Assembly: GCA_034687125.1 (NCBI GenBank)
Contig: JAQGBZ010000095.1
Coordinates: 124,001 to 188,000, forward strand
Origin: Neelides folsomi
Taxonomy: Eukaryota > Arthropoda > Collembola > Neelipleona > Neelidae
Length of the DNA: 64,000 nucleotides
Direction: 5' to 3'
A program made the translations under genes and the position numbers. Shown here in pieces: positions 1 to 64,000 of this stretch; the first letter of the stretch is position 1, and each line of letters starts with the position of its first letter. The notes under the pieces are model-generated. The model was not told where the DNA came from. It searched no databases and saw only the letters and a program-made list of their open reading frames with translations.

Positions 1-3000
1 ATCTTAAGTTACATTTTTGAGAAAAAGTGTTCTATAAAATATTCTCATCCCTTTTCATTTGATATTAAATGCGAGGAATTGGGGAAATAATTGAAGGAGA
101 TTTGAGCAACAAAATTTTATTATGCTCAGCTCCAACCTTTTATTTTTCTATTATGTACTGGTACATCCTTAAATTATTTACCTAGTAAGGTAGAGGGAAA
201 TTGAAAAGTTTATCTATCAATTTATTTCGTAAATTAATAACTACTACTACTTTATTATATTATGTGTACTACTACCATATGTATGGTTTTGAATATTTTA
301 ATGTAAGATCTTGTACATGTACCTAGTTTATTTAACCAATACAAACTCAAAATTTAGTTTAAAAAGTCTACTTTTTATTATTTTTTATTTATCTTCAAGC
401 TTAAGTTTTCTATTAAGAAATGATCAAAAGAAGTAAGTTAAATCTTAACTTAAGGACTTCCATAAAGGTAAAAGTTTTCAATTAGGACTATGTATACTTA
501 CTTAACTATCAGTATTTAAGGTTCTATACTTATTATTGCAAATAAGAGGGTTAAGGGCAATGGAGAGGAAGGAATAAATTTTCTCATTATTTTATGTTTT
601 GGAAAGCATGACATTGATGAGGAAAGTGAGCCGCGGAACGTTCGTTCTTGAGTCGAGCAAAGAAGGGAAAACTGGGAAATCCTCTTTAATAAGTTTTCCT
701 CGGCTTATAGATGGAATAAAGGATAATAACAATTTACGAGTTATATTTACGGGCGTAATAATAAGAAATGGGTCTTTGTTGAAGGAATTTCCTATTTTTT
801 CCCTCTCTTCAACGTGTGATCCGAAATATCGATCGATTTCTTTCTCGGGGTCTGAAGATGAAAGAATGTTTTTTCCCAAGTGTAGATGACTCCCGAGGAG
901 ACTTTCACTTTCAGTTCTTTCTCACTTCTTTCCTTAATAATAAAACCAAGTTCTTCTCATTCTTGGGGGAGAGTGAAGAGATGAAGAGGATGGGGAACGT
1001 AATGACGGGATCGGTCTTTCCTCACACTTCTTCAAATGCAATCAATCTTAAATGTTATTAACCCTTTATCTTCATTCCTACTCAAGTTATTGATGGTGAT
1101 AAGGTCGGAGTTGATAGAAAGGGACGTTGAGAGCTCTTCACTTTACAGCTTAACTTTTGTCCCCTAATCCTTCTCATTAGAATTCCGCTTCAATCCCCAG
1201 CTCTGAAGAAACTCGTTTACTTTAAACTAAAAATTATACAGGGTCTTATATTTTAAAATTTGAATAGCTCTTTTATTTTTAAAAATTCAATATTTCTCCC
1301 ATATTTACTATTACGTATATGGGAATTTCATGACTTTTTGAGTAGCTTAAAACTTTTTGAATTTTTCCCCGTTATTCTTTTTTACATTTTAAATCAATTT
1401 TTTTTACATAAATGGTTTGTGTTATCATATTAATTTTTTTGAAATGGGCCTTAATATTGACACTATATTATGTAATCGATCTGTTTTGTAAAGTCTTATG
1501 TATGATGTTATATCAGATACAATTTAAAAAATTTATAAATATCTACATTTAATTTTATACTTAAAGTTAGGTATACGCACTATTACTGGTAGTAAAGATA
1601 AGAATTGTTTTTGTTATGTTCACGAGATGTTGTAGTTTGATATTTCTAAATGGAATTCGAATCAATCCATTTTCCTTACAATTCATTTTCCACATTCTTC
1701 CTTTTTCCCCATTGTGTTGAACCTGAGAGAAGTCGTGTTGGGTCTCCGGATGTTTCGCGAAGAGACGCGTAGGGAAAATTGAAGTGACTAGGATTGAAGA
1801 AAAGCCTCAGAGGCTCATGAATATTGAGAAGATTAGGAGTCGAAGGGATCTCATCTTTCTCCTCTCCCTCTATCGATGTTTTCTCAGACAGTTGAAGAAT
1901 TATGGAAACTTTTCACTTCCCATCTCATTCTCCACTTATTCCTTTTCAATTTTGACTTTCTAAATTTTCACTTCCGTTGTTGTTCCTAGAGATCTTCAAC
2001 TTACTTATTGTTAGAGTGGCTTTCCTGTCAGTTCACATTTTTTAAATTGAGACTAAGAACTTGTACCACCCATAATATGTACTGTTATAGAAAGTAAGTG
2101 TATCTGTAGATATTATTTATTCTAACAGTTCTCCTTCAGTGTTTTGACTAAGGACAACCCGAGCGTTATATTGGAAGTATTCAACAGAAGTTCCGGAGAT
2201 GCATTTGTGCTGTGTACGTACATGCATACATAAGGAGGACATCAAGACATGTAGTACAATAGGAGAAGCCATTTCCATTCATTTCCATATATTTTACCTT
2301 ATTCGTCTTGCACCAGCAGCTTCTTCTTCCGAGGTTCAGTTCAAAGGAGAAATGTGTTGGAGGAATTCAACTGGCATTGAGTGAAGAATTTTTAGTTTAA
2401 AGTCAACATCCGTATTACTCAATGGGAAGAGATCTCTTGTGCATGAGAATTGATGAATCTTTGATGTTGTCCTATATTATGCATTTCTAAGCTTTCCCAA
2501 ATCAGTTTTCTTTGTGAATTTTGTCTCTTTCTGTCTAACCTGTCAGTTTGAGATTAGAATTTCCCCTTTTAGCATCATATAAACATTTTATATTCATAAT
2601 GTCTTCTTTTAAATTTCAACTTTGCTCTCCTTTAAATTTTTAGATTCATTTATCATTTTATTGATGGATTTCACCTTAAGATGAATTTGATAGAAATTCA
2701 AGTGGGATATAAAATTAATATGACAAGTTAAATCCTTACTCAATTTATCAAATAAAATTTTCAAAGTATCTTGTACAGTATTTGCTATACTTATGTGAAG
2801 TTATATGAATCTAAACAATTAACAACTTTTTTATTAATAAAATAATGATGGATTTTTATTTATAATGAAGGAAATTTCTATTTTCTGATAACGTGAAAAA
2901 AGTTTATGCTTTTATGTAATTTGGAAATGGGAAGTTAAATTGATGATTGGTGAAGGAAATATGCGAGGGAAAGTTTTGCTCAATATGGATTTCCACTATT

Positions 3001-6000
3001 GTTTCTCTCGTAGAAGGAATTTAATTAAAAAGTTGTAGATTTAGGGTTCGAAATGAGCTTCTCAACTCTTTATATTAAATGTGATGCAGAGCAGAATGAA
3101 GATGAAATGGGGAAGAGGGATTATCGGCTAGCATTTAAAATCCTCTTGAATCGATGAAGTCGAGAGTCATGTCGTAATAGAAGCAGAGTGGAGTAAGTGG
3201 AGCGGCAACTGCTCAGAAAATGCTAACTTTACATACAATACCCTTTACCTAGAACATGTAAAAGCAGACCTCCAGAGTCGAAACTTTCACGGTGACATTT
3301 TCACATCCAAATTGAGTGAAGAAGAAAGTTGGATAGGAAAAGTAGGATAAGAATTCAAATTCAATCTTTTTTATCTCATGTGTACGGTTGGGTCTATAAA
3401 GAGGACATGGAATGGGTGAGGGTTTGAAACAGATAGCTCCAAGCAGGTTCTTATCGTCCATATCAACTCCCAACTGGTTACTTGGGTAGAAAAAGAGACT
3501 TTGGGGAAAGTATGAGGGTATTACCTCCAGGAGGTCCTGTGAACCTTGTGGGGGCGAAAAAGAAGAACTCGAACTTTCTCATTTTCTTCTCCCATCGTCA
3601 CAAATCTGGAAAGTGGGGTTCCCCACTTCAAAAGTTAAAGGCTCAAAAGTTTGAAACGAGGATTCTTACTTTCTATAAGTGTGTGTATGTGTATCTGGTT
3701 GTAATATGGAGAAGGATTTCCCTTTAGGATTATTTCTTGGAAGTCTTCTTTCCATTATACGGAGCCAAACTCACACACGCATACACAACACAGTGGGAAG
3801 TGGGAAGCCACACATGCGAGGGCCGTCCTGACTTTTCCAACTCTTCCATTTAGTTGTTTTGAATTCTTATATTTGAGAGAATGGATATATGATAGTAGTA
3901 TACAGGATATTGAGTATAGGATGGAAAAGACATAACGCAGATGTATGTAAGCATAGGAGTAGATAAAATCGTTTCTCGGGCTTCAAGGACCCGAAACTGC
4001 CCGGGGAAAGGATGAGGATCGTTCCGAGTTCCTGGCTCCGATTTTCGGCATACCACTACCAAAACCTCTCATGACTATATTCCCTTCACTCTCTGTTTGA
4101 ACCTTGTGATTCAGGATGTGAAGATGTGTGTGTGCTCTTCTCCCATTCCAATACCTCGGATGGAAATTACCAATACGCTTTTCACTACTTGAGATCCTTT
4201 TTGTTTTCGCTCTCCCCACTCCTGAGCTCTTTAGAGGTTGAAGAGCTTCGAGTTCTTCAAGTGCTTTAGAGAGTGAAGGAGCAATGTGTTGGGAAAGGGC
4301 AAAGTTTTCATTTCATCATTTTATCTCTTCTTGTTTGTCAAGATGAGATAATTAGTTCCGTATCGCAAATATTAAAGTAAAAGTTATTCTCATATTCGGT
4401 AAAAGCCTAGCTTTCTCTGTTATAAAGGTTTATAATAAGGCGGAGTTTCCTTTGTTATCTCTTTATTATTCTTCATTATTTATCTCTACTTTCATTATCT
4501 CTTCAACGGCTCTTGGAAAATAAAAGGAGCCTAATGAGTCTAATGAGGTAAAATAATAGATAAAAGCCTAAAGGAATTCTTTTATCGTTGCAACATGCAG
4601 AAGAGTCAAAAGGATGAATCCTTGTTAGGATGGCGGAGGAGGAATTTAATAAGACTTATCATCCATGAGTTGGATTTTCGAAAGATTCAGATGAGCGAAC
4701 GACGGCCTCTGTATTTCCTGAGGAGGTAGACGGAATATTAAAAGAGCTTTAGGATAAGCAAGAAAGCGGAAACTCATCTTTTCTCTAATTCCTTCCCTTT
4801 CTCCTTTCCTCTTGTCTTAGAGATCCTCGAGCGAAGGATGTTCACATTCTCCATAACTATGTGACTACTCACAAAGTGAACTCAAGTCTCTTCCTTAATA
4901 TTTTTTCTATTTACCTTACCTAAATGCTCTTCCTGTATCTTCCCTCCGTATATTTAATCCGCTCTTGGATGTGATATTCTTCTCAATATTTTTTGCCCTA
5001 CTTCACCTAAGCTCATTTGGTCTTAAAGTAAATTTTTTTCTCTTGGATGAACTGAGCGGAATTTCATTTTATAAAAGGACGGCCCTTTTCTCATTCTTGA
5101 CTTTTTAGAATTTATCTTTATTTCATATTTTTTACGATACATGAAAAATTGGCCAATTTTCATCATTTGAGTTCTTCTGACTGGACATATTTGAAAAGTT
5201 AGGCTTCATTTTTCCTTCCAAGAGATGACGATGATGATGTGAGATGAAAGGAGAGGGATTGAGCGTAAAGGGAATTATTAATATCTAATGCACGTTCGTA
5301 TGGAGGATAAACTATAGAGGTAATGGTTATATGTACTTATTTTAAGAGGATTTCTCCAACTTTTATTTATTTTATAAAAAGAAGGATGAAGAGATGGGAA
5401 ATTGGGGGAAAAGTTTTAAATTCCTTGAGGGAGATATACACCAAGTCCACATTTATGACTCCATAGAAGATCCAAGTGACGCACTCAAGAGTCAATACTT
5501 AAATCCCTCCTTTTAAAAACTCATATTTCATATTATAAGGTTTATACGTAGAGTGGAGAGAAGGACGCTGAGCGTGATGGGTTGATGATGAGAAGGTGAG
5601 GATTACTTTGAGATCGAATCCCCTTTAGAATTACGTGGAATGAAGAGTTTTTTTCTCTTTCTTTCTCCTTCGCTCCAATACACGTTCCGATTCCTCTACT
5701 ATGATGGATACATTCGAGGTATTTACTTCTTTGTGTATATTACCTATATAAGGTTATGTTCGCTTTCTGGGAATCGCCTCTTAAATTCTATTCTTATGAC
5801 TACAACCCAAGAGCATAAAGGTTTGCGCGCTCTCTTGTTTGACGATTTTTTTATTTTGATGGGTAAATTAAAAGTATTTTACATTTAGTTTATAAAAGAG
5901 ACTATAAGTTGAAATTATTAAGTATCTATTATAAATATACTAATACCTATATAAATATACACTATGTAAAGACGTTACATAACTCATTTTGAATATTATC

Positions 6001-7733
6001 TATCTATAACACTTTTATCTTCTATAATTTTTCTTCTCTAAATCTTATTAAATTAACTATCTCTGGTGGTGTAGCTTTTCCTTCCCCATATTATTGTAAA
6101 AAAGAAAAATCATTGATGAGAAATAAAATGATGAGATAAAATTAGGAAAGTTGTCAAGCCAGGGAGCGCGCAAGCCTTTATGCTCTTGGGTAGTAGACCT
6201 GATGGAAGAAACTTATAGAAAGGGAGTTTGAGAGAAAGTATAGATGTAATAAATATAGGCGGATAGGAAGAAGAAAATCATTCTTCAATTCTGCCCACGG
6301 TCGAATTCTTGTTTGAGTAAAGTCTCTTTGTGCTCCGTTCCAATTGAAGGACTTGGGAAAGGAATTGGAATCCAAACCGGAACCCACCATTTATCCCCTA
6401 TTGTTTCCTCATATTTAAACCTCTAGGTCTCAGGGGAGTTGAGAGGTTAAATTGGAATTTATTTACCAGTTTCTTCAATTACCGTTCATTCTTCCACGTC
6501 GTCTTCGTTTTCATTCTCCCATTTCAATCTCTACGTTGATACTTGAAACTAAACTGAAAGATTTGGAAAATGAGTTAATTATTCGATTACAATGGTTCGT
6601 GTCGAGTTGAGATTGAATTGGTGGTGTTAGGCAAATAAATAGTGTCAGTCATTTAACTACACAAATGCATTTGTTTTGTTTTGATGATGTGAAGATCAAC
6701 TTGACGGGAATTGATATGAAGAGCGAATGGTGGTGAGATCGATGGAGATGAGGTTATTAGACAAAAGGTATTTTAGTTCCTTGGGGACATCTGCTAAAGC
6801 CCAACTGCCAATAACCATTGTCTCGAAGAGAATAAATAAGAGAATTCAATAACAACAAAGTGGGTGATTCCCGGCGGGAGAGTTCCTCTTTTCTTTCGCC
6901 CTGTCAACCGTTCTGTTTCCCCAATTATTTCTTTTATTTTCCTTCCTTTCCTCTCGAGACGAACATCCTCAATAACGATCTTTATCATTATTCTTAACAA
7001 AGGCTCCTTTCACTCAATGGGTATTATGATATTATTAATTTTTATGTATTTTCCTGATTCATTTAACGCTACACTTTTGGTCTTTGTTATCAATACTTTT
7101 TCACCTTCTAATGTTCCAGTAATTGAATGGGACGTATTGTTAAAATGGGGATGGGTCATAGAATGAAAGCAATTACTTATCTTTTATTATATTTCGTTCT
7201 GTAATTCTGTTGAGTGGGTGAAGGAAAGATTGGAGGTTGAAGAAGAAAATAGTTACAATTGTATCATTGGATAGGAATTTCCAGCAACCCGCTTGCATTT
7301 TGAAGGGATGGGTTTGATAGGGCTGGGGCAATTTTCTCGTATCTTTCAACGAGACACGTTTCCGAATTTTCTTGAATTGTGTGAATGAAGTCATGTTCTT
7401 CCCCACGAGAGTCACACAGACCACTAAGAACTCAATTTTCAAAAATTTTTCTCTTTTCCTTCCACCTAAATTCAATTGTAGTCTGCTCTTTGCAATTTCC
7501 TCAAAATTCTCTTTCACTCAAAGTCGTACAATTCAAAGTGTTAAATATATAAACTCAAGTCTTAAATATAAAATGTACATATGAGTATGATAGCCTGACG
7601 CCTACACTTTTATCATATACTGATAGTAACTCAATGGATAAATACTATGCTAATAGTCAAACATATAAAAAGAATGAAAATTTATTGTATTCTTTTTTGC
7701 AAGTATGAGTATTTTGGCGATTTAAAGTAAGCG

Positions 7734-7768
<35 letters not shown>

Positions 7769-10700
7769 CTTTAAATATTTTAATATATTCTTATATCGGT
7801 ATTGGTAATATTATAAATTGCAATATAGGCATATATTTTTTTTAGATATTACATATAAAATATTGTATGTGAGGTCCTGTTGTGACTTGTGAAGCTGCAA
7901 GAATGACTGGTAGATATTTAATGTTAGCCATATACATTTACCAGCGAGAATGAGGAGGAAATGGGAAGAAAAGAATGAGAATTGATTGCCCTATTATAGA
8001 TATGACGGGTTTTGAGTCTCTTCGATCTATTGTATATATTATGTATGCAGACTCACACTCACTCTGAATATCGGAGAGTCAAAGGTTGAAAAGAAGGGAA
8101 AAATGCATACGAGATGGAAAGTTCCGACTATTTTTTTCTCAAAAGAAAATTTCAATTGAGGCTGTTGGTAGATAAGGGAGGGGTTGAGTTTATGGCTTTC
8201 CCTTTTCACCTTCACTTCATTCCTTTTGATCCGCGTCATGTCCTCATGAGAGATCCCTCACAATTTGTATCGCCCACTATTATGTACACATTTTCAATTC
8301 CGGCCGGTTCGCATTCTTAAAAGGAAGGAAATGGCGATGATGAAAGAGAGGGGAATATCTCACAATAGTGAGATTAAAATCCCTTTACTACCCTTTTTAC
8401 TTACACTTTTTTCTTATTATTCGCTCCTAAGATCCACTTCCAGAGGCAATAGACTTTTTCAAAGAGAGTGCAAAGCGAAGTACATTGAAATATAAAATCC
8501 CATTTTCCACCTCCCTTTTCCATCCTTTAATATGAATGTGGAAAATTTGCAATTTATTTGATTTGTTTGAGCGGCTGGTTTCATTAGAGTTATAAAATTG
8601 TAATTTCATATTGCCTCCTCAAGCTTTGTTCTTTCTTTATATTTGGTTTTACATGGCATTCGAGATTTTGCACAATTTAGCAAGACATTTGGGGATCTTA
8701 ATAAATATATTTAATAATGTTAAATAATGCATTAATAACTGCGCCCGGTGTTTTTCATTCAGTCGGTGTGCAATTGTATGCAAGAGATAAATGTAAACAA
8801 AAGTGAAGGTTGTAAAGTCAATATTTGTCTTAAGGAGTATAGAAGAAGGGGTAAATGGGCTGGGGGACCCGAGTGGCTCTGAATTTACCATAAACTTCCC
8901 CTATCCAATTTCCTTCTTTCCCCGCCGTCATCAACCGTCTCCGGCTGCTCGAACCGCTACTACTCGTGTAATTGGAGGGAATTACGCTTTTGAAGGTGAT
9001 ATATGGCCAGAGTGAGCAAACGGTGGTTTCTTTCACTTTCCCCTTCAGCGGTAATTGGGTGAGGTGGGGTAATTAGTGTCAAATTTCCCCCTTTGCTAAT
9101 ATGAAACTCATCCCATCTTCTTCTTCTCGGTTTGGTTCGGAACGACGCGGTGTGCATTATAAACTTAATTCGAGATACATTTGGCATTTCCTTCAATTCA
9201 GTACACTTCGTTGATTATTACTTTAATCCACTTTTATTAGATGAGAATGGGTAAAAATGGAAAAGTGCTTGGGCATTATCTTCTATAAGACTTCTCCCAC
9301 ATCTGCTCATCATGCCATTCAAATGCACACTCCACAAAAGGGTTGGAAAATGAACCTTGAGGGAATAAAAAGGAATTCCTAGGTTTATCATAAAGAGAAA
9401 GTAAATGGTGGAATGAGAGGAGCGAAAATATCCATATAGTTTGAGAAAATGAAATTTCTCTTTGGAAATTGGGCGAGAGTCGCTTATTTGAGTTGTGGAG
9501 TTGATAACATGAGTGAGATGCGAATTGAGGTCATTGGATATGAGAAAACCTAAGCCGTTTTTTTCCTCTTAAGATTGGAATTTTCGTTAAAGGTTCAGGA
9601 ATCCTTTGGATTTCCATAATATTTATCCATTTCTCTTCCATTTTGCCAAAGTGGAGAAATGGGAGAAGAGTGGAATCGCTTTAAGGAACGAAATGCTCCG
9701 GATGAATGTGCTTTTTTCTTTAACATTTATTTACACCTTTCACTGCTACTGTGAGAGCAGAGCAGAGATAAAACGAGAAAGTGTGAGAGTTCCGAGGTTG
9801 TTCTTGGCATATTGGAGATAGATGTTAAGGGCGAATTTCCACCACATCCTCAGTTTCTTCAGGTGAGACAGTTGGGAATGGGGATGGGCGACGGTGAAAT
9901 AAATCCTTCACAATCCACACTATATTATTACTTTTCCCCCAGCTTTCCAACCCTTTGTCGGGTCTTATTTACATAAATACAAGGGATATCATCAGTCCTG
10001 CTCTTCTCTCGAATACGAAATTATGGCTCGACTCGAGTGAATGAGAAATGTTACCAGAACTTGTCCTATTAAACTTTCTTGTGCTCTATACTAGATGAAT
10101 ATTGTGCCTTTCCTGCCTATTTATTTTACCCTTGTTATATCCAATATAATTTATATACATATTCTGAGAAATATGAAACTTGGATATTTCCGACACTTTA
10201 AATGGGATATAGGATATAATGTAACATATAAGTATGATATATCCATGTTCGTCCCTCAAAATTCAAGAGATGAATAGTGTGAGTGTGTGTGTGATTGTGT
10301 AATATGTGCCTCTGTGGAGAAGTCGTCGTGGTTGGGAGCTTGTGTCTGTTATGCACTATGTTTATACTACAAAGAGGGACAGAGATCCTTACGAGAGTTC
10401 CTCCACTCTTATCCTTCTCTCACCCAACCCGATCGATTTCCCTTCTGCTGGAAAAGTCCTTGTTTTCTTCTTCAATTTATTTCCAAGTTGACGACAATCT
10501 TCTACTATTGATTTTGAAGGGGGTCCGGAGACTCGAGATGAAATATTGATACATCTTCTGCTCACACTGATTGATGAGGGGAGAAAAACACTTTGGTCAT
10601 AAATTACGACCCTTTAAATCTTACAACATTTTTATACAAAGCTTCTATTACCCGTTCTAATATTATGTCAAATTACTATATATATGACTACCTATGGTAT

Positions 10701-13320
10701 ATGGCTCTGATGGGTCTGGCTCTAATGTTTTCCTTTCATCGTTATTCTGCTCACAGGCTTCACCTTGGACGTTATGGGAATTTTTGTCAAATTGGTCATA
10801 TCTGAATTGACTGTCATTTTACCAATGGATTTTCCATTTGAGGCAAATTTCAATCATAACTTATTACAAATCTTCGTTAAAAGTATTAATTAATTGGAAG
10901 GTGTTAGGGGGTCAGGTGGAGAAAGTCGTTTTGAGAAAATGGGAATTTTCAATTGGTTAAAAGCCGAGGGTAAAGCTGTCGACTCAAATGGATGAGAATA
11001 TCTTTTGCTGGCTGTAAAGCGAAGAAATGTGTGCTCATGGAGAGGGGAGGTAAAGTGATTCCTGGACAATGATTTTTTGAGTGTTTGTGTGGTCAAAGGA
11101 GGTGGAGGTCCTTTAGCGGAATCCCCATTAGAGGAAGTGGATGGGTCATCATCAAGTCTCTTCGCTATTCTTCCATATATCTAGTTATTTGGATGTGTAA
11201 GGGAGGAAAAGACAGTTTTCTCTCCTCTCGTCCCCGTCTCCTATCGATTAGCCATAAAGAGCCAACATTGATTTCGGGTAATGGGCTCTAAACTTGGCGG
11301 GTCTTGGCTTCTTCAAATCGCTCTATTCTTCTTTTCCTCGTGGTCCTGACAGCGGGTGAGAGATCTGCTCCACCTCCCCTTTATGCAAATCCATCGACCA
11401 CTTGAATTTGAGAGGACTGTCCGGTTGACGCCGACTTCTCACCACTTCCATAATATTGAACCAGACCTGTCCTCACTTCCCCCTCCATTGAGCGATGAGT
11501 CAATGAGCTCCTCTCATGTTTTAATCTCCACTTCCACTCGACGACGAATCGATTATTAAGAGACGGAATGATTAATTACTCTGTGCATCATCCGTCCTTT
11601 ATTTGTGATGAATTAATTTGATGGGCTATCCGCCGTTGTTTATATTAGGTAGTTGGATGTTATTATTTACTACTTGAAAGCATTATAAAACTATTTATGA
11701 TAGAAAGTTCCATTTCCTCATTGTGATTTGAACTATTTTATTCAGGGCAAGGCAAGGGCTTAAACTTTGATACAAGTTTCATAATACATATTTCCAAAAC
11801 GGAATTCCCATTCACAGATACCATTATATTTGTTTTGGGAATTAGCATATTGAACTTTTGATAAAGCTTTGTAATCTAAATTTTGTATTAAATAAAATAC
11901 GGATCGACGACGGATCCGCTTAAAGTTAGTTCAACATTTGGCTAGACAACTAGACACTTCAAACGCTAAATGTTAAATACTTTTAAATTCTGTTTTTAAA
12001 CCTACGGAACATTAGAGAAAGCAAAGTTCGATCTTATCTTGCTAATATTACTCTCATTCGAATTTTGCTTGAGGTTGTATGTACTTAATTAAACAAATTG
12101 TTGTACTCGTATATTAAATTTTTAATTAATTTTTCTTGAAGCTTTTTATTGCGAAATCATTAAGAAAGTTGCCAAACATTTACTTATTATATGGTATACT
12201 ATAATTCTTTAGATTTATGATATTTCAGATATTTACTGAATATTTTTTGAATAATACGAGGAGAAAACGCTGATGAAACTAAGCTAAAAAGTACTTTATT
12301 CTGAGTTTTATTAAAGGGAACTTTTGAAATTTCTTTAACATTTAATTTCCTTTTCCTGGGGCTTTCGAAATTATTACTCTTGTGGATATAATTTGGCCTT
12401 AAAGTTTCATCTAATTTTTCATGGACATGTGAATCCTTAATTAATGGAATATTAAACTCTCTATATATGCTCCTTATGGTACTCTACTTTATATTTATAA
12501 TTTATAATAGTCGTTAGGTCGGAAGTTACTTTTTGTGTTGATAGTTTAGTCTTTACTTTCATTGAAACAGGGAGAATCTAATTTAAGAGATTTACTGGAT
12601 TTAAATAATTATTTCAAAAATTCATGGATTAAGTAATGAAGTTAATTGAATTTTAATCGTTGAGGAGAAGCAGATATTAGATAAAAAATGTCATATTCTC
12701 AAAATTAATGGCTAAGGTCGTTAGTTCATAATTTTCTGGTGAATTAAATTATGAGGCGAGTCATAAATTTAGTCTGGTAGAGATAGCTGAAATACGTTCG
12801 AACGTCCCATACTTTCTCATCAAATTTACCTCTGTCGAGAGGGGCGAGCGAGATATGGGAAATGTGAGTTAAATTGAACGCAGAGAAATTTGAATTTGAA
12901 TAAATCATAGTGAGAGAATTCATACAAAAGTACTATGTATTTCCATTTTGATGTGGTTATTTCCACTTTTCTCCCTTTTGCCTTACATCATAATATTGAA
13001 TAGGGAAATTGTGCGTTTTCCCCTTAAATATACCATTTTCATGTTATATTTATCTGAATCGGATGAGGAAATGTATGTATAACGCATAAGTAATATATTT
13101 TTCGTAATCTTGACTATGTTCTCTCATAGTTAAAGCTATAAGTACTTATAATGTATTTCAACAAGGCTGAAGTTTAAAGTGGGTTTTAACGGAAAGGTCA
13201 TAGAGAGATAGTAAGTATTATTAAGTGTAGGAAGTGGCGGACGATGAGGGAAGATTTATTATTTTATTACTCACGATTTGCTTTATGGTCATATATATTG
13301 GAATGGGAGGTAGTGAGACG
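1..13320. other. Non-coding stretch, no supportable gene
   Basis: I read both strands and find no exon with a recognisable product. Open frames here are short, begin at arbitrary ATG/TTG/GTG codons and often overlap each other on opposite strands. Many short GA-rich and CT-rich runs alternate along the sequence. A hydrophobic stretch in one frame near 11,310-11,370 resembles a signal peptide but has no usable start. It could be intergenic DNA upstream of LpR or an intron of a gene beginning to the left. Confidence 0.5.
7737..7767. repeat. (AT)n microsatellite
   Basis: An uninterrupted run of alternating A and T of about 31 bases, flanked by ordinary A+T-rich DNA. It is a simple repeat and likely length-polymorphic. 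Confidence 0.95.
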
Positions 13321-13329
13321 TGAGGACGA

Positions 13330-13620
13330 GGACGGGTGAGGTGAAGACTCAATAAAAACCTTTCCATTTCCATGAAACGGACGAGGGATGTCGAAGGGCA
13401 GTTGAAGTGGCGGCGGTCGAATTCCTTCTCTGTTTGCTTCTAATTCGAGATTCTCCGTGGGATCTCTGACCAGGAGCGGGTTGAATGTTCGCTAGCGTTC
13501 GACTCCGACGGGGCTTGAGGGCTTCTTTCCTCGTCGGGTCGCTTGCCAAGTCCCTGCCACACGATGGAATTTAAACACGGTCCCATGAATCTCCCCCGCC
13601 AGCCAAACAACGGCGGATCT
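13330..13620. other. G+C-richer island, possible promoter or non-coding exon
   Basis: About 290 bases clearly richer in G+C and CpG than the flanks, with several GGCGG/CCGCC-like words. It lies about 4.4 kb upstream of the LpR start codon. A 66-codon open frame exists on the minus strand but resembles nothing I know. A distal promoter or 5' untranslated exon of LpR is one reading; this is inference from composition only. Confidence 0.3.
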
Positions 13621-13777
13621 CATACACATATTATTATCTCTTATAAATTATTACCTTCAACACACACACTTTCTCTCTCTTGGCTTCCGCCATTCCTAAC
13701 GGCCTTCCCGAACGTAAATTTTAATATTTTTCATAGCTCGTTTTTAGCCCCTTTTCTCTAAATTTTGTATACGTAAA

Positions 13778-14009
13778 TATAATAGAATGACCATATTTAT
13801 GGGCCCTGTAGTCTCATTTAAATAACTTTTTTATTTATCAACCAATCGACATGAAATTTGGACCTAATATGTACAAGCGTATGTAGTATAAGGCAAAAAA
13901 TGTTAGATGTCAAAAGTCACCCCGTGACCTTTGGTGCATTGTTAAATTATAAATAAAAAAGTTATTTAAATGAGACTACATGGCCCATAAATATGGTCAT
14001 CCTATTATA
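13778..14009. mobile_element. MITE with about 61-bp terminal inverted repeats
   Basis: Left arm 13,778-13,838 and right arm 13,949-14,009 are reverse complements with only about two mismatches. Both outer ends read TATAATAG, followed by (A/G)ATGACCATATTTATGGGCC on the inward-reading strand. The roughly 110-base centre has no coding capacity. A short non-coding element with long perfect-looking inverted repeats is the hallmark of a non-autonomous DNA transposon. The outermost TA on each side could be a TA target duplication as in Tc1/mariner relatives, but the boundary is not certain. Near-identity of the arms suggests a fairly recent insertion. Confidence 0.85.
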
Positions 14010-17000
14010 ATGTGCTCTGAGAGAAAGTTTTTTTATATTCGGTAAACTTTTTCGCGTTCCATTATTTTAAGGAAATATAATCAGATTATTTATCCTGTTG
14101 AGATAAACGGAAATTTTGGGAAATGAGAACTTATTTCATAAATTTTCAAACCGTTTGACTTAAAATTAAATATTTATTTGGTGGATTTCATCATTTAGTT
14201 ATGTAAAGCGGAGTAATACAAACGGTGAAATACCTACATAAATATAAGAGGATTAAATTATCTGCACGTATTTGAAATTGAATTGAAAGTTCATCAAAAG
14301 TTCATTCTCATCTTTTCAATTAGATGTAAGAGCATATGAGCCCCCTGCCACCTCACTCATCTGTTGAAGAGGATCGATTTATAATTTAATAAATTCTTCT
14401 CTTTCGTGGATCCTCAGGAAATGAAAGGGGGGAATGAAAACCTCATGATGAGAATCCTCAATTCTCACTCCACTCATCTCAAACACGCACTTTGAAAGAA
14501 GGTCATGGAAATGATGAAAGAAAATTTGAAATCATTTTTATTGGCTTTTTTAATATTTCTCTTCCCATTTTCTTTTCCAATTTCATTAGATTGCTATTCT
14601 CCTTTACTTTATAGGTATTTTTTTTTATTAAATTATACATATTTCATTTGATAAAATTTCAATTATATTTTGATTATCTACATTTCCTTGATATACTAAA
14701 TTAAATAAAGATGAGTTTTGTTCTACGTAGTTGAGGTCAAGTTTATTAAATATAAATGTAGAGGTTGATATGAAAAGGCAGTTTGTTCATTGTTCATTTA
14801 TTATGAGAACATTCTTTCTTTCATCTTGATTTAGTTGGATATAAAGTAGTCAGAAGGAAATTTGATATTCTTTTTTTCCTTTCATAATATTCTCCTATGA
14901 AAGAGAATAGTCGAGGATAAAATATTCAAAGAGGATGTTCCTGGGGCAAAGAGCCCTTTGTTCATAAGACCACTAAGGATCACTCAAGGAAAAATTGCGA
15001 GAATCCGAGGAGATTCTTCATTTTGTTTTCCCTTTAAAGAACTTTCCTATAGCTCCCAATGTTCCATCCGGGATCTTCGCTTCTCTTTTATTCGCCTTGT
15101 GGTCTTAGCTCATTTGAGGAATTAATGAGAGATCACAGTTCGTTAAACTTATTAGAAGATACCTTTTGCTGGGAGTGAGAGCTTAAGCCCCTGGATTGGG
15201 GCCTTTTCTTCCCTTTGTGCCGAGTTGTATAGTTATTAGTGTGGTGGTGATTTGGGAGGATTCCTCGAGGTCGAGGTGATGAAATGGAGAGAGCATTAAG
15301 CGAGCAGCCTTTCCCAGCTACTCTCCCAATTACCCTCTCGAATTATGAGGGAAGGAGAGGGAGAAAGTCAAGTTTGAACTTCTGCTCTCAAACTTTGTCT
15401 CATTATTGCCTTTGTTTCTTACATAACTTCCTCTATGCTAACTCGCATAATATTTCTTAAATGGCTCCTAACTCCCCCTCAACATCTTTCGTTTGTAAAG
15501 TATGAAAGGAATTGAGAACTTATTTGTTTACTCTTCTTCTTCCCCAAATTACTTAGTTGTTGAAGTGAAGTTCTCAACGATGGAGGCCAACTCTTTGTGG
15601 AAATTGGAGTCAAAGGAGAACTGGGGAAGATTATTCATATAACGTAAGAGCTTATTATATTGTATGTATGAGGAGTTTATTGAAATTTAACTTCCTTTAC
15701 GAGAAACTCTTCCATTATCTTCCGCTTCCCCACAAGGGGCCTTTTCTTTTTTAAACTTCACAACTTATTTGGATAATTTATTCCCCTTTCCACATAAATT
15801 ATAGGGCATGCTCTAGATAATAAATAGTTATATAATATGCTGGAATTTTATATGGTCTAATAAATACAAATTCATATGACTATTTTGGAAATTGCAATAT
15901 ATCAAGTTAAGTGCATCCGATATCATAAAATATATAATATTTATAATAAATATTTATTAGCTGGCAGTGCATGGAAAAACAGATAGGTTTTTATTAAATT
16001 TACTAGGCGGTCTTTATCTCATAGGGAGGATCTCGGGTGGGAAAAGGGGAATTTGTGAGATCAATTGAGATTTTTGAGCTGAGCCTTCAGTGCCCGTATT
16101 GTGCGTCGCCTATGGTAGTGTCTTTTCATCCTTATTCAATAGAGAGTAATTGGTTGGACGGGTGAGCGATCAAAGGAGAGATTTATAATAGTGGGGCTTG
16201 AACCTTATTTGTTCTTCAAATGAAAACCTGGGATTATGAGAGCTGCGTGTAAATAGTAGTTCAGCTCAAGACTCAATTTCTCCTATTTTCTCCTCAATTA
16301 TTCTTTAGCAGCATATTGCCACGTCGTTGGCGACTTTTATGAAATACGCAAACTGCTTTTCCCCCTCTTCGACTTAACTTCCATGGTTTGGATAGGAAAG
16401 CCACCCAAGTTTTAAGTAATTTATAATGAATATAAGGTAACCTTGTTATACCTATGTAATTGGGTAGTATTTAATATAATATACCTAGGCGCTTATCACC
16501 ATTATTCATAAACAGGATATTAGGAGAAACTCCCAAAGGTTATTTTTAGGATGGAGTGAAAGCAATTTGAGAGAGCAAGGCTGGATTTTAAAGAAAATCC
16601 TTTTCATTCCGACTCCCAACTTTAGTTAAATTTAGAAAGGAGGAGCAGAAAATATAAAGGATTCTCTCTACAATGATCGGAGAGGGAGTCGTTCGGAAAA
16701 CTCTCAATTTTCGAATTTTCACAAAATGAGATGGTAGGTGGACTGAAAGGAAGAGTAAACCGAGAGCAATCTAAACCTTTGCTAATCCCAAAACTCATTT
16801 CCTACTATTTATAACATATGATATTTTCCATCTTGTGTATCCCCATATGAGTGAGCAAAACTGGGAAAACCAGGTTGATTGTGTCGTTGTTTAAATAAAC
16901 TTTTCAGGGTTTGTTTCACTATCTCCTCAATATGAATGCTGTTTAGTTATTAAGGAGAGTAAACTTGTATGAGACTCATGACATACATTTTCCAGTCTTT

Positions 17001-17260
17001 GGAATTTTTTGACACACTTCTTTAGAATTACGTATTTTATTAATCGATCAATTAATGAAGATAAGATAAAATGCATCTCTATTCAATATATTTTAACGAA
17101 TATTTAATTCATTTCCTAATGGCTTGAAATGGTGGGGAAGTAGAGCTGAAAAAAATCATATCCAAATGGCACACATATAAATAATCTGACTGGAGATTAG
17201 AATAAATATATGTATGGAGGATCCATCTAAAATAGGAGGTCGTATATAAAGAGGCTCTTT
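14010..17260. other. Non-coding stretch
   Basis: No exon, RNA gene or repeat recognised. Scattered purine-rich and pyrimidine-rich tracts only. Confidence 0.5.
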
Positions 17261-17264
17261 ATTT

Positions 17265-17660
17265 ATTGGAGAAGGGGTGGAGTGATAAAGAAGAATCGGG
17301 CAGAGACGACAGGAGAATTCCTGATCACCCCATTCCTTCACTTTCTTGTCTCGTCTTCCTTGGACTTCTTGTGTGTCCCACACACTTGAGATCGAGGACA
17401 TACGGCGAACTTCCCAAGTCCACTTTGCATTCAGGGAGAGTCGGCGGCGAGGAAGTCTTAAATGAAGGGAGGGAGTCTCCATGTATACCTCTCTCGCTCC
17501 TTTCCCTCGCTCCTCATCCAAGAAATGAGATGAGTTGCGCTGAAGTCCAGCATCCACCGCGGCAGTCGGAGGGAAACCCTTCCCATCTCGTCTTCAGTTA
17601 CCACTCGAACACACTCCGAATCACTTACTCCTCTTTTCTCCCAAATACCACATTTGATCC
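17265..17660. promoter_or_regulatory. G+C-richer island upstream of LpR; candidate 5' region
   Basis: This island is higher in G+C than its surroundings and ends about 370 bases before the LpR start codon. Open frames run on both strands at once (+ 17,266-17,736 and - 17,156-17,557), which is what low stop-codon density in G+C-rich DNA produces. Neither translation resembles a known protein. I read it as the probable LpR promoter/5' UTR region; no TATA box or initiator could be placed with confidence. Confidence 0.3.
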
Positions 17661-18025
17661 TACAGAGTATCAAAAACTATTATTAATATTAGGAATAGTT
17701 TATTCTCAATTAATGGGACAATTCCCAATAACCTAAAGTTAACCAGGACCTTGAAACTTGGCGAATGTAAACATTCGTCGTGTTGCGAATTTAGAAACTT
17801 TGTTATTATTTCATTGTTTTCTGTGATGGTTATTGATGAGAGACTCGAAAGTGGGAGATAATAATAATACACACATTATTAGGAAATAGAGAAACGTCGA
17901 AATTGACTGCGGTGGAGTGTCCGATTTGTTTCATTTCCTACCTCTCATCCTTTATTCAATTTCCTTCCCGACGAGTCTGAGTGAAAGGATTAATTGTGGA
18001 AAGTAATTAATTTAATTTGAGAAGT

Positions 18026-21000
18026 ATGATGAGTTGGGAGAAATGCCTCCTGTTCGCCCTTTCCCTGCACCTCATTTCTCCCCAGTTGGCGTCGGGAGAT
18101 TCACCTTTACTTACCATGTTGGGCAGATCCATTACAACAGAGGGGGATTCATCCACTCAAGGTGATTTCCAAATTCAACAGATTTTACCATTTAAATTTA
18201 TCATGCATTCATGGCCTTGCTCTAGAACAATATGTATTTGGTTGGTGCGATATATTGTATACTAAAAATATTTACTTTCACTTAAAGATTCCTATAAAGT
18301 AGGGAAGGGAGGAGGAGGGATTAGGAACTCGATACGGATATGACCCTGATTAGGAAATTAGGAAAGGAAAGGGAGGAATTCGGATTTAATTTGGAAGAAA
18401 GAGTAAAGTAGCTGTATATTGACGTAAGGAGGGAAGAAAGATTTACTATTTAATAGGAACAGATGGAAAGAAGGAGAGGAGAGAAATAGTAATTTAAATT
18501 AAAATCCATCTCGTGTTGTTTCAACTCTACCATTCACTGTATAGAAAGGACATGTTTCATCTCCAGAGTTTTGGATTTGTGAGTTTTTAAGGAGATTGGG
18601 GAAGATTGTGTGATGAGAGGAAGTTGAAGACTCTCATGTGATATGAGGAAGATCCCGGGAGTTTAATTAGGGAAGACGTTGACGTGTGATAGGGAAACTG
18701 GGATGATTGAGGATCCATCTTTTCAAACTTTTCTATCCTCTCTCTATTCTAATCTCTTCCATTATAGGGAAAGAGTTCGAGAGCTTCTAAGATAGAGTTT
18801 AATAAGTTTTTAATTCCAAAGTTTCATCATGTTGGCAGGCTGCCGAAAAAAGGGCAGTTCATCCTTTCCCTTTCTATCGCTATTGAATGAGGAGTGAAAG
18901 TAAGAGGTTCCCAATTCCTTTTATCTTTCGGCTTCAATGCAAATTTTTGCGAATTCAGCAGAACCGATATTAAATTTCTAATTCGATGCTTTTTCTTTGA
19001 ATCGATTGCGTCAAGGATTTATTAATATACTCCAAGAGAAATAAATCAAAAATATTTTAATATAAATATTTCATATATTTCATATTCCAAATGCTGGGAT
19101 TTCATATTTATCGTTATTTCCTCATTGAACAGTGTAGGCAATCTTGGCGTACGTACTGGTTTCAATTAAACTTATGAAACAATGTAATATTTGCACATTA
19201 ATTTGAATAATGGCTTAATGTAAGAGTGGTATATGTAGAACTATTCTTAAGATACATTACACATCGATGTGTACCATGTATAAGGATATGTATCCATACG
19301 GATATATAAGGATGTAAGTAGGTATAAATGTTTTAGTGCTTACCAACTGTAAGATATGGAAGGTGTTGTATTAAACCAGGGGTTAATATTGCCTGGAATC
19401 CGTGGCACATAATGGCCTTCGACCATAGATAGAACCGTTAAAATTAAAATGAATTGGGTGAAAGTCTGTTAATAAAGGGGGAGGAGAATGGGATTATTAG
19501 AAGTTATAGATTGAAGATAGTTCGAGAGTTGGAGAGTTTTGAACGCGAGCGTTTTCTCCTTTCTCTCCCTCGGCCCTCGTAACTCACTGAGAAAACTCAT
19601 TTCCAAATATGAAATGTCTCCCTCGTAGACTTTATAAATTTTAATTTCCTCATATCTCTCTCAGAGTCGTACAGAAGATATTTTACGTCTCTCTCCAACC
19701 AATCGACCTTTCAATTCTTTATGAAATCTCCCCGCGTTCTTCAGGCCTTTGGGGAGCGACAAAAAACTTTCGAACCCATCGGTCAATTTTTCCTTATCAA
19801 TAACCATTCGAACATTTTTTTCTAATTTTTCATTATTTCCTTCTAATTTTTTCTCGTACTCTTTTTGTTCATTATTTTTGCTGAAACACATTGGGTATTA
19901 ATAATTCTTGATTTTTCTGATTTTGCATCTGAAGAAATTCATATTTTTGACTTTTTTTGACTTTTGGTGACCTGCGGGTTTAAAAAAGTAATGTTAGTAT
20001 TATTATGGAAAATGGGGACAGGGAAATTTATTCTTCCTGAATGTGAGAGTTGGCGGAAATAATAATAAGTCTTTAAAAAACCTCTTATCTCAAATGGGCG
20101 AACCGATTTAGTATTAAATGTAAAATGGTCTCTTTGCTATCTACAATCTATTAAAATTTAAAGAGGGATGGCCATCATGAAGCGGTTTACGGGAGTCCGG
20201 GAATGTGTGCGGTTGGAAGAAGGATGGAGAGAATCCATTTCAATAGGAGCAATAAAGTAGGAGAAGAAGAGTTACACACATCTGGGTTTAAAGGAATATC
20301 TCTTATGGAGAATTGTGAATATCGGCTAAGGGAGCTACGAGCGATTTAGAGAATAAAGAGCCAGAGATCCCCACCATCTGTATTTTATTCCTTTGGAGGA
20401 AAAAGACCGCTTTCGACTACCATAAAGGAGGAGTGAAGATTAAATAAAAGGATCTAATTCTTTATTATATTCAATTCATTTCCAGAAAGTGAAATGTTTC
20501 TTCCAAATGTTCAAAAAAATGTTCCAAAATTCCCATTTGACTTTTAATAATTCTTAGATTCCGCTTACTTACGATTAGTCCAACGTTGAACATAAATTAT
20601 TACAACATTCACGTTTCAACCCGCTACCCGCTTCAAGATCGTTCTAAATTTCAAATGCGTTCCTATTAATCTACATACATAAATAACTACTTTTTACTTT
20701 ACGCACATGCTTTAATTTCTTGACATATGGCTAAACTAATAGTTTAAAACATTTTTGGATTTTCGCTAACTTAACTATTCTGGTCAAGTAGAATTTTTAA
20801 CTATCGGTTAATACAAATATTTATAAGTTTGGATCGAATAATTAAAGTTTAGATATACAATAATACCAATATCGGTAGTTTGGGTAAAGGGTCAATAAAG
20901 GTTTGGATATTGTAATTATACGAGTTAAGAATTACGACTGCAATGAGATTAAGTTGAATGGAAATTTACAGAATTGAAAGAGGATTTATGAACAAGGCAT

Positions 21001-24000
21001 TGTACGGAATAAAGTTGACATCAAAAGTGTCTTTTTGGAACCTCTTTAACCTTTACTTACTACGCATATACCATAAATATTTTGGTTGTGCGGTGACGCA
21101 ACGTTTGTTATGACTGTTTGGAATGAAAGGATAAAAAAACTATACACAAGAAGTGCTGATTGAGGAAGGAATGATGATGAAAGGGATTAATCTGGGATCG
21201 TGGATTGATTCATGATTGACGAGGTTTGAATGAGATTCCCACAGAGCCGCTCGCTCACTCCCTTCATCGTCTTATCCCTGTAACAATGAGTTGGATGTAA
21301 TGTGGTGAAGGAAAGAGAGACGCAGTTTCTCTGCCAAATGTGCCAAACCACCCGAGTTCAAAGGGTCGGAAATGAGGAAGAAGTCAACGTTTGGTCCCTT
21401 ACAGAAAAATGAAGAGTTGAAAATGGAAAGTAGGGCGAAAAGAGTCGCTTTTTTTATTCTCTCTTTTTTATCTTCCTCCTGGCGCCGGAGAAGGCCGAAT
21501 GTCCTGATATACAAAATGTACTCATTAATTCCTTTTAATATCATTGTAATGATGAGGATGTAAATATAAATACTTATTTAATATATGAAATTATCCTCAG
21601 CCCATTCATCCACTTAATAAGTATTTAGCAGACTGAATGGTCCAATTTATCATCTTTGTAATGAAGACCAATCAAAACATAAAAAATGTTTCCAAAACGC
21701 AGTTGCGGATTTGAATGAATGAGGAAATTGCGATTGTGAGATTTGGTCGGTCCATCCAGCGTGTGTTTCATCATAATTATCATCGAGTGAATCTCGAGAG
21801 GGAAGGAATGAAGATTTATAACCTCAATTCATTGATATTCTACGGAAGGATGATTCTCCTCGAGCTCCACGTAAATTGTAAGGAGGATGCGAGGAGAAAA
21901 CGGAATGAAGTTGAAGGGCCATTCCTCTCAATTTTACACTCACAGAATCTCCTTTTAAAACCCAATCTCAAAATGATACGTTTGTATGGGGTATAGCAGA
22001 GGGAAGTATAGCTGTCATGAGGGTTAGACACAAACCAAGAGTTTTCCCAAAGATGAATACAAGATCATATCCAATTTCGGGAAAGTTTATTTGGTAAAAT
22101 GAGAATTATTAGATTGGTGGATTGGTTCCTCAATCCTTTCGAACTTCGAACGAAACGTAGAATAGATTGGGTGTGTGTGTGAACGGGACGTCAACACAGT
22201 TTTATTTATGATATCTCCTGTGTATGAAATGCGCAATATCAATATCTTCCACGTGGGAGGAAAAATTCTTGACAAATTCAAAGATTCTTCCTGTTTATGT
22301 ACAAATAGAAAAATAGCAAGGGCAAAGAGGCGCCCTTTGAAGATTACACTTTATAACTTTATAATAAATATAAATCAAATATTGCTCTTATCTTGGACCA
22401 TTCATGGTAGAATACTATTTTTATATGGGCATACGTACTATGTACTTTTATATGAGTAGAACATAAATAAATAAATATCAACATTGCCGATTCTCATTTT
22501 TATTCATTGAACTTGGATTCTTTATAAATATGTGGAAATCTTTGACTTTTTTATCATTCAGACATGCACTTTGTATTTATATATGATTTATTTAAATGAT
22601 CGGATTGACTTTTACACACGTTTATTCTGAAGGATTTTCCCTTCATTATCTTCTTTTTCTTGGGAAATGACGCGGCAAATGATGCGGAAAATTGTAATCG
22701 TAATATAAGAAGCTGTAATCATTAGATGAAATTTCGTAATAGATACGACGGAGAAAGTATTAAGACGAAGGAAGAATCGAATAACTCTTCATGAGTATAA
22801 TGGGTTGGATACGGGCAAAGTAGGATTTTTTTAGCAAGACTTCGTCGCAGCTGATGCTTGAAGGGAGAAAATGACGAAGATGAGGGCTTTTTTCTCATCC
22901 CCTGACTTATTACAACTTCCATGAGGGCTCTTCATTGATGAATATATCTTTTCCCTATGGGTTCCGTACCAAATTTTCCGACCCGGAATCCAGTTTACTT
23001 CAATTCCAATCGACGCCCTTTGGAAGGAAATGGCCATTGAGCGAGAGAATAATTTAGTTAGCTTCGTACAAAAAACGGCTAGTGGTGTCTAGTTCGTTTG
23101 ACCATTCTTCAGTAAACTATTTAGTAAAGACATCATAGACTTTCGTATCTTGGCCAATGCAAACACTTCGATATGGTGTGGCAGTTGAAGCTATAAACTT
23201 AAATACGTAAAGATCAACTTGAGCTAAAAGCCCTAGATGCGTAAGAAGGATTTTTTCGGACCTTGGGGGGATATGGAGGTTAGGAAAGTAATGCATTAGT
23301 CTTTATCTTGATTCCAAATGCTCTTCTTCTGCATTGGAGAGGAAAGGGCAGTATTAGTAAATTCCAATTTAAAAGGAGCGGAGAAAAATAACTCTTTTAG
23401 GATTGATGATGAGGAATTTAACGCGGTTCTTATACACTAATCCCTCTTTCCGCCCTCCACCAAAGGAGTACGAGGACGTTGAATGAGCAAATCCGGATTT
23501 TGAGAGTAGGCCGGGTCATTAGTAAGGAACACATAGGGAGAGTTCCTTTAAAAAGAATATGAGAAATAGAAGTGAAGCTCCCGCTGGGAGAGAAAGCGGA
23601 ACACATCCACTCATTTGTTTCACCATTCCATTCTGAGAACCAACATTGAGAGAAATACACACATAACATTTTCTCCATTCAACACCTCATTTATTCTTCT
23701 CTTCGTCTCTTTATTTTATACCTCTCTTTATTTTAAGCTCTTTATCAGCCTCATCTCTTCCTTTTTATTCCTTTTTCATGAGGGCTTATCCCAGAGGATT
23801 ATTTTGGATTATAATAATAAGGGATTCTAACTAATTCAGTGATTCACTACAACTCTCGGCTTTCAATGATTGTTAATAAGTTTATTGGCAGGAAGAGGCA
23901 TTTGAGGTTTTTTTAGTTTTCAAATGAATTAATTTGTTTTGGTTTTTCATTCCAGCTGCGATTGGATGTGCGGATAATGAATTCCAATGCGAGAATCATC

Positions 24001-27000
24001 ACCATTGTATCCCGTCTCGATGGCGGTGTGACGGAGAGAGCGACTGCTCTGACGCAAGTGATGAAGACCCAAAGATATGCAGTAAGTAACTTGTCCCACC
24101 ATTATCAAATTATATTTTTTTATTTATTACAGGATAAAATAGGATTTTAAAATTTATGGTATGGGATATGATTGTTGTGAAACATTTGCAGGAAATATAT
24201 AAAATATTCTTACTAATAAATATTTATTTATTAATTAGGATTCTACTAATATTTAAATAAATGGGAGTTTATACTAAACTTTACGGAGATATGCATTTAT
24301 GTATAAAATAATGTATAAATTGTCTATATGTATTTATATGGTATGATGGGGAAATGGACTGTATAATTAATTCGTGACGAGGGAGCCTCACGACTGAGCG
24401 TTAGAATGTATTATAATGAAGAGTGATTAATAATAAAATATGTTATAATTTACACGAGGAGAAGATCTGGTGGAGGTTTGAGGTTGCAAGAGAGAAGTCG
24501 CGACGAGGAATCTCATTTCCCTTGGCGGTGGAAGGGGAATAATAATTCCAAAGCTCAGAAACTTTGCCCATTTCGGGGAAGTGAGGAACTTTTTGCGGGA
24601 GTTTCTCCTCTTTCTCTTTGATGGGCGATTTTATTAGGCGGATCGGATCGAATCGAACCGTCCTTCCAGTACACACACCTTCCTCCACTCGATTCCTCTA
24701 TAGAACAACATAGGAAGAAAATCTATTTTATATCATTGCAAGTGTGATGATAATGGAAAGGGGTATCTCCGAACGGTGGGATAATAATCCTCACCCGTCT
24801 ACTAATAAAGATAGGAATATATTTATTACGTGGAGTGAATAGTAGAGGTATAAGAGGATGACGGAGACAATAACGCGGGTGAATTGAATGGATTCCCACC
24901 ACTTGGGAAGAAGAATAGGGAGGCTCATTTGCATAATTGGATTCATTTTAACTTTTGATAGGGCCAATTATGAACTTTTAATTCAAAGGACTGAACACTC
25001 GAGAAAGATCGAGATCACTACCACTTGCCAAAGTATCCAATGCGACTTTTCTCCTCGTTTTTCCTTTTAATCCCCTCCTTTAATAAAAAGACTGGATTTT
25101 TAATTGGAGAAACTTTTTTCTGTGATATTATAAACTCCCACAGGTTTTCAATATTCCAAACTTAATTGGATATGACGAACAGCTATTTTGACAATTTGTG
25201 AGAATTTATTCAATAGGGAATTTTTGATATATCATATAACTTATTTTGTAATAAAAACCTTCCTTTTGATCTTTGTTTGAATTTTCCTTCCAAGTTTTTA
25301 GGAAGTTATAAATTAAATATAAATTCATAGTTTGACTCTGCCTATCTGTATGTATGTTATACAACTTTTATATTTTTATATGAAGTCCAATATGGCCCTA
25401 CTTAATATGATGAAGAGGAGGTTGAGAACCAAAGTTTTCAAATTGGATGGTCAGTTTGTTTGTATGGACCCTTTGTATCGAAAATGTATGAAGTTTGCGG
25501 TTTGTGTGTTTGAGAGAGTTGGACCGTTGTTTCATCCTAATGACTGGAGATGTTTTTAGAAGGGAGTAGCGTGAAGCCCTGTCTCGAGACGGAGTTTCAG
25601 TGTGGGTTGACGTGTATTCCAAAGGCATGGGTTTGTGACGAGAGCCCCGATTGCCCTGACGAAACCGACGAGGCAAACTGTCAGAGTAAGAGAAGAACAA
25701 AGTCGAAACACACAACAGAGACACACACACACATATCTATAGCCCAGACCGCGAAGAACACATGTTCTTTTTTCAACCTCATACAGCTCAGTACACATAC
25801 AATAGGAGAGTTGTGTAACATCACCCGACCATAGGTTTAGCACTCTCCCGGTCCCCGACTGGCGGAAAGAGGCTCATTCCGGGAGAGAGAAAGTTCTCTA
25901 ACGAGCCAGAGGGAGACAATAAAAGTGAAAGCTAGTAGTTTCAACGAGGACCTTCTGCTCACTAACTCATCCTTTTTTTTCAATTCTCCCTTTTACTATT
26001 ACTAAAACGGAGGAGCTTTTGTGCTAATAAACTCCCATGGTCTCTCTCTTTAATCCACGTACAGGGAAGAGATTCTTAAAGACAACACCCTCGCCGTCGT
26101 CTCCTATTAATTACAAGGAACTGGAATTATTAATTATGACGCCTTAATTATGCTGGGCTTAATTTCTTGCAAGATTAATATCAGTAGCGTTATTAGACTC
26201 CTTTTTAATAAACTTCATCTTCCTATATAATTTTAACAAAATGACTTTTTGGTGTATGGAATGAGTCCTTGAAATATAATCTAGTGTAATGTATGGGTAT
26301 GGTATTCAGAATGTTAAATGGGCTAACAAATGAAAGCAATTTCCTTTTTGCTACCCTTCAAAGCTTTAATATTCATTTTTTATAATTATAAGGCTACTAC
26401 AATACATAGTAGTTGAACACATTCTGTACATTTTTCACATTCTTGTAATTGTAGGAATAATTAAAGGGTACGTGGTAGTAATTAAATATTTTGAGAGGGG
26501 TGTGTAGGGAATATTATGGAAGGGAAGTAATTTTTAAAGAGTAATTTACGAGATGGGAGAGCAAGTTACGTATTTAAGTATGTATTTATTAATAAATAAA
26601 TTAAATTGCTTTCAAGTTGAAATCATTTTTGCAATTCTTTATTGGATTTAAGGTTAATGATTTAAGGATTATCTCAAATATTTAAATGTTTTCAACTTTA
26701 GCTCAATTTACGTTTATAATGTTGAATTAAATATGAGTTAAGAATCGATTAGAGCAGCTTCCATCAGAGCTTAACTGAAAATAAATTTATACTCTTTGGA
26801 GAGTCTTCTTTGCCGTTGGGAATTGTGGTAGTGAGGGAATTTTAATTAGGTTGTTGTACTTCTCTAATGTAGTTCGCGAACTTTGGAAATGGGGGGAAAT
26901 TATTTAGTTTTAGTTTCAAAATATTTATCAAATCACTGCGGAGAAAAAATCCTGTGCTCCTTTGAATCCTTTGAATTGAACGTGTAGAGAAAGCGAAGTT

Positions 27001-30000
27001 AAAAGAGATGTTTAATGTTTAATTTTACTAGGGTTCTGAATGGGTGGGGGCATTAAAACCAGCGGCAAAACTTTTCCTCCAGCTCTTCTCTTTCTCTAAA
27101 AAGAGATGAACATTTGTAGGTCACTTTAATTTCTCTGAATGTTTTGAGAGGGGAGATGAGGGAAAAGAGAATATGGTGGATAGAAATGAGTTTGTGGCTT
27201 CGCGACTCCAACTGCGGTGACGATCAACGTCTCCCTACTCATCAAATAAATGTCACATTCATGAATTGAAATCCACGAGTTAAACGGCGGGGAGGAAAAC
27301 TTGAAACTAAACGTTAATATTCAAAACTTTTCTTCATTTAATACAAATAACTCAATGCTCATATTGACCATAGAAGGCTTAGGAAATGGTTACGATATGC
27401 GTATTATGATTGTTATATCAATTGGTTAAAGGATATTATATAACAAAGTTTGGAAGTCAGTTCCGTTCATTAACATTTGAACTATTTGGGGAAACCCATA
27501 GGATTGGAATATTGGAAGTTTAAATACTTTTCAAACTCTCTTTGTTTCTCGAAATATTCAATGGGAGAGGGAAATGGAAATGAGGGCATTAAAAACAATT
27601 TTGGAATCATTGATATGAGGGCTGAATGGATTGAGGAAACGACTAAGGAAATGATATGAATAATTAATTAATTGAGAGAAAAGTCAAATCGATTGTTTAT
27701 TTACTCCTATTTTAATCATTACATTAGTAGTATTTACTAGAACACTTTCCTGGAAAATTAGTCAACAAATTTTAACGATAATTCACTACAAGTAATATAT
27801 AAAATTCATTCACGCATTCATTCAAAATATAAACATAATACTTTTTACATTTATTCAAAATATAATTCAAAGCTTTGAATTCTGTGCTACATGGGGAAAT
27901 TGGTTCACCAAAATGGTTAATTGTTAAGATATTGTAAATAACATGGTGGAGTTAATGTTAACTAATTTACTAATAAATGAGAACTGCTTGGTGAAATAAA
28001 TTTAATAACAATTTAAGCATTGATAAATTTAAGTAATGATAATTTTAAGCATTAAAGAATGAGTTTATGGATGAATGACTAATAAGTGAATTCGCTTGGG
28101 GTTTGATCAGGCCACTTGAGCTGTTCACCAGAACAGTTCACATGTGTGGAGGGTGCGAGTCGGAAGTGTCTGCCTTTAACTTGGGTCTGCGACGGAACCC
28201 CCGACTGTGCCAACGGGCAGGACGAGAAGTTTTGCAGTAAGGAACCATCACCTCAACAATTCCGCTTCCAATCTCTTTCGCCTTAATCCGCATTCCTTAA
28301 TCGCTTTCTCTTAAAATGAGTTTCCCTTTCCTTCCACCTTTAAGAGAAACTTTCCAATCTTCTCACCTATGTTATGATGAGGTAACATAACAGACATTCA
28401 GATATTTATAATACCAAACATATAGGACTATTACCTATAGAAAGGAATCCTCAACTTTTCTCCCAGTTGGGCAAATAAAGGAAGTATAGCTAAATGTTGA
28501 GTCGATCCTTAGTTCTCCTCTTGGAATACGATTTCCCTCATTTCCTTCCAAATTCATTCCATTCTGTAATCTTAATCTCTTCATTTCATTTCTCCTCATC
28601 TGATAAGGGTTTACTCAAACATCCCTCTACTTTCCCTTTATTGCTCTCTTTTTCCTTGTTTCTCATTCTAATCTTTCTCCTTTATACCATATACTTATAC
28701 ACATTAACTATTATGTTGTAGTATTACATCTGTTTATGTTGAGGAAAGCGTTTTAACCCAAGATTTACATATAGTTTCGAATATGTTGTGAGTGACGAAT
28801 CTTGGTATACTGTAAGAATACCATAACTGCTGAGTGAGTATGAGGAAGAGCTCACAGGGAAAGAAGTGATTAAGATTTAAAACTCCCATTTCCCTCACCC
28901 ATTCTTCTAATTTTCATTCCTTTGCAGGATTTGAAGTCGGAGGAATGTAGACATTTTATCAAACTAACTATTTCTATTTTCTTTAATTCTTTGGGTCATG
29001 AGAAAAAAAAGAGAGATGTTACAGAGTTCTTTGCCCTTTAGATATTTAACTTGAGAAATTTTATATGATGAAAGTTTTAAAACAAACAGAATAGGAATAA
29101 ATATTTGAAACCTTTGAAAGTTGAGAATGTTTATCAAAAGAATCTTTAAATGAGAAAGGTTTTGTATGAACAAAGATTTTAAACTAATTTTTACTTCCTT
29201 TTCCCTTTACTAAAATATTTCCCTTTTCTCATTCTTTTTGCATGGTTTGTTGACGTTTATTCTCCTTCGAGTGTTTTATCCATCCTGACTCATATGTAGT
29301 GCATTAAGGATCCATTTCATTTCCTTAATGTGCCTTTTTGCTTCCGCCATCAACTTTGATTCTCTGCCTTTGATTTTCGAATGTCAACTTGACATCTCTT
29401 TTTACCTCGGATTTTCTTCCCTATATGGTACCATATGCATGATCTTCCACGCTGTGGGAGAGTTTCTTCCTTTTGGGCTGAGAATTTGATCAAATCAGGA
29501 TCCTCATTCCTTTTCCCCTTCTCCTGTCACTCTTTTTCCTTCTTTCCAATTCCTTTCTCAATCCTCCTCTGGAGGGGAAGCTAAGGGGGTTTATGGCAAA
29601 GCCCTTAGTGAGATTTCTTCTTGTAGTCACACACTCACATACAAACAACCACCACTCTCCTATTGGGTCACTACGCACAAAAGTGGATTGAAGTTTAAAC
29701 CCAACTTTAAGAGTAAATATATACACACTAGCTTTCAAAGACAGGACAAACAAAATAATTCCTTGAAATCCTTCAGTCCACCTTTCAATCGCTTTTCTAC
29801 CCTGCTTTCCTAGTCACTTTTAAGACTTTTAGTTAATGGCTCATCCGCCCTGCTAAATATTCTTCAATTTATTTCGAATGACCTGACCTAACCTATAATC
29901 CGATTATTCTTTTACACTTTCACCTTTACATTTACACCTTTACATCACATACACTTTTTTAAACATTGTTAAAATGATTGAGTTTGGACTAATATTTGAG

Positions 30001-33000
30001 TAAATGATATCAGATGCGACGTGCACTTCGACGGAGTTTACTTGCCGGAACGGGAAATGTATAGTTGACCATTGGCATTGTGATGGCAACAACGACTGTC
30101 TCGATAACAGCGATGAGATCAATTGCCCTCCTCGTACGTGTACTCCAGGGAAGGACTTCATGTGCAAGAACGACTCGACCTGCATCCTCGCCACTTGGAG
30201 GTGTGACGGAGAACTCGATTGCAACGACGGAAGCGATGAATTGGTACAATACGACTTTCTCACTAAATTCCTTCATATACTTTTTATACAAGATTCTCGG
30301 ATGAAGAATTCTGATACGACTTTATGTTCTGATGACTGCGATATATAGTCTGAGAAAGCGGGCTTGTTTTATAGGAGGCTTTTCTTCTTTATTAGGACTG
30401 CGGGTTGGAGCGGAAGAACGTGAGTTTGAGCCGTTGTGGTAAACAAGAGTTTGAGTGCCACGACCATTCCTCATGTATTCATTCCTCATGGTGAGTTGGA
30501 TCTCTTGGGGATTTGGGTGAGATCAATACGTACATTGTTTAAATTGGTTTGGTTTTTAGGGTCTGCGACGGAGATCCTGACTGCTCTGATGAGAGTGATG
30601 AGAAAGGAGGAATTTGCCAACATGTCACATGCCGCCCTGACCAGTTCCCATGTCGGAACAATGGTGAATGTATCCCGGCTCACTTGCGATGCTCCGGAGC
30701 TCCTGAATGCTCCGATGCCTCTGATGAACGCAATTGCTGTAAGAAAAACCAATTTAGTCCAAATCTAATAGATCCCATTCGATGGTCTTTTTGATGAGGT
30801 GTTTTTAAATAGCTTCATTTACGCCCGGAACTCCAACCAGGCAACCCGTCGGAAAACAATGTGAGAGTAAAACGGAGTTTGACTGTGGGTTCGGCCTTTG
30901 TATCCCAATGAGCAAAGTGTGCGACCAGAAGAATGATTGTGGGAAGTGGCAAGATGAGCCTAAGGATCGTTGTGGGCTCAATGAGTGTTTGGAGAAAAAT
31001 GGAGGGTGTGCGGAAACTTGTGTCGATACACCGGCTGGGTTCTACTGCGAGTGCAAGGCTGGATTCACGCCAACGAAGAACTTTACATGTGAAGGTCAGA
31101 GCAAAATTTCCTTTTACTTGATAATTTCCTTTTTATAGCCTTTGTTTGATATTTTAATTTTAATCGCCTTTTAATGTTGTGCAATATTTAACATTAATAA
31201 TCTTTAAATTTACAGATATCGACGAATGTGAAACTCCAGGGACTTGCTCGCAAACATGTACGAACGAGAAAGGAGGTTTTAAGTGTGAATGTCTCGAGGG
31301 CTACTTGAAGGACCCGAAAGATCACAAGAAATGCAAAGCCATTGAAGGGCATGCGTCGCTTCTCTTCGCCCTTCGACATGACATCAGGAAAGTGAGTTTG
31401 GACCACTTAAAGATGACGCTGATTGTGGAAAATACTCGGAGCGCCACGGCCCTCGATTACATGTTCAGGACTGGAATGATCTTCTGGAGCGATGGACATG
31501 ATGGAAAAATTTACAAGTGAGTTCACATTCTTCTTATTCTTCATCCAACCATGTTCATGAGCTCAGATTTGAACATCATTTCTCATATAGTGAATACTAT
31601 TATAGTATAAGTTTACCATTAAAAACTCTATATCTGAAGCCTTTTTATATGCAGACCATCTTTTCTCAATTTTATAAGTATTGGATACACTGTGTTACAT
31701 GATGCGTTCGTATGTACCATATTTGTATTCCATATTCTATATTACATACACGCTTTGACTGAGAAGGCATACATAAGTAGTTTTATTAAAATTGACTTTG
31801 GAATATACAAGGATGTATTTTGACAATTTTCCGTTGAAAGCAAAATCATCTGCTTATAAATATAAATTGAGTTTATTCTGGTGAAAGTAGGAAAAATGGG
31901 CGAGATGAGTAAGTTTTTTATACTAAATTTTTTACTGATGTGTTGGTTCAGCTTAATTTGGAGGAAAAGCTCTTTAAACTAACTAAAATGTAAGTGAAAA
32001 TGAGGTTTTGGGAAGTAAATGCGTTAACGTATGCATTTATTTCTTTTATATTCCGACTATTTTATATGTATTGGAAAGAGTAATGTAGTGTAGTTGAAGA
32101 AAGTTCGGACTTTCCAAACAGTTTCGGATTTCTTTTTTATTTTCACATTTAAGTTTGTTCGGGTAATTTGGAAAAAGTTTGGGTTGAGATTTGAAAAGGT
32201 TTTTCTTAGAAGGATTTCAACCCAATGATTGACTCAAACGCCTCTGATTTGCAACTCTCGGCATTTCTGTAACTTTTCTTTATAAGCTTTTTTTCAATAG
32301 TTTTGAATATAGAATCTATACATCTAAAGAGATTCAAAATGTAAATATAATACTTAACTATTAATTTAAATTTTTCCTTTATTCTTTTGATCATGTTGGA
32401 TTTATAAAATGCAAAAGTTTAAGAACTGGGGTTGTGTAATAAAAATAATTATTCTTTTTTGTGTGCATTTATTCGATAAGGATTTTATTTGTATATGGTT
32501 ATACAAAATATTTATATTTATTGCCAGGCTTTATAGATCAATAAGAAGAGATAAAAACAACAAAAAAGTTTGAATATGCTTTTGGGAATTGTCTAGTGTT
32601 TGAGGAGATTTGGCAAATGGATATCTTGAATTTTTTATATAAAAATAAGAGCATTATAATAATAATAACTTTGCTTTCCAAGGGGGATGTTCTGTTGTCA
32701 AAATAAACTTTGTCGTAACAATGAATGTCCCAGTTATTCTTCGTAACTTGTAATGATTTCTCTCATATCTCTTTTTCTCCCTTGTTATCTCTTCGTGCCG
32801 TCCTTTATCTACCTTCAAGAGATTCTTTTTCTCTTTTTCGGGAAAACTATGTGAAAGTTGAAGGATTTATTGCCACTTCTCGAGACTTCAGGGTTCATAC
32901 TTTCCAACGTGTTCCTCTTAGTCAGAAAGGCAATTTAAAATAAGCTCGAAACTAAACATAGGTCTAAACTTTTTTGTGCTAAAATAAATACAAGACTTCT

Positions 33001-35968
33001 TGATTATAAAAATGTGATTTTAATTGCTTTTAGAGCTCCAATTGACGAGGGAACTGCCAAAGTCCCAGTAATTGAACATAACATGAGCAACTGCGACGGT
33101 CTAGCCATTGACTGGCTCTACTCTCACGTTTATTGGACGGACTCTGGAAGAAAAACGATCTCGGTGGCCGAGTTGGATGGGAAGATGCGGAAGACGTTAA
33201 TTAGTGAAAACCTGGTCGAGCCTCGATCAATCGCTGTAAATCCCACTGACGGGTGGATGTATTGGACGGATTGGGGCTCAACACCAGGGCGAATCGAAAG
33301 GGCCGGAATGGACGGAACTCGAAGGGAAGTGATTGTAAAAACCGGTCTCAAATGGCCCAACGGTCTTACGCTCGATCTCGTCCATGGGAAAATCTACTGG
33401 GTGGATGCAAAATTGAGTTCAATTTCTGTAGCCAATTTTGATGGAACCGATCGACGGACAGTGTTGACCTCACCGTCTGCCCTTTCTCATCCTTTTTCCA
33501 TTACTACATTCGAAGATAACCTCTATTGGACGGATTGGAATGCTGAGACGATTTTTAAAGCTAACAAATTTACTGGAGAGGATTTGGCTCCTCTTTTGCC
33601 ATTAAAATCTGTCAAGTATGTCATGTCGGTCCATGTTTACCATGCGTACCGGCAACCAGATGGAGAAAATCATTGCATTCCACTCAATGGGAAATGTTCT
33701 CATCTTTGCTTGCCCGCTCCAAGGATTTTGGAAGTTTCACCACCAGCAACGAAGCGAAGGAGATCAACCACACCGAATCCCGAGTCTCTTATTACTTGTG
33801 CATGTCCGGATGGTCTGCTCTTGGCTAAAGACCGCCAGAATTGTGCCATCGATCCGAGTAAGTATAACTTTTTTATGAACTTAAACTTCTCAAGACAATC
33901 ATAATTAATTTTGGTAGGGACCTGTTTTATAGAAACAATATTTTGATAGTCTTAATTGAATACCTTGAGGATTAAGTGAGAATATGGGAGATGTGTTGGA
34001 ATGTTATTTTATAATATGGAAAGGAAATTGTTCATGATTTAGAAACTTCTAAATTGATTATAACATTTTCACCTTGAACTTTCCCCAAAGTTGGAGTTTG
34101 GAAACCTTTTTAATTATTTTTCTTTGTAGTTTCCTCTTTCAATTAATTATCATCAAGGGTTTCTCTTATAATTAGAATTTGAACTTGTAAGAGGATTATT
34201 TAATAATTACAAAGAAGGTTTGTTTTACTTTTACCTCATAGGGCTAAATGTTACTTTATTATTTATTTAACTATAACTTTATTGTTGGGGAATAATTTCA
34301 ATACTTAATATTTATTATTGAAAGTAGATTTGATTGGTTATTCAAGGGAGTTAAATATTTACCTACGTACAATTGTAATGTATACCTAAGTATATTATAT
34401 TTGTAAACTGTACTTTAGCTATCTTACTATATTTAAAGAGTAAAATTTAGTTAATTGGTGTATTATCACCGGGTTGGAGCATGTTGGGACGAATGTTTGC
34501 ATGTTTGCATATGCTCTTTTAAGATCACACGAAGAACGCCCACACCCACCAACACCGAAAGGGACATCTGAAACATGCAACCGAAGAGGAAAATGAACTC
34601 GATTCTCGCCCCAGAGATCACATCCATAGAAAGAACTCCACTGATTTCAGACCGAAGAATCGCGGACGAATGAATTTCCCGGAAATGTCCGCTGAATTGC
34701 AGAATGAAATCCCGAGAATTTCACCGGCTGACTCAGGTTTCCGCTTTTAACTAAAACCTTTCCTCTCTTAACTTGGGTCTTTTATCTTAACGAGCAATTA
34801 ACTTAAACTTAAATTGTGTGGGGAATTAACGATAAAATATTATACCTATCTGTATTTGTATTTGGGAAGTGTCTTTGGGAAATAATACATGGTGCATCAT
34901 GAACATTAAAAACTAATTATTTAATATAATAATAATTATAATAAATATATTAATTAATTTGTATTGTAAATAATGGATATAATTTAAGTGAAAGATGGAA
35001 AATTATATATAATTTAATTTAATAGGTATTAATGGTCCGGAGAGTGCAGAGGATTATTCACAAGGTTCAATATCAAACACGACTGAAGGCACGATGTTCG
35101 GCCTCCTCATTTCACTTCTCGTCGCTGGTTCAATTCTCATAATTTTGGTATGAAAAACTATGAGCTCTGACTTTGAGACATTTCTAATCCAACTCGAGTC
35201 AATTGAAGTAATAAATGATGATGTGAAATGAATAATTGACAGATTGGTCTTCTGCTCTACCGTTACTTTGGAGGGAAGTCTGGAGATAGTATGAATTTTG
35301 ACAATCCCGTCTATCGTAAGACGACGACGGAAGGCGGAGATCCGCATATTTCTTTAATGAAGCAAAATGGAGTTGGGAATGGGCGAGCGGGGCAGAACCA
35401 CAGGCATCAGAATGGATATCATCAAAATCATAAGAATTACCCTCCAGCCACCATTTCTGAAGAGGTAACATGATTTTTTAATAAATAGTTTGTTCACTTG
35501 TAAATATTCTAACACTTCCGAATACTTCTCTATCACTTTGCACTAATCACAAAATTACTAATTATCCTTCAATGCAGCATTTTGGATATTTTGAGCCGGT
35601 GGTAAGTTCATCTCACTTCGCACAGTCACCCTTTCCTTTACTTTATAAGACAGTCAAGGAATTATTAAAATTTTAAATGGACTTGAATCTTTGAATAAAT
35701 ATTAATTACTGACATTGTTATAAATTATATTAAATAACAATGTCAGTTATAATTAATTATAACTTATAATTTTAATATAATATAATATTTCTCCTTAGTT
35801 TAATGAACTTTAAATGAGATCTGTAATTAAAAAATAATTCAAATTGTATTAAAAACATCCTATTTTCTACTTTTACTTTCAATCCTATTTATGTAATTTG
35901 AATTTAAAAGCGAATTTTTCTTTCAGGTGACGGTTCCTTTAACCGAGAACGTGAACGAATACGTTTAA
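18026..35968 (+). CDS. LpR: Lipophorin receptor (LDLR/VLDLR family), complete, 15 exons, 1015 aa
   Basis: An endocytic receptor for lipophorin-type lipoproteins at the plasma membrane. Exons: 18026-18161, 23956-24081, 25560-25685, 28111-28236, 30014-30243, 30396-30490, 30560-30738, 30813-31094, 31216-31516, 33034-33857, 34524-34736, 35026-35147, 35243-35464, 35578-35601, 35927-35968. All phases match. Order: signal peptide (from [18 protein letters not shown]); eight class A repeats (about residues 50-393, each with C-D/N-x-x-x-D-C and SDE-like calcium motifs); EGF-A (398-432); EGF-B (438-473, calcium-binding DIDEC); a six-bladed YWTD propeller (about 476-740); EGF-C (748-804); a polar stalk encoded by one exon (809-879); one membrane helix (about 903-925); and a cytoplasmic tail with the NPxY endocytosis signal FDNPVY (939-944). 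Eight LA repeats match VLDLR/insect LpR rather than LDLR (seven). LA1-LA3 are each on a 126-nt phase 1-1 exon. The EGF-C insertion and the 24-nt exon 14 are unusual. Confidence 0.95.
18162..23955 (+). other. LpR intron 1 (5.8 kb)
   Basis: Joins the signal-peptide exon to LA1, phase 1 on both sides. I see no further LA-like exon or nested gene. An alternative first exon could hide here or upstream but is not recognisable. Confidence 0.8.
35701..35760. repeat. Long hairpin in the last LpR intron
   Basis: CTGACATTGTTAT and its reverse complement ATAACAATGTCAG face each other across a loop of about 12 A/T bases, with further partial pairing outward (ATTAATTA and TAATTAAT). It lies between the 24-nt exon 14 and the terminal exon. 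It may be a small foldback element or a structured intron RNA; nothing shows which. Confidence 0.7.
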
Positions 35969-38900
35969 AAGAAAAGCTTTTTCTCATTTTCAATCAAATG
36001 GAGACGAATCATAAAAGAGTCATTTTTACTAATATTTATTCATTACTTGAAGAATCTCGCCCGCTCTTCGCAAGAGTCACAACAATGAAGAAATCCAACT
36101 CATGAATGTCGTGGATCCATGAGAAATTCCACATTTGTAATATAACTATAAATATATTATGGTATAATTAAGCAATGTATTTAAATCAAAAATGCAGTAA
36201 TTATTGTTACGTTTAATAAGTTGCAAATATTTTTTCAACCTCCTAAAAGTTTTTAAAACTTTAAACAGAAAATGATAATGTATAGTATTAGACAAAGAGT
36301 TACCATTTGGTCAATACTAATATCATTAAAGATTTAGTGTATTAACTTATAATTCATGATGATTGTAATATCAATTTTTTTTATTCGAAACCCTTAAAGG
36401 TTTTAGACTTTGGCAAAAATTGTTAATTATTGTTATATTGATTCCTATTATTTTTGTCGTAAGTTGTTAATTATTATTTATAAAGGTTAAAAGTAAACTA
36501 TAACATAATGCATTTTAAAGATAATGTATTCTTCATTCATATCATTATTACTATTTGTGATCAGTTAACTATTAATGTAATCTTATTATAATTTACTTTT
36601 GTTATCACGTTTAAATTCTAATTACAAGAGGTAACGAATGTTTGTGTTCAACGTATTTCAATTTGTTGAATAATCTCGTACTAATTTTAAGACATCTCGC
36701 GCATCCATTACAATGTTGATAAAAGTGACTGCCATAAAGTTTTTGGCTCTCTCGATCACTTCAAATTAAAAAAGAGATTATTTAATTTAAATAAGTGGCG
36801 ATTGTTATTCTGATCTGCTCTTACAAATTGTATAAGGAGAACATTTGAGAATTTACATAAGAATATATTTAATTGATCAGTTTATCCTATTTTTGTTACC
36901 TAATTATGAGAAAAATATTTGTTTGGATTAGAATTTAAGGTTAAAAAAACTAAATTAAGGCTATTTAAATATTTAAGCTAAATGATATGAAACGTGTTAT
37001 GTTTTTACTATTTCTTATTATCTCGTTTCACACCTAGGTCTGCTCAAATAATCATCAAATAATACATAATAATGAAAAGAGGATGATTGCTGTTCTTGTG
37101 CGTACGATACGGCTTTCAATATTTAGAGTAATAATCTTTAAGGTTAACTTTTCTTTAATCGAAATACTTTATAATTTATACCTACTTTACTTAAATAATA
37201 ATTCTGTTGCTTTTCTGCGGGGAAAAAATATTTTCTAGTTTGATTTTGATCTGATGCCATCCATCAATTATGTCAAAACCTTAAACCTTATTACCTGAAT
37301 AAGAGATGGACATTTAATTTTTTGATATTTATTTCTTAGTTCTTGAATCTTGCTTTAATTGTTTAATTACTAAATGTTAATCTAAAAGTATGGAATGCCA
37401 TTTTTCAAGTTTCTTCCTCCATTGAGAGATTGGTCAAACGGTGAAAGATGAATGTGTGATTTTAATTATAATTCTATCTTATAAAATAATGTAAAGAAAT
37501 TAATGTACTTAATGATTGTTACAATATATTTTACTCACACATGTGTGCAGTTAGCGTAAACTGATTTCACTTTGAATAAACTCATCGGTTATCTCTAAAT
37601 TGTAAGGTCAATAAATATAAACTTAGGAATTTCTACATCAGATATTATCTCTGTTAAGAAAAATGTAAAAAATCTCAACTGTGTATACTATAATATGCAT
37701 ATAATTAATAATAAGGGAGAGGGAAGAAATTATTGCAAATATATAAATACTTTAGATTTAGTTGGGTTTTCCAAAATTACAAAAAATTATGAATGTAATG
37801 AAGTAAAACAAGAATAATCCATCGTCATTCCATTTCATTAGAATATTAGATTTTAAATCATGTTTAATTAACTAGATAAAAAGTTTAATGTTTACACATT
37901 GCCATGTCAGATTCTTTATGATACTTGTAGAGAAATTGGTATATGAATTTTAGAATGCTGTGCATTTTGAAGGATTTTTTTTCTTTTCTGAAACTCAACA
38001 AGTTGGTTTGTGAAATTATGTTTAATAGAGGTATGTAAATTTGTAATGTTTATTCCATGTAATCAAAAAAATATCATTTACTATTTGTATAAATGTAATA
38101 ATTGAATGATTAATGATTGCACATGCAATTTATAAGGATAAGTAAATCTCATTATGTTGAGAGAATGCAAAACAAATACATTGTCATGAAATAATTATAA
38201 AATGTGTTAAAACGGGTAGGCGAGTTTAAATAGTGGAATACAACATAATTGTAATTGTTATATAGGATGAAGTACCTAATAAAATAAGTAAAAAAAATAA
38301 TAATGAAATAAATATTTCGTAAAAGAGGAGAACCACGGTTTTAATTCTTCGAATTTTTGACAAGTTGATGATGTCTCAAAAAATGTTTAAACATTTAACG
38401 TAGTGAATTATTGTTAAGATTATGGACATAACTCATTTAATTCGTTTTTGATTATTATTTTTTGATTATTCATTGTGGTACAAAAGGTACCGATATGGTT
38501 GTTTGTGCATTAGAATTCCCAAATATTTTCTACTTATTTATTACCATATGTTATTTAAAATAATGATAATGAATTATTGTGACCTAAATAGTTGATTTTG
38601 TGCCAATTAAATATTTAAAACAAAAAAGCATCACAAGATTACTTATTGAAAGAATTATCATATTTCACATATTTTTTTAATAAATGGCTCGGCTGGCTGA
38701 ATATTAAAGATTTATTAAAATTAAATGGTCCTAAATCCATTTATTATTCGAGCATGCATTCAGCATTCCTCAATAATAAACCTTGTTTATTGCATGAATT
38801 AACATTAAATTTTATATAATTTGTATTTATTATTTTATTCGTTTACAAGCTCTTGCATTAATTTTCAGATGATTTTTTACATGTTTGAATACATTACATA

Positions 38901-39050
38901 GTGAACAAAGAAAGAACGGTGATGGAAGTAAATGGATAATGGTAAATGGATAATGGTAAATGGATAAATTGGGTAATACGAGACATTGATCATAGTGCGC
39001 CATCTTCATACAAAGGTGTACATTGCACTTGCGGCAAGACGTGAATTTCC
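35969..39050. other. LpR 3' UTR and A+T-rich intergenic DNA
   Basis: About 3 kb of very A+T-rich sequence with no exon. No canonical AATAAA is close to the LpR stop; ATTAAA occurs near 36,325 and an AATAAA near 37,610, so the LpR transcript end is unresolved. Confidence 0.5.
38929..38966. repeat. Short tandem repeat, about 2.7 copies of a 14-mer
   Basis: The unit TAAATGGATAATGG is repeated nearly perfectly, about 150 bases upstream of the RpL37 start codon. Confidence 0.85.
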
Positions 39051-39055
39051 TTGCG

Positions 39056-39062
39056 CATCTTT
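39056..39062 (+). promoter_or_regulatory. Possible TCT/TOP-type initiator of RpL37
   Basis: A C followed by a T run (CATCTTTTAT) lies about 58 bases before the ATG, the expected place and type for the polypyrimidine initiator of animal ribosomal protein genes. Tentative; no transcript end is visible. Confidence 0.25.
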
Positions 39063-39115
39063 TATATCATCCGGCGTGATTCTCCTCGTTTTCATTCACC
39101 TCCCCGGAGAGCAAA

Positions 39116-39807
39116 ATGGTAATTTTAACTTTAATTGAGAATTAAAAGGTGTAAATTCGGGTTTTAACGTGTTCATATTGTTTTACAGACGAAGGGAACG
39201 TCGAGTTTCGGAAAGAGGCGTAATAAGACCCACACTTTGTGCAGACGCTGCGGCCGGTCTTCCTATCACATCCAGAAGTCACGATGTGCCCAATGTGGAT
39301 ACCCGGCTAAGAAACTCAGAAGCTGTAAGTTAATTGCACAGCAATTAAAGATTAATTGGCTTATATATTTATATGTATTTCAATAATTCTTTTTGAATAT
39401 ACCGTAATGATTTATCTTATTTTTAATTTGGGAATATTTAAGGAATAAAGAAACATTTTAATTTAATTTAATTTACAAGCCTTGAATTAAAATTTTATAA
39501 TTTTTTATTTAAGATAACTGGTCTGAGAAAGCCCAGAGGAGGAAGACCACTGGAACCGGAAGGATGCGTTACCTTAAACTTGTGCGAAGGCGCTTCAAGT
39601 AAGCCAAATTATCTTTTATTATTTTCATATTTGTTCTAATGAAATTATTACGATGATAACATGATGAGTATTATTAGTTCAACCATTCGTTATTAATGAA
39701 CTTGATTTTACAAACTGATATATTAATTTGTATAATTTTATTATAGGCACGGATTCACCGAGCCCAAGTTGGGACACAAATCAGCCAAGGGAGTGAAGAG
39801 CTCGTAA
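39116..39807 (+). CDS. RpL37: 60S ribosomal protein L37 (eL37), complete, 4 exons, 94 aa
   Basis: Structural protein of the large ribosomal subunit. Exons: 39116-39118, 39189-39324, 39514-39598, 39747-39807. The first coding exon is only the ATG, spliced immediately to ACG-AAG-GGA ([19 protein letters not shown]), the invariant eL37 N-terminus. A zinc-binding C2-C2 motif is intact: two CxxC pairs in [10 protein letters not shown] and [10 protein letters not shown]. The basic middle ([18 protein letters not shown]) is also diagnostic. The length fits the family (about 90-97 aa). The sequence between the CxxC pairs ([10 protein letters not shown]) matches insect RpL37 better than vertebrate. 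The ATG-only exon is typical of this gene in animals. Confidence 0.97.
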
Positions 39808-39858
39808 ACATTCGACTTTTAACTTCTGTGTGTTGGGAAAAAGTGAAGGTATCGTTGA

Positions 39859-39864
39859 AATAAA
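39859..39864 (+). terminator. Polyadenylation signal of RpL37
   Basis: AATAAA 52 bases past the stop codon, giving a short 3' UTR as expected for a ribosomal protein mRNA. Confidence 0.8.
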
Positions 39865-39869
39865 ATTCT

Positions 39870-42800
39870 TTTTCCAGATTACCTCTTTATCCGTCAAATT
39901 ATTTTCATACAAAACACTTATTTAAAAACCATATTTTGGTGTTTTTATTTGTCGTTTTTTTTTAATTTGAATCATTTTATTATATTTTGTTTACGGGCTC
40001 CAATACATTGATCCTTCATTTTATACAACTCAATATCAATTCTTTTTCTCATTTGCAAATTAAAGATGCATATAGAATTGTAAATAAAGTCACTAAAACA
40101 TAGGTAAATGGAAAGACCAATATATAAATTATTAATTGTCATTTCTTTTGGTGAATTATTGGGTAGGTTAGAAATGTACGGGATTTTCTTTAATTTCTCG
40201 GTCTGAGTCAAAGAGTAATTATACTTGTCGAGGCCAAGTGTTTCATTTGTCGTGAGGAGGAAGCGGATGGTTTGTGTAATTAAACCATTTGGAAAAGGGT
40301 CGTCATTGCCCTTCGGCTCATCCAAATAATGAACGTGGGCCTAATTGTTGAAACGAGAGTTGGACGAGGTTGAGAGGAGTGAAAAAGAAGATGATGGTAA
40401 GGATAGAAAACATCCGTATCATCCTTTTATTATTATTTGTGTTGATTCGGCGGAAGATTCTCATGACTCAACGCCCTACAATGGGTGAGGGGAAATTCAG
40501 CGGACCGAAGCGACTCCGCTCCACCTCACACATAACAACTCTTCTTCTTCTCTTCATATACCGATAAATCCCCTGAGTAAATGCTTCACATGCATCATAT
40601 ACATATTATTTAATATTGCTTCATATATCCTCCCTAGTATCCAGCTAGTATAAGTACTTAGCCATTCGAAGTTTTAATCATAAGCCAATTTTTTGTTGCA
40701 CCTTGTCGGTATTCATTATAATTTTGAAATGTCATACTCGTATATATATATATATTTACATTTAGAGTTATACATATAATAATTAGGGAGAATGGGAGAA
40801 ATGCCTTTAATTTATCATGGTATCATGCAAATCAGCTTACCTGTATTGTTAAATCACATTTCATAGATGCTTTTATTTGCTTTTGATTCACGAATACTTC
40901 CGTTTGAGTTCCGCTGTCTCGTTTTGAATTTACGCATAATGTATAATATAAAAAAGTTAGTGGTATATAAAATTTATGCAATCGTATAACAAAATGGATC
41001 ACGTTTTTAACATTTTATATTTATTAAATTTTCATTTTGGAGTTTTCTGACCTTTTGCATTGATGGAATATGTAGAAGCTTAGGTATACTAATTGTAAGT
41101 ATACAGAAGATAGTTAAGGTTTGAGAGGATTTCTTAGGGGAAGTTCGACGTCAATGTTAAAGTAGTTAAAGTTGAAAGAGGGAGAGTTTGGGGAATTTTG
41201 TTGGAGAGTATTTTAGGGGGTTGGGGTGTTTAATTGTGAGTATTTCGACTAGGGCTTTTGCCTCCCTCGTTTCAACTTCCTCTCTGTGTGGAAGTCATTG
41301 GCTTCCCAGCCACCTGTCAACTAACTCTCTCATACAAGTCATCTTCTCCGACCCAAGGAATATCTCAACAGATTCAATTGGATAAAATATACAATTTCAG
41401 TTCTACTTAATTTACATAAGCAGATTCAAGTTATTTTACCTTCGATTAGTTTTAATACTTTAATATATTAAACAGTTTTATAAGCACGAACAACGTGGTT
41501 TATTTCAAATAAGTTTTTCGTGTTACCCTTGAATAAACGTTCATTTCGTTATCTCGTATATCACTTTGATAAATAATAAATAATTATTATAGCAAGTTGT
41601 ATGTTTAGTCAAAATATTTATTTTAATGGTTATTGACATTAAATTGGGTTTCGACATTTGTGAATGTGTTTGTACAAAATATAATTGTTCAATCCACAAC
41701 TGTGAATTATTGGTGTCGAGTTGGAGGGGCAAACGAATTGATTAAAAGTATCCAAGTGTTGAAGTGGAGTAAAAGAGGTATACAATTATCCTAAATATTT
41801 AGATTCCAAATCGTTAAATTGCCCACAACAGTTGGTTTGAAAATAATAAATACTTCGTTTGTTCCGTTAAAATAAGTATTAAGCCGCGGCGTCCTCCTTT
41901 TAAGTTCATTTTGGGAAAGCCAACTTTCGCAAATAAATCATCAATTCATCATATTTAACATTCTTCATCAAACCCTTTGTTGTAAATTTCTTCGTGATCA
42001 ACTTTTTATTTTGTTTTTTTGAATGTCACTGTCACATTTAAGAAAATCGAAACTTGTCATCTAAAAGAAGAGGAAACCCCAAGACGCTCGACGCAATGGA
42101 ACGTTCGCGTTTCTAAAAATAAAGGAATAAGAAATTAAAAGGAGTAATTAAGCAAAATACAAATAGTTTAAAATAACATTATACTAATGACGATGATAGT
42201 CTTAAAATTTTTAATCTCTCATATGTAGGCTTATGGTTAGTTGAATAGTGATATCAGTGATATGTGACGAAGTGAAAATGAGAAAAAGACCTTGTTTCCG
42301 CAATAATGATTCCAATGATATACGAAATAATATATTTTAATCATTGTGACTTCATGCGGATTACTTCTAAGGTCAAAGAATAATTTGAATTGAATTACAA
42401 GTGCGAAAAAGGAAGTTGTCTCAATATCAATACAGTGTCGAATGAACTCAAAACACATTATTGAATTAAGCAGTGTTGAAGCGAATAATTTAACTATACA
42501 TATTAACTGTGTATGGATTTAATATCAAAACATAAAGTCAATATTAACTAATATTAATTTTGAAAGCTAATATTTATAACCATTCTACATTATATAACTA
42601 AAAAGTAATTTATGAATTTATGACTATCATTTTAACATTATTGTGCTACAATGTATATTATAACACAAGTGCATGAGCAATTAAACATTTGATGAATTTT
42701 ATTTAGCAAGATAAGATATTGTGTGTAATGTCAGTTGGTTTTCAATTATCTTTTTTTACTCAATATCGATATAAGCTAGGCAGGCATTAACATTCCTCCT

Positions 42801-43040
42801 CCTCACAATCGGAATCAGACAAAGTGGAATAGGGAAGACCTTGGTTTCAATTTAATTGAACAATGAACGAGCGACAATACGTTACGAATTCGAGGTCCGC
42901 CAAATAATTATTCTTTTTCGTATTTATTTTACTCGTCTTTGAAGTTCCTTCTGACCCGTTTCCCTCACCGCAGTGAAAAAAGGCACAACGAAGCATTGAA
43001 CGACACTTAACTAGATAGCATTCAATTAACCAATATCCTG
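39870..43040. other. Intergenic DNA between RpL37 and GIPC
   Basis: About 3.2 kb without a supportable exon. It contains a short (TA)n run at 40,741-40,756. The largest frame (minus, about 39,972-40,325) has no recognisable domain. Confidence 0.55.
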
Positions 43041-43065
43041 CCGTTTAGTTGTGAATTGGGTGAAA

Positions 43066-45276
43066 ATGCCACTGTTTAAAAAGAGTGTTCCTCCAGTTCC
43101 CAACCCGCAACAGCACCAACAACAACCACCGCCACAACAACAACAACCTCCTCCCGTTGAACCACCTCCAGTCCCTTCGAGAAATTCTGTTCGAAATGGT
43201 CCAGAAGAGGAGAATCAGCAAAAGCAAAAGTTGGTCTTTCATTGCCAACAAGCTCAAGGATCCCCCACTGGGCTCATTTCGGGATTTTCAAACGTCAAAG
43301 AACTTTATTCCAAAATTGCACATTTTTATGATTTCCCTGTTGAAGATGTAAGTCATTGTTCTATTTTATTGTATTTTATTTTCTAGAGTTTTAAAATCAG
43401 TATCAAGACATTTACCTAAATGTCTAAATTACTATATATTACTTAATGTTAGTACATTATGTATTTTCAACCTTTAATAATTATTTTTTATCAGATCCTT
43501 TTCTGTACATTGAACACACATCGTGTCGAAATGGAAAATTTATTGAGTGCTCAATTATGCCTCGACGACTTCATCTTTGCTCACCGAAAAGGAACTAAGA
43601 AGGAAGTCGAGGTGACAAAAACTGAAGACGCCCTTGGTCTTACCATAACGGACAATGGGACGGGCTATGCGTTCATTAAGAGGATCAAAGACGGATCGAT
43701 CATTGACAGAGTGAAAGCCATCCAAGTAGGAGATCATATTGAACGGATTGACGACGAGATCTTGGTCGGTTGGCGCCACGTCGATGTGGCAAAATTCCTC
43801 AAGTCAATTCCAGTAGGCCGGACGTTTACGTTGCGGCTCATTGAACCACTCCGAGCAGGGTTTGCAAATATTGGGCCAAAGTCAGACGGACGAAGAGTCG
43901 GGAAAGGAAAAGGCTACGGGAGTGGGAAGGAAACTCTGAGGTTTAGAGCCAATGGACCTGCACGAATTGAAGACGCTGTAATTAACAAACATTTTTTTAT
44001 TCTCATTTTTTACATCATAATCCTCCTGAAGCTTTTGGATAGACGATAGACCATAATGAGTTAATTTAAGTTAATTATGAGCTATAAGGGTAATTAGGGT
44101 TATGGTAAGTGTTTTAAAGCAAAAAAGGAATTCTCGAGTTTTGAGTAATAATTAAAAATGATTAGGGAGATTTGGGGAGTTTCGCTTTCGTTTTCCTTTT
44201 CTCGCTCCAATTGTCCTCACTTTTCCTTTGTTCTTCAATTGCATCACTGAGGAACGTAATAAAAAGGATACACTTCCGCACACAGACACACTCACACTTA
44301 CAATATTTTTACCAAAATACTATTACAACTGGTTTAATAATGTTGTATCTCTGACCATTTTAATCGTTAGTGAGATCGTTTCCACTGTCTTAGAAAGATT
44401 GTTGTTAAAATAATATCAAGTTGTGGTTCTACACATAATAGACGGGATTTGGAGAATAATGTTGGGAACTTGCTTATAAGCTATAATGGTTTACTTAATG
44501 ATTGTGCCTCATTTTCATACACATTTTTTCACTTACTTACAATAGCCACTTATGAAAGCTAATGTTTAATGTTAATAATTGTTATCTTAAAAATTGCAGC
44601 CAGACGACTCAACGAAAGTAGCTGTTGAGAAGATCAACAGACTCCTTGAAAACTTCATGGGAATTAACGACAATGATTTGGGTAACTTTTTTAAAATCAT
44701 AGCGCTTATCTTTCATACCACATAATAATGTAGTTCTAACGAGTTAATGGGTACAATTAAAAGAAACGGTTTTTTTCTCAATTAAACAATAATAATATCT
44801 TTACTATTATGTATAAAATGGATCTAAACATTTAGTAAAATAAGTTCGTTTATTATCTGCGAACAAAGAAACGGTTCTACCATATATATTTTTCGGTTTA
44901 GACTTTAGACTACTACATGTTTTAGCTCTTGAATTCCTGTAGTGTTTAAATGCTATAAGCTAATTTGAATTAATAATTTTTATAATCAGACAATATAATG
45001 ATACAATAACATTGTATTTCAGCCACTCAGATATGGGAAATGAGCAGTGGGAAAAGCAATACAATGGACTTTGCAGAAGCAGTTGACAGCTCTGAACTCG
45101 AGTCTTTCGGTTTCACAGATGATTTCCTCATTGAAGTTTGGGGAATTGTGACGGATGCAAGAGCTGGGAGACTCACTGCCAAGAAACCCGATCCAACGGC
45201 CGGGTTCGACGAAGACGAAATTTCCCATCTCATTCCTTCAAAGCCTGGAGGAAGAAGAGCCAATCGTGTAAAGTAG
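43066..45276 (+). CDS. GIPC: GIPC PDZ-domain trafficking adaptor, complete, 4 exons, 366 aa
   Basis: A cytoplasmic adaptor that links membrane-receptor tails to myosin VI during endocytosis. Exons: 43066-43347, 43495-43977, 44600-44681, 45023-45276. The start is the ATG giving MPLFKKSVPP; the frame also reads a few codons upstream from a GTG, which I ignore. Order: a Gln/Pro-rich N-terminus (about residues 15-40, where vertebrate GIPC1 is also Pro/Gly-rich); GH1 (LVFHCQQAQGSPTGLISGF, ILFCTLNTHRVEM, LEDFIFAH-like); a PDZ domain (about 133-213) with the ALGLTITDNG carboxylate-binding loop and GYAFIKRI; and the C-terminal GH2 domain (about 257-345, VEKINRLLENFMGINDNDL and FTDDFLIEVWG), which binds myosin VI. 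Unlike vertebrate GIPCs, which end soon after GH2, this one has about 25 extra residues ending GGRRANRVK. Confidence 0.95.
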
Positions 45277-45285
45277 AAGGTTGTA

Positions 45286-45291
45286 AATAAA
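45286..45291 (+). terminator. Candidate polyadenylation signal of GIPC
   Basis: AATAAATAAATAA begins ten bases after the stop codon. It would give a very short 3' UTR; a later site is possible. Confidence 0.5.
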
Positions 45292-45299
45292 TAAATAAC

Positions 45300-46740
45300 T
45301 TATATAAATATTGTTAATATGCCGAGCATTTATTTACATTTATTTTAATGTTAAATGTCGTATGTAGCATATTAGTTTTCTCAGGACACGGTTTATTGAA
45401 TATGGTGTGTGTAAATGATACGCATAATACAGATTGTACTATTTTGACATTTTCAAACTTTTTTCATTTTTGTAATAATGTGATAATGGGGTGAATTGCC
45501 TGCATAGGGAAGAGACATTAGTGCAATTTTCAAATGAGGATAATGAGAGTCACGTTGTCACGTTGTTTTACTACAGAAAGAGAATCTTCATTGCTAAGAT
45601 GCGTCCATAAACTTGATGCTTAACGGAGGTAGAAATGGCTGCTGCTGAGATTTCAACGATTCGTCATGGGAGAAGATCTTTCATGTAAAGAGTTCGAATT
45701 ACATTACAGGATCCTTTAATGCGAACTTTTAGAATTTCCACAATCATTATACCTCTCTCAATGTCTCTCTTTGCATTTATCATCTTGTATTTCCTTTAAA
45801 GTTTCTCATCATTCATCCTCAACTGAATTAACAGCTTAGGAAAGAGAATATGCATTCATCTCTAACTAAAATTTAACTATTGCTATTCCTATTTCATTTC
45901 TTCAATTCTAATGCGTGTACACGAAAATAAAGAAGTCCGTAACTTCATAAGTACATATATATGTGCAGGTATAATCAATTCAAAGGGAAACGATATAACA
46001 TTTTCGAAATTTGCAAACATAACTTATTAACGTATAATTAACTTTGTATCTGAATATACCATGATCCATAGGAGTTAATGTTATCTTAATTTCTATTGGA
46101 ATTTGGTTAAAATTAAAGAGTTAAAATTGCGAATACGAGAAAGGCGAGAATGCGAAAAAAAGGTCCATCTCACTTCTCTCAAATTTTTTACGATCAATCA
46201 TCAATCATTGATCAAACGAGAAAAACTCACCCAGCTCACATTAGAGTTTAAGAGTAATAGTGAATTCAAGATTTGAGCCAGTATGGTCTTATAAAATGAT
46301 TAAGTGTTGATAAACCTTTGGTCTCAAGTTGGTCTCATATTGGCCGAACTGAACTGAACTTGTGAAATTGAAAACGAAAGGAGAAAAGGCAAACTTGATA
46401 TAAAAGCTATTTATTATAATCTTTATTTAATCATGATCGAATATCTTACTGTCGAGGGTGAATTAAGGGCAAGTGTCGGAAGTCGGACGTAGTCGTAGTC
46501 GGAGAAAGTTCGCATGTTGGTTGTTCATTTTGAGGGTGGAGAGGAAGTAGTGTAATGCCCCGGTTGGAATTTGGAAATCATCATTGTCGCTATTTATCGA
46601 CAGAGAACAATCGCCATGCGCCGTCTTCACGCTATTCCTCATCCAAGATCGAAACTCCCCTCCACTTTTTTAACTTAATTCCCACTTTTTTTTTTATTAA
46701 ATTTGACATCTCTCTCCTCTTCAGCTCTTCTTCATCTTCT
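45300..46740. other. Intergenic DNA between GIPC and HTATSF1
   Basis: About 1.4 kb with no exon or RNA gene recognised. The final 250 bases become less A+T-rich and pyrimidine-rich and probably include the HTATSF1 promoter and 5' UTR. Confidence 0.5.
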
Positions 46741-46776
46741 TCCCCTCTTCCTTACCTTTAACCCTGTGTCCTCAAC

Positions 46777-49700
46777 ATGTCTGAAAAGAGTGACAAAGAA
46801 AAGGGCGAAATTGGAAACCCGCTTTACTGCTCTTACGTCGAGGGACTCTACACTTATAAAGTAAATACTTTAACTTCCATTGTCTTTATTTGTTTAAATG
46901 TTGTTTACAAGAATTGTATGCAATCCGACATATAATTTCTAAATTGATTCGGTGTATTGATTTTTATAATTTTTTTGTTTAGGATCCAACGAGTCTTAAT
47001 GAGTTTGTGTGGGATGAGGACAATAAATTATGGAAGCCTAAAAAAGTCGCAGGGCAAATAGTCCAATTTGACGGGTATTTAGAATTTAGAAACTCCATCA
47101 AAGTTAACTTTGATAATTTATAAAATAATTATAAGATTTTAACTTTGATGTTCATAAATTTATTATTATTTTTTGATAAAGTTAAAATATATTGATTGGT
47201 GTTAAATGATTTTTGTATAATGTTTCAGAGAATCTTATACTTACCACGACAGCGATGGGACTTGTTTTCAATGGGATCCATCAAAGTCTGCTTGGTTCCC
47301 TAAAGTGAGCTCAATTTCAATTTACAAAATGCTTTAATGCTTCAAACCCATTTGAGTTGCGTGCTTAAGTGTTGAAACGGTTAAACCTCATTTATGGCTC
47401 AAGTTCTCTCTTTTTTTAATTTTCAAAACATTTCATTATCTACTTACACTACCGTTGTGAGAAATGCCCTGTTTAAAAACAGAATTCAATTCTTCGCCGG
47501 AAGTAAATTATTTTTCCAGGATTCTCGAGAAGGCTTCCGAAATCCCAATTACGAGCGACAAGAGGAAGGTCAGCCAAGGCGATTTTACTACGCTGCCCTT
47601 TCTCCTTCTGAAATGGGCGTGAACGAGCCGGTGCTCTTCCTTTCCCCTGATGACCAAGCAAACAATAACTCAACTTTAGAAGAAAAACCTAGTGAGTTGC
47701 CATCCGGTTGGGAGCGACACGACGATGCGAACGGCCCTTACTATTGGCATATCAAGTCAGGAACGATCCAACGAGAACCACCAACACCCGGAGCGACTTC
47801 TCCACCACCAGCAAATCCCGCACTTCTCATTCCAGGATCTCTTGAGAATCCGACACCATTCAGACGGTCCCAAACTTCCTCGCAGCTCAGCAGTAAAGAA
47901 ACACGAGAGAAACGAAGGTTAATTTCCTAATTAATATTTCTAATCTTGTACCACTACTATACTATTAATGACAATTAATCAAGCGGTTTGGTAAATTAAA
48001 CAGAAATATTTTATTTTAGATCGTGGTCACAATTTTTAGAGGGTCCACCAGTGGACAAAGATTCACTTCATTTTGTAGGAGTTTCACTTGGATTTCTTGG
48101 AATCTCTGAAGAAGATTTGACTCCTGAGAGATCTTCAAGAGCAGTTTCAAAAATCATAGCTGAACTTTCTTCCCAGCATTTGTTTCCTAATTCGTAAGCT
48201 TCTTTAATTTCTTTTTTAATCGAGAAGATTTAAACAAGTGGAGAATTAAAATTGGGTTATATTATTATTAGACTTGAAGTTGCTGGAAAGATTTGGGGTG
48301 GAGGTTCCGAATTGTACATTGAACTCAACGAATCTCATTTGAAGATTGTGACTAAAGAAGGTCTCACTGTCACGGAACAACCAATTCATTCCATTAGGGT
48401 TTGGGGTGTTGGACGAGATGATCCAAGAGACTTTGCTTATGTTGCGAGAGAAAAGCAAACTCGACAGTTTCTTTGTCATGTCTTTAGGTTATTTCATTCA
48501 ACTATTTTTAATATCAGTTCTTTTTAAATGCTTTACTTTTTCTTCAAAAATATTAATTATGGTTTTTATAAATCGCTTTATAAATATAGGCTCGAGTTGA
48601 ATGCTCGTCCTTTGGCAAGTGCTCTTCGAGACGCTTGTAAGAAAATCATGATTGAGCGACAAGCGAAACAAAAGCGACCAACAACTCTTCCATGTGAACT
48701 TCGTAAAGCTCCTCAAACTTCTCCATCTTTCTTTCCCACGCCGATGGACGAACCGAGGAAAGTTCTTCATGCTTGCTATTTGGGATCCAAGATCGTAAAT
48801 AAGCCGACAGGAATGGAAACCCTTAACGCAGCCATTGACTTTTTACGAGCTCAGGAACCAATTCCGTAATAATCATTTTAAATATTTAAGGCAGTTTAAT
48901 ATTGATGAGGTTAAGCCCAATGAGGTCAAGGAATAAATTCACAAATTTTAATACATTGTAATAACATGATTAATGTCTCAATTTCTGTAATTTAGTGTAA
49001 GTGTGTCAGTTGCTCCTTCGGTTGTAACAGTTATTGGAGAAGAGACTAAAAAGGTAAAGAGTAAAAAACCAATGCCATTTTATTAGTAAAGAAACAATTT
49101 TAATTTAATTTAAAGGTTAATGTCGAAATCCGAGTTCGATATTTATCCTTTATGGGAATAGGACGTGACGTTCAGACATGCGGAGTTATTGTGAGATAAA
49201 TTTTAATTAATATTATTCAATGATAAATAACACAGTTAAGATCGTTTAAATTGTTTAATATGAATTGGTAATTAAATATTTATCTAAAGGTTCATACAGC
49301 AAGAGACGAGTTTGAAGCTCATTGTTTCTACTCAACTCCAAGTTCTGGAGCTCTTTGCAAAGCAATCGAAGCCGCATGTGTTCTTCGATGGTCAGTACAT
49401 TTTTATAGTTCTTTAGATTACTAAACCAATCTTATTTAAATAAATTTATTTTCAGATTATTTAATAATTTAATTATAATTCCAGGCAAAAGTGCTTAGAT
49501 TCACATGGATCTGGCGGAGCGGCACCTCCTGCCCTTCCAGCCACCACACCGAAAACTGCAGCCAATCTCGCTGCAACATTCAAAAGCGTCCTCGCCTCTT
49601 TCAGTCGGTCGAAGAGCGAGGAAACAAAGAACTGAGAAACTCTCAACTAGTCATAAATCTCATTCTTGTACATTTTAGTGCCAAAAAGAGAGAGAACTTG

Positions 49701-50909
49701 AGCCATTCCACTATTACCATTTACATTTACCTAAAATTCCTTTTTACGAATGCCAATGCACATCAACAAACGCGCTTGTTATTTTGCCATATTATATTAT
49801 TATTTTTTGCTACAAAGCTGGACGAAGAGTTCATGGCGAAGTACCAGCTGTCCTATGGGGGATCCTACGACCCGCCACCACCAAAAGAAGAACCAGATAA
49901 AAAAGATGAAGATGAGCCACAAGGGAAGAAAGCTAAAGGAGTCGCCCATCTACCTTCATGGTTTGAAGAAGAAGCTGCCAAGTCCACAAAGGTCTATGTG
50001 TCAAATCTCCCGAAGGACATCACGGATACTGAGTTTGTGGATTTTATGCAAAAATGCGGACTTGTCATGAAGGATCCGAACGGTGAATACAAAATTAAGC
50101 TCTACACTGACTCCGAAGGGAATAGGAAAGGCGACGGGCTTTGCTCTTATATTAAGGTTTTCAATTTAAACGATTTATAAAATTATAAAATTTTTCTAAT
50201 GAAATTATTATATTGACAATAATAACGATTAAATTAATCTACATTTAACGTTTTACTTAACTTGTTTTTACTTTGTTAAGGTCGAGTCGGTTGATCTCGC
50301 TTTAAATATTCTTGATGGAGGAGATTTAAGAGGAAACACTGTAAGTGTCGAAAGAGCAAAGTTTACTCTTAAAGGCGATTACGACGCCACGAAGAAGCCC
50401 AAAGCGAAGAAACGCAAAGATAAAGAGAAGTTGAAAAAAGCTCAAGAACGTCTCTTTGCATGGAAACCTGAAGCTCTTCGGGGAGTCGCAGCGAGACCAA
50501 AACACGAAAAGGTTGTCGTTGTTCAAAACGCATTTTCCCCAAGTGATTTCAACGAAGACGTTCAGCTCATTCTCGAATACCAAGATGACTTTCGAGAAGA
50601 GGCGAATAAAGTTGGGCAATGCAAAAGAGTAGTTTGCTTCGATGTAAGGATTTAATTTAAACCACCACTTTTGTAACATTGTTGAATTTATAGAGACATC
50701 CTGAGGGGATTCTTCAAATATTTATGACGACAGCAGAAGAAGCCGATGCTGTTGTGAATTTATATAATAATCGATTCTTTGGGGGTCGGAAGATTTCAGC
50801 TTATCTCTGGGATGGCCATACGAAGTATAAAATCGAAGAGACAGATGCGGAGAGAGAGGAAAGGATTCAAGGATGGGACAAATTCGTCGCTGGCGAAGAA
50901 AAGAAATAA
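46777..50909 (+). CDS. HTATSF1: HTATSF1 / Tat-SF1 (barricade) splicing-elongation factor, complete, 6 exons, 389 aa
   Basis: A nuclear RNA-binding protein of the CUS2/Tat-SF1 family that associates with the U2 snRNP (SF3B1) and elongation machinery. Exons: 46777-46860, 46983-47074, 47229-47304, 49818-50156, 50281-50643, 50694-50909. Two aromatic N-terminal repeats (YTYKDP..WD...LWKPK and ESYTYHDSDG..WDPSKSAWFPK) match the Tat-SF1 N-terminus. Exon 4 continues it exactly (LDEEFMAKYQLSYGG). RRM1 is at about residues 142-226 (KVYVSNLPKDIT, GDGLCSYIK); a linker contains LFAWKPEALRG; RRM2/UHM is at about 274-362 (KVVVVQNAFSPSDF, NRFFGGRKISAYLWDG). The protein stops 25 residues later and lacks the long acidic tail of vertebrate Tat-SF1. 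Intron 3 (47305-49817) contains an Fe65 gene on the same strand. Confidence 0.93.
47394..49635 (+). CDS. Fe65: Fe65-family adaptor (APBB), 8 exons, 524 aa from the first in-frame ATG; inside HTATSF1 intron 3
   Basis: The family is a cytoplasmic/nuclear adaptor that binds the NPxY tail of amyloid precursor proteins and LRP-type receptors. Exons: 47394(or 47520)-47917, 48020-48193, 48272-48487, 48590-48865, 48996-49053, 49116-49190, 49290-49390, 49485-49635; phases match throughout. Numbered from 47394: WW domain (about 102-130: LPSGWERHDD, GPYYWHIKSGTIQREPP); PTB1 (about 187-325: SIRVWGVGRDDPRDFAYVAR, CHVFR); PTB2 (about 368-490: VLHACYLGSKIVNKPTG, VRYLSFMGIGRDVQTCGVI, CVLRWQKCLD). The signature VWGVGRD..RDFAYVAR is diagnostic of Fe65. 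The start is uncertain. An ATG at 47394 opens the frame, but a good acceptor (TATTTTTCCAG) at 47519 suggests that the upstream 42 codons may be intron and that the first exon lies elsewhere, possibly HTATSF1 exons 1-3, which end in the same phase. The last WW tryptophan position is Arg. Confidence 0.9.
49652..49657 (+). terminator. Weak candidate polyadenylation signal for Fe65
   Basis: CATAAA 17 bases after the Fe65 stop is the only plausible hexamer in the 182 bases before HTATSF1 exon 4. No AATAAA or ATTAAA is present there. Confidence 0.3.
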
Positions 50910-50994
50910 ACAAATACTTCATTTTTTTTACTCAATGCTTAATTATTATGTTATTACCGATTGTTATCTTATATTATGATTATTTTACAGTTGA

Positions 50995-51000
50995 AATAAA
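50995..51000 (+). terminator. Polyadenylation signal of HTATSF1
   Basis: AATAAA 86 bases after the stop codon, followed by T-rich/TG-rich sequence. Confidence 0.8.
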
Positions 51001-51369
51001 ATTCAATTTTTGTTGATTGTGATTTTAAATGAAGCAATTGATCATTATTTAATTCATCAGCTTATAGCTTGAATTTATGAGCCTGAGTGTGGGCATCTGC
51101 ATTTAAGTTGACTGTTCATTAAAAATAAAGATTTTTTTAAACGTTAGCCAATTAATAAAATAATTAAACTACAGACACAGCACAGTTAGTAAAAGGAAAA
51201 GCAAATCATGCTGTTTCATATTGCATTGCAAAGTTGCAATGTGTTTAGATATAGACTTTGAATAGATTCACAGCCCGACACCTTGTGGATAAATCTCCTG
51301 AAGATTTAGAAGCATGCTGCTCCGCTTCCTCCATTGACTCAATCGGCACGGACTCGACGACGATCCGTT

Positions 51370-51376
51370 CACCTTT
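51370..51376 (+). promoter_or_regulatory. Possible TCT/TOP-type initiator of RpL5
   Basis: CACCTTTAATC lies about 40 bases before the ATG, a position and composition that fit ribosomal protein gene initiators. Tentative. Confidence 0.25.
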
Positions 51377-51414
51377 AATCTTCTAATTAATCGGGAAAAA
51401 CCTAACCGGGCATC

Positions 51415-52886
51415 ATGGTAAGGCCTGATTTACCTTCCCCCATTAATCCATAATCCATTACGAGTGGAAATTAAATTACATGGGGTCAAAGTTTCCACCA
51501 GGACCCGACCCTTCTAATCCAACATTTGAACCTTATAGTTTTCTCATATTTTCACATAGTGGATATAAATTCACTTTTCATTTCTCATTTTCTTGTTATT
51601 TTTCAATTTGCTAAATCTTTGCAACCATTAAATGTGGATATATTATGGATTAATAGTATTAATTATTAACTTTTAATTTCATATTTATATATTTGGTGAT
51701 TTTAATCATGCGAATTTAGAGGATTTTTGGTATTTTTTTATTTTATATTTCAATATTTTATATTTTAGGGATTCGTGAAGGTAGTTAAGAACAAGGCGTA
51801 CTTCAAGAGGTTCCAGGTTAAGTTCAAGAGGCGTCGTGAGGGCCGTACCGATTACTATGCTCGTAAACGGCTCATTGTCCAAGACAAGAACAAGTACAAT
51901 ACGCCGAAATACAGGATGATTGTCAGGTTCACCAACAAGGACATCATTTGCCAAATCGCCTATGCCAGACTTGAAGGAGATATTGTCGTATGTGCAGCAT
52001 ACGCTCATGAACTCCCTCGGTATGGTGTTAAAGTTGGTTTGACAAATTATGCGGCCGCATACTGCACCGGACTCCTTCTTGCCAGAAGGGTATGTAAAAT
52101 AATATGTAAAATATGAAATTTAAATCAATACAATACAATAGAACATTTTGCACTCTTTTTGACATTTTGATTGTTTTTACAGCTATTGAAAAAGCTTGGA
52201 CTTGACTCTATATACGAAGGTCAAAAGGATGTTAATGGTGAATACTACTGCGTTGAATGTGCCGATGGACAACCAAAGGCCTTCAAGGCCGTCCTTGACG
52301 TTGGACTCTACCGCACCACCACTGGAGCCAGAATCTTCGGAGCCCTCAAGGGAGCCGTTGATGGTGGCCTCGACATTCCTCACTCCGAGAAGAGATTCCC
52401 AGGGTGGGACAATGAAGCGAAGGAGTTGAAGGCCGATATCCACCGCAAACACATCTTTGGCCAACACGTCGCCGCCTACATGAGGAACCTCTTGGACGAA
52501 GATGAAGGAGCCTTCAAACGTCAATTCTCTAGATTCATCAAGGAAGGAATTGGCGCTGAAGGGGTATGTTATTTTAGTCTTAATTATTATTCTTTAAAAT
52601 TTTGCACTTATTCTTTTAATTCGCACGTTCCTTATACTTTACTTTGCTTTTTATTCTTTATATCTTTTTGTTTTTTGTTTCTTAATTTATATAACTTTTG
52701 TAGCTCGAGGGTATTTACAAGAAGGCCCACACCTCCATCCGTGCCGACCCAAGTCCTGGTAAGAAGAAGGAGAAGACGAAGCCCAAGAAACGCTGGACCC
52801 TCAAGAGACTCACCGGAAAGGTGAAGAGACATCACGTGGCCCAGAGAAAGGCTGCGTTCCTCAAGAAAATCGCCGACAAGGCTTAA
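51415..52886 (+). CDS. RpL5: 60S ribosomal protein L5 (uL18), complete, 4 exons, 295 aa
   Basis: Binds 5S rRNA and RpL11 and joins the central protuberance of the 60S subunit. Exons: 51415-51417 (ATG only), 51769-52089, 52183-52563, 52704-52886. The conserved N-terminus [15 protein letters not shown] is formed across the first splice. Family blocks are intact: [59 protein letters not shown] and [17 protein letters not shown]. The C-terminus is lysine-rich and the length matches the usual 295-300. Like RpL37 in this window, the first coding exon holds just the initiator codon. An ATTAAA at 52,903-52,908 may serve for polyadenylation. Confidence 0.97.
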
Positions 52887-53279
52887 ATTCTTCAAAGCTA
52901 TCATTAAAGAAGGATTTAAAGTTGTTTCAAGATACCTTTTTATTCTTTCATTTGATCATTTTCATACAAATAATGTATTTATGAGATTTAACATGGGTGG
53001 ATCGAAAATCGAAACAAGTAAAAAAATACAATATATTATTTTTTATAGTTAAATGGAAAGCCTCTTCTAAGTTCGTATCATCTATTGGAATTTTGTTTCA
53101 TTTTGTTAATTCATAATATTGATCGTTTAAGTTAAGCTCGAGAGATTTAAAGTATATCATATACGTCAGTTTATGTTAGTAGTGATATTTAGATTAATAA
53201 TTATTGAGAAAATATTTAGATTGTTAACTATGCCCACTAATTTATACTGAAATTATATAAATCTTATAGTGAGAGTTAA
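52887..53279. other. Convergent 3' ends of RpL5 and the DM13 gene
   Basis: About 390 bases separate the two stop codons, which face each other. No other gene is seen. Confidence 0.7.
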
Positions 53280-54171
53280 TTAAACAATGTAGTAATTAAT
53301 TTGCGGTTGAGCTCCGGTTTGATCATCCTGTGGTTGTTGGATTTGATCTATTGGAATTTCGCTTTGTTCAACTTGGAGTTGTTGTGGGAGGAGAATGAGA
53401 CCTTGTTCATCAACTTCATCATAGCTTGGCTCATCAGCTGAAGGGACATTGAGACCTTTGGGAATCAACACATGCCCAAAGTCCTCTCGGAATCTAATCA
53501 ATAATTAAATTCATGATTATTATAAAATTAGGAATTTGAGAAATGAATCAAAGTAAACAGATAAAAGATGAAGTCATAAAGGAAATATAGATACGGATAC
53601 TCACGCAACACAATAAACAGAGAGCCAATCGATGTCGTTAATTGTAAGAGCACCAGGGAGTTTGAGTTCAATATCTTCACCAACATAGCCCTCAAGGACG
53701 GCATAGCTTGATTGATAAAAAGATATTTTATTAAGAAATACTTTGTTTCTTTTGTGGTGTATTTTGTTTGAAGAGTATCTTTTGAAATTCACCTTCCTTT
53801 CTCGTTAGGAATTTTCATCCCAACGGCACTTGGTTTGGGTCCTTTTCCAACCCAAAAGTAAGCATCAGGCCCAGCTCCATCATATCTCATCCCTTTGATG
53901 AAAATGGTCTTATCATCTTTTATTGTTACACTGCCGGAACGAAGCCCGTGAGCTAAGGTCTTGAATCCTGGAAGAATTTTGGCTACTTTTCTTGGCTAAA
54001 ATTTACAAGTTCAAGTTAACTCCTGTTATTTTATATAATTTGCTTCATTTAATAAATTAATTCAGCTAAAAATATTAGAATAAGAGAAATATAAGTAGTT
54101 CTTACCCCTGGAGCGGCATTGGAAAGACTAAGGAGACTCAACAAGGCAAGGGAAATGAAGATTCTCAACAT
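53280..54171 (-). CDS. Small secreted DM13-domain protein, complete, 4 exons, 194 aa
   Basis: Exons on the minus strand: 54171-54106, 53995-53793, 53706-53605, 53493-53280; all phases match. A clear signal peptide (MLRIFISLALLSLLSLSNA) is followed by one DM13 domain (about residues 37-133). DM13 hallmarks: SGSVTIKDDKTIFIKGMRYD, GPDAYFWVGKGPKPS, LPGALTINDIDWLSVYC and FREDFGHVLIP. The remaining 55 or so residues are acidic and glutamine-rich with no domain. DM13 occurs in Skeletor and other extracellular proteins; the domain has been proposed to have a redox role, but that is not shown here. There is no membrane helix, so it is probably secreted. It resembles the DM13 part of Skeletor, but is a single-domain protein. 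Confidence 0.87.
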
Positions 54172-54320
54172 TGTTGAGCTTTGATAAAAAAATTCCTGTG
54201 TAGAACTAAGTTTCTATTTTTTACACACCTCTGTGCAAATACTGAATAATGAGTATAATGTGTTCCAGGAAGAGGTTGGAGTTTGCAGCGGAGTGCTGAT
54301 AGCTTGGGAGCTTCCGAGCA

Positions 54321-54354
54321 ACTGATCGTTCGACCGCCCGCCCCAATATAAATA
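54321..54354 (-). promoter_or_regulatory. Candidate core promoter of the DM13 gene
   Basis: On the minus strand an arthropod-type initiator TCAGT (54,325-54,321) lies about 27 bases downstream of an A/T box (TATTTATA, 54,354-54,347), separated by a G+C-rich tract. The spacing fits TATA plus Inr. Note the A/T box reads as canonical TATAAATA on the opposite strand. Confidence 0.35.
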
Positions 54355-54359
54355 ATGAG

Positions 54360-56340
54360 AGAGAAACTAGCGATTAAAGTGATTTTTATTCATCAAGATC
54401 ATAAATCGACATTCACTCCTCGTCAGTTCCATTGTCGAACTCTCACTTTGCTCCATTTACTCTGCAGTCAGCAGCTACATAGGAGAGTGTGTTGGATGTA
54501 TGGCGGAGTGTCCGAAAGCACCCCAATAACTTACCGTTAGATCAGATTGGTTCAGATTGGTTCAGATGAACTCGTCTTTCCATTTTTACTCATTCGATTA
54601 ACTCCGTCCTTTATCCTCGTGTAGACACATGGAGCTGAATATGTAATTAGACATATTGATCATAAGTGATCTACTGGTACACATTGTATATTAAAGGTAT
54701 GTTGAGAGGCTATGAGAGCGGATGAGTTATGAGAATCAGTGGCAACGGTAGTTAACTTTTGACCTTCAGCCTCTCTCTCTATCCCGACATTTGTTCTCCT
54801 TGCTCCACCTCAAAATACACCAAAAGTAGACCAAAGTCGACCACCAGGATCCAATAACAAAATTATCTCCAAGCTCATTAATCAGAAAAATTATCATTCA
54901 CATCAGGCTTAAAAATATTTTTTAATTTGTTAAAGTTTAATAAGCAATTCTTCTCGTTGGAATTAATTTGATACTTGAACTTTTATTCTTAATTGTACTG
55001 TTCTCGCTTTTCATCAAATTCTGAGAATGGGCAAGTGTTCTCTTAATCTTTGGCATTTACATTTAATGACTTCTGCTTATTTGGATTATAAAATTAGTTA
55101 TAATAGAATTTCTGCATTTTGGTTATTAATGAGTTTTATTTTCTTGGATTGTTCCTTGATTCGTTATGCAATTAAGGAGTGAACGAATGCAACCTTTGAA
55201 GATTTATTAAAGCTCATTTATATTTGATAATTAGACACACCTCGGATTGGAGAGTGCAATGCAAGATCACCATGTTCTCATTTTATTTATTAACTTGCAA
55301 TGAATTGAAAATGCTAATTTGAGCAACTGAACCCTTTTGGCTTCCTACAGAGGAGGCCGAGCTGTCTGGGAGTGCACATTTGTGAAACTCATTTTACTCA
55401 ACTCTTGGTCAGCGCTAAGGAGTGTTGACCTCTCTCTCTCTCTCTCTCTCTCAACAAACTCAACATCCAATTCAATTCAATCTGACCCATTCATCATTCA
55501 TTGAGTTGAAAAGAAGTTCAATAAATAATAAAAACACTTTAAGCTCCTCAACCGTCGAGATTTGTCTTTCCGCCATTTACCTCTCGTTTTCTTTGTTTGT
55601 GAGTCTCCAAGAAAGTTTCACATCCTCATTATTCCTCTTATCAATTCGCATCTCAGCAAGAGCATTCTCCAATTTACATATTTTTATTCAACACGACTTG
55701 CTTTATATTAAAAAATTGTTAAAATGGGCTTTCTAAAAATTTTTTATTGGGAAAAGAAAGGGGATTTCTTTCGGAAGAAACTCCACGTGCGAGGATGTGT
55801 TCTGTTCATGTACAAAATCAAGTCCTCTGGTCGACCAATCCACATCCTACACCTTTGATAAGAATAAGATCCATCTACTAAAAAAGTCTTTTTTAATAAA
55901 TGATGTTTGTGTGCCATGTCAGGAAGCTTTGTTTCCAATTGTTTTATTGAGATGTTTATTATGGAAATGGTGCAGATTCAGTTTTTGGGTTTTGCAAAGA
56001 AGAAAGGATACCCTTTGTCCCATTAAAGAATAAATAGAGGAAAGTGGGATGTTGTGAACCATAAATGAAGTCGAAACTTCTTCCTTTATTTGGTCAAAGA
56101 TGAACAGATGGGGCATTTCTTTAACACCCACTTCAATCCACATTGGAGTCCATAGGGAGACCAATACGGAGGTCTCATACAAGAATAATTCGATGACTCG
56201 TCCTTTTTAGACATCCAAGATTCCATCAACTGCTTGAGAGTGGTAATGCAAAAGTTTTCCTCCCTTGAAGACGACACCTCCTCTGTATGATTTTGAGGTT
56301 TGGGAGTTGAGTGAAACGCCGTCGGATCCCATTTTGACCT
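54360..56340. other. Intergenic region between two divergent genes
   Basis: About 2 kb between the head-to-head DM13 and Reeler-DOMON genes, with no exon recognised. It includes the (TC)n run at 55,431-55,452. The part nearest 56,340 ends in a pyrimidine-rich tract and CCAG just before the next start codon, so an upstream 5' exon is possible. Confidence 0.5.
55431..55452. repeat. (TC)n microsatellite
   Basis: Eleven uninterrupted TC units upstream of the Reeler-DOMON gene. On the minus strand it is a GA repeat, a sequence class that can bind GAGA-type factors in arthropods. Confidence 0.9.
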
Positions 56341-56346
56341 TCCAGG

Positions 56347-58764
56347 ATGAGAAAGAAAAGTATAATTGTTCAAACTTGGAGGGCCACTTTGTTCCTTGGC
56401 TGGGCTATGAGTGAAGTTGTGAGTTTTAAGACAGGCGGTCCTAATCGACAGGATGTCTGTGCGGATTTGACTCCTTTGCATGATAGTGCCGTGCCTCAGC
56501 GGAGTTCGCCGCCCTTCACCATCGAAGTAGAAGGACGGAGCTTCATTGGAGGTCAAAACATCAAAGTCACTCTCAGGTCATTTCTCCTTCACATTTTCGC
56601 ATATCCTAATCCAATCACCTATTTACAATAATATGTAATTCCCTATCCCATGAATGAATCACTATATGGTTGTTGTTTATGAATGAGTGTGCAAATGACG
56701 ATTTATGAGTCTAATAGGAATGGAAATTGTTATTTAAACTACTGAAGGAATTATAAATTGTAACTAATAATGTCAAATGATCATTTGGTTTATAGGGGAT
56801 TAAAATCAGGCGATGAGTTCAAAGGATTTTTCATCCAGGCACGGCGTGAAGTGGGAGGAGAAAAGACCAAATTCCCAGTTGGAAATTTTACGGGTTCGGG
56901 TGACGGGTGGCAAAAGCTCACGTGCGTCTCGAATCATGACACCGTGACACACTCGGACGGCGAAGACAAGACTTCCGTCCTCCTTCAATGGATTGCGCCT
57001 AACTTTGAAGGAAACTACTTTTTCATGTGAGAGCTTCGCAATTTGCACTACAATTCAAAGGATGATTTTTAGATCCACTTTGCACACTAATTGCCTTTTG
57101 ACAAGTCCCACATAGAAGGTTTACCATTACTTAAGTATATCAACTGTAGTGTAAAAGGGTAAATACTCACATGTTTGGTGTAAAAATGAGTCGTAGTTTG
57201 GCGGAATATATTGTATCTATATAAATAATATATAATGTACCTACCTAAGAAGTAATGGGTTGCGGGAAAGGGAGAGATGCGTGATATAAAGTTATAAAAA
57301 TATATTTAGGTATCAGTATAGGGATAGCGGAAATACGCGACGAAACTCTTCTCGTAAATTACTCAAAGAAGTGATCTTTGTTCTCTGCTCTTTTGTGCGA
57401 CCAACTCCGCAATGGCTCAATGTATTGTGTGAAAGCAAATAATGAAATATTTAATGGAATTTCCTCTTTTCCTGGTGTTTGAGAGAAAGCAATAATACAA
57501 ATGGCATCGACTAGCCTCCAATTTCCTTCGCCAAATTCCTCACCCATTCCTCAATTTCAAATGCTTTTTACGTTTCTCTTCTTAGAAAAACTCAAAGGGA
57601 CTTGTGGAAGCACAGGGGAATCCAAAGAATCTTCACTAAATAATTTATAAAGCTCATTGACAAAAACGTCTTATGAATCACTATATGTCATAAATCTTGA
57701 ATCTTGAGAGATTAAAAATTTAGGATTTTTGAATTTCAGTGCAACTTTTGTGAAGAATTATCAAAGCTTTTGGGCCCGAGTTCCGTCAAGAGTTTTCCAC
57801 GTTGAGGAAATCTTTGACAGAGATCTGAAACCAAAAGGAAGCCATGCGACTCTGAGAGACATTTACTCAAAATGCGGAGATGGGAAAGATTGCTTTGGAA
57901 TTCCTCATGGATGCGTTGAAGGGTTTAAGAAAAGTTCGTCCAATGAACCATGTGAAATTGTAACTTCTTACTCAAAGACTTCCGATGAACAGTACGCGTT
58001 CCAAGTAGCTGGGAAAACCCATACATATCTTGCTGTTGGACTCTCCCATGATCATTTAATGGTTAATTATCATTAATTATAATTTACATACTTATTATTA
58101 AATTAAAATTTATCCTTTTTAATGTGATTTTCAATTAAACAGAACAACGATAGCGTTATTGGATGTTCTGTGGATCCATTAAGTTCGAAAATAACAATAT
58201 CCAGTTATTACAATACTCAATTTGAAAATAAAGCTCACCAGGTAAGTTCCGTTGTTTTTAAATTAAAATTAAATAACTGACCATTTTAATGTTTATTAAT
58301 TAAAGATACATTTTAGTTCTACGATTAATTGTACGTATGTATCTTTTATAGGACTTGAACTTTGGACTAGATCCATCAAAATCGTCAGGATCATTTGAAA
58401 ATGGATTCCTCTTTTGTGAATTTTCAAGGAAAAGATACGCAAATCTTGTGAACGAAATTGGAATTAATTTTGATCTTGAAAAAAAGTATCACATTCTTCT
58501 CTCTAAAGGATCGTTTGTTTCTAGACGTTCGTAACCATTTTGTTTAATAGCCGTCATTAATTAACCAAATAAATGTTAATTGATTTGATTTCGGGTTTTA
58601 TTGCAGGCGGTTTGGGCAAACACGATGGGACGTCAAGCAGAGGAGGAACGCGGAATCCAATTGAATTCAATGCTTACAGAAGTGATTCGAACAATGCTCC
58701 TACTCAAGCCATAACAATTTTCCTTACTTATTTCCCAATGCTTATTTTAAAATGGATCGTTTGA
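56347..58764 (+). CDS. Reeler-DOMON protein with GPI-like C-terminus, 6 exons, 404 aa
   Basis: Exons: 56347-56576, 56796-57026, 57740-58061, 58143-58241, 58352-58526, 58607-58764. A weak signal peptide is followed by a Reeler domain (about residues 35-180: IEVEGRSFIGGQNIKVTL, SGDEFKGFFIQAR, VTHSDGEDKTSVLLQWIAP, FWARVPSRVF). Then comes a DOMON domain (about 190-355: CGDGKDCFGIPHGC, YAFQVAGKTHTYLAVGLSHD, GCSVDP, YHILLSKGSFVS). A hydrophobic C-terminal stretch of about 20 residues ends exactly at the stop (ITIFLTYFPMLILKWIV) after a small-residue region, the layout of a GPI-anchor signal. Reeler plus DOMON is the architecture of FRRS1-type proteins, but no cytochrome b561 domain follows. The exon 5 donor (GAC|GTTCGT) is non-consensus; it is chosen because it is the only phase that continues DOMON into GLGKHDG. 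Function unknown. Confidence 0.85.
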
Positions 58765-58828
58765 AATCCAAATTGATTTATTTTTGAGCTACATTCACAC
58801 AAAATTCTTGTAATTAATATAATATAGT

Positions 58829-58834
58829 AATAAA
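58829..58834 (+). terminator. Polyadenylation signal of the Reeler-DOMON gene
   Basis: AATAAA 65 bases after the stop codon. Confidence 0.7.
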
Positions 58835-58839
58835 TATGA

Positions 58840-59929
58840 AAGTATTAACTAATTAATACTTTGGAATTTACTGTTTAACAAATATTATTAAACTCTTAAA
58901 TAAATACAATAAAATTTATAACACAAATAATATAGATAATATGTATCTCTATATATGATGTACATAATGCTCATGATTCGATCGTTGTTTGCTGTTTTGA
59001 GTAAGGTATATCCCACCAATTTAAGCACATATTTGTATTAAATAAAATGGCATAATACACATTATTAATTTGACTAATCACATTAGTATGAAATATTATA
59101 TGTAATGTTAATGGAATACATTCTGAAAATTATTGATGAACCATAATATTAAATGATATTAATTGTTATCTGTCTTAACAATTGTAGCGAAATTTGGCAC
59201 AAATTGCTCGCAATAAATTTAACCTTTAATTATAGTATATTAGAAATATCTGTATAATTTGTAGTATATTGAAGTTTTATCATTTTGATATCAATAAACT
59301 TTTGTTTACAGTACTTTTATATTATGTATTATATATAGGAAGTGTTTTTTAATTTAATTTTTTCTAATCTAAGTTAGTGTAGTATGTGTATTTAGTATGG
59401 TACATTTGTAATAGAGAATAATATAATTTAACACACGCATTATTCATGGAGCGAAGAAAGTTCTTTTTTAGTATAACATTCAATATTAGTTGATTGATTT
59501 TTGCGTGATTTAAATACATACATGTATTTTTGTATTATAGCTAAATAATCTACATATTAGTCAATCAATGAATTCACAATATATCAGAATAAGTGTGAAT
59601 TCTGGATCTGGATCGCCAATATGTTAAGTAAAACTAATAGTCGATTATTATTTTCAATTCAGTTCTCAATCCGCTTCGGAATCTTTCACTTCCATTCCAA
59701 TTTGAATTGTTTATTCATCCCGACACCTTCAATTTTCTTTTGATTAAAGGAGTCTGAATGCCTGAATGACATTTGAGTATGGAAATTGTAAGTTGATAGG
59801 AAAAGAATGTTGATCCAACTCGAACTAGGGAAAGAAATAGACATTAGCAGTGCTTAAGCATTGGTATGGAAAATACCGAATTTCTTTCACCCCGAAAACC
59901 GAGCTCACATCATAGGAGGCGTCGTGGGC
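58840..59929. other. Convergent 3' region, Reeler-DOMON and TAR1
   Basis: About 1.1 kb of strongly A+T-rich DNA with no exon. TTTATT at 59,710-59,715 (AATAAA on the minus strand) may end the TAR1 transcript, about 215 bases past its stop. Confidence 0.5.
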
Positions 59930-62900
59930 TCAACGGATGTGGAGAATTTTCTTGAATGCTTTTCGGAAGTCCATGTTGAATATGGTGTAAATGACGGGAT
60001 TCAAACTTGAGTTGACGTATCCGAGCCAAGTGATGAAGTTGACCATCATCTTGCTTGGAGGGACACATGAAGGGCAGAACGGAAGAATTGAGTACATGAG
60101 GAAAAAGGGAAGCCAACACACCTACAATTACAATCAAGTTCCCCCTTCTTCAAACAAATTGAAACCCATAGAACGCAACATCCAACCAACTAAACTTTAT
60201 CCTCTCTGGAGGAGGAATAAGGGGCAAGTTTTAATAGAAAAAACTTTTCTTTCCTTCGTCTTATGAAAGTAAAGAAAAGTTTGAAAGATTTTGTAAAGTA
60301 AAAAACTTTTATTTTAGTAAATGTCTATAATATTATAACGAATATTTATATTAACTTTGTTTAGACTTCCAATGACCTCAATATCTGATACAAAAGATTG
60401 GATAATAATTGTTCAAACAATCCACACCTGCACAATCAAAAACCATACAAACTAAATGAACGAAACAAAAAATTAAATCATAATCGTCATTTAAACGACA
60501 ATAAAAGACCCTTTTTACTGATAATATAAGAAATGTTTAAAAAATTAAAAAAGCAGATTAAATTACAATTAATAATTACAAATCAAGACACGAGACTTAC
60601 GAGAAAAGTGACCATAATAATTCCAAGTGTTCTGGCAGCTTTTCTCTCCTTTGACAAAGAAATCCTTTGTTTTTCTTCTACAATTGTAGGAACATGTTGG
60701 GGATGAGAATTTGAATTTCGAGTCTTTCGATCTCTCCGTCTCTCCCTTTGAGGATGACTTGGGATGGATGTTCTTTCTCTCCCTTCATTATTCCCATTAT
60801 TGTCAAAGTTTGAGTGGGAGGGTTCATGGTCGGTGACCGACTCCTCGCTCCCGCCCTTTGCTTGATCAGGGGTGAGGGAGATGAGAGGAATGGCCCGTGG
60901 CTCGTCTATGCCCTCGTCATCATGTTGGGTCTCCAACGGGGCTTCGCTGAGCTCCGGATGTTCCTCTTCCTTCCTGGAGTGATTTGAGAGGGGACGGGCG
61001 GATTTGGCCCGTTGACGGAGTCTTCGCCGGATGGCAAAGTAAATCCGAATGTACACGACGATCATGATGCCGCAAGGAATGAAAAAAGAGCCCAGTGCTG
61101 AGTAAATGACGTACCCGCGTTCTGACGTGAGTTCGCACGGGGTGTTTTCTTTAAACTCCGCAGGCCAGTCGTTCCATCCCAATAGGGGCGGAGAGGAAAT
61201 GAGGAACGACAGAACCCAAACTCCGCAAATTGTCAAAAGAACTTGAGTAGGTCGAGATTTGGAATAAACAATTGGATCAGTTATCGCCCGGTATCTGTCA
61301 ACTGCAATGGAAATCAGGTTTTCCTTTTTATTATTTACTCACACATGTTTAAACCTATTATTATTCAATTCTCCTGTCATATCTTTTTAATACACCCTTG
61401 CACGCCTTGACAGGAGAAGCGGAAATAGAGATTCTGTTTAGGGAGAATTTCTAGACTCTTTTTTTCTTTTTAAAAGTCAAGAAATTCGATTTCTACTCAA
61501 AAACCCTTGTCAAAAATTTGGAATTGCCTTTAAGGGATTTCCTCATTTCTTATCAGTTGGTATACAAGTAGAGTAAACTGAGCATTTCATTATACTGAAA
61601 GGTAGTCAAACTTAAACTCTTACTTACTTAAAGCCAACTTACTGAAAAAGCTAGAAATCTTTAATATAATTTAATTCTGAAAGATATGAGGATATTATGC
61701 AATGTAGAATTACTTACAATCAACTTAATACTTATCCAGAATCAGAGATATGCTTCGTCGACTTTTTGAATAATGAACTTGAATGATTTTCAATTAGAAT
61801 GAATTACAAAAGAAAGTATATCTTGAATGTATTCTACGCATTTATCTCATTCAGAATAGAAAAATGTTCTCTCTTGTGGAAAATCTTGTGAAATTGCAAA
61901 ATCTTTTCAACAATTTAAAAACCATTTGTGCCTTGCAAATCTTACAAATGACCATTTATAACATTCCCATATAACTTCTAATATAATTTAATTAAAATAT
62001 AATATGTATCATAATGTATTATATACAGGGCATTATTCTTAAGTTCTATTTAAAATCCAAGTTACAATATAAAATGATTTATGCTGCTATTCTATTTCTG
62101 CCTTTACAAATGTAGGAGAACAATATCCACATGTTCTTTATTCATTTCATCTACGAATCCCGAGAAATATTTCTCCAATTTCTCCGCTGTCTAAAAAGTT
62201 AATATCCCCATCTGAATTGGTCGTGTAGGAATCAATAAACTCCTGGCATGTCCGGAATTTCCCATAGAACCCTGAATTTTCTACGACGATGAGGGCGGAA
62301 TTCCAATTGGAAAATTTGATGCAAATTCTGAATCTCCGTACAAATTGAATTTAACGAGATTTGGGTTAATTAAGAAAAGGAAATAGACGGAGGTTTGCTC
62401 AACACTCGTGTGGAAAATTGATACGAGCCGCACTCGAGGCCTTAAAAGGATTCAATAAATGTATTTAAATAGGAAACTGCCGTGATGAGAAGACAATGCC
62501 ACGGAGCTATGAAATAACTACATAAGTATAGGGAGTGAGTGGAAAGGGGAAGCAATTAATAAGAAGAGCATGTATTTGTGAAGTGCCACCATGGATCTCA
62601 ACGTCAATTCCCAGTCCCTGGTGGAAATTTCTTCTTCTACGAGAGATGCGATGGAGGATTGGGAATTTAGTCAGCTCAATTCCCATTACGTACCCTCAAG
62701 CCCCCTTCATTTCTTCTTCTAATTTAATATCCTCTCATAAATCTTCTCCTCCAATTCAATTTCCCTTCAAATTCTCTTCGAACCAACTCAAAACTTTCCT
62801 GCTATTTACAACAACGCCGACCGCCCCCCGCAACATTTGACGAAAGAAGGGGAAAAAGTGTTGGGAGCTCATTATGAAAATCAAATCAATTACTCGATGT

Positions 62901-63569
62901 CAAAGAAGAAACTCAAACTTCTCTCCTCATCCTCGCCAAATTAGCCCTCCATTGAGTTAAACAAGAATGTGCTTAATGTTAGGGGAAATTACTCAAAAAT
63001 TACCGACCCCGATTCTCCTTTATTTTACTCCACTTCCCAACATTAAACCAAAAAAAGTATTTAATGTCACTTGATTGACAATACATAAAAACATCATGAG
63101 GATGAATTTCTAAGTTTCTTAAGTCAGAATGAGTCTGTCTGAGAAAATGTCTCCGTAAATGTCTAAACTGTCTGGAAAACTTACGAGAAATTGCAGAAAG
63201 ATGAAGAAGGCTCGAAGTACAGCAAAGTCTATAAAACACAAAATATTAATTTCCATTAGGAAAATATGAAACAATTATAAATGATTTTAACTTATTCTTA
63301 ATGTTTGCTAATGATTAACTAATAAATAAAAGGTTGAACAACATGTTATGGGATCATAATAATTGAGCTTGACTCGTTTTTAAGGTTGACCGAACAGATG
63401 CGAGGTTATGTAAAGATTTAACAAATAATAATAAAGAATCCTTACACATCGGAAGTGAGCCAAAATTCGCAAACAATTTTCCCCAAGACCCATCTTCCAA
63501 GGATATAGTAGGCAATGTTGAGAGGGAGGACGAGGAGGGCAACTGTCAAATCTGCCACGGCCAGACTCG
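59930..63569 (-). CDS. TAR1: Type 1 tyramine (tyramine/octopamine) receptor, 5' end outside window; last 4 exons, 352 aa visible
   Basis: A class A GPCR for biogenic amines. Exons, minus strand: 63569-63446 (TM2-ECL1), 63228-63185 (44 nt, TM3), 61301-60601 (end of TM3 to TM6), 60121-59930 (TM6-TM7-tail). The first exon enters in phase 1, so N-terminus and TM1 lie beyond 64,000. Landmarks: [20 protein letters not shown] (TM2), Cys 3.25, the amine-binding Asp 3.32 (TSDVLCCTSS), [15 protein letters not shown] and [20 protein letters not shown] (ECL2/TM5, Ser 5.42 and 5.46), [19 protein letters not shown] (TM6), [20 protein letters not shown] (TM7). These blocks match Drosophila Oct-TyrR closely, including [19 protein letters not shown] before TM6. 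The third intracellular loop is long and polar (about 120 residues). Residues around DRY differ from the family (see findings). Confidence 0.93.
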
Positions 63570-64000
63570 CTAGATATCATCCATTTCCATATATTAAACT
63601 TCATAAGAGAAACTGGCGAAACAACGCATTAGCACAATTGAATTGCAAATTCGGAAGACATATAACCTTTTTGCTAATGTGCTTCATTGGGATGGAATTT
63701 AATTCGCTTTTGCCCTGCTTTATATACTTCAACTCAAGGTATTATTATATATAGTAAGTAGTACCAATATATGTAGTAATAATACTTTATTTCAATGGTA
63801 TGAAAAGATTGGTAGATGTAACATGTATGTGTAGTTATATACATGTACCTAATATGTTTTATATTAATATACATACATACCTATTAGTACTATATAGGTA
63901 GTATAAAATATTACTTTAGTATGTAATGATATGCCTAAGTACCTATAGTATGTCACTTAGCTAAGGTACATAAACATAATACATATATCTGTATTTTGCA
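63570..64000. other. TAR1 intron or upstream sequence to window edge
   Basis: No TM1 exon is visible on the minus strand. The last 300 bases are A+T-rich with many TACATA/TATGTA-like words. Confidence 0.5.

What the first reader, a model, noticed from the sequence alone, without database searches (positions are those of the whole stretch)
46777..50909. Fe65 gene nested in an HTATSF1 intron, same strand, with phases that allow an in-frame fusion
All exons of an Fe65 (APBB) adaptor lie within HTATSF1 intron 3 (47,305-49,817). HTATSF1 exon 3 ends in phase 0 at 47,304. Both the first good Fe65 acceptor (47,520) and the true HTATSF1 exon 4 acceptor (49,818) are phase 0. One promoter could therefore yield two proteins by alternative splicing: Tat-SF1, or the Tat-SF1 aromatic N-terminus (84 residues) joined to WW-PTB-PTB. 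Only about 90 bases separate HTATSF1 exon 3 from the first Fe65-frame ATG (47,394), little room for a separate promoter. I know of no such pairing of these two families.
Basis: partly seen in the sequence, partly recalled or inferred. Interest (0 to 1): 0.78.

Follow-up and report, generated by a model that had tools for sequence, protein, structure and literature searches.

The report
Fe65 gene looped inside Tat-SF1 intron
A gene for one protein (Fe65) sits inside an intron of an unrelated gene (Tat-SF1), and two matching stretches on either side of it could fold the RNA so that the inner gene is looped out, which would be a simple physical way to keep two nested messages apart.

Summary
The nesting is real. 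A 389-residue Tat-SF1 (HTATSF1) gene at 46,777-50,909 has a 2,513-base intron 3 that holds eight recognised exons of an Fe65 (APBB) gene on the same strand (47,520-49,635). Human Tat-SF1 aligns straight across the 47,304/49,818 junction. The ATG at 47,394 is probably not Fe65's start: its stretch has non-coding composition, though a frame test is less clear. The acceptor at 47,520 scores high, so an upstream exon is likely; the only upstream candidates with a clear coding score belong to the host's own exons, but a non-coding or tiny first exon stays possible.

New here: the two intron flanks carry a 24-base inverted repeat (47,394-47,417 and 49,683-49,706) that pairs 24 of 24 in the sense RNA (-36.5 kcal/mol). 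Shuffled flanks never reach its score (0 of 1000), and it is best of 210 non-coding segment pairs. It would loop out the recognised Fe65 gene and bring host donor and acceptor together. I propose that RNA folding separates the two messages. No transcript or comparative data were available; promoter sharing and fusion remain open.

The parts
46777..47304 (+). HTATSF1 exons 1-3 (46777-46860, 46983-47074, 47229-47304), 84 codons, ending in phase 0
47305..49817 (+). HTATSF1 intron 3, 2513 nt, holding the Fe65 gene
47518..47521 (+). high-scoring acceptor in front of the first recognised Fe65 exon
   Evidence: score 9.0, not in the training set; 29 of 3514 AGs score as high
47520..49635 (+). Fe65 (APBB) gene: eight recognised exons, WW-like domain, PTB1, PTB2, stop
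47613..47615 (+). first ATG after 47520, in frame, context GAAATGG; candidate Fe65 start if the upstream exon is non-coding
49652..49657 (+). CATAAA, the only one of ten poly(A)-signal-like hexamers tried that occurs in 49636-49830; no AATAAA or ATTAAA there
49683..49706 (+). right arm of the 24-nt inverted repeat, 47 nt after the Fe65 stop and 111 nt before the host exon 4
49818..50909 (+). HTATSF1 exons 4-6: rest of the protein with RRM and C-terminal second RRM-like region; low-scoring acceptor at 49818
50995..51000 (+). AATAAA, the first of several possible HTATSF1 poly(A) signals

Best explanation
Fe65 is a same-strand gene nested in intron 3 of the Tat-SF1 homologue. The intron on either side of it carries two 24-nt complementary arms. 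In the host pre-mRNA the arms pair, loop out the recognised Fe65 gene (2,265 nt between the arms) and shrink the working distance between host donor and host acceptor to about 200-250 nt, near the usual intron size here. This helps a low-scoring distal acceptor (49818) win over the Fe65 acceptor (47520). Fe65 mRNA is made from RNA in which 47520 is spliced to an upstream exon. That exon is either a host exon, used before the right arm has been transcribed, or a separate short or non-coding exon not yet identified. Shown: nesting, collinearity, the arms, matrix scores of the acceptors, predicted pairing. Inferred: that the arms pair in the cell, that pairing changes splicing, and the source of the Fe65 5' exon.
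For: Arms: 24 nt, 23 of 24 Watson-Crick, the one exception a G-U pair in the sense RNA, so 24 of 24 pairs at -36.5 kcal/mol; the antisense strand has a mismatch and -32.7. Score 43 against a mean of 18.1 and a maximum of 33 in 1000 dinucleotide shuffles of the two flanks; whole-flank duplex energy -56.5 against a lowest of -50.1 in 500. Top of 210 pairs of 21 non-coding segments around these genes, next 33. Second of all window pairs 200-5000 nt apart by the same score; 1 of 150 locally shuffled windows reaches it. All 24 pairs are in the minimum-energy fold of 47205-49917, probabilities 0.78-1.0. Geometry: host donor 89 nt from the left arm, host exon 4 111 nt from the right arm. Host acceptor lowest of 18 in leave-one-out, Fe65 acceptor high. 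Precedent: a structure in Drosophila Nmnat loops out a terminal exon with its poly(A) signal and brings the distal acceptor near the donor (PMC10790352, passages).
Against: No relative was found, so conservation or compensatory change cannot be shown. An inverted repeat can arise by chance or by a small inversion and have no function; part of each arm is low-complexity (CTCTCTTTTTTT), and the longest exact match alone, 18 nt, is not extreme for a 64-kb window (shuffles: mean longest 15.0, maximum 19 in 60). A stronger close-range repeat lies at 5800-6196 (score 67) and a 61-nt hairpin at 13778-14009. The contrast of acceptor strengths rests on a matrix of 18 sites: with itself in training 49818 scores 6.4 and only 3.3% of AGs match it, its pyrimidine content is higher than that of 47520 (0.68 against 0.53), and neither has a YTNAY branch-like site in the last 60 nt. 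Exon loop-outs are depleted among conserved human pairings (PMC8052449, passages). In a fold lacking the right arm, the left arm pairs with other sequence, so the switch would need refolding. The arms were seen in a general repeat scan, not predicted beforehand.
Confidence: 0.45

Rival explanations
1. Ordinary same-strand nested gene with its own promoter and a short or non-coding first exon, inside intron 3 or upstream of 46,777; Fe65 translation starts at 47613 or at an unseen tiny exon. The inverted repeat is incidental.
For: Nested genes are common in flies: about 10% of genes, two-thirds of nested genes on the strand opposite to the host (PMC4394429, passages), or about 6% by another paper (PMC3786989, start of abstract in the listing). 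The ATG at 47613 has a good context (what counts as good is recalled). The neighbouring RPL5 gene appears to have a first coding exon of just ATG (read by eye), so tiny first exons occur here. A modest local donor at 47457 (score 4.2) would give a 63-nt intron.
Against: 47520-47612 looks coding by composition (1.8% of 2275 open non-coding windows score as high), although frame-specific tests do not discriminate (27.6%; 20.8% of 759). No local first exon with a clear coding score was found. Core-promoter motif matches in 47305-47612 are few (one Inr-like, two TCT-like) and uninformative.
Confidence: 0.33
2. One reading: one promoter, with host exon 3 (or exon 1) spliced in frame to Fe65 at 47520, giving a chimera with the Tat-SF1 N-terminus (84 or 28 residues) joined to WW-PTB-PTB.
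For: Among phase-0, ATG-started segments ending at a donor in 45300-47519, those with a clear coding score belong to the host's exons (exon 1: 17.0 bits; exons 1-3: 34.9). High-scoring near acceptor, low-scoring far acceptor. The spliced frame is open for 566 residues.
Against: Phase match is expected about half the time. A one-codon first exon would escape the search, and donors scoring under 1.5 were not looked at. No RNA evidence. The chimera would lose the RNA-binding parts of Tat-SF1.
Confidence: 0.17
3. The 24-nt repeats are terminal inverted repeats of a mobile element that carried Fe65 into the intron.
For: Inverted repeats bracket the gene.
Against: No exact target-site duplication of 2-12 nt flanks the arms. 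Besides the two arms, only 2 matches to the 15-nt core with up to 3 mismatches occur in the window, about the number expected by chance. Fe65 keeps seven introns, so it is no retrocopy.
Confidence: 0.05

Closest known systems
Cholinergic gene locus (VAChT inside ChAT)
   Same: Two different proteins from one locus by alternative splicing; in ticks exon 1 is shared by both (PMC7524744, passages). That VAChT lies in a ChAT intron on the same strand is recalled.
   Different: There the products serve one pathway and tick VAChT has 2 exons, a shared one included. Here the proteins are unrelated, the inner gene has eight recognised exons, and promoter sharing is unproven.
CPNE1/RBM12 promoter-sharing pair
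   Same: Different proteins reached from one promoter by alternative splicing, as may be the case here (PMC2568002, abstract)
   Different: That pair shares 5' exons but has totally different coding sequences; here the host's coding exons could be joined in frame.
Nmnat loop-out in Drosophila and conserved long-range pairings (PCCRs)
   Same: Complementary arms that exclude a terminal exon and draw donor and distal acceptor together; -36.5 kcal/mol by ViennaRNA would fall in the strongest PCCR class, -30 or below (that paper used its own program)
   Different: Nmnat loops about 350 nt and one exon; here about 2.3 kb and eight exons. Conservation is untested here.

Membership tests
HTATSF1 (Tat-SF1) | Collinear N-terminal aromatic stretch, RRM and C-terminal second RRM-like region | tested here: met
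   human chain aligned over residues 69-386, E 1.9e-85; RRM_1 39.5 bits against cut-off 20.7; residues 271-363 match the solved Tat-SF1 domain 6n3d, E 5.9e-23
HTATSF1 (Tat-SF1) | Long C-terminal tail as in the human protein | tested here: not met
   the reading frame stops 3 residues after the region that aligns to the 803-residue human chain; whether the tail defines the family is uncertain
Fe65 / APBB | Two PTB domains most similar to APBB PTB1 and PTB2 | tested here: met
   E 1.2e-27 to APBB1 PTB1; 3.6e-24 to APBB1 PTB2; the 10 listed solved chains are all APBB proteins; PID 75 bits, 2 stretches
Fe65 / APBB | WW domain | tested here: inconclusive
   best matches are APBB WW domains, but Pfam score 20.8 is below the cut-off 26.9 and the second Trp is Arg
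same-strand nested gene | Recognised exons all within one host intron, same strand | tested here: met
   a 5' Fe65 exon outside the intron is not excluded
shared-promoter gene pair | Common first exon in both mRNAs | not testable with these tools
   no transcript data
long-range RNA loop-out | Complementary intronic arms bracketing the skipped exons | tested here: met
long-range RNA loop-out | Conserved or compensated pairing | not testable with these tools
   no relative found in six scans of viral and prokaryote collections
long-range RNA loop-out | Pairing changes splice choice | not testable with these tools
   needs a minigene

The most novel reading that the evidence does not exclude
A folding-timed switch: one promoter serves two unrelated proteins. 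While the polymerase is still inside Fe65, the host exon 3 donor can only use Fe65 acceptors and yields a Tat-SF1/Fe65 chimera. Once the right arm emerges, the 24-bp helix loops out the eight-exon gene and Tat-SF1 is made instead. Since Tat-SF1 is itself a splicing factor of the U2 step (recalled), it could feed back on its own low-scoring acceptor.
Probability: 0.15. Interest if true: 0.85.

Novelty: new variant of a known kind. Interest (0 to 1): 0.55.

Why it matters
A same-strand gene inside an intron poses a clear problem: how does the splicing machinery skip eight good exons, and perhaps an early poly(A) site, when making the host mRNA? A single strong helix that brackets the inner gene is a concrete, testable answer. 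If it holds, nested genes elsewhere can be scanned for the same signature. If the chimera is made, it would also be a way to give an adaptor protein a new N-terminus.

Tried and rejected
Fe65 start at 47394: rejected as main model. Its 42 codons score -0.22 bits per codon, and 0 of 1560 coding windows score that low (-0.24). Points in its favour: its frame is open for 45 codons, longer than at the other acceptors listed except 49818, although 45 open codons occur at about 7% of non-coding positions and a local null gives 11% for that frame; and in the frame-specific tests it does as well as or better than 47520-47612 (8.6 against 4.1; 16.7% against 27.6% of open non-coding windows reach it).

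Mobile element: no exact target-site duplication, no other close copies in the window.

Retrocopy: rejected, Fe65 has seven introns.

Known structured RNA: none at Rfam's gathering scores in 45000-51500.

Relatives: four scans of viral contigs and two of genome contigs gave none. These collections are not animal genomes, so this says nothing about conservation. The organism was not identified.

In print: searches for Fe65 + nested gene + intron (0 papers), HTATSF1 + APBB1 (2, unrelated by title), Tat-SF1 + Fe65 (0), nested gene + RNA structure + base pairing + splicing + intron (2, unrelated by title), host gene + nested + looped out + RNA secondary structure + splicing (0). The library is open-access only.

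Errors of mine: exon ends were off by one and corrected; the GIPC model began one codon early; the 'HT exon3 frame' row was read in the wrong frame and is not used.
Full report
What was claimed.

The nesting holds. I rebuilt both genes by hand. HTATSF1 gives a clean 389-residue frame in six exons and Fe65 a clean 482-residue frame in eight exons, all 12 introns GT-AG. A search against solved structures returns human Tat-SF1 at 1.9e-85, aligned without a break over the point where the Fe65 gene sits: AWFPK|LDEEFMAKYQ here, AWFPKITEDFIATYQ in human. The Fe65 part matches human APBB1 PTB1, PTB2 and WW. The other 17 introns in the four gene models I used (HTATSF1, Fe65, GIPC, RPL5) are 50 to 622 nt long; intron 3 is 2,513 nt.

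The phase argument is weak. Of 24 pairs of the three upstream host donors with the eight Fe65 acceptors, 11 are in phase, and 11 of 18 introns are phase 0.

Where does Fe65 start? A weight matrix from 18 introns of these genes gives the acceptor at 47520 a score of 9.0, though it was not in the training set; 29 of 3514 AGs in the window score as high. In 45-nt windows G+C rises from 0.38 to 0.51 between starts 47507 and 47516. The 42 codons from the ATG at 47394 to 47519 score below every one of 1560 coding windows by composition. So 47520 is most likely a real 3' splice site, with an exon upstream. Against this, tests that ask only for frame are no worse for the 47394 stretch than for 47520-47612 (8.6 against 4.1; 16.7% against 27.6% of open non-coding windows do as well), and its frame is open for 45 codons. 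Looking back over 45300-47519 for ATG-started, phase-0 segments ending at a donor of score 1.5 or more, 12 donors qualify. Three have a positive coding sum from some ATG: host exon 1 at 46861 (17.0 bits), the read-through of exon 1 to 46882 (11.5), and a 5-codon piece inside host exon 3 in another frame ending at 47286 (1.7; its longer form is -2.9). Host exons 1-3 together give 34.9. Three cautions: segments of one or a few codons cannot be judged, and the neighbouring RPL5 gene appears to have just such a first exon (read by eye); donors under 1.5 were left out, and one of the 18 model donors scores 0.3 in leave-one-out; and the coding signal of 47520-47612 rests on composition. If the upstream exon is non-coding, the first ATG is 47613 with context GAAATGG.

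Which acceptor would the host donor choose? The host acceptor 49818 scores 0.3 when left out of training, the lowest of 18, while 47520 scores 9.0 and is 215 nt from the donor instead of 2,513. On that ground the host donor might be expected to take the Fe65 acceptor unless something prevents it. This is an inference from a small matrix: with itself in training 49818 scores 6.4 (3.3% of AGs reach it), its upstream pyrimidine content is 0.68 against 0.53 for 47520, and neither shows a YTNAY site in the last 60 nt.

The new element. A repeat scan showed an inverted repeat whose arms, 47394-47417 and 49683-49706, lie in the two small intron stretches on either side of Fe65. It is 24 nt, 23 of 24 Watson-Crick; the remaining pair is G-U in the sense RNA, so the sense helix is complete, -36.5 kcal/mol, while the antisense one has a mismatch, -32.7. 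Controls: 1000 dinucleotide shuffles of the two flanks, mean 18.1, maximum 33, observed 43; 1228 same-geometry pairs slid across the window, the best outside this locus 35; 210 pairs of non-coding segments around these genes, next best 33; whole window, pairs 200-5000 nt apart, second after a close pair at 5800-6196 that scores 67, and 1 of 150 shuffled windows reaches 43. Longest exact match alone (18 nt) is less striking: shuffled windows had a mean longest of 15.0 and a maximum of 19 in 60 runs. In the minimum-energy fold of 47205-49917 all 24 pairs form, with probabilities 0.78 to 1.0. A fold of 47205-49600, without the right arm, pairs the left arm elsewhere.

What it most likely does. 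With the arms paired, host donor and host exon 4 are 89 and 111 nt from the helix, an ordinary intron for this genome, and every recognised Fe65 splice site and any Fe65 poly(A) site before 49683 lies in the loop. The only one of ten poly(A)-signal-like hexamers tried that occurs in 49636-49830 is CATAAA at 49652, inside the loop; the host has AATAAA at 50995 and others after it. This is the logic described for Drosophila Nmnat, where a structure excludes a terminal exon and its poly(A) signal (PMC10790352, passages), and the authors of PMC8052449 offer as a hypothesis that such pairings, with splicing, suppress premature intronic polyadenylation (passages). The same paper reports that pairings which loop out exons are depleted. 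That the arms pair in the cell here, and that this changes splicing, is inference.

What remains open. No animal genome could be searched. Six scans of viral and prokaryote collections gave nothing, which is uninformative about conservation. Whether Fe65 has its own promoter, shares only a leader, or is made as a chimera cannot be settled from this sequence.

Place among known things. Nested genes are common enough: about 10% of fly genes, with two-thirds of nested genes on the strand opposite to the host (PMC4394429, passages); another paper gives about 6% (PMC3786989, start of abstract). A shared first exon is reported for ChAT/VAChT in ticks (PMC7524744, passages), and shared 5' exons for CPNE1/RBM12 (PMC2568002, abstract). 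Looping out by long-range pairing is known. Looping out a whole nested gene within its host I did not find in the searches listed under Tried and rejected. I therefore call it a new variant of a known kind.

Noticed in passing
33035-49635: Upstream lies an LDL-receptor-type gene (Ldl_recept_b); an open stretch at 35240-35470 that looks like its tail reads NFDNPVYRK (35303; the link to the receptor is by eye). Then come GIPC and Fe65. In mammals Fe65 and GIPC are adaptors for tails of this receptor family (recalled). A receptor and two possible adaptors within about 17 kb.
   Followed up: partly
47691-47789: The Fe65 WW-like domain has Arg where the second signature Trp stands in human (GTIQREPP against GTTQWEPP), and scores below Pfam's cut-off; proline-ligand binding may be altered.
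   Followed up: partly
50694-50909: HTATSF1 ends right after the second RRM-like region; the long C-terminal tail of the human protein (acidic, recalled) is missing.
   Followed up: no
49479-49817: The HTATSF1 exon 4 frame is open for 113 codons upstream of its acceptor, through the last Fe65 exon in another frame; 113 open codons occur at about 0.17% of non-coding positions, and a local null for 49485-49817 gives 0.7%. In principle the acceptor 49485 could give a longer host exon 4. Probably chance.
   Followed up: partly
34163-34187 and 36606-36630: Best same-geometry inverted repeat of the window outside this locus, 25 nt, 88% complementary, around the receptor gene's 3' part.
   Followed up: no
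5800-6196 and 13778-14009: Two close inverted repeats of 61 nt, 82% and 97% complementary; they may be MITE-like.
   Followed up: no
51415-51769: RPL5 appears to have a first coding exon that is only the ATG (read by eye).
   Followed up: no
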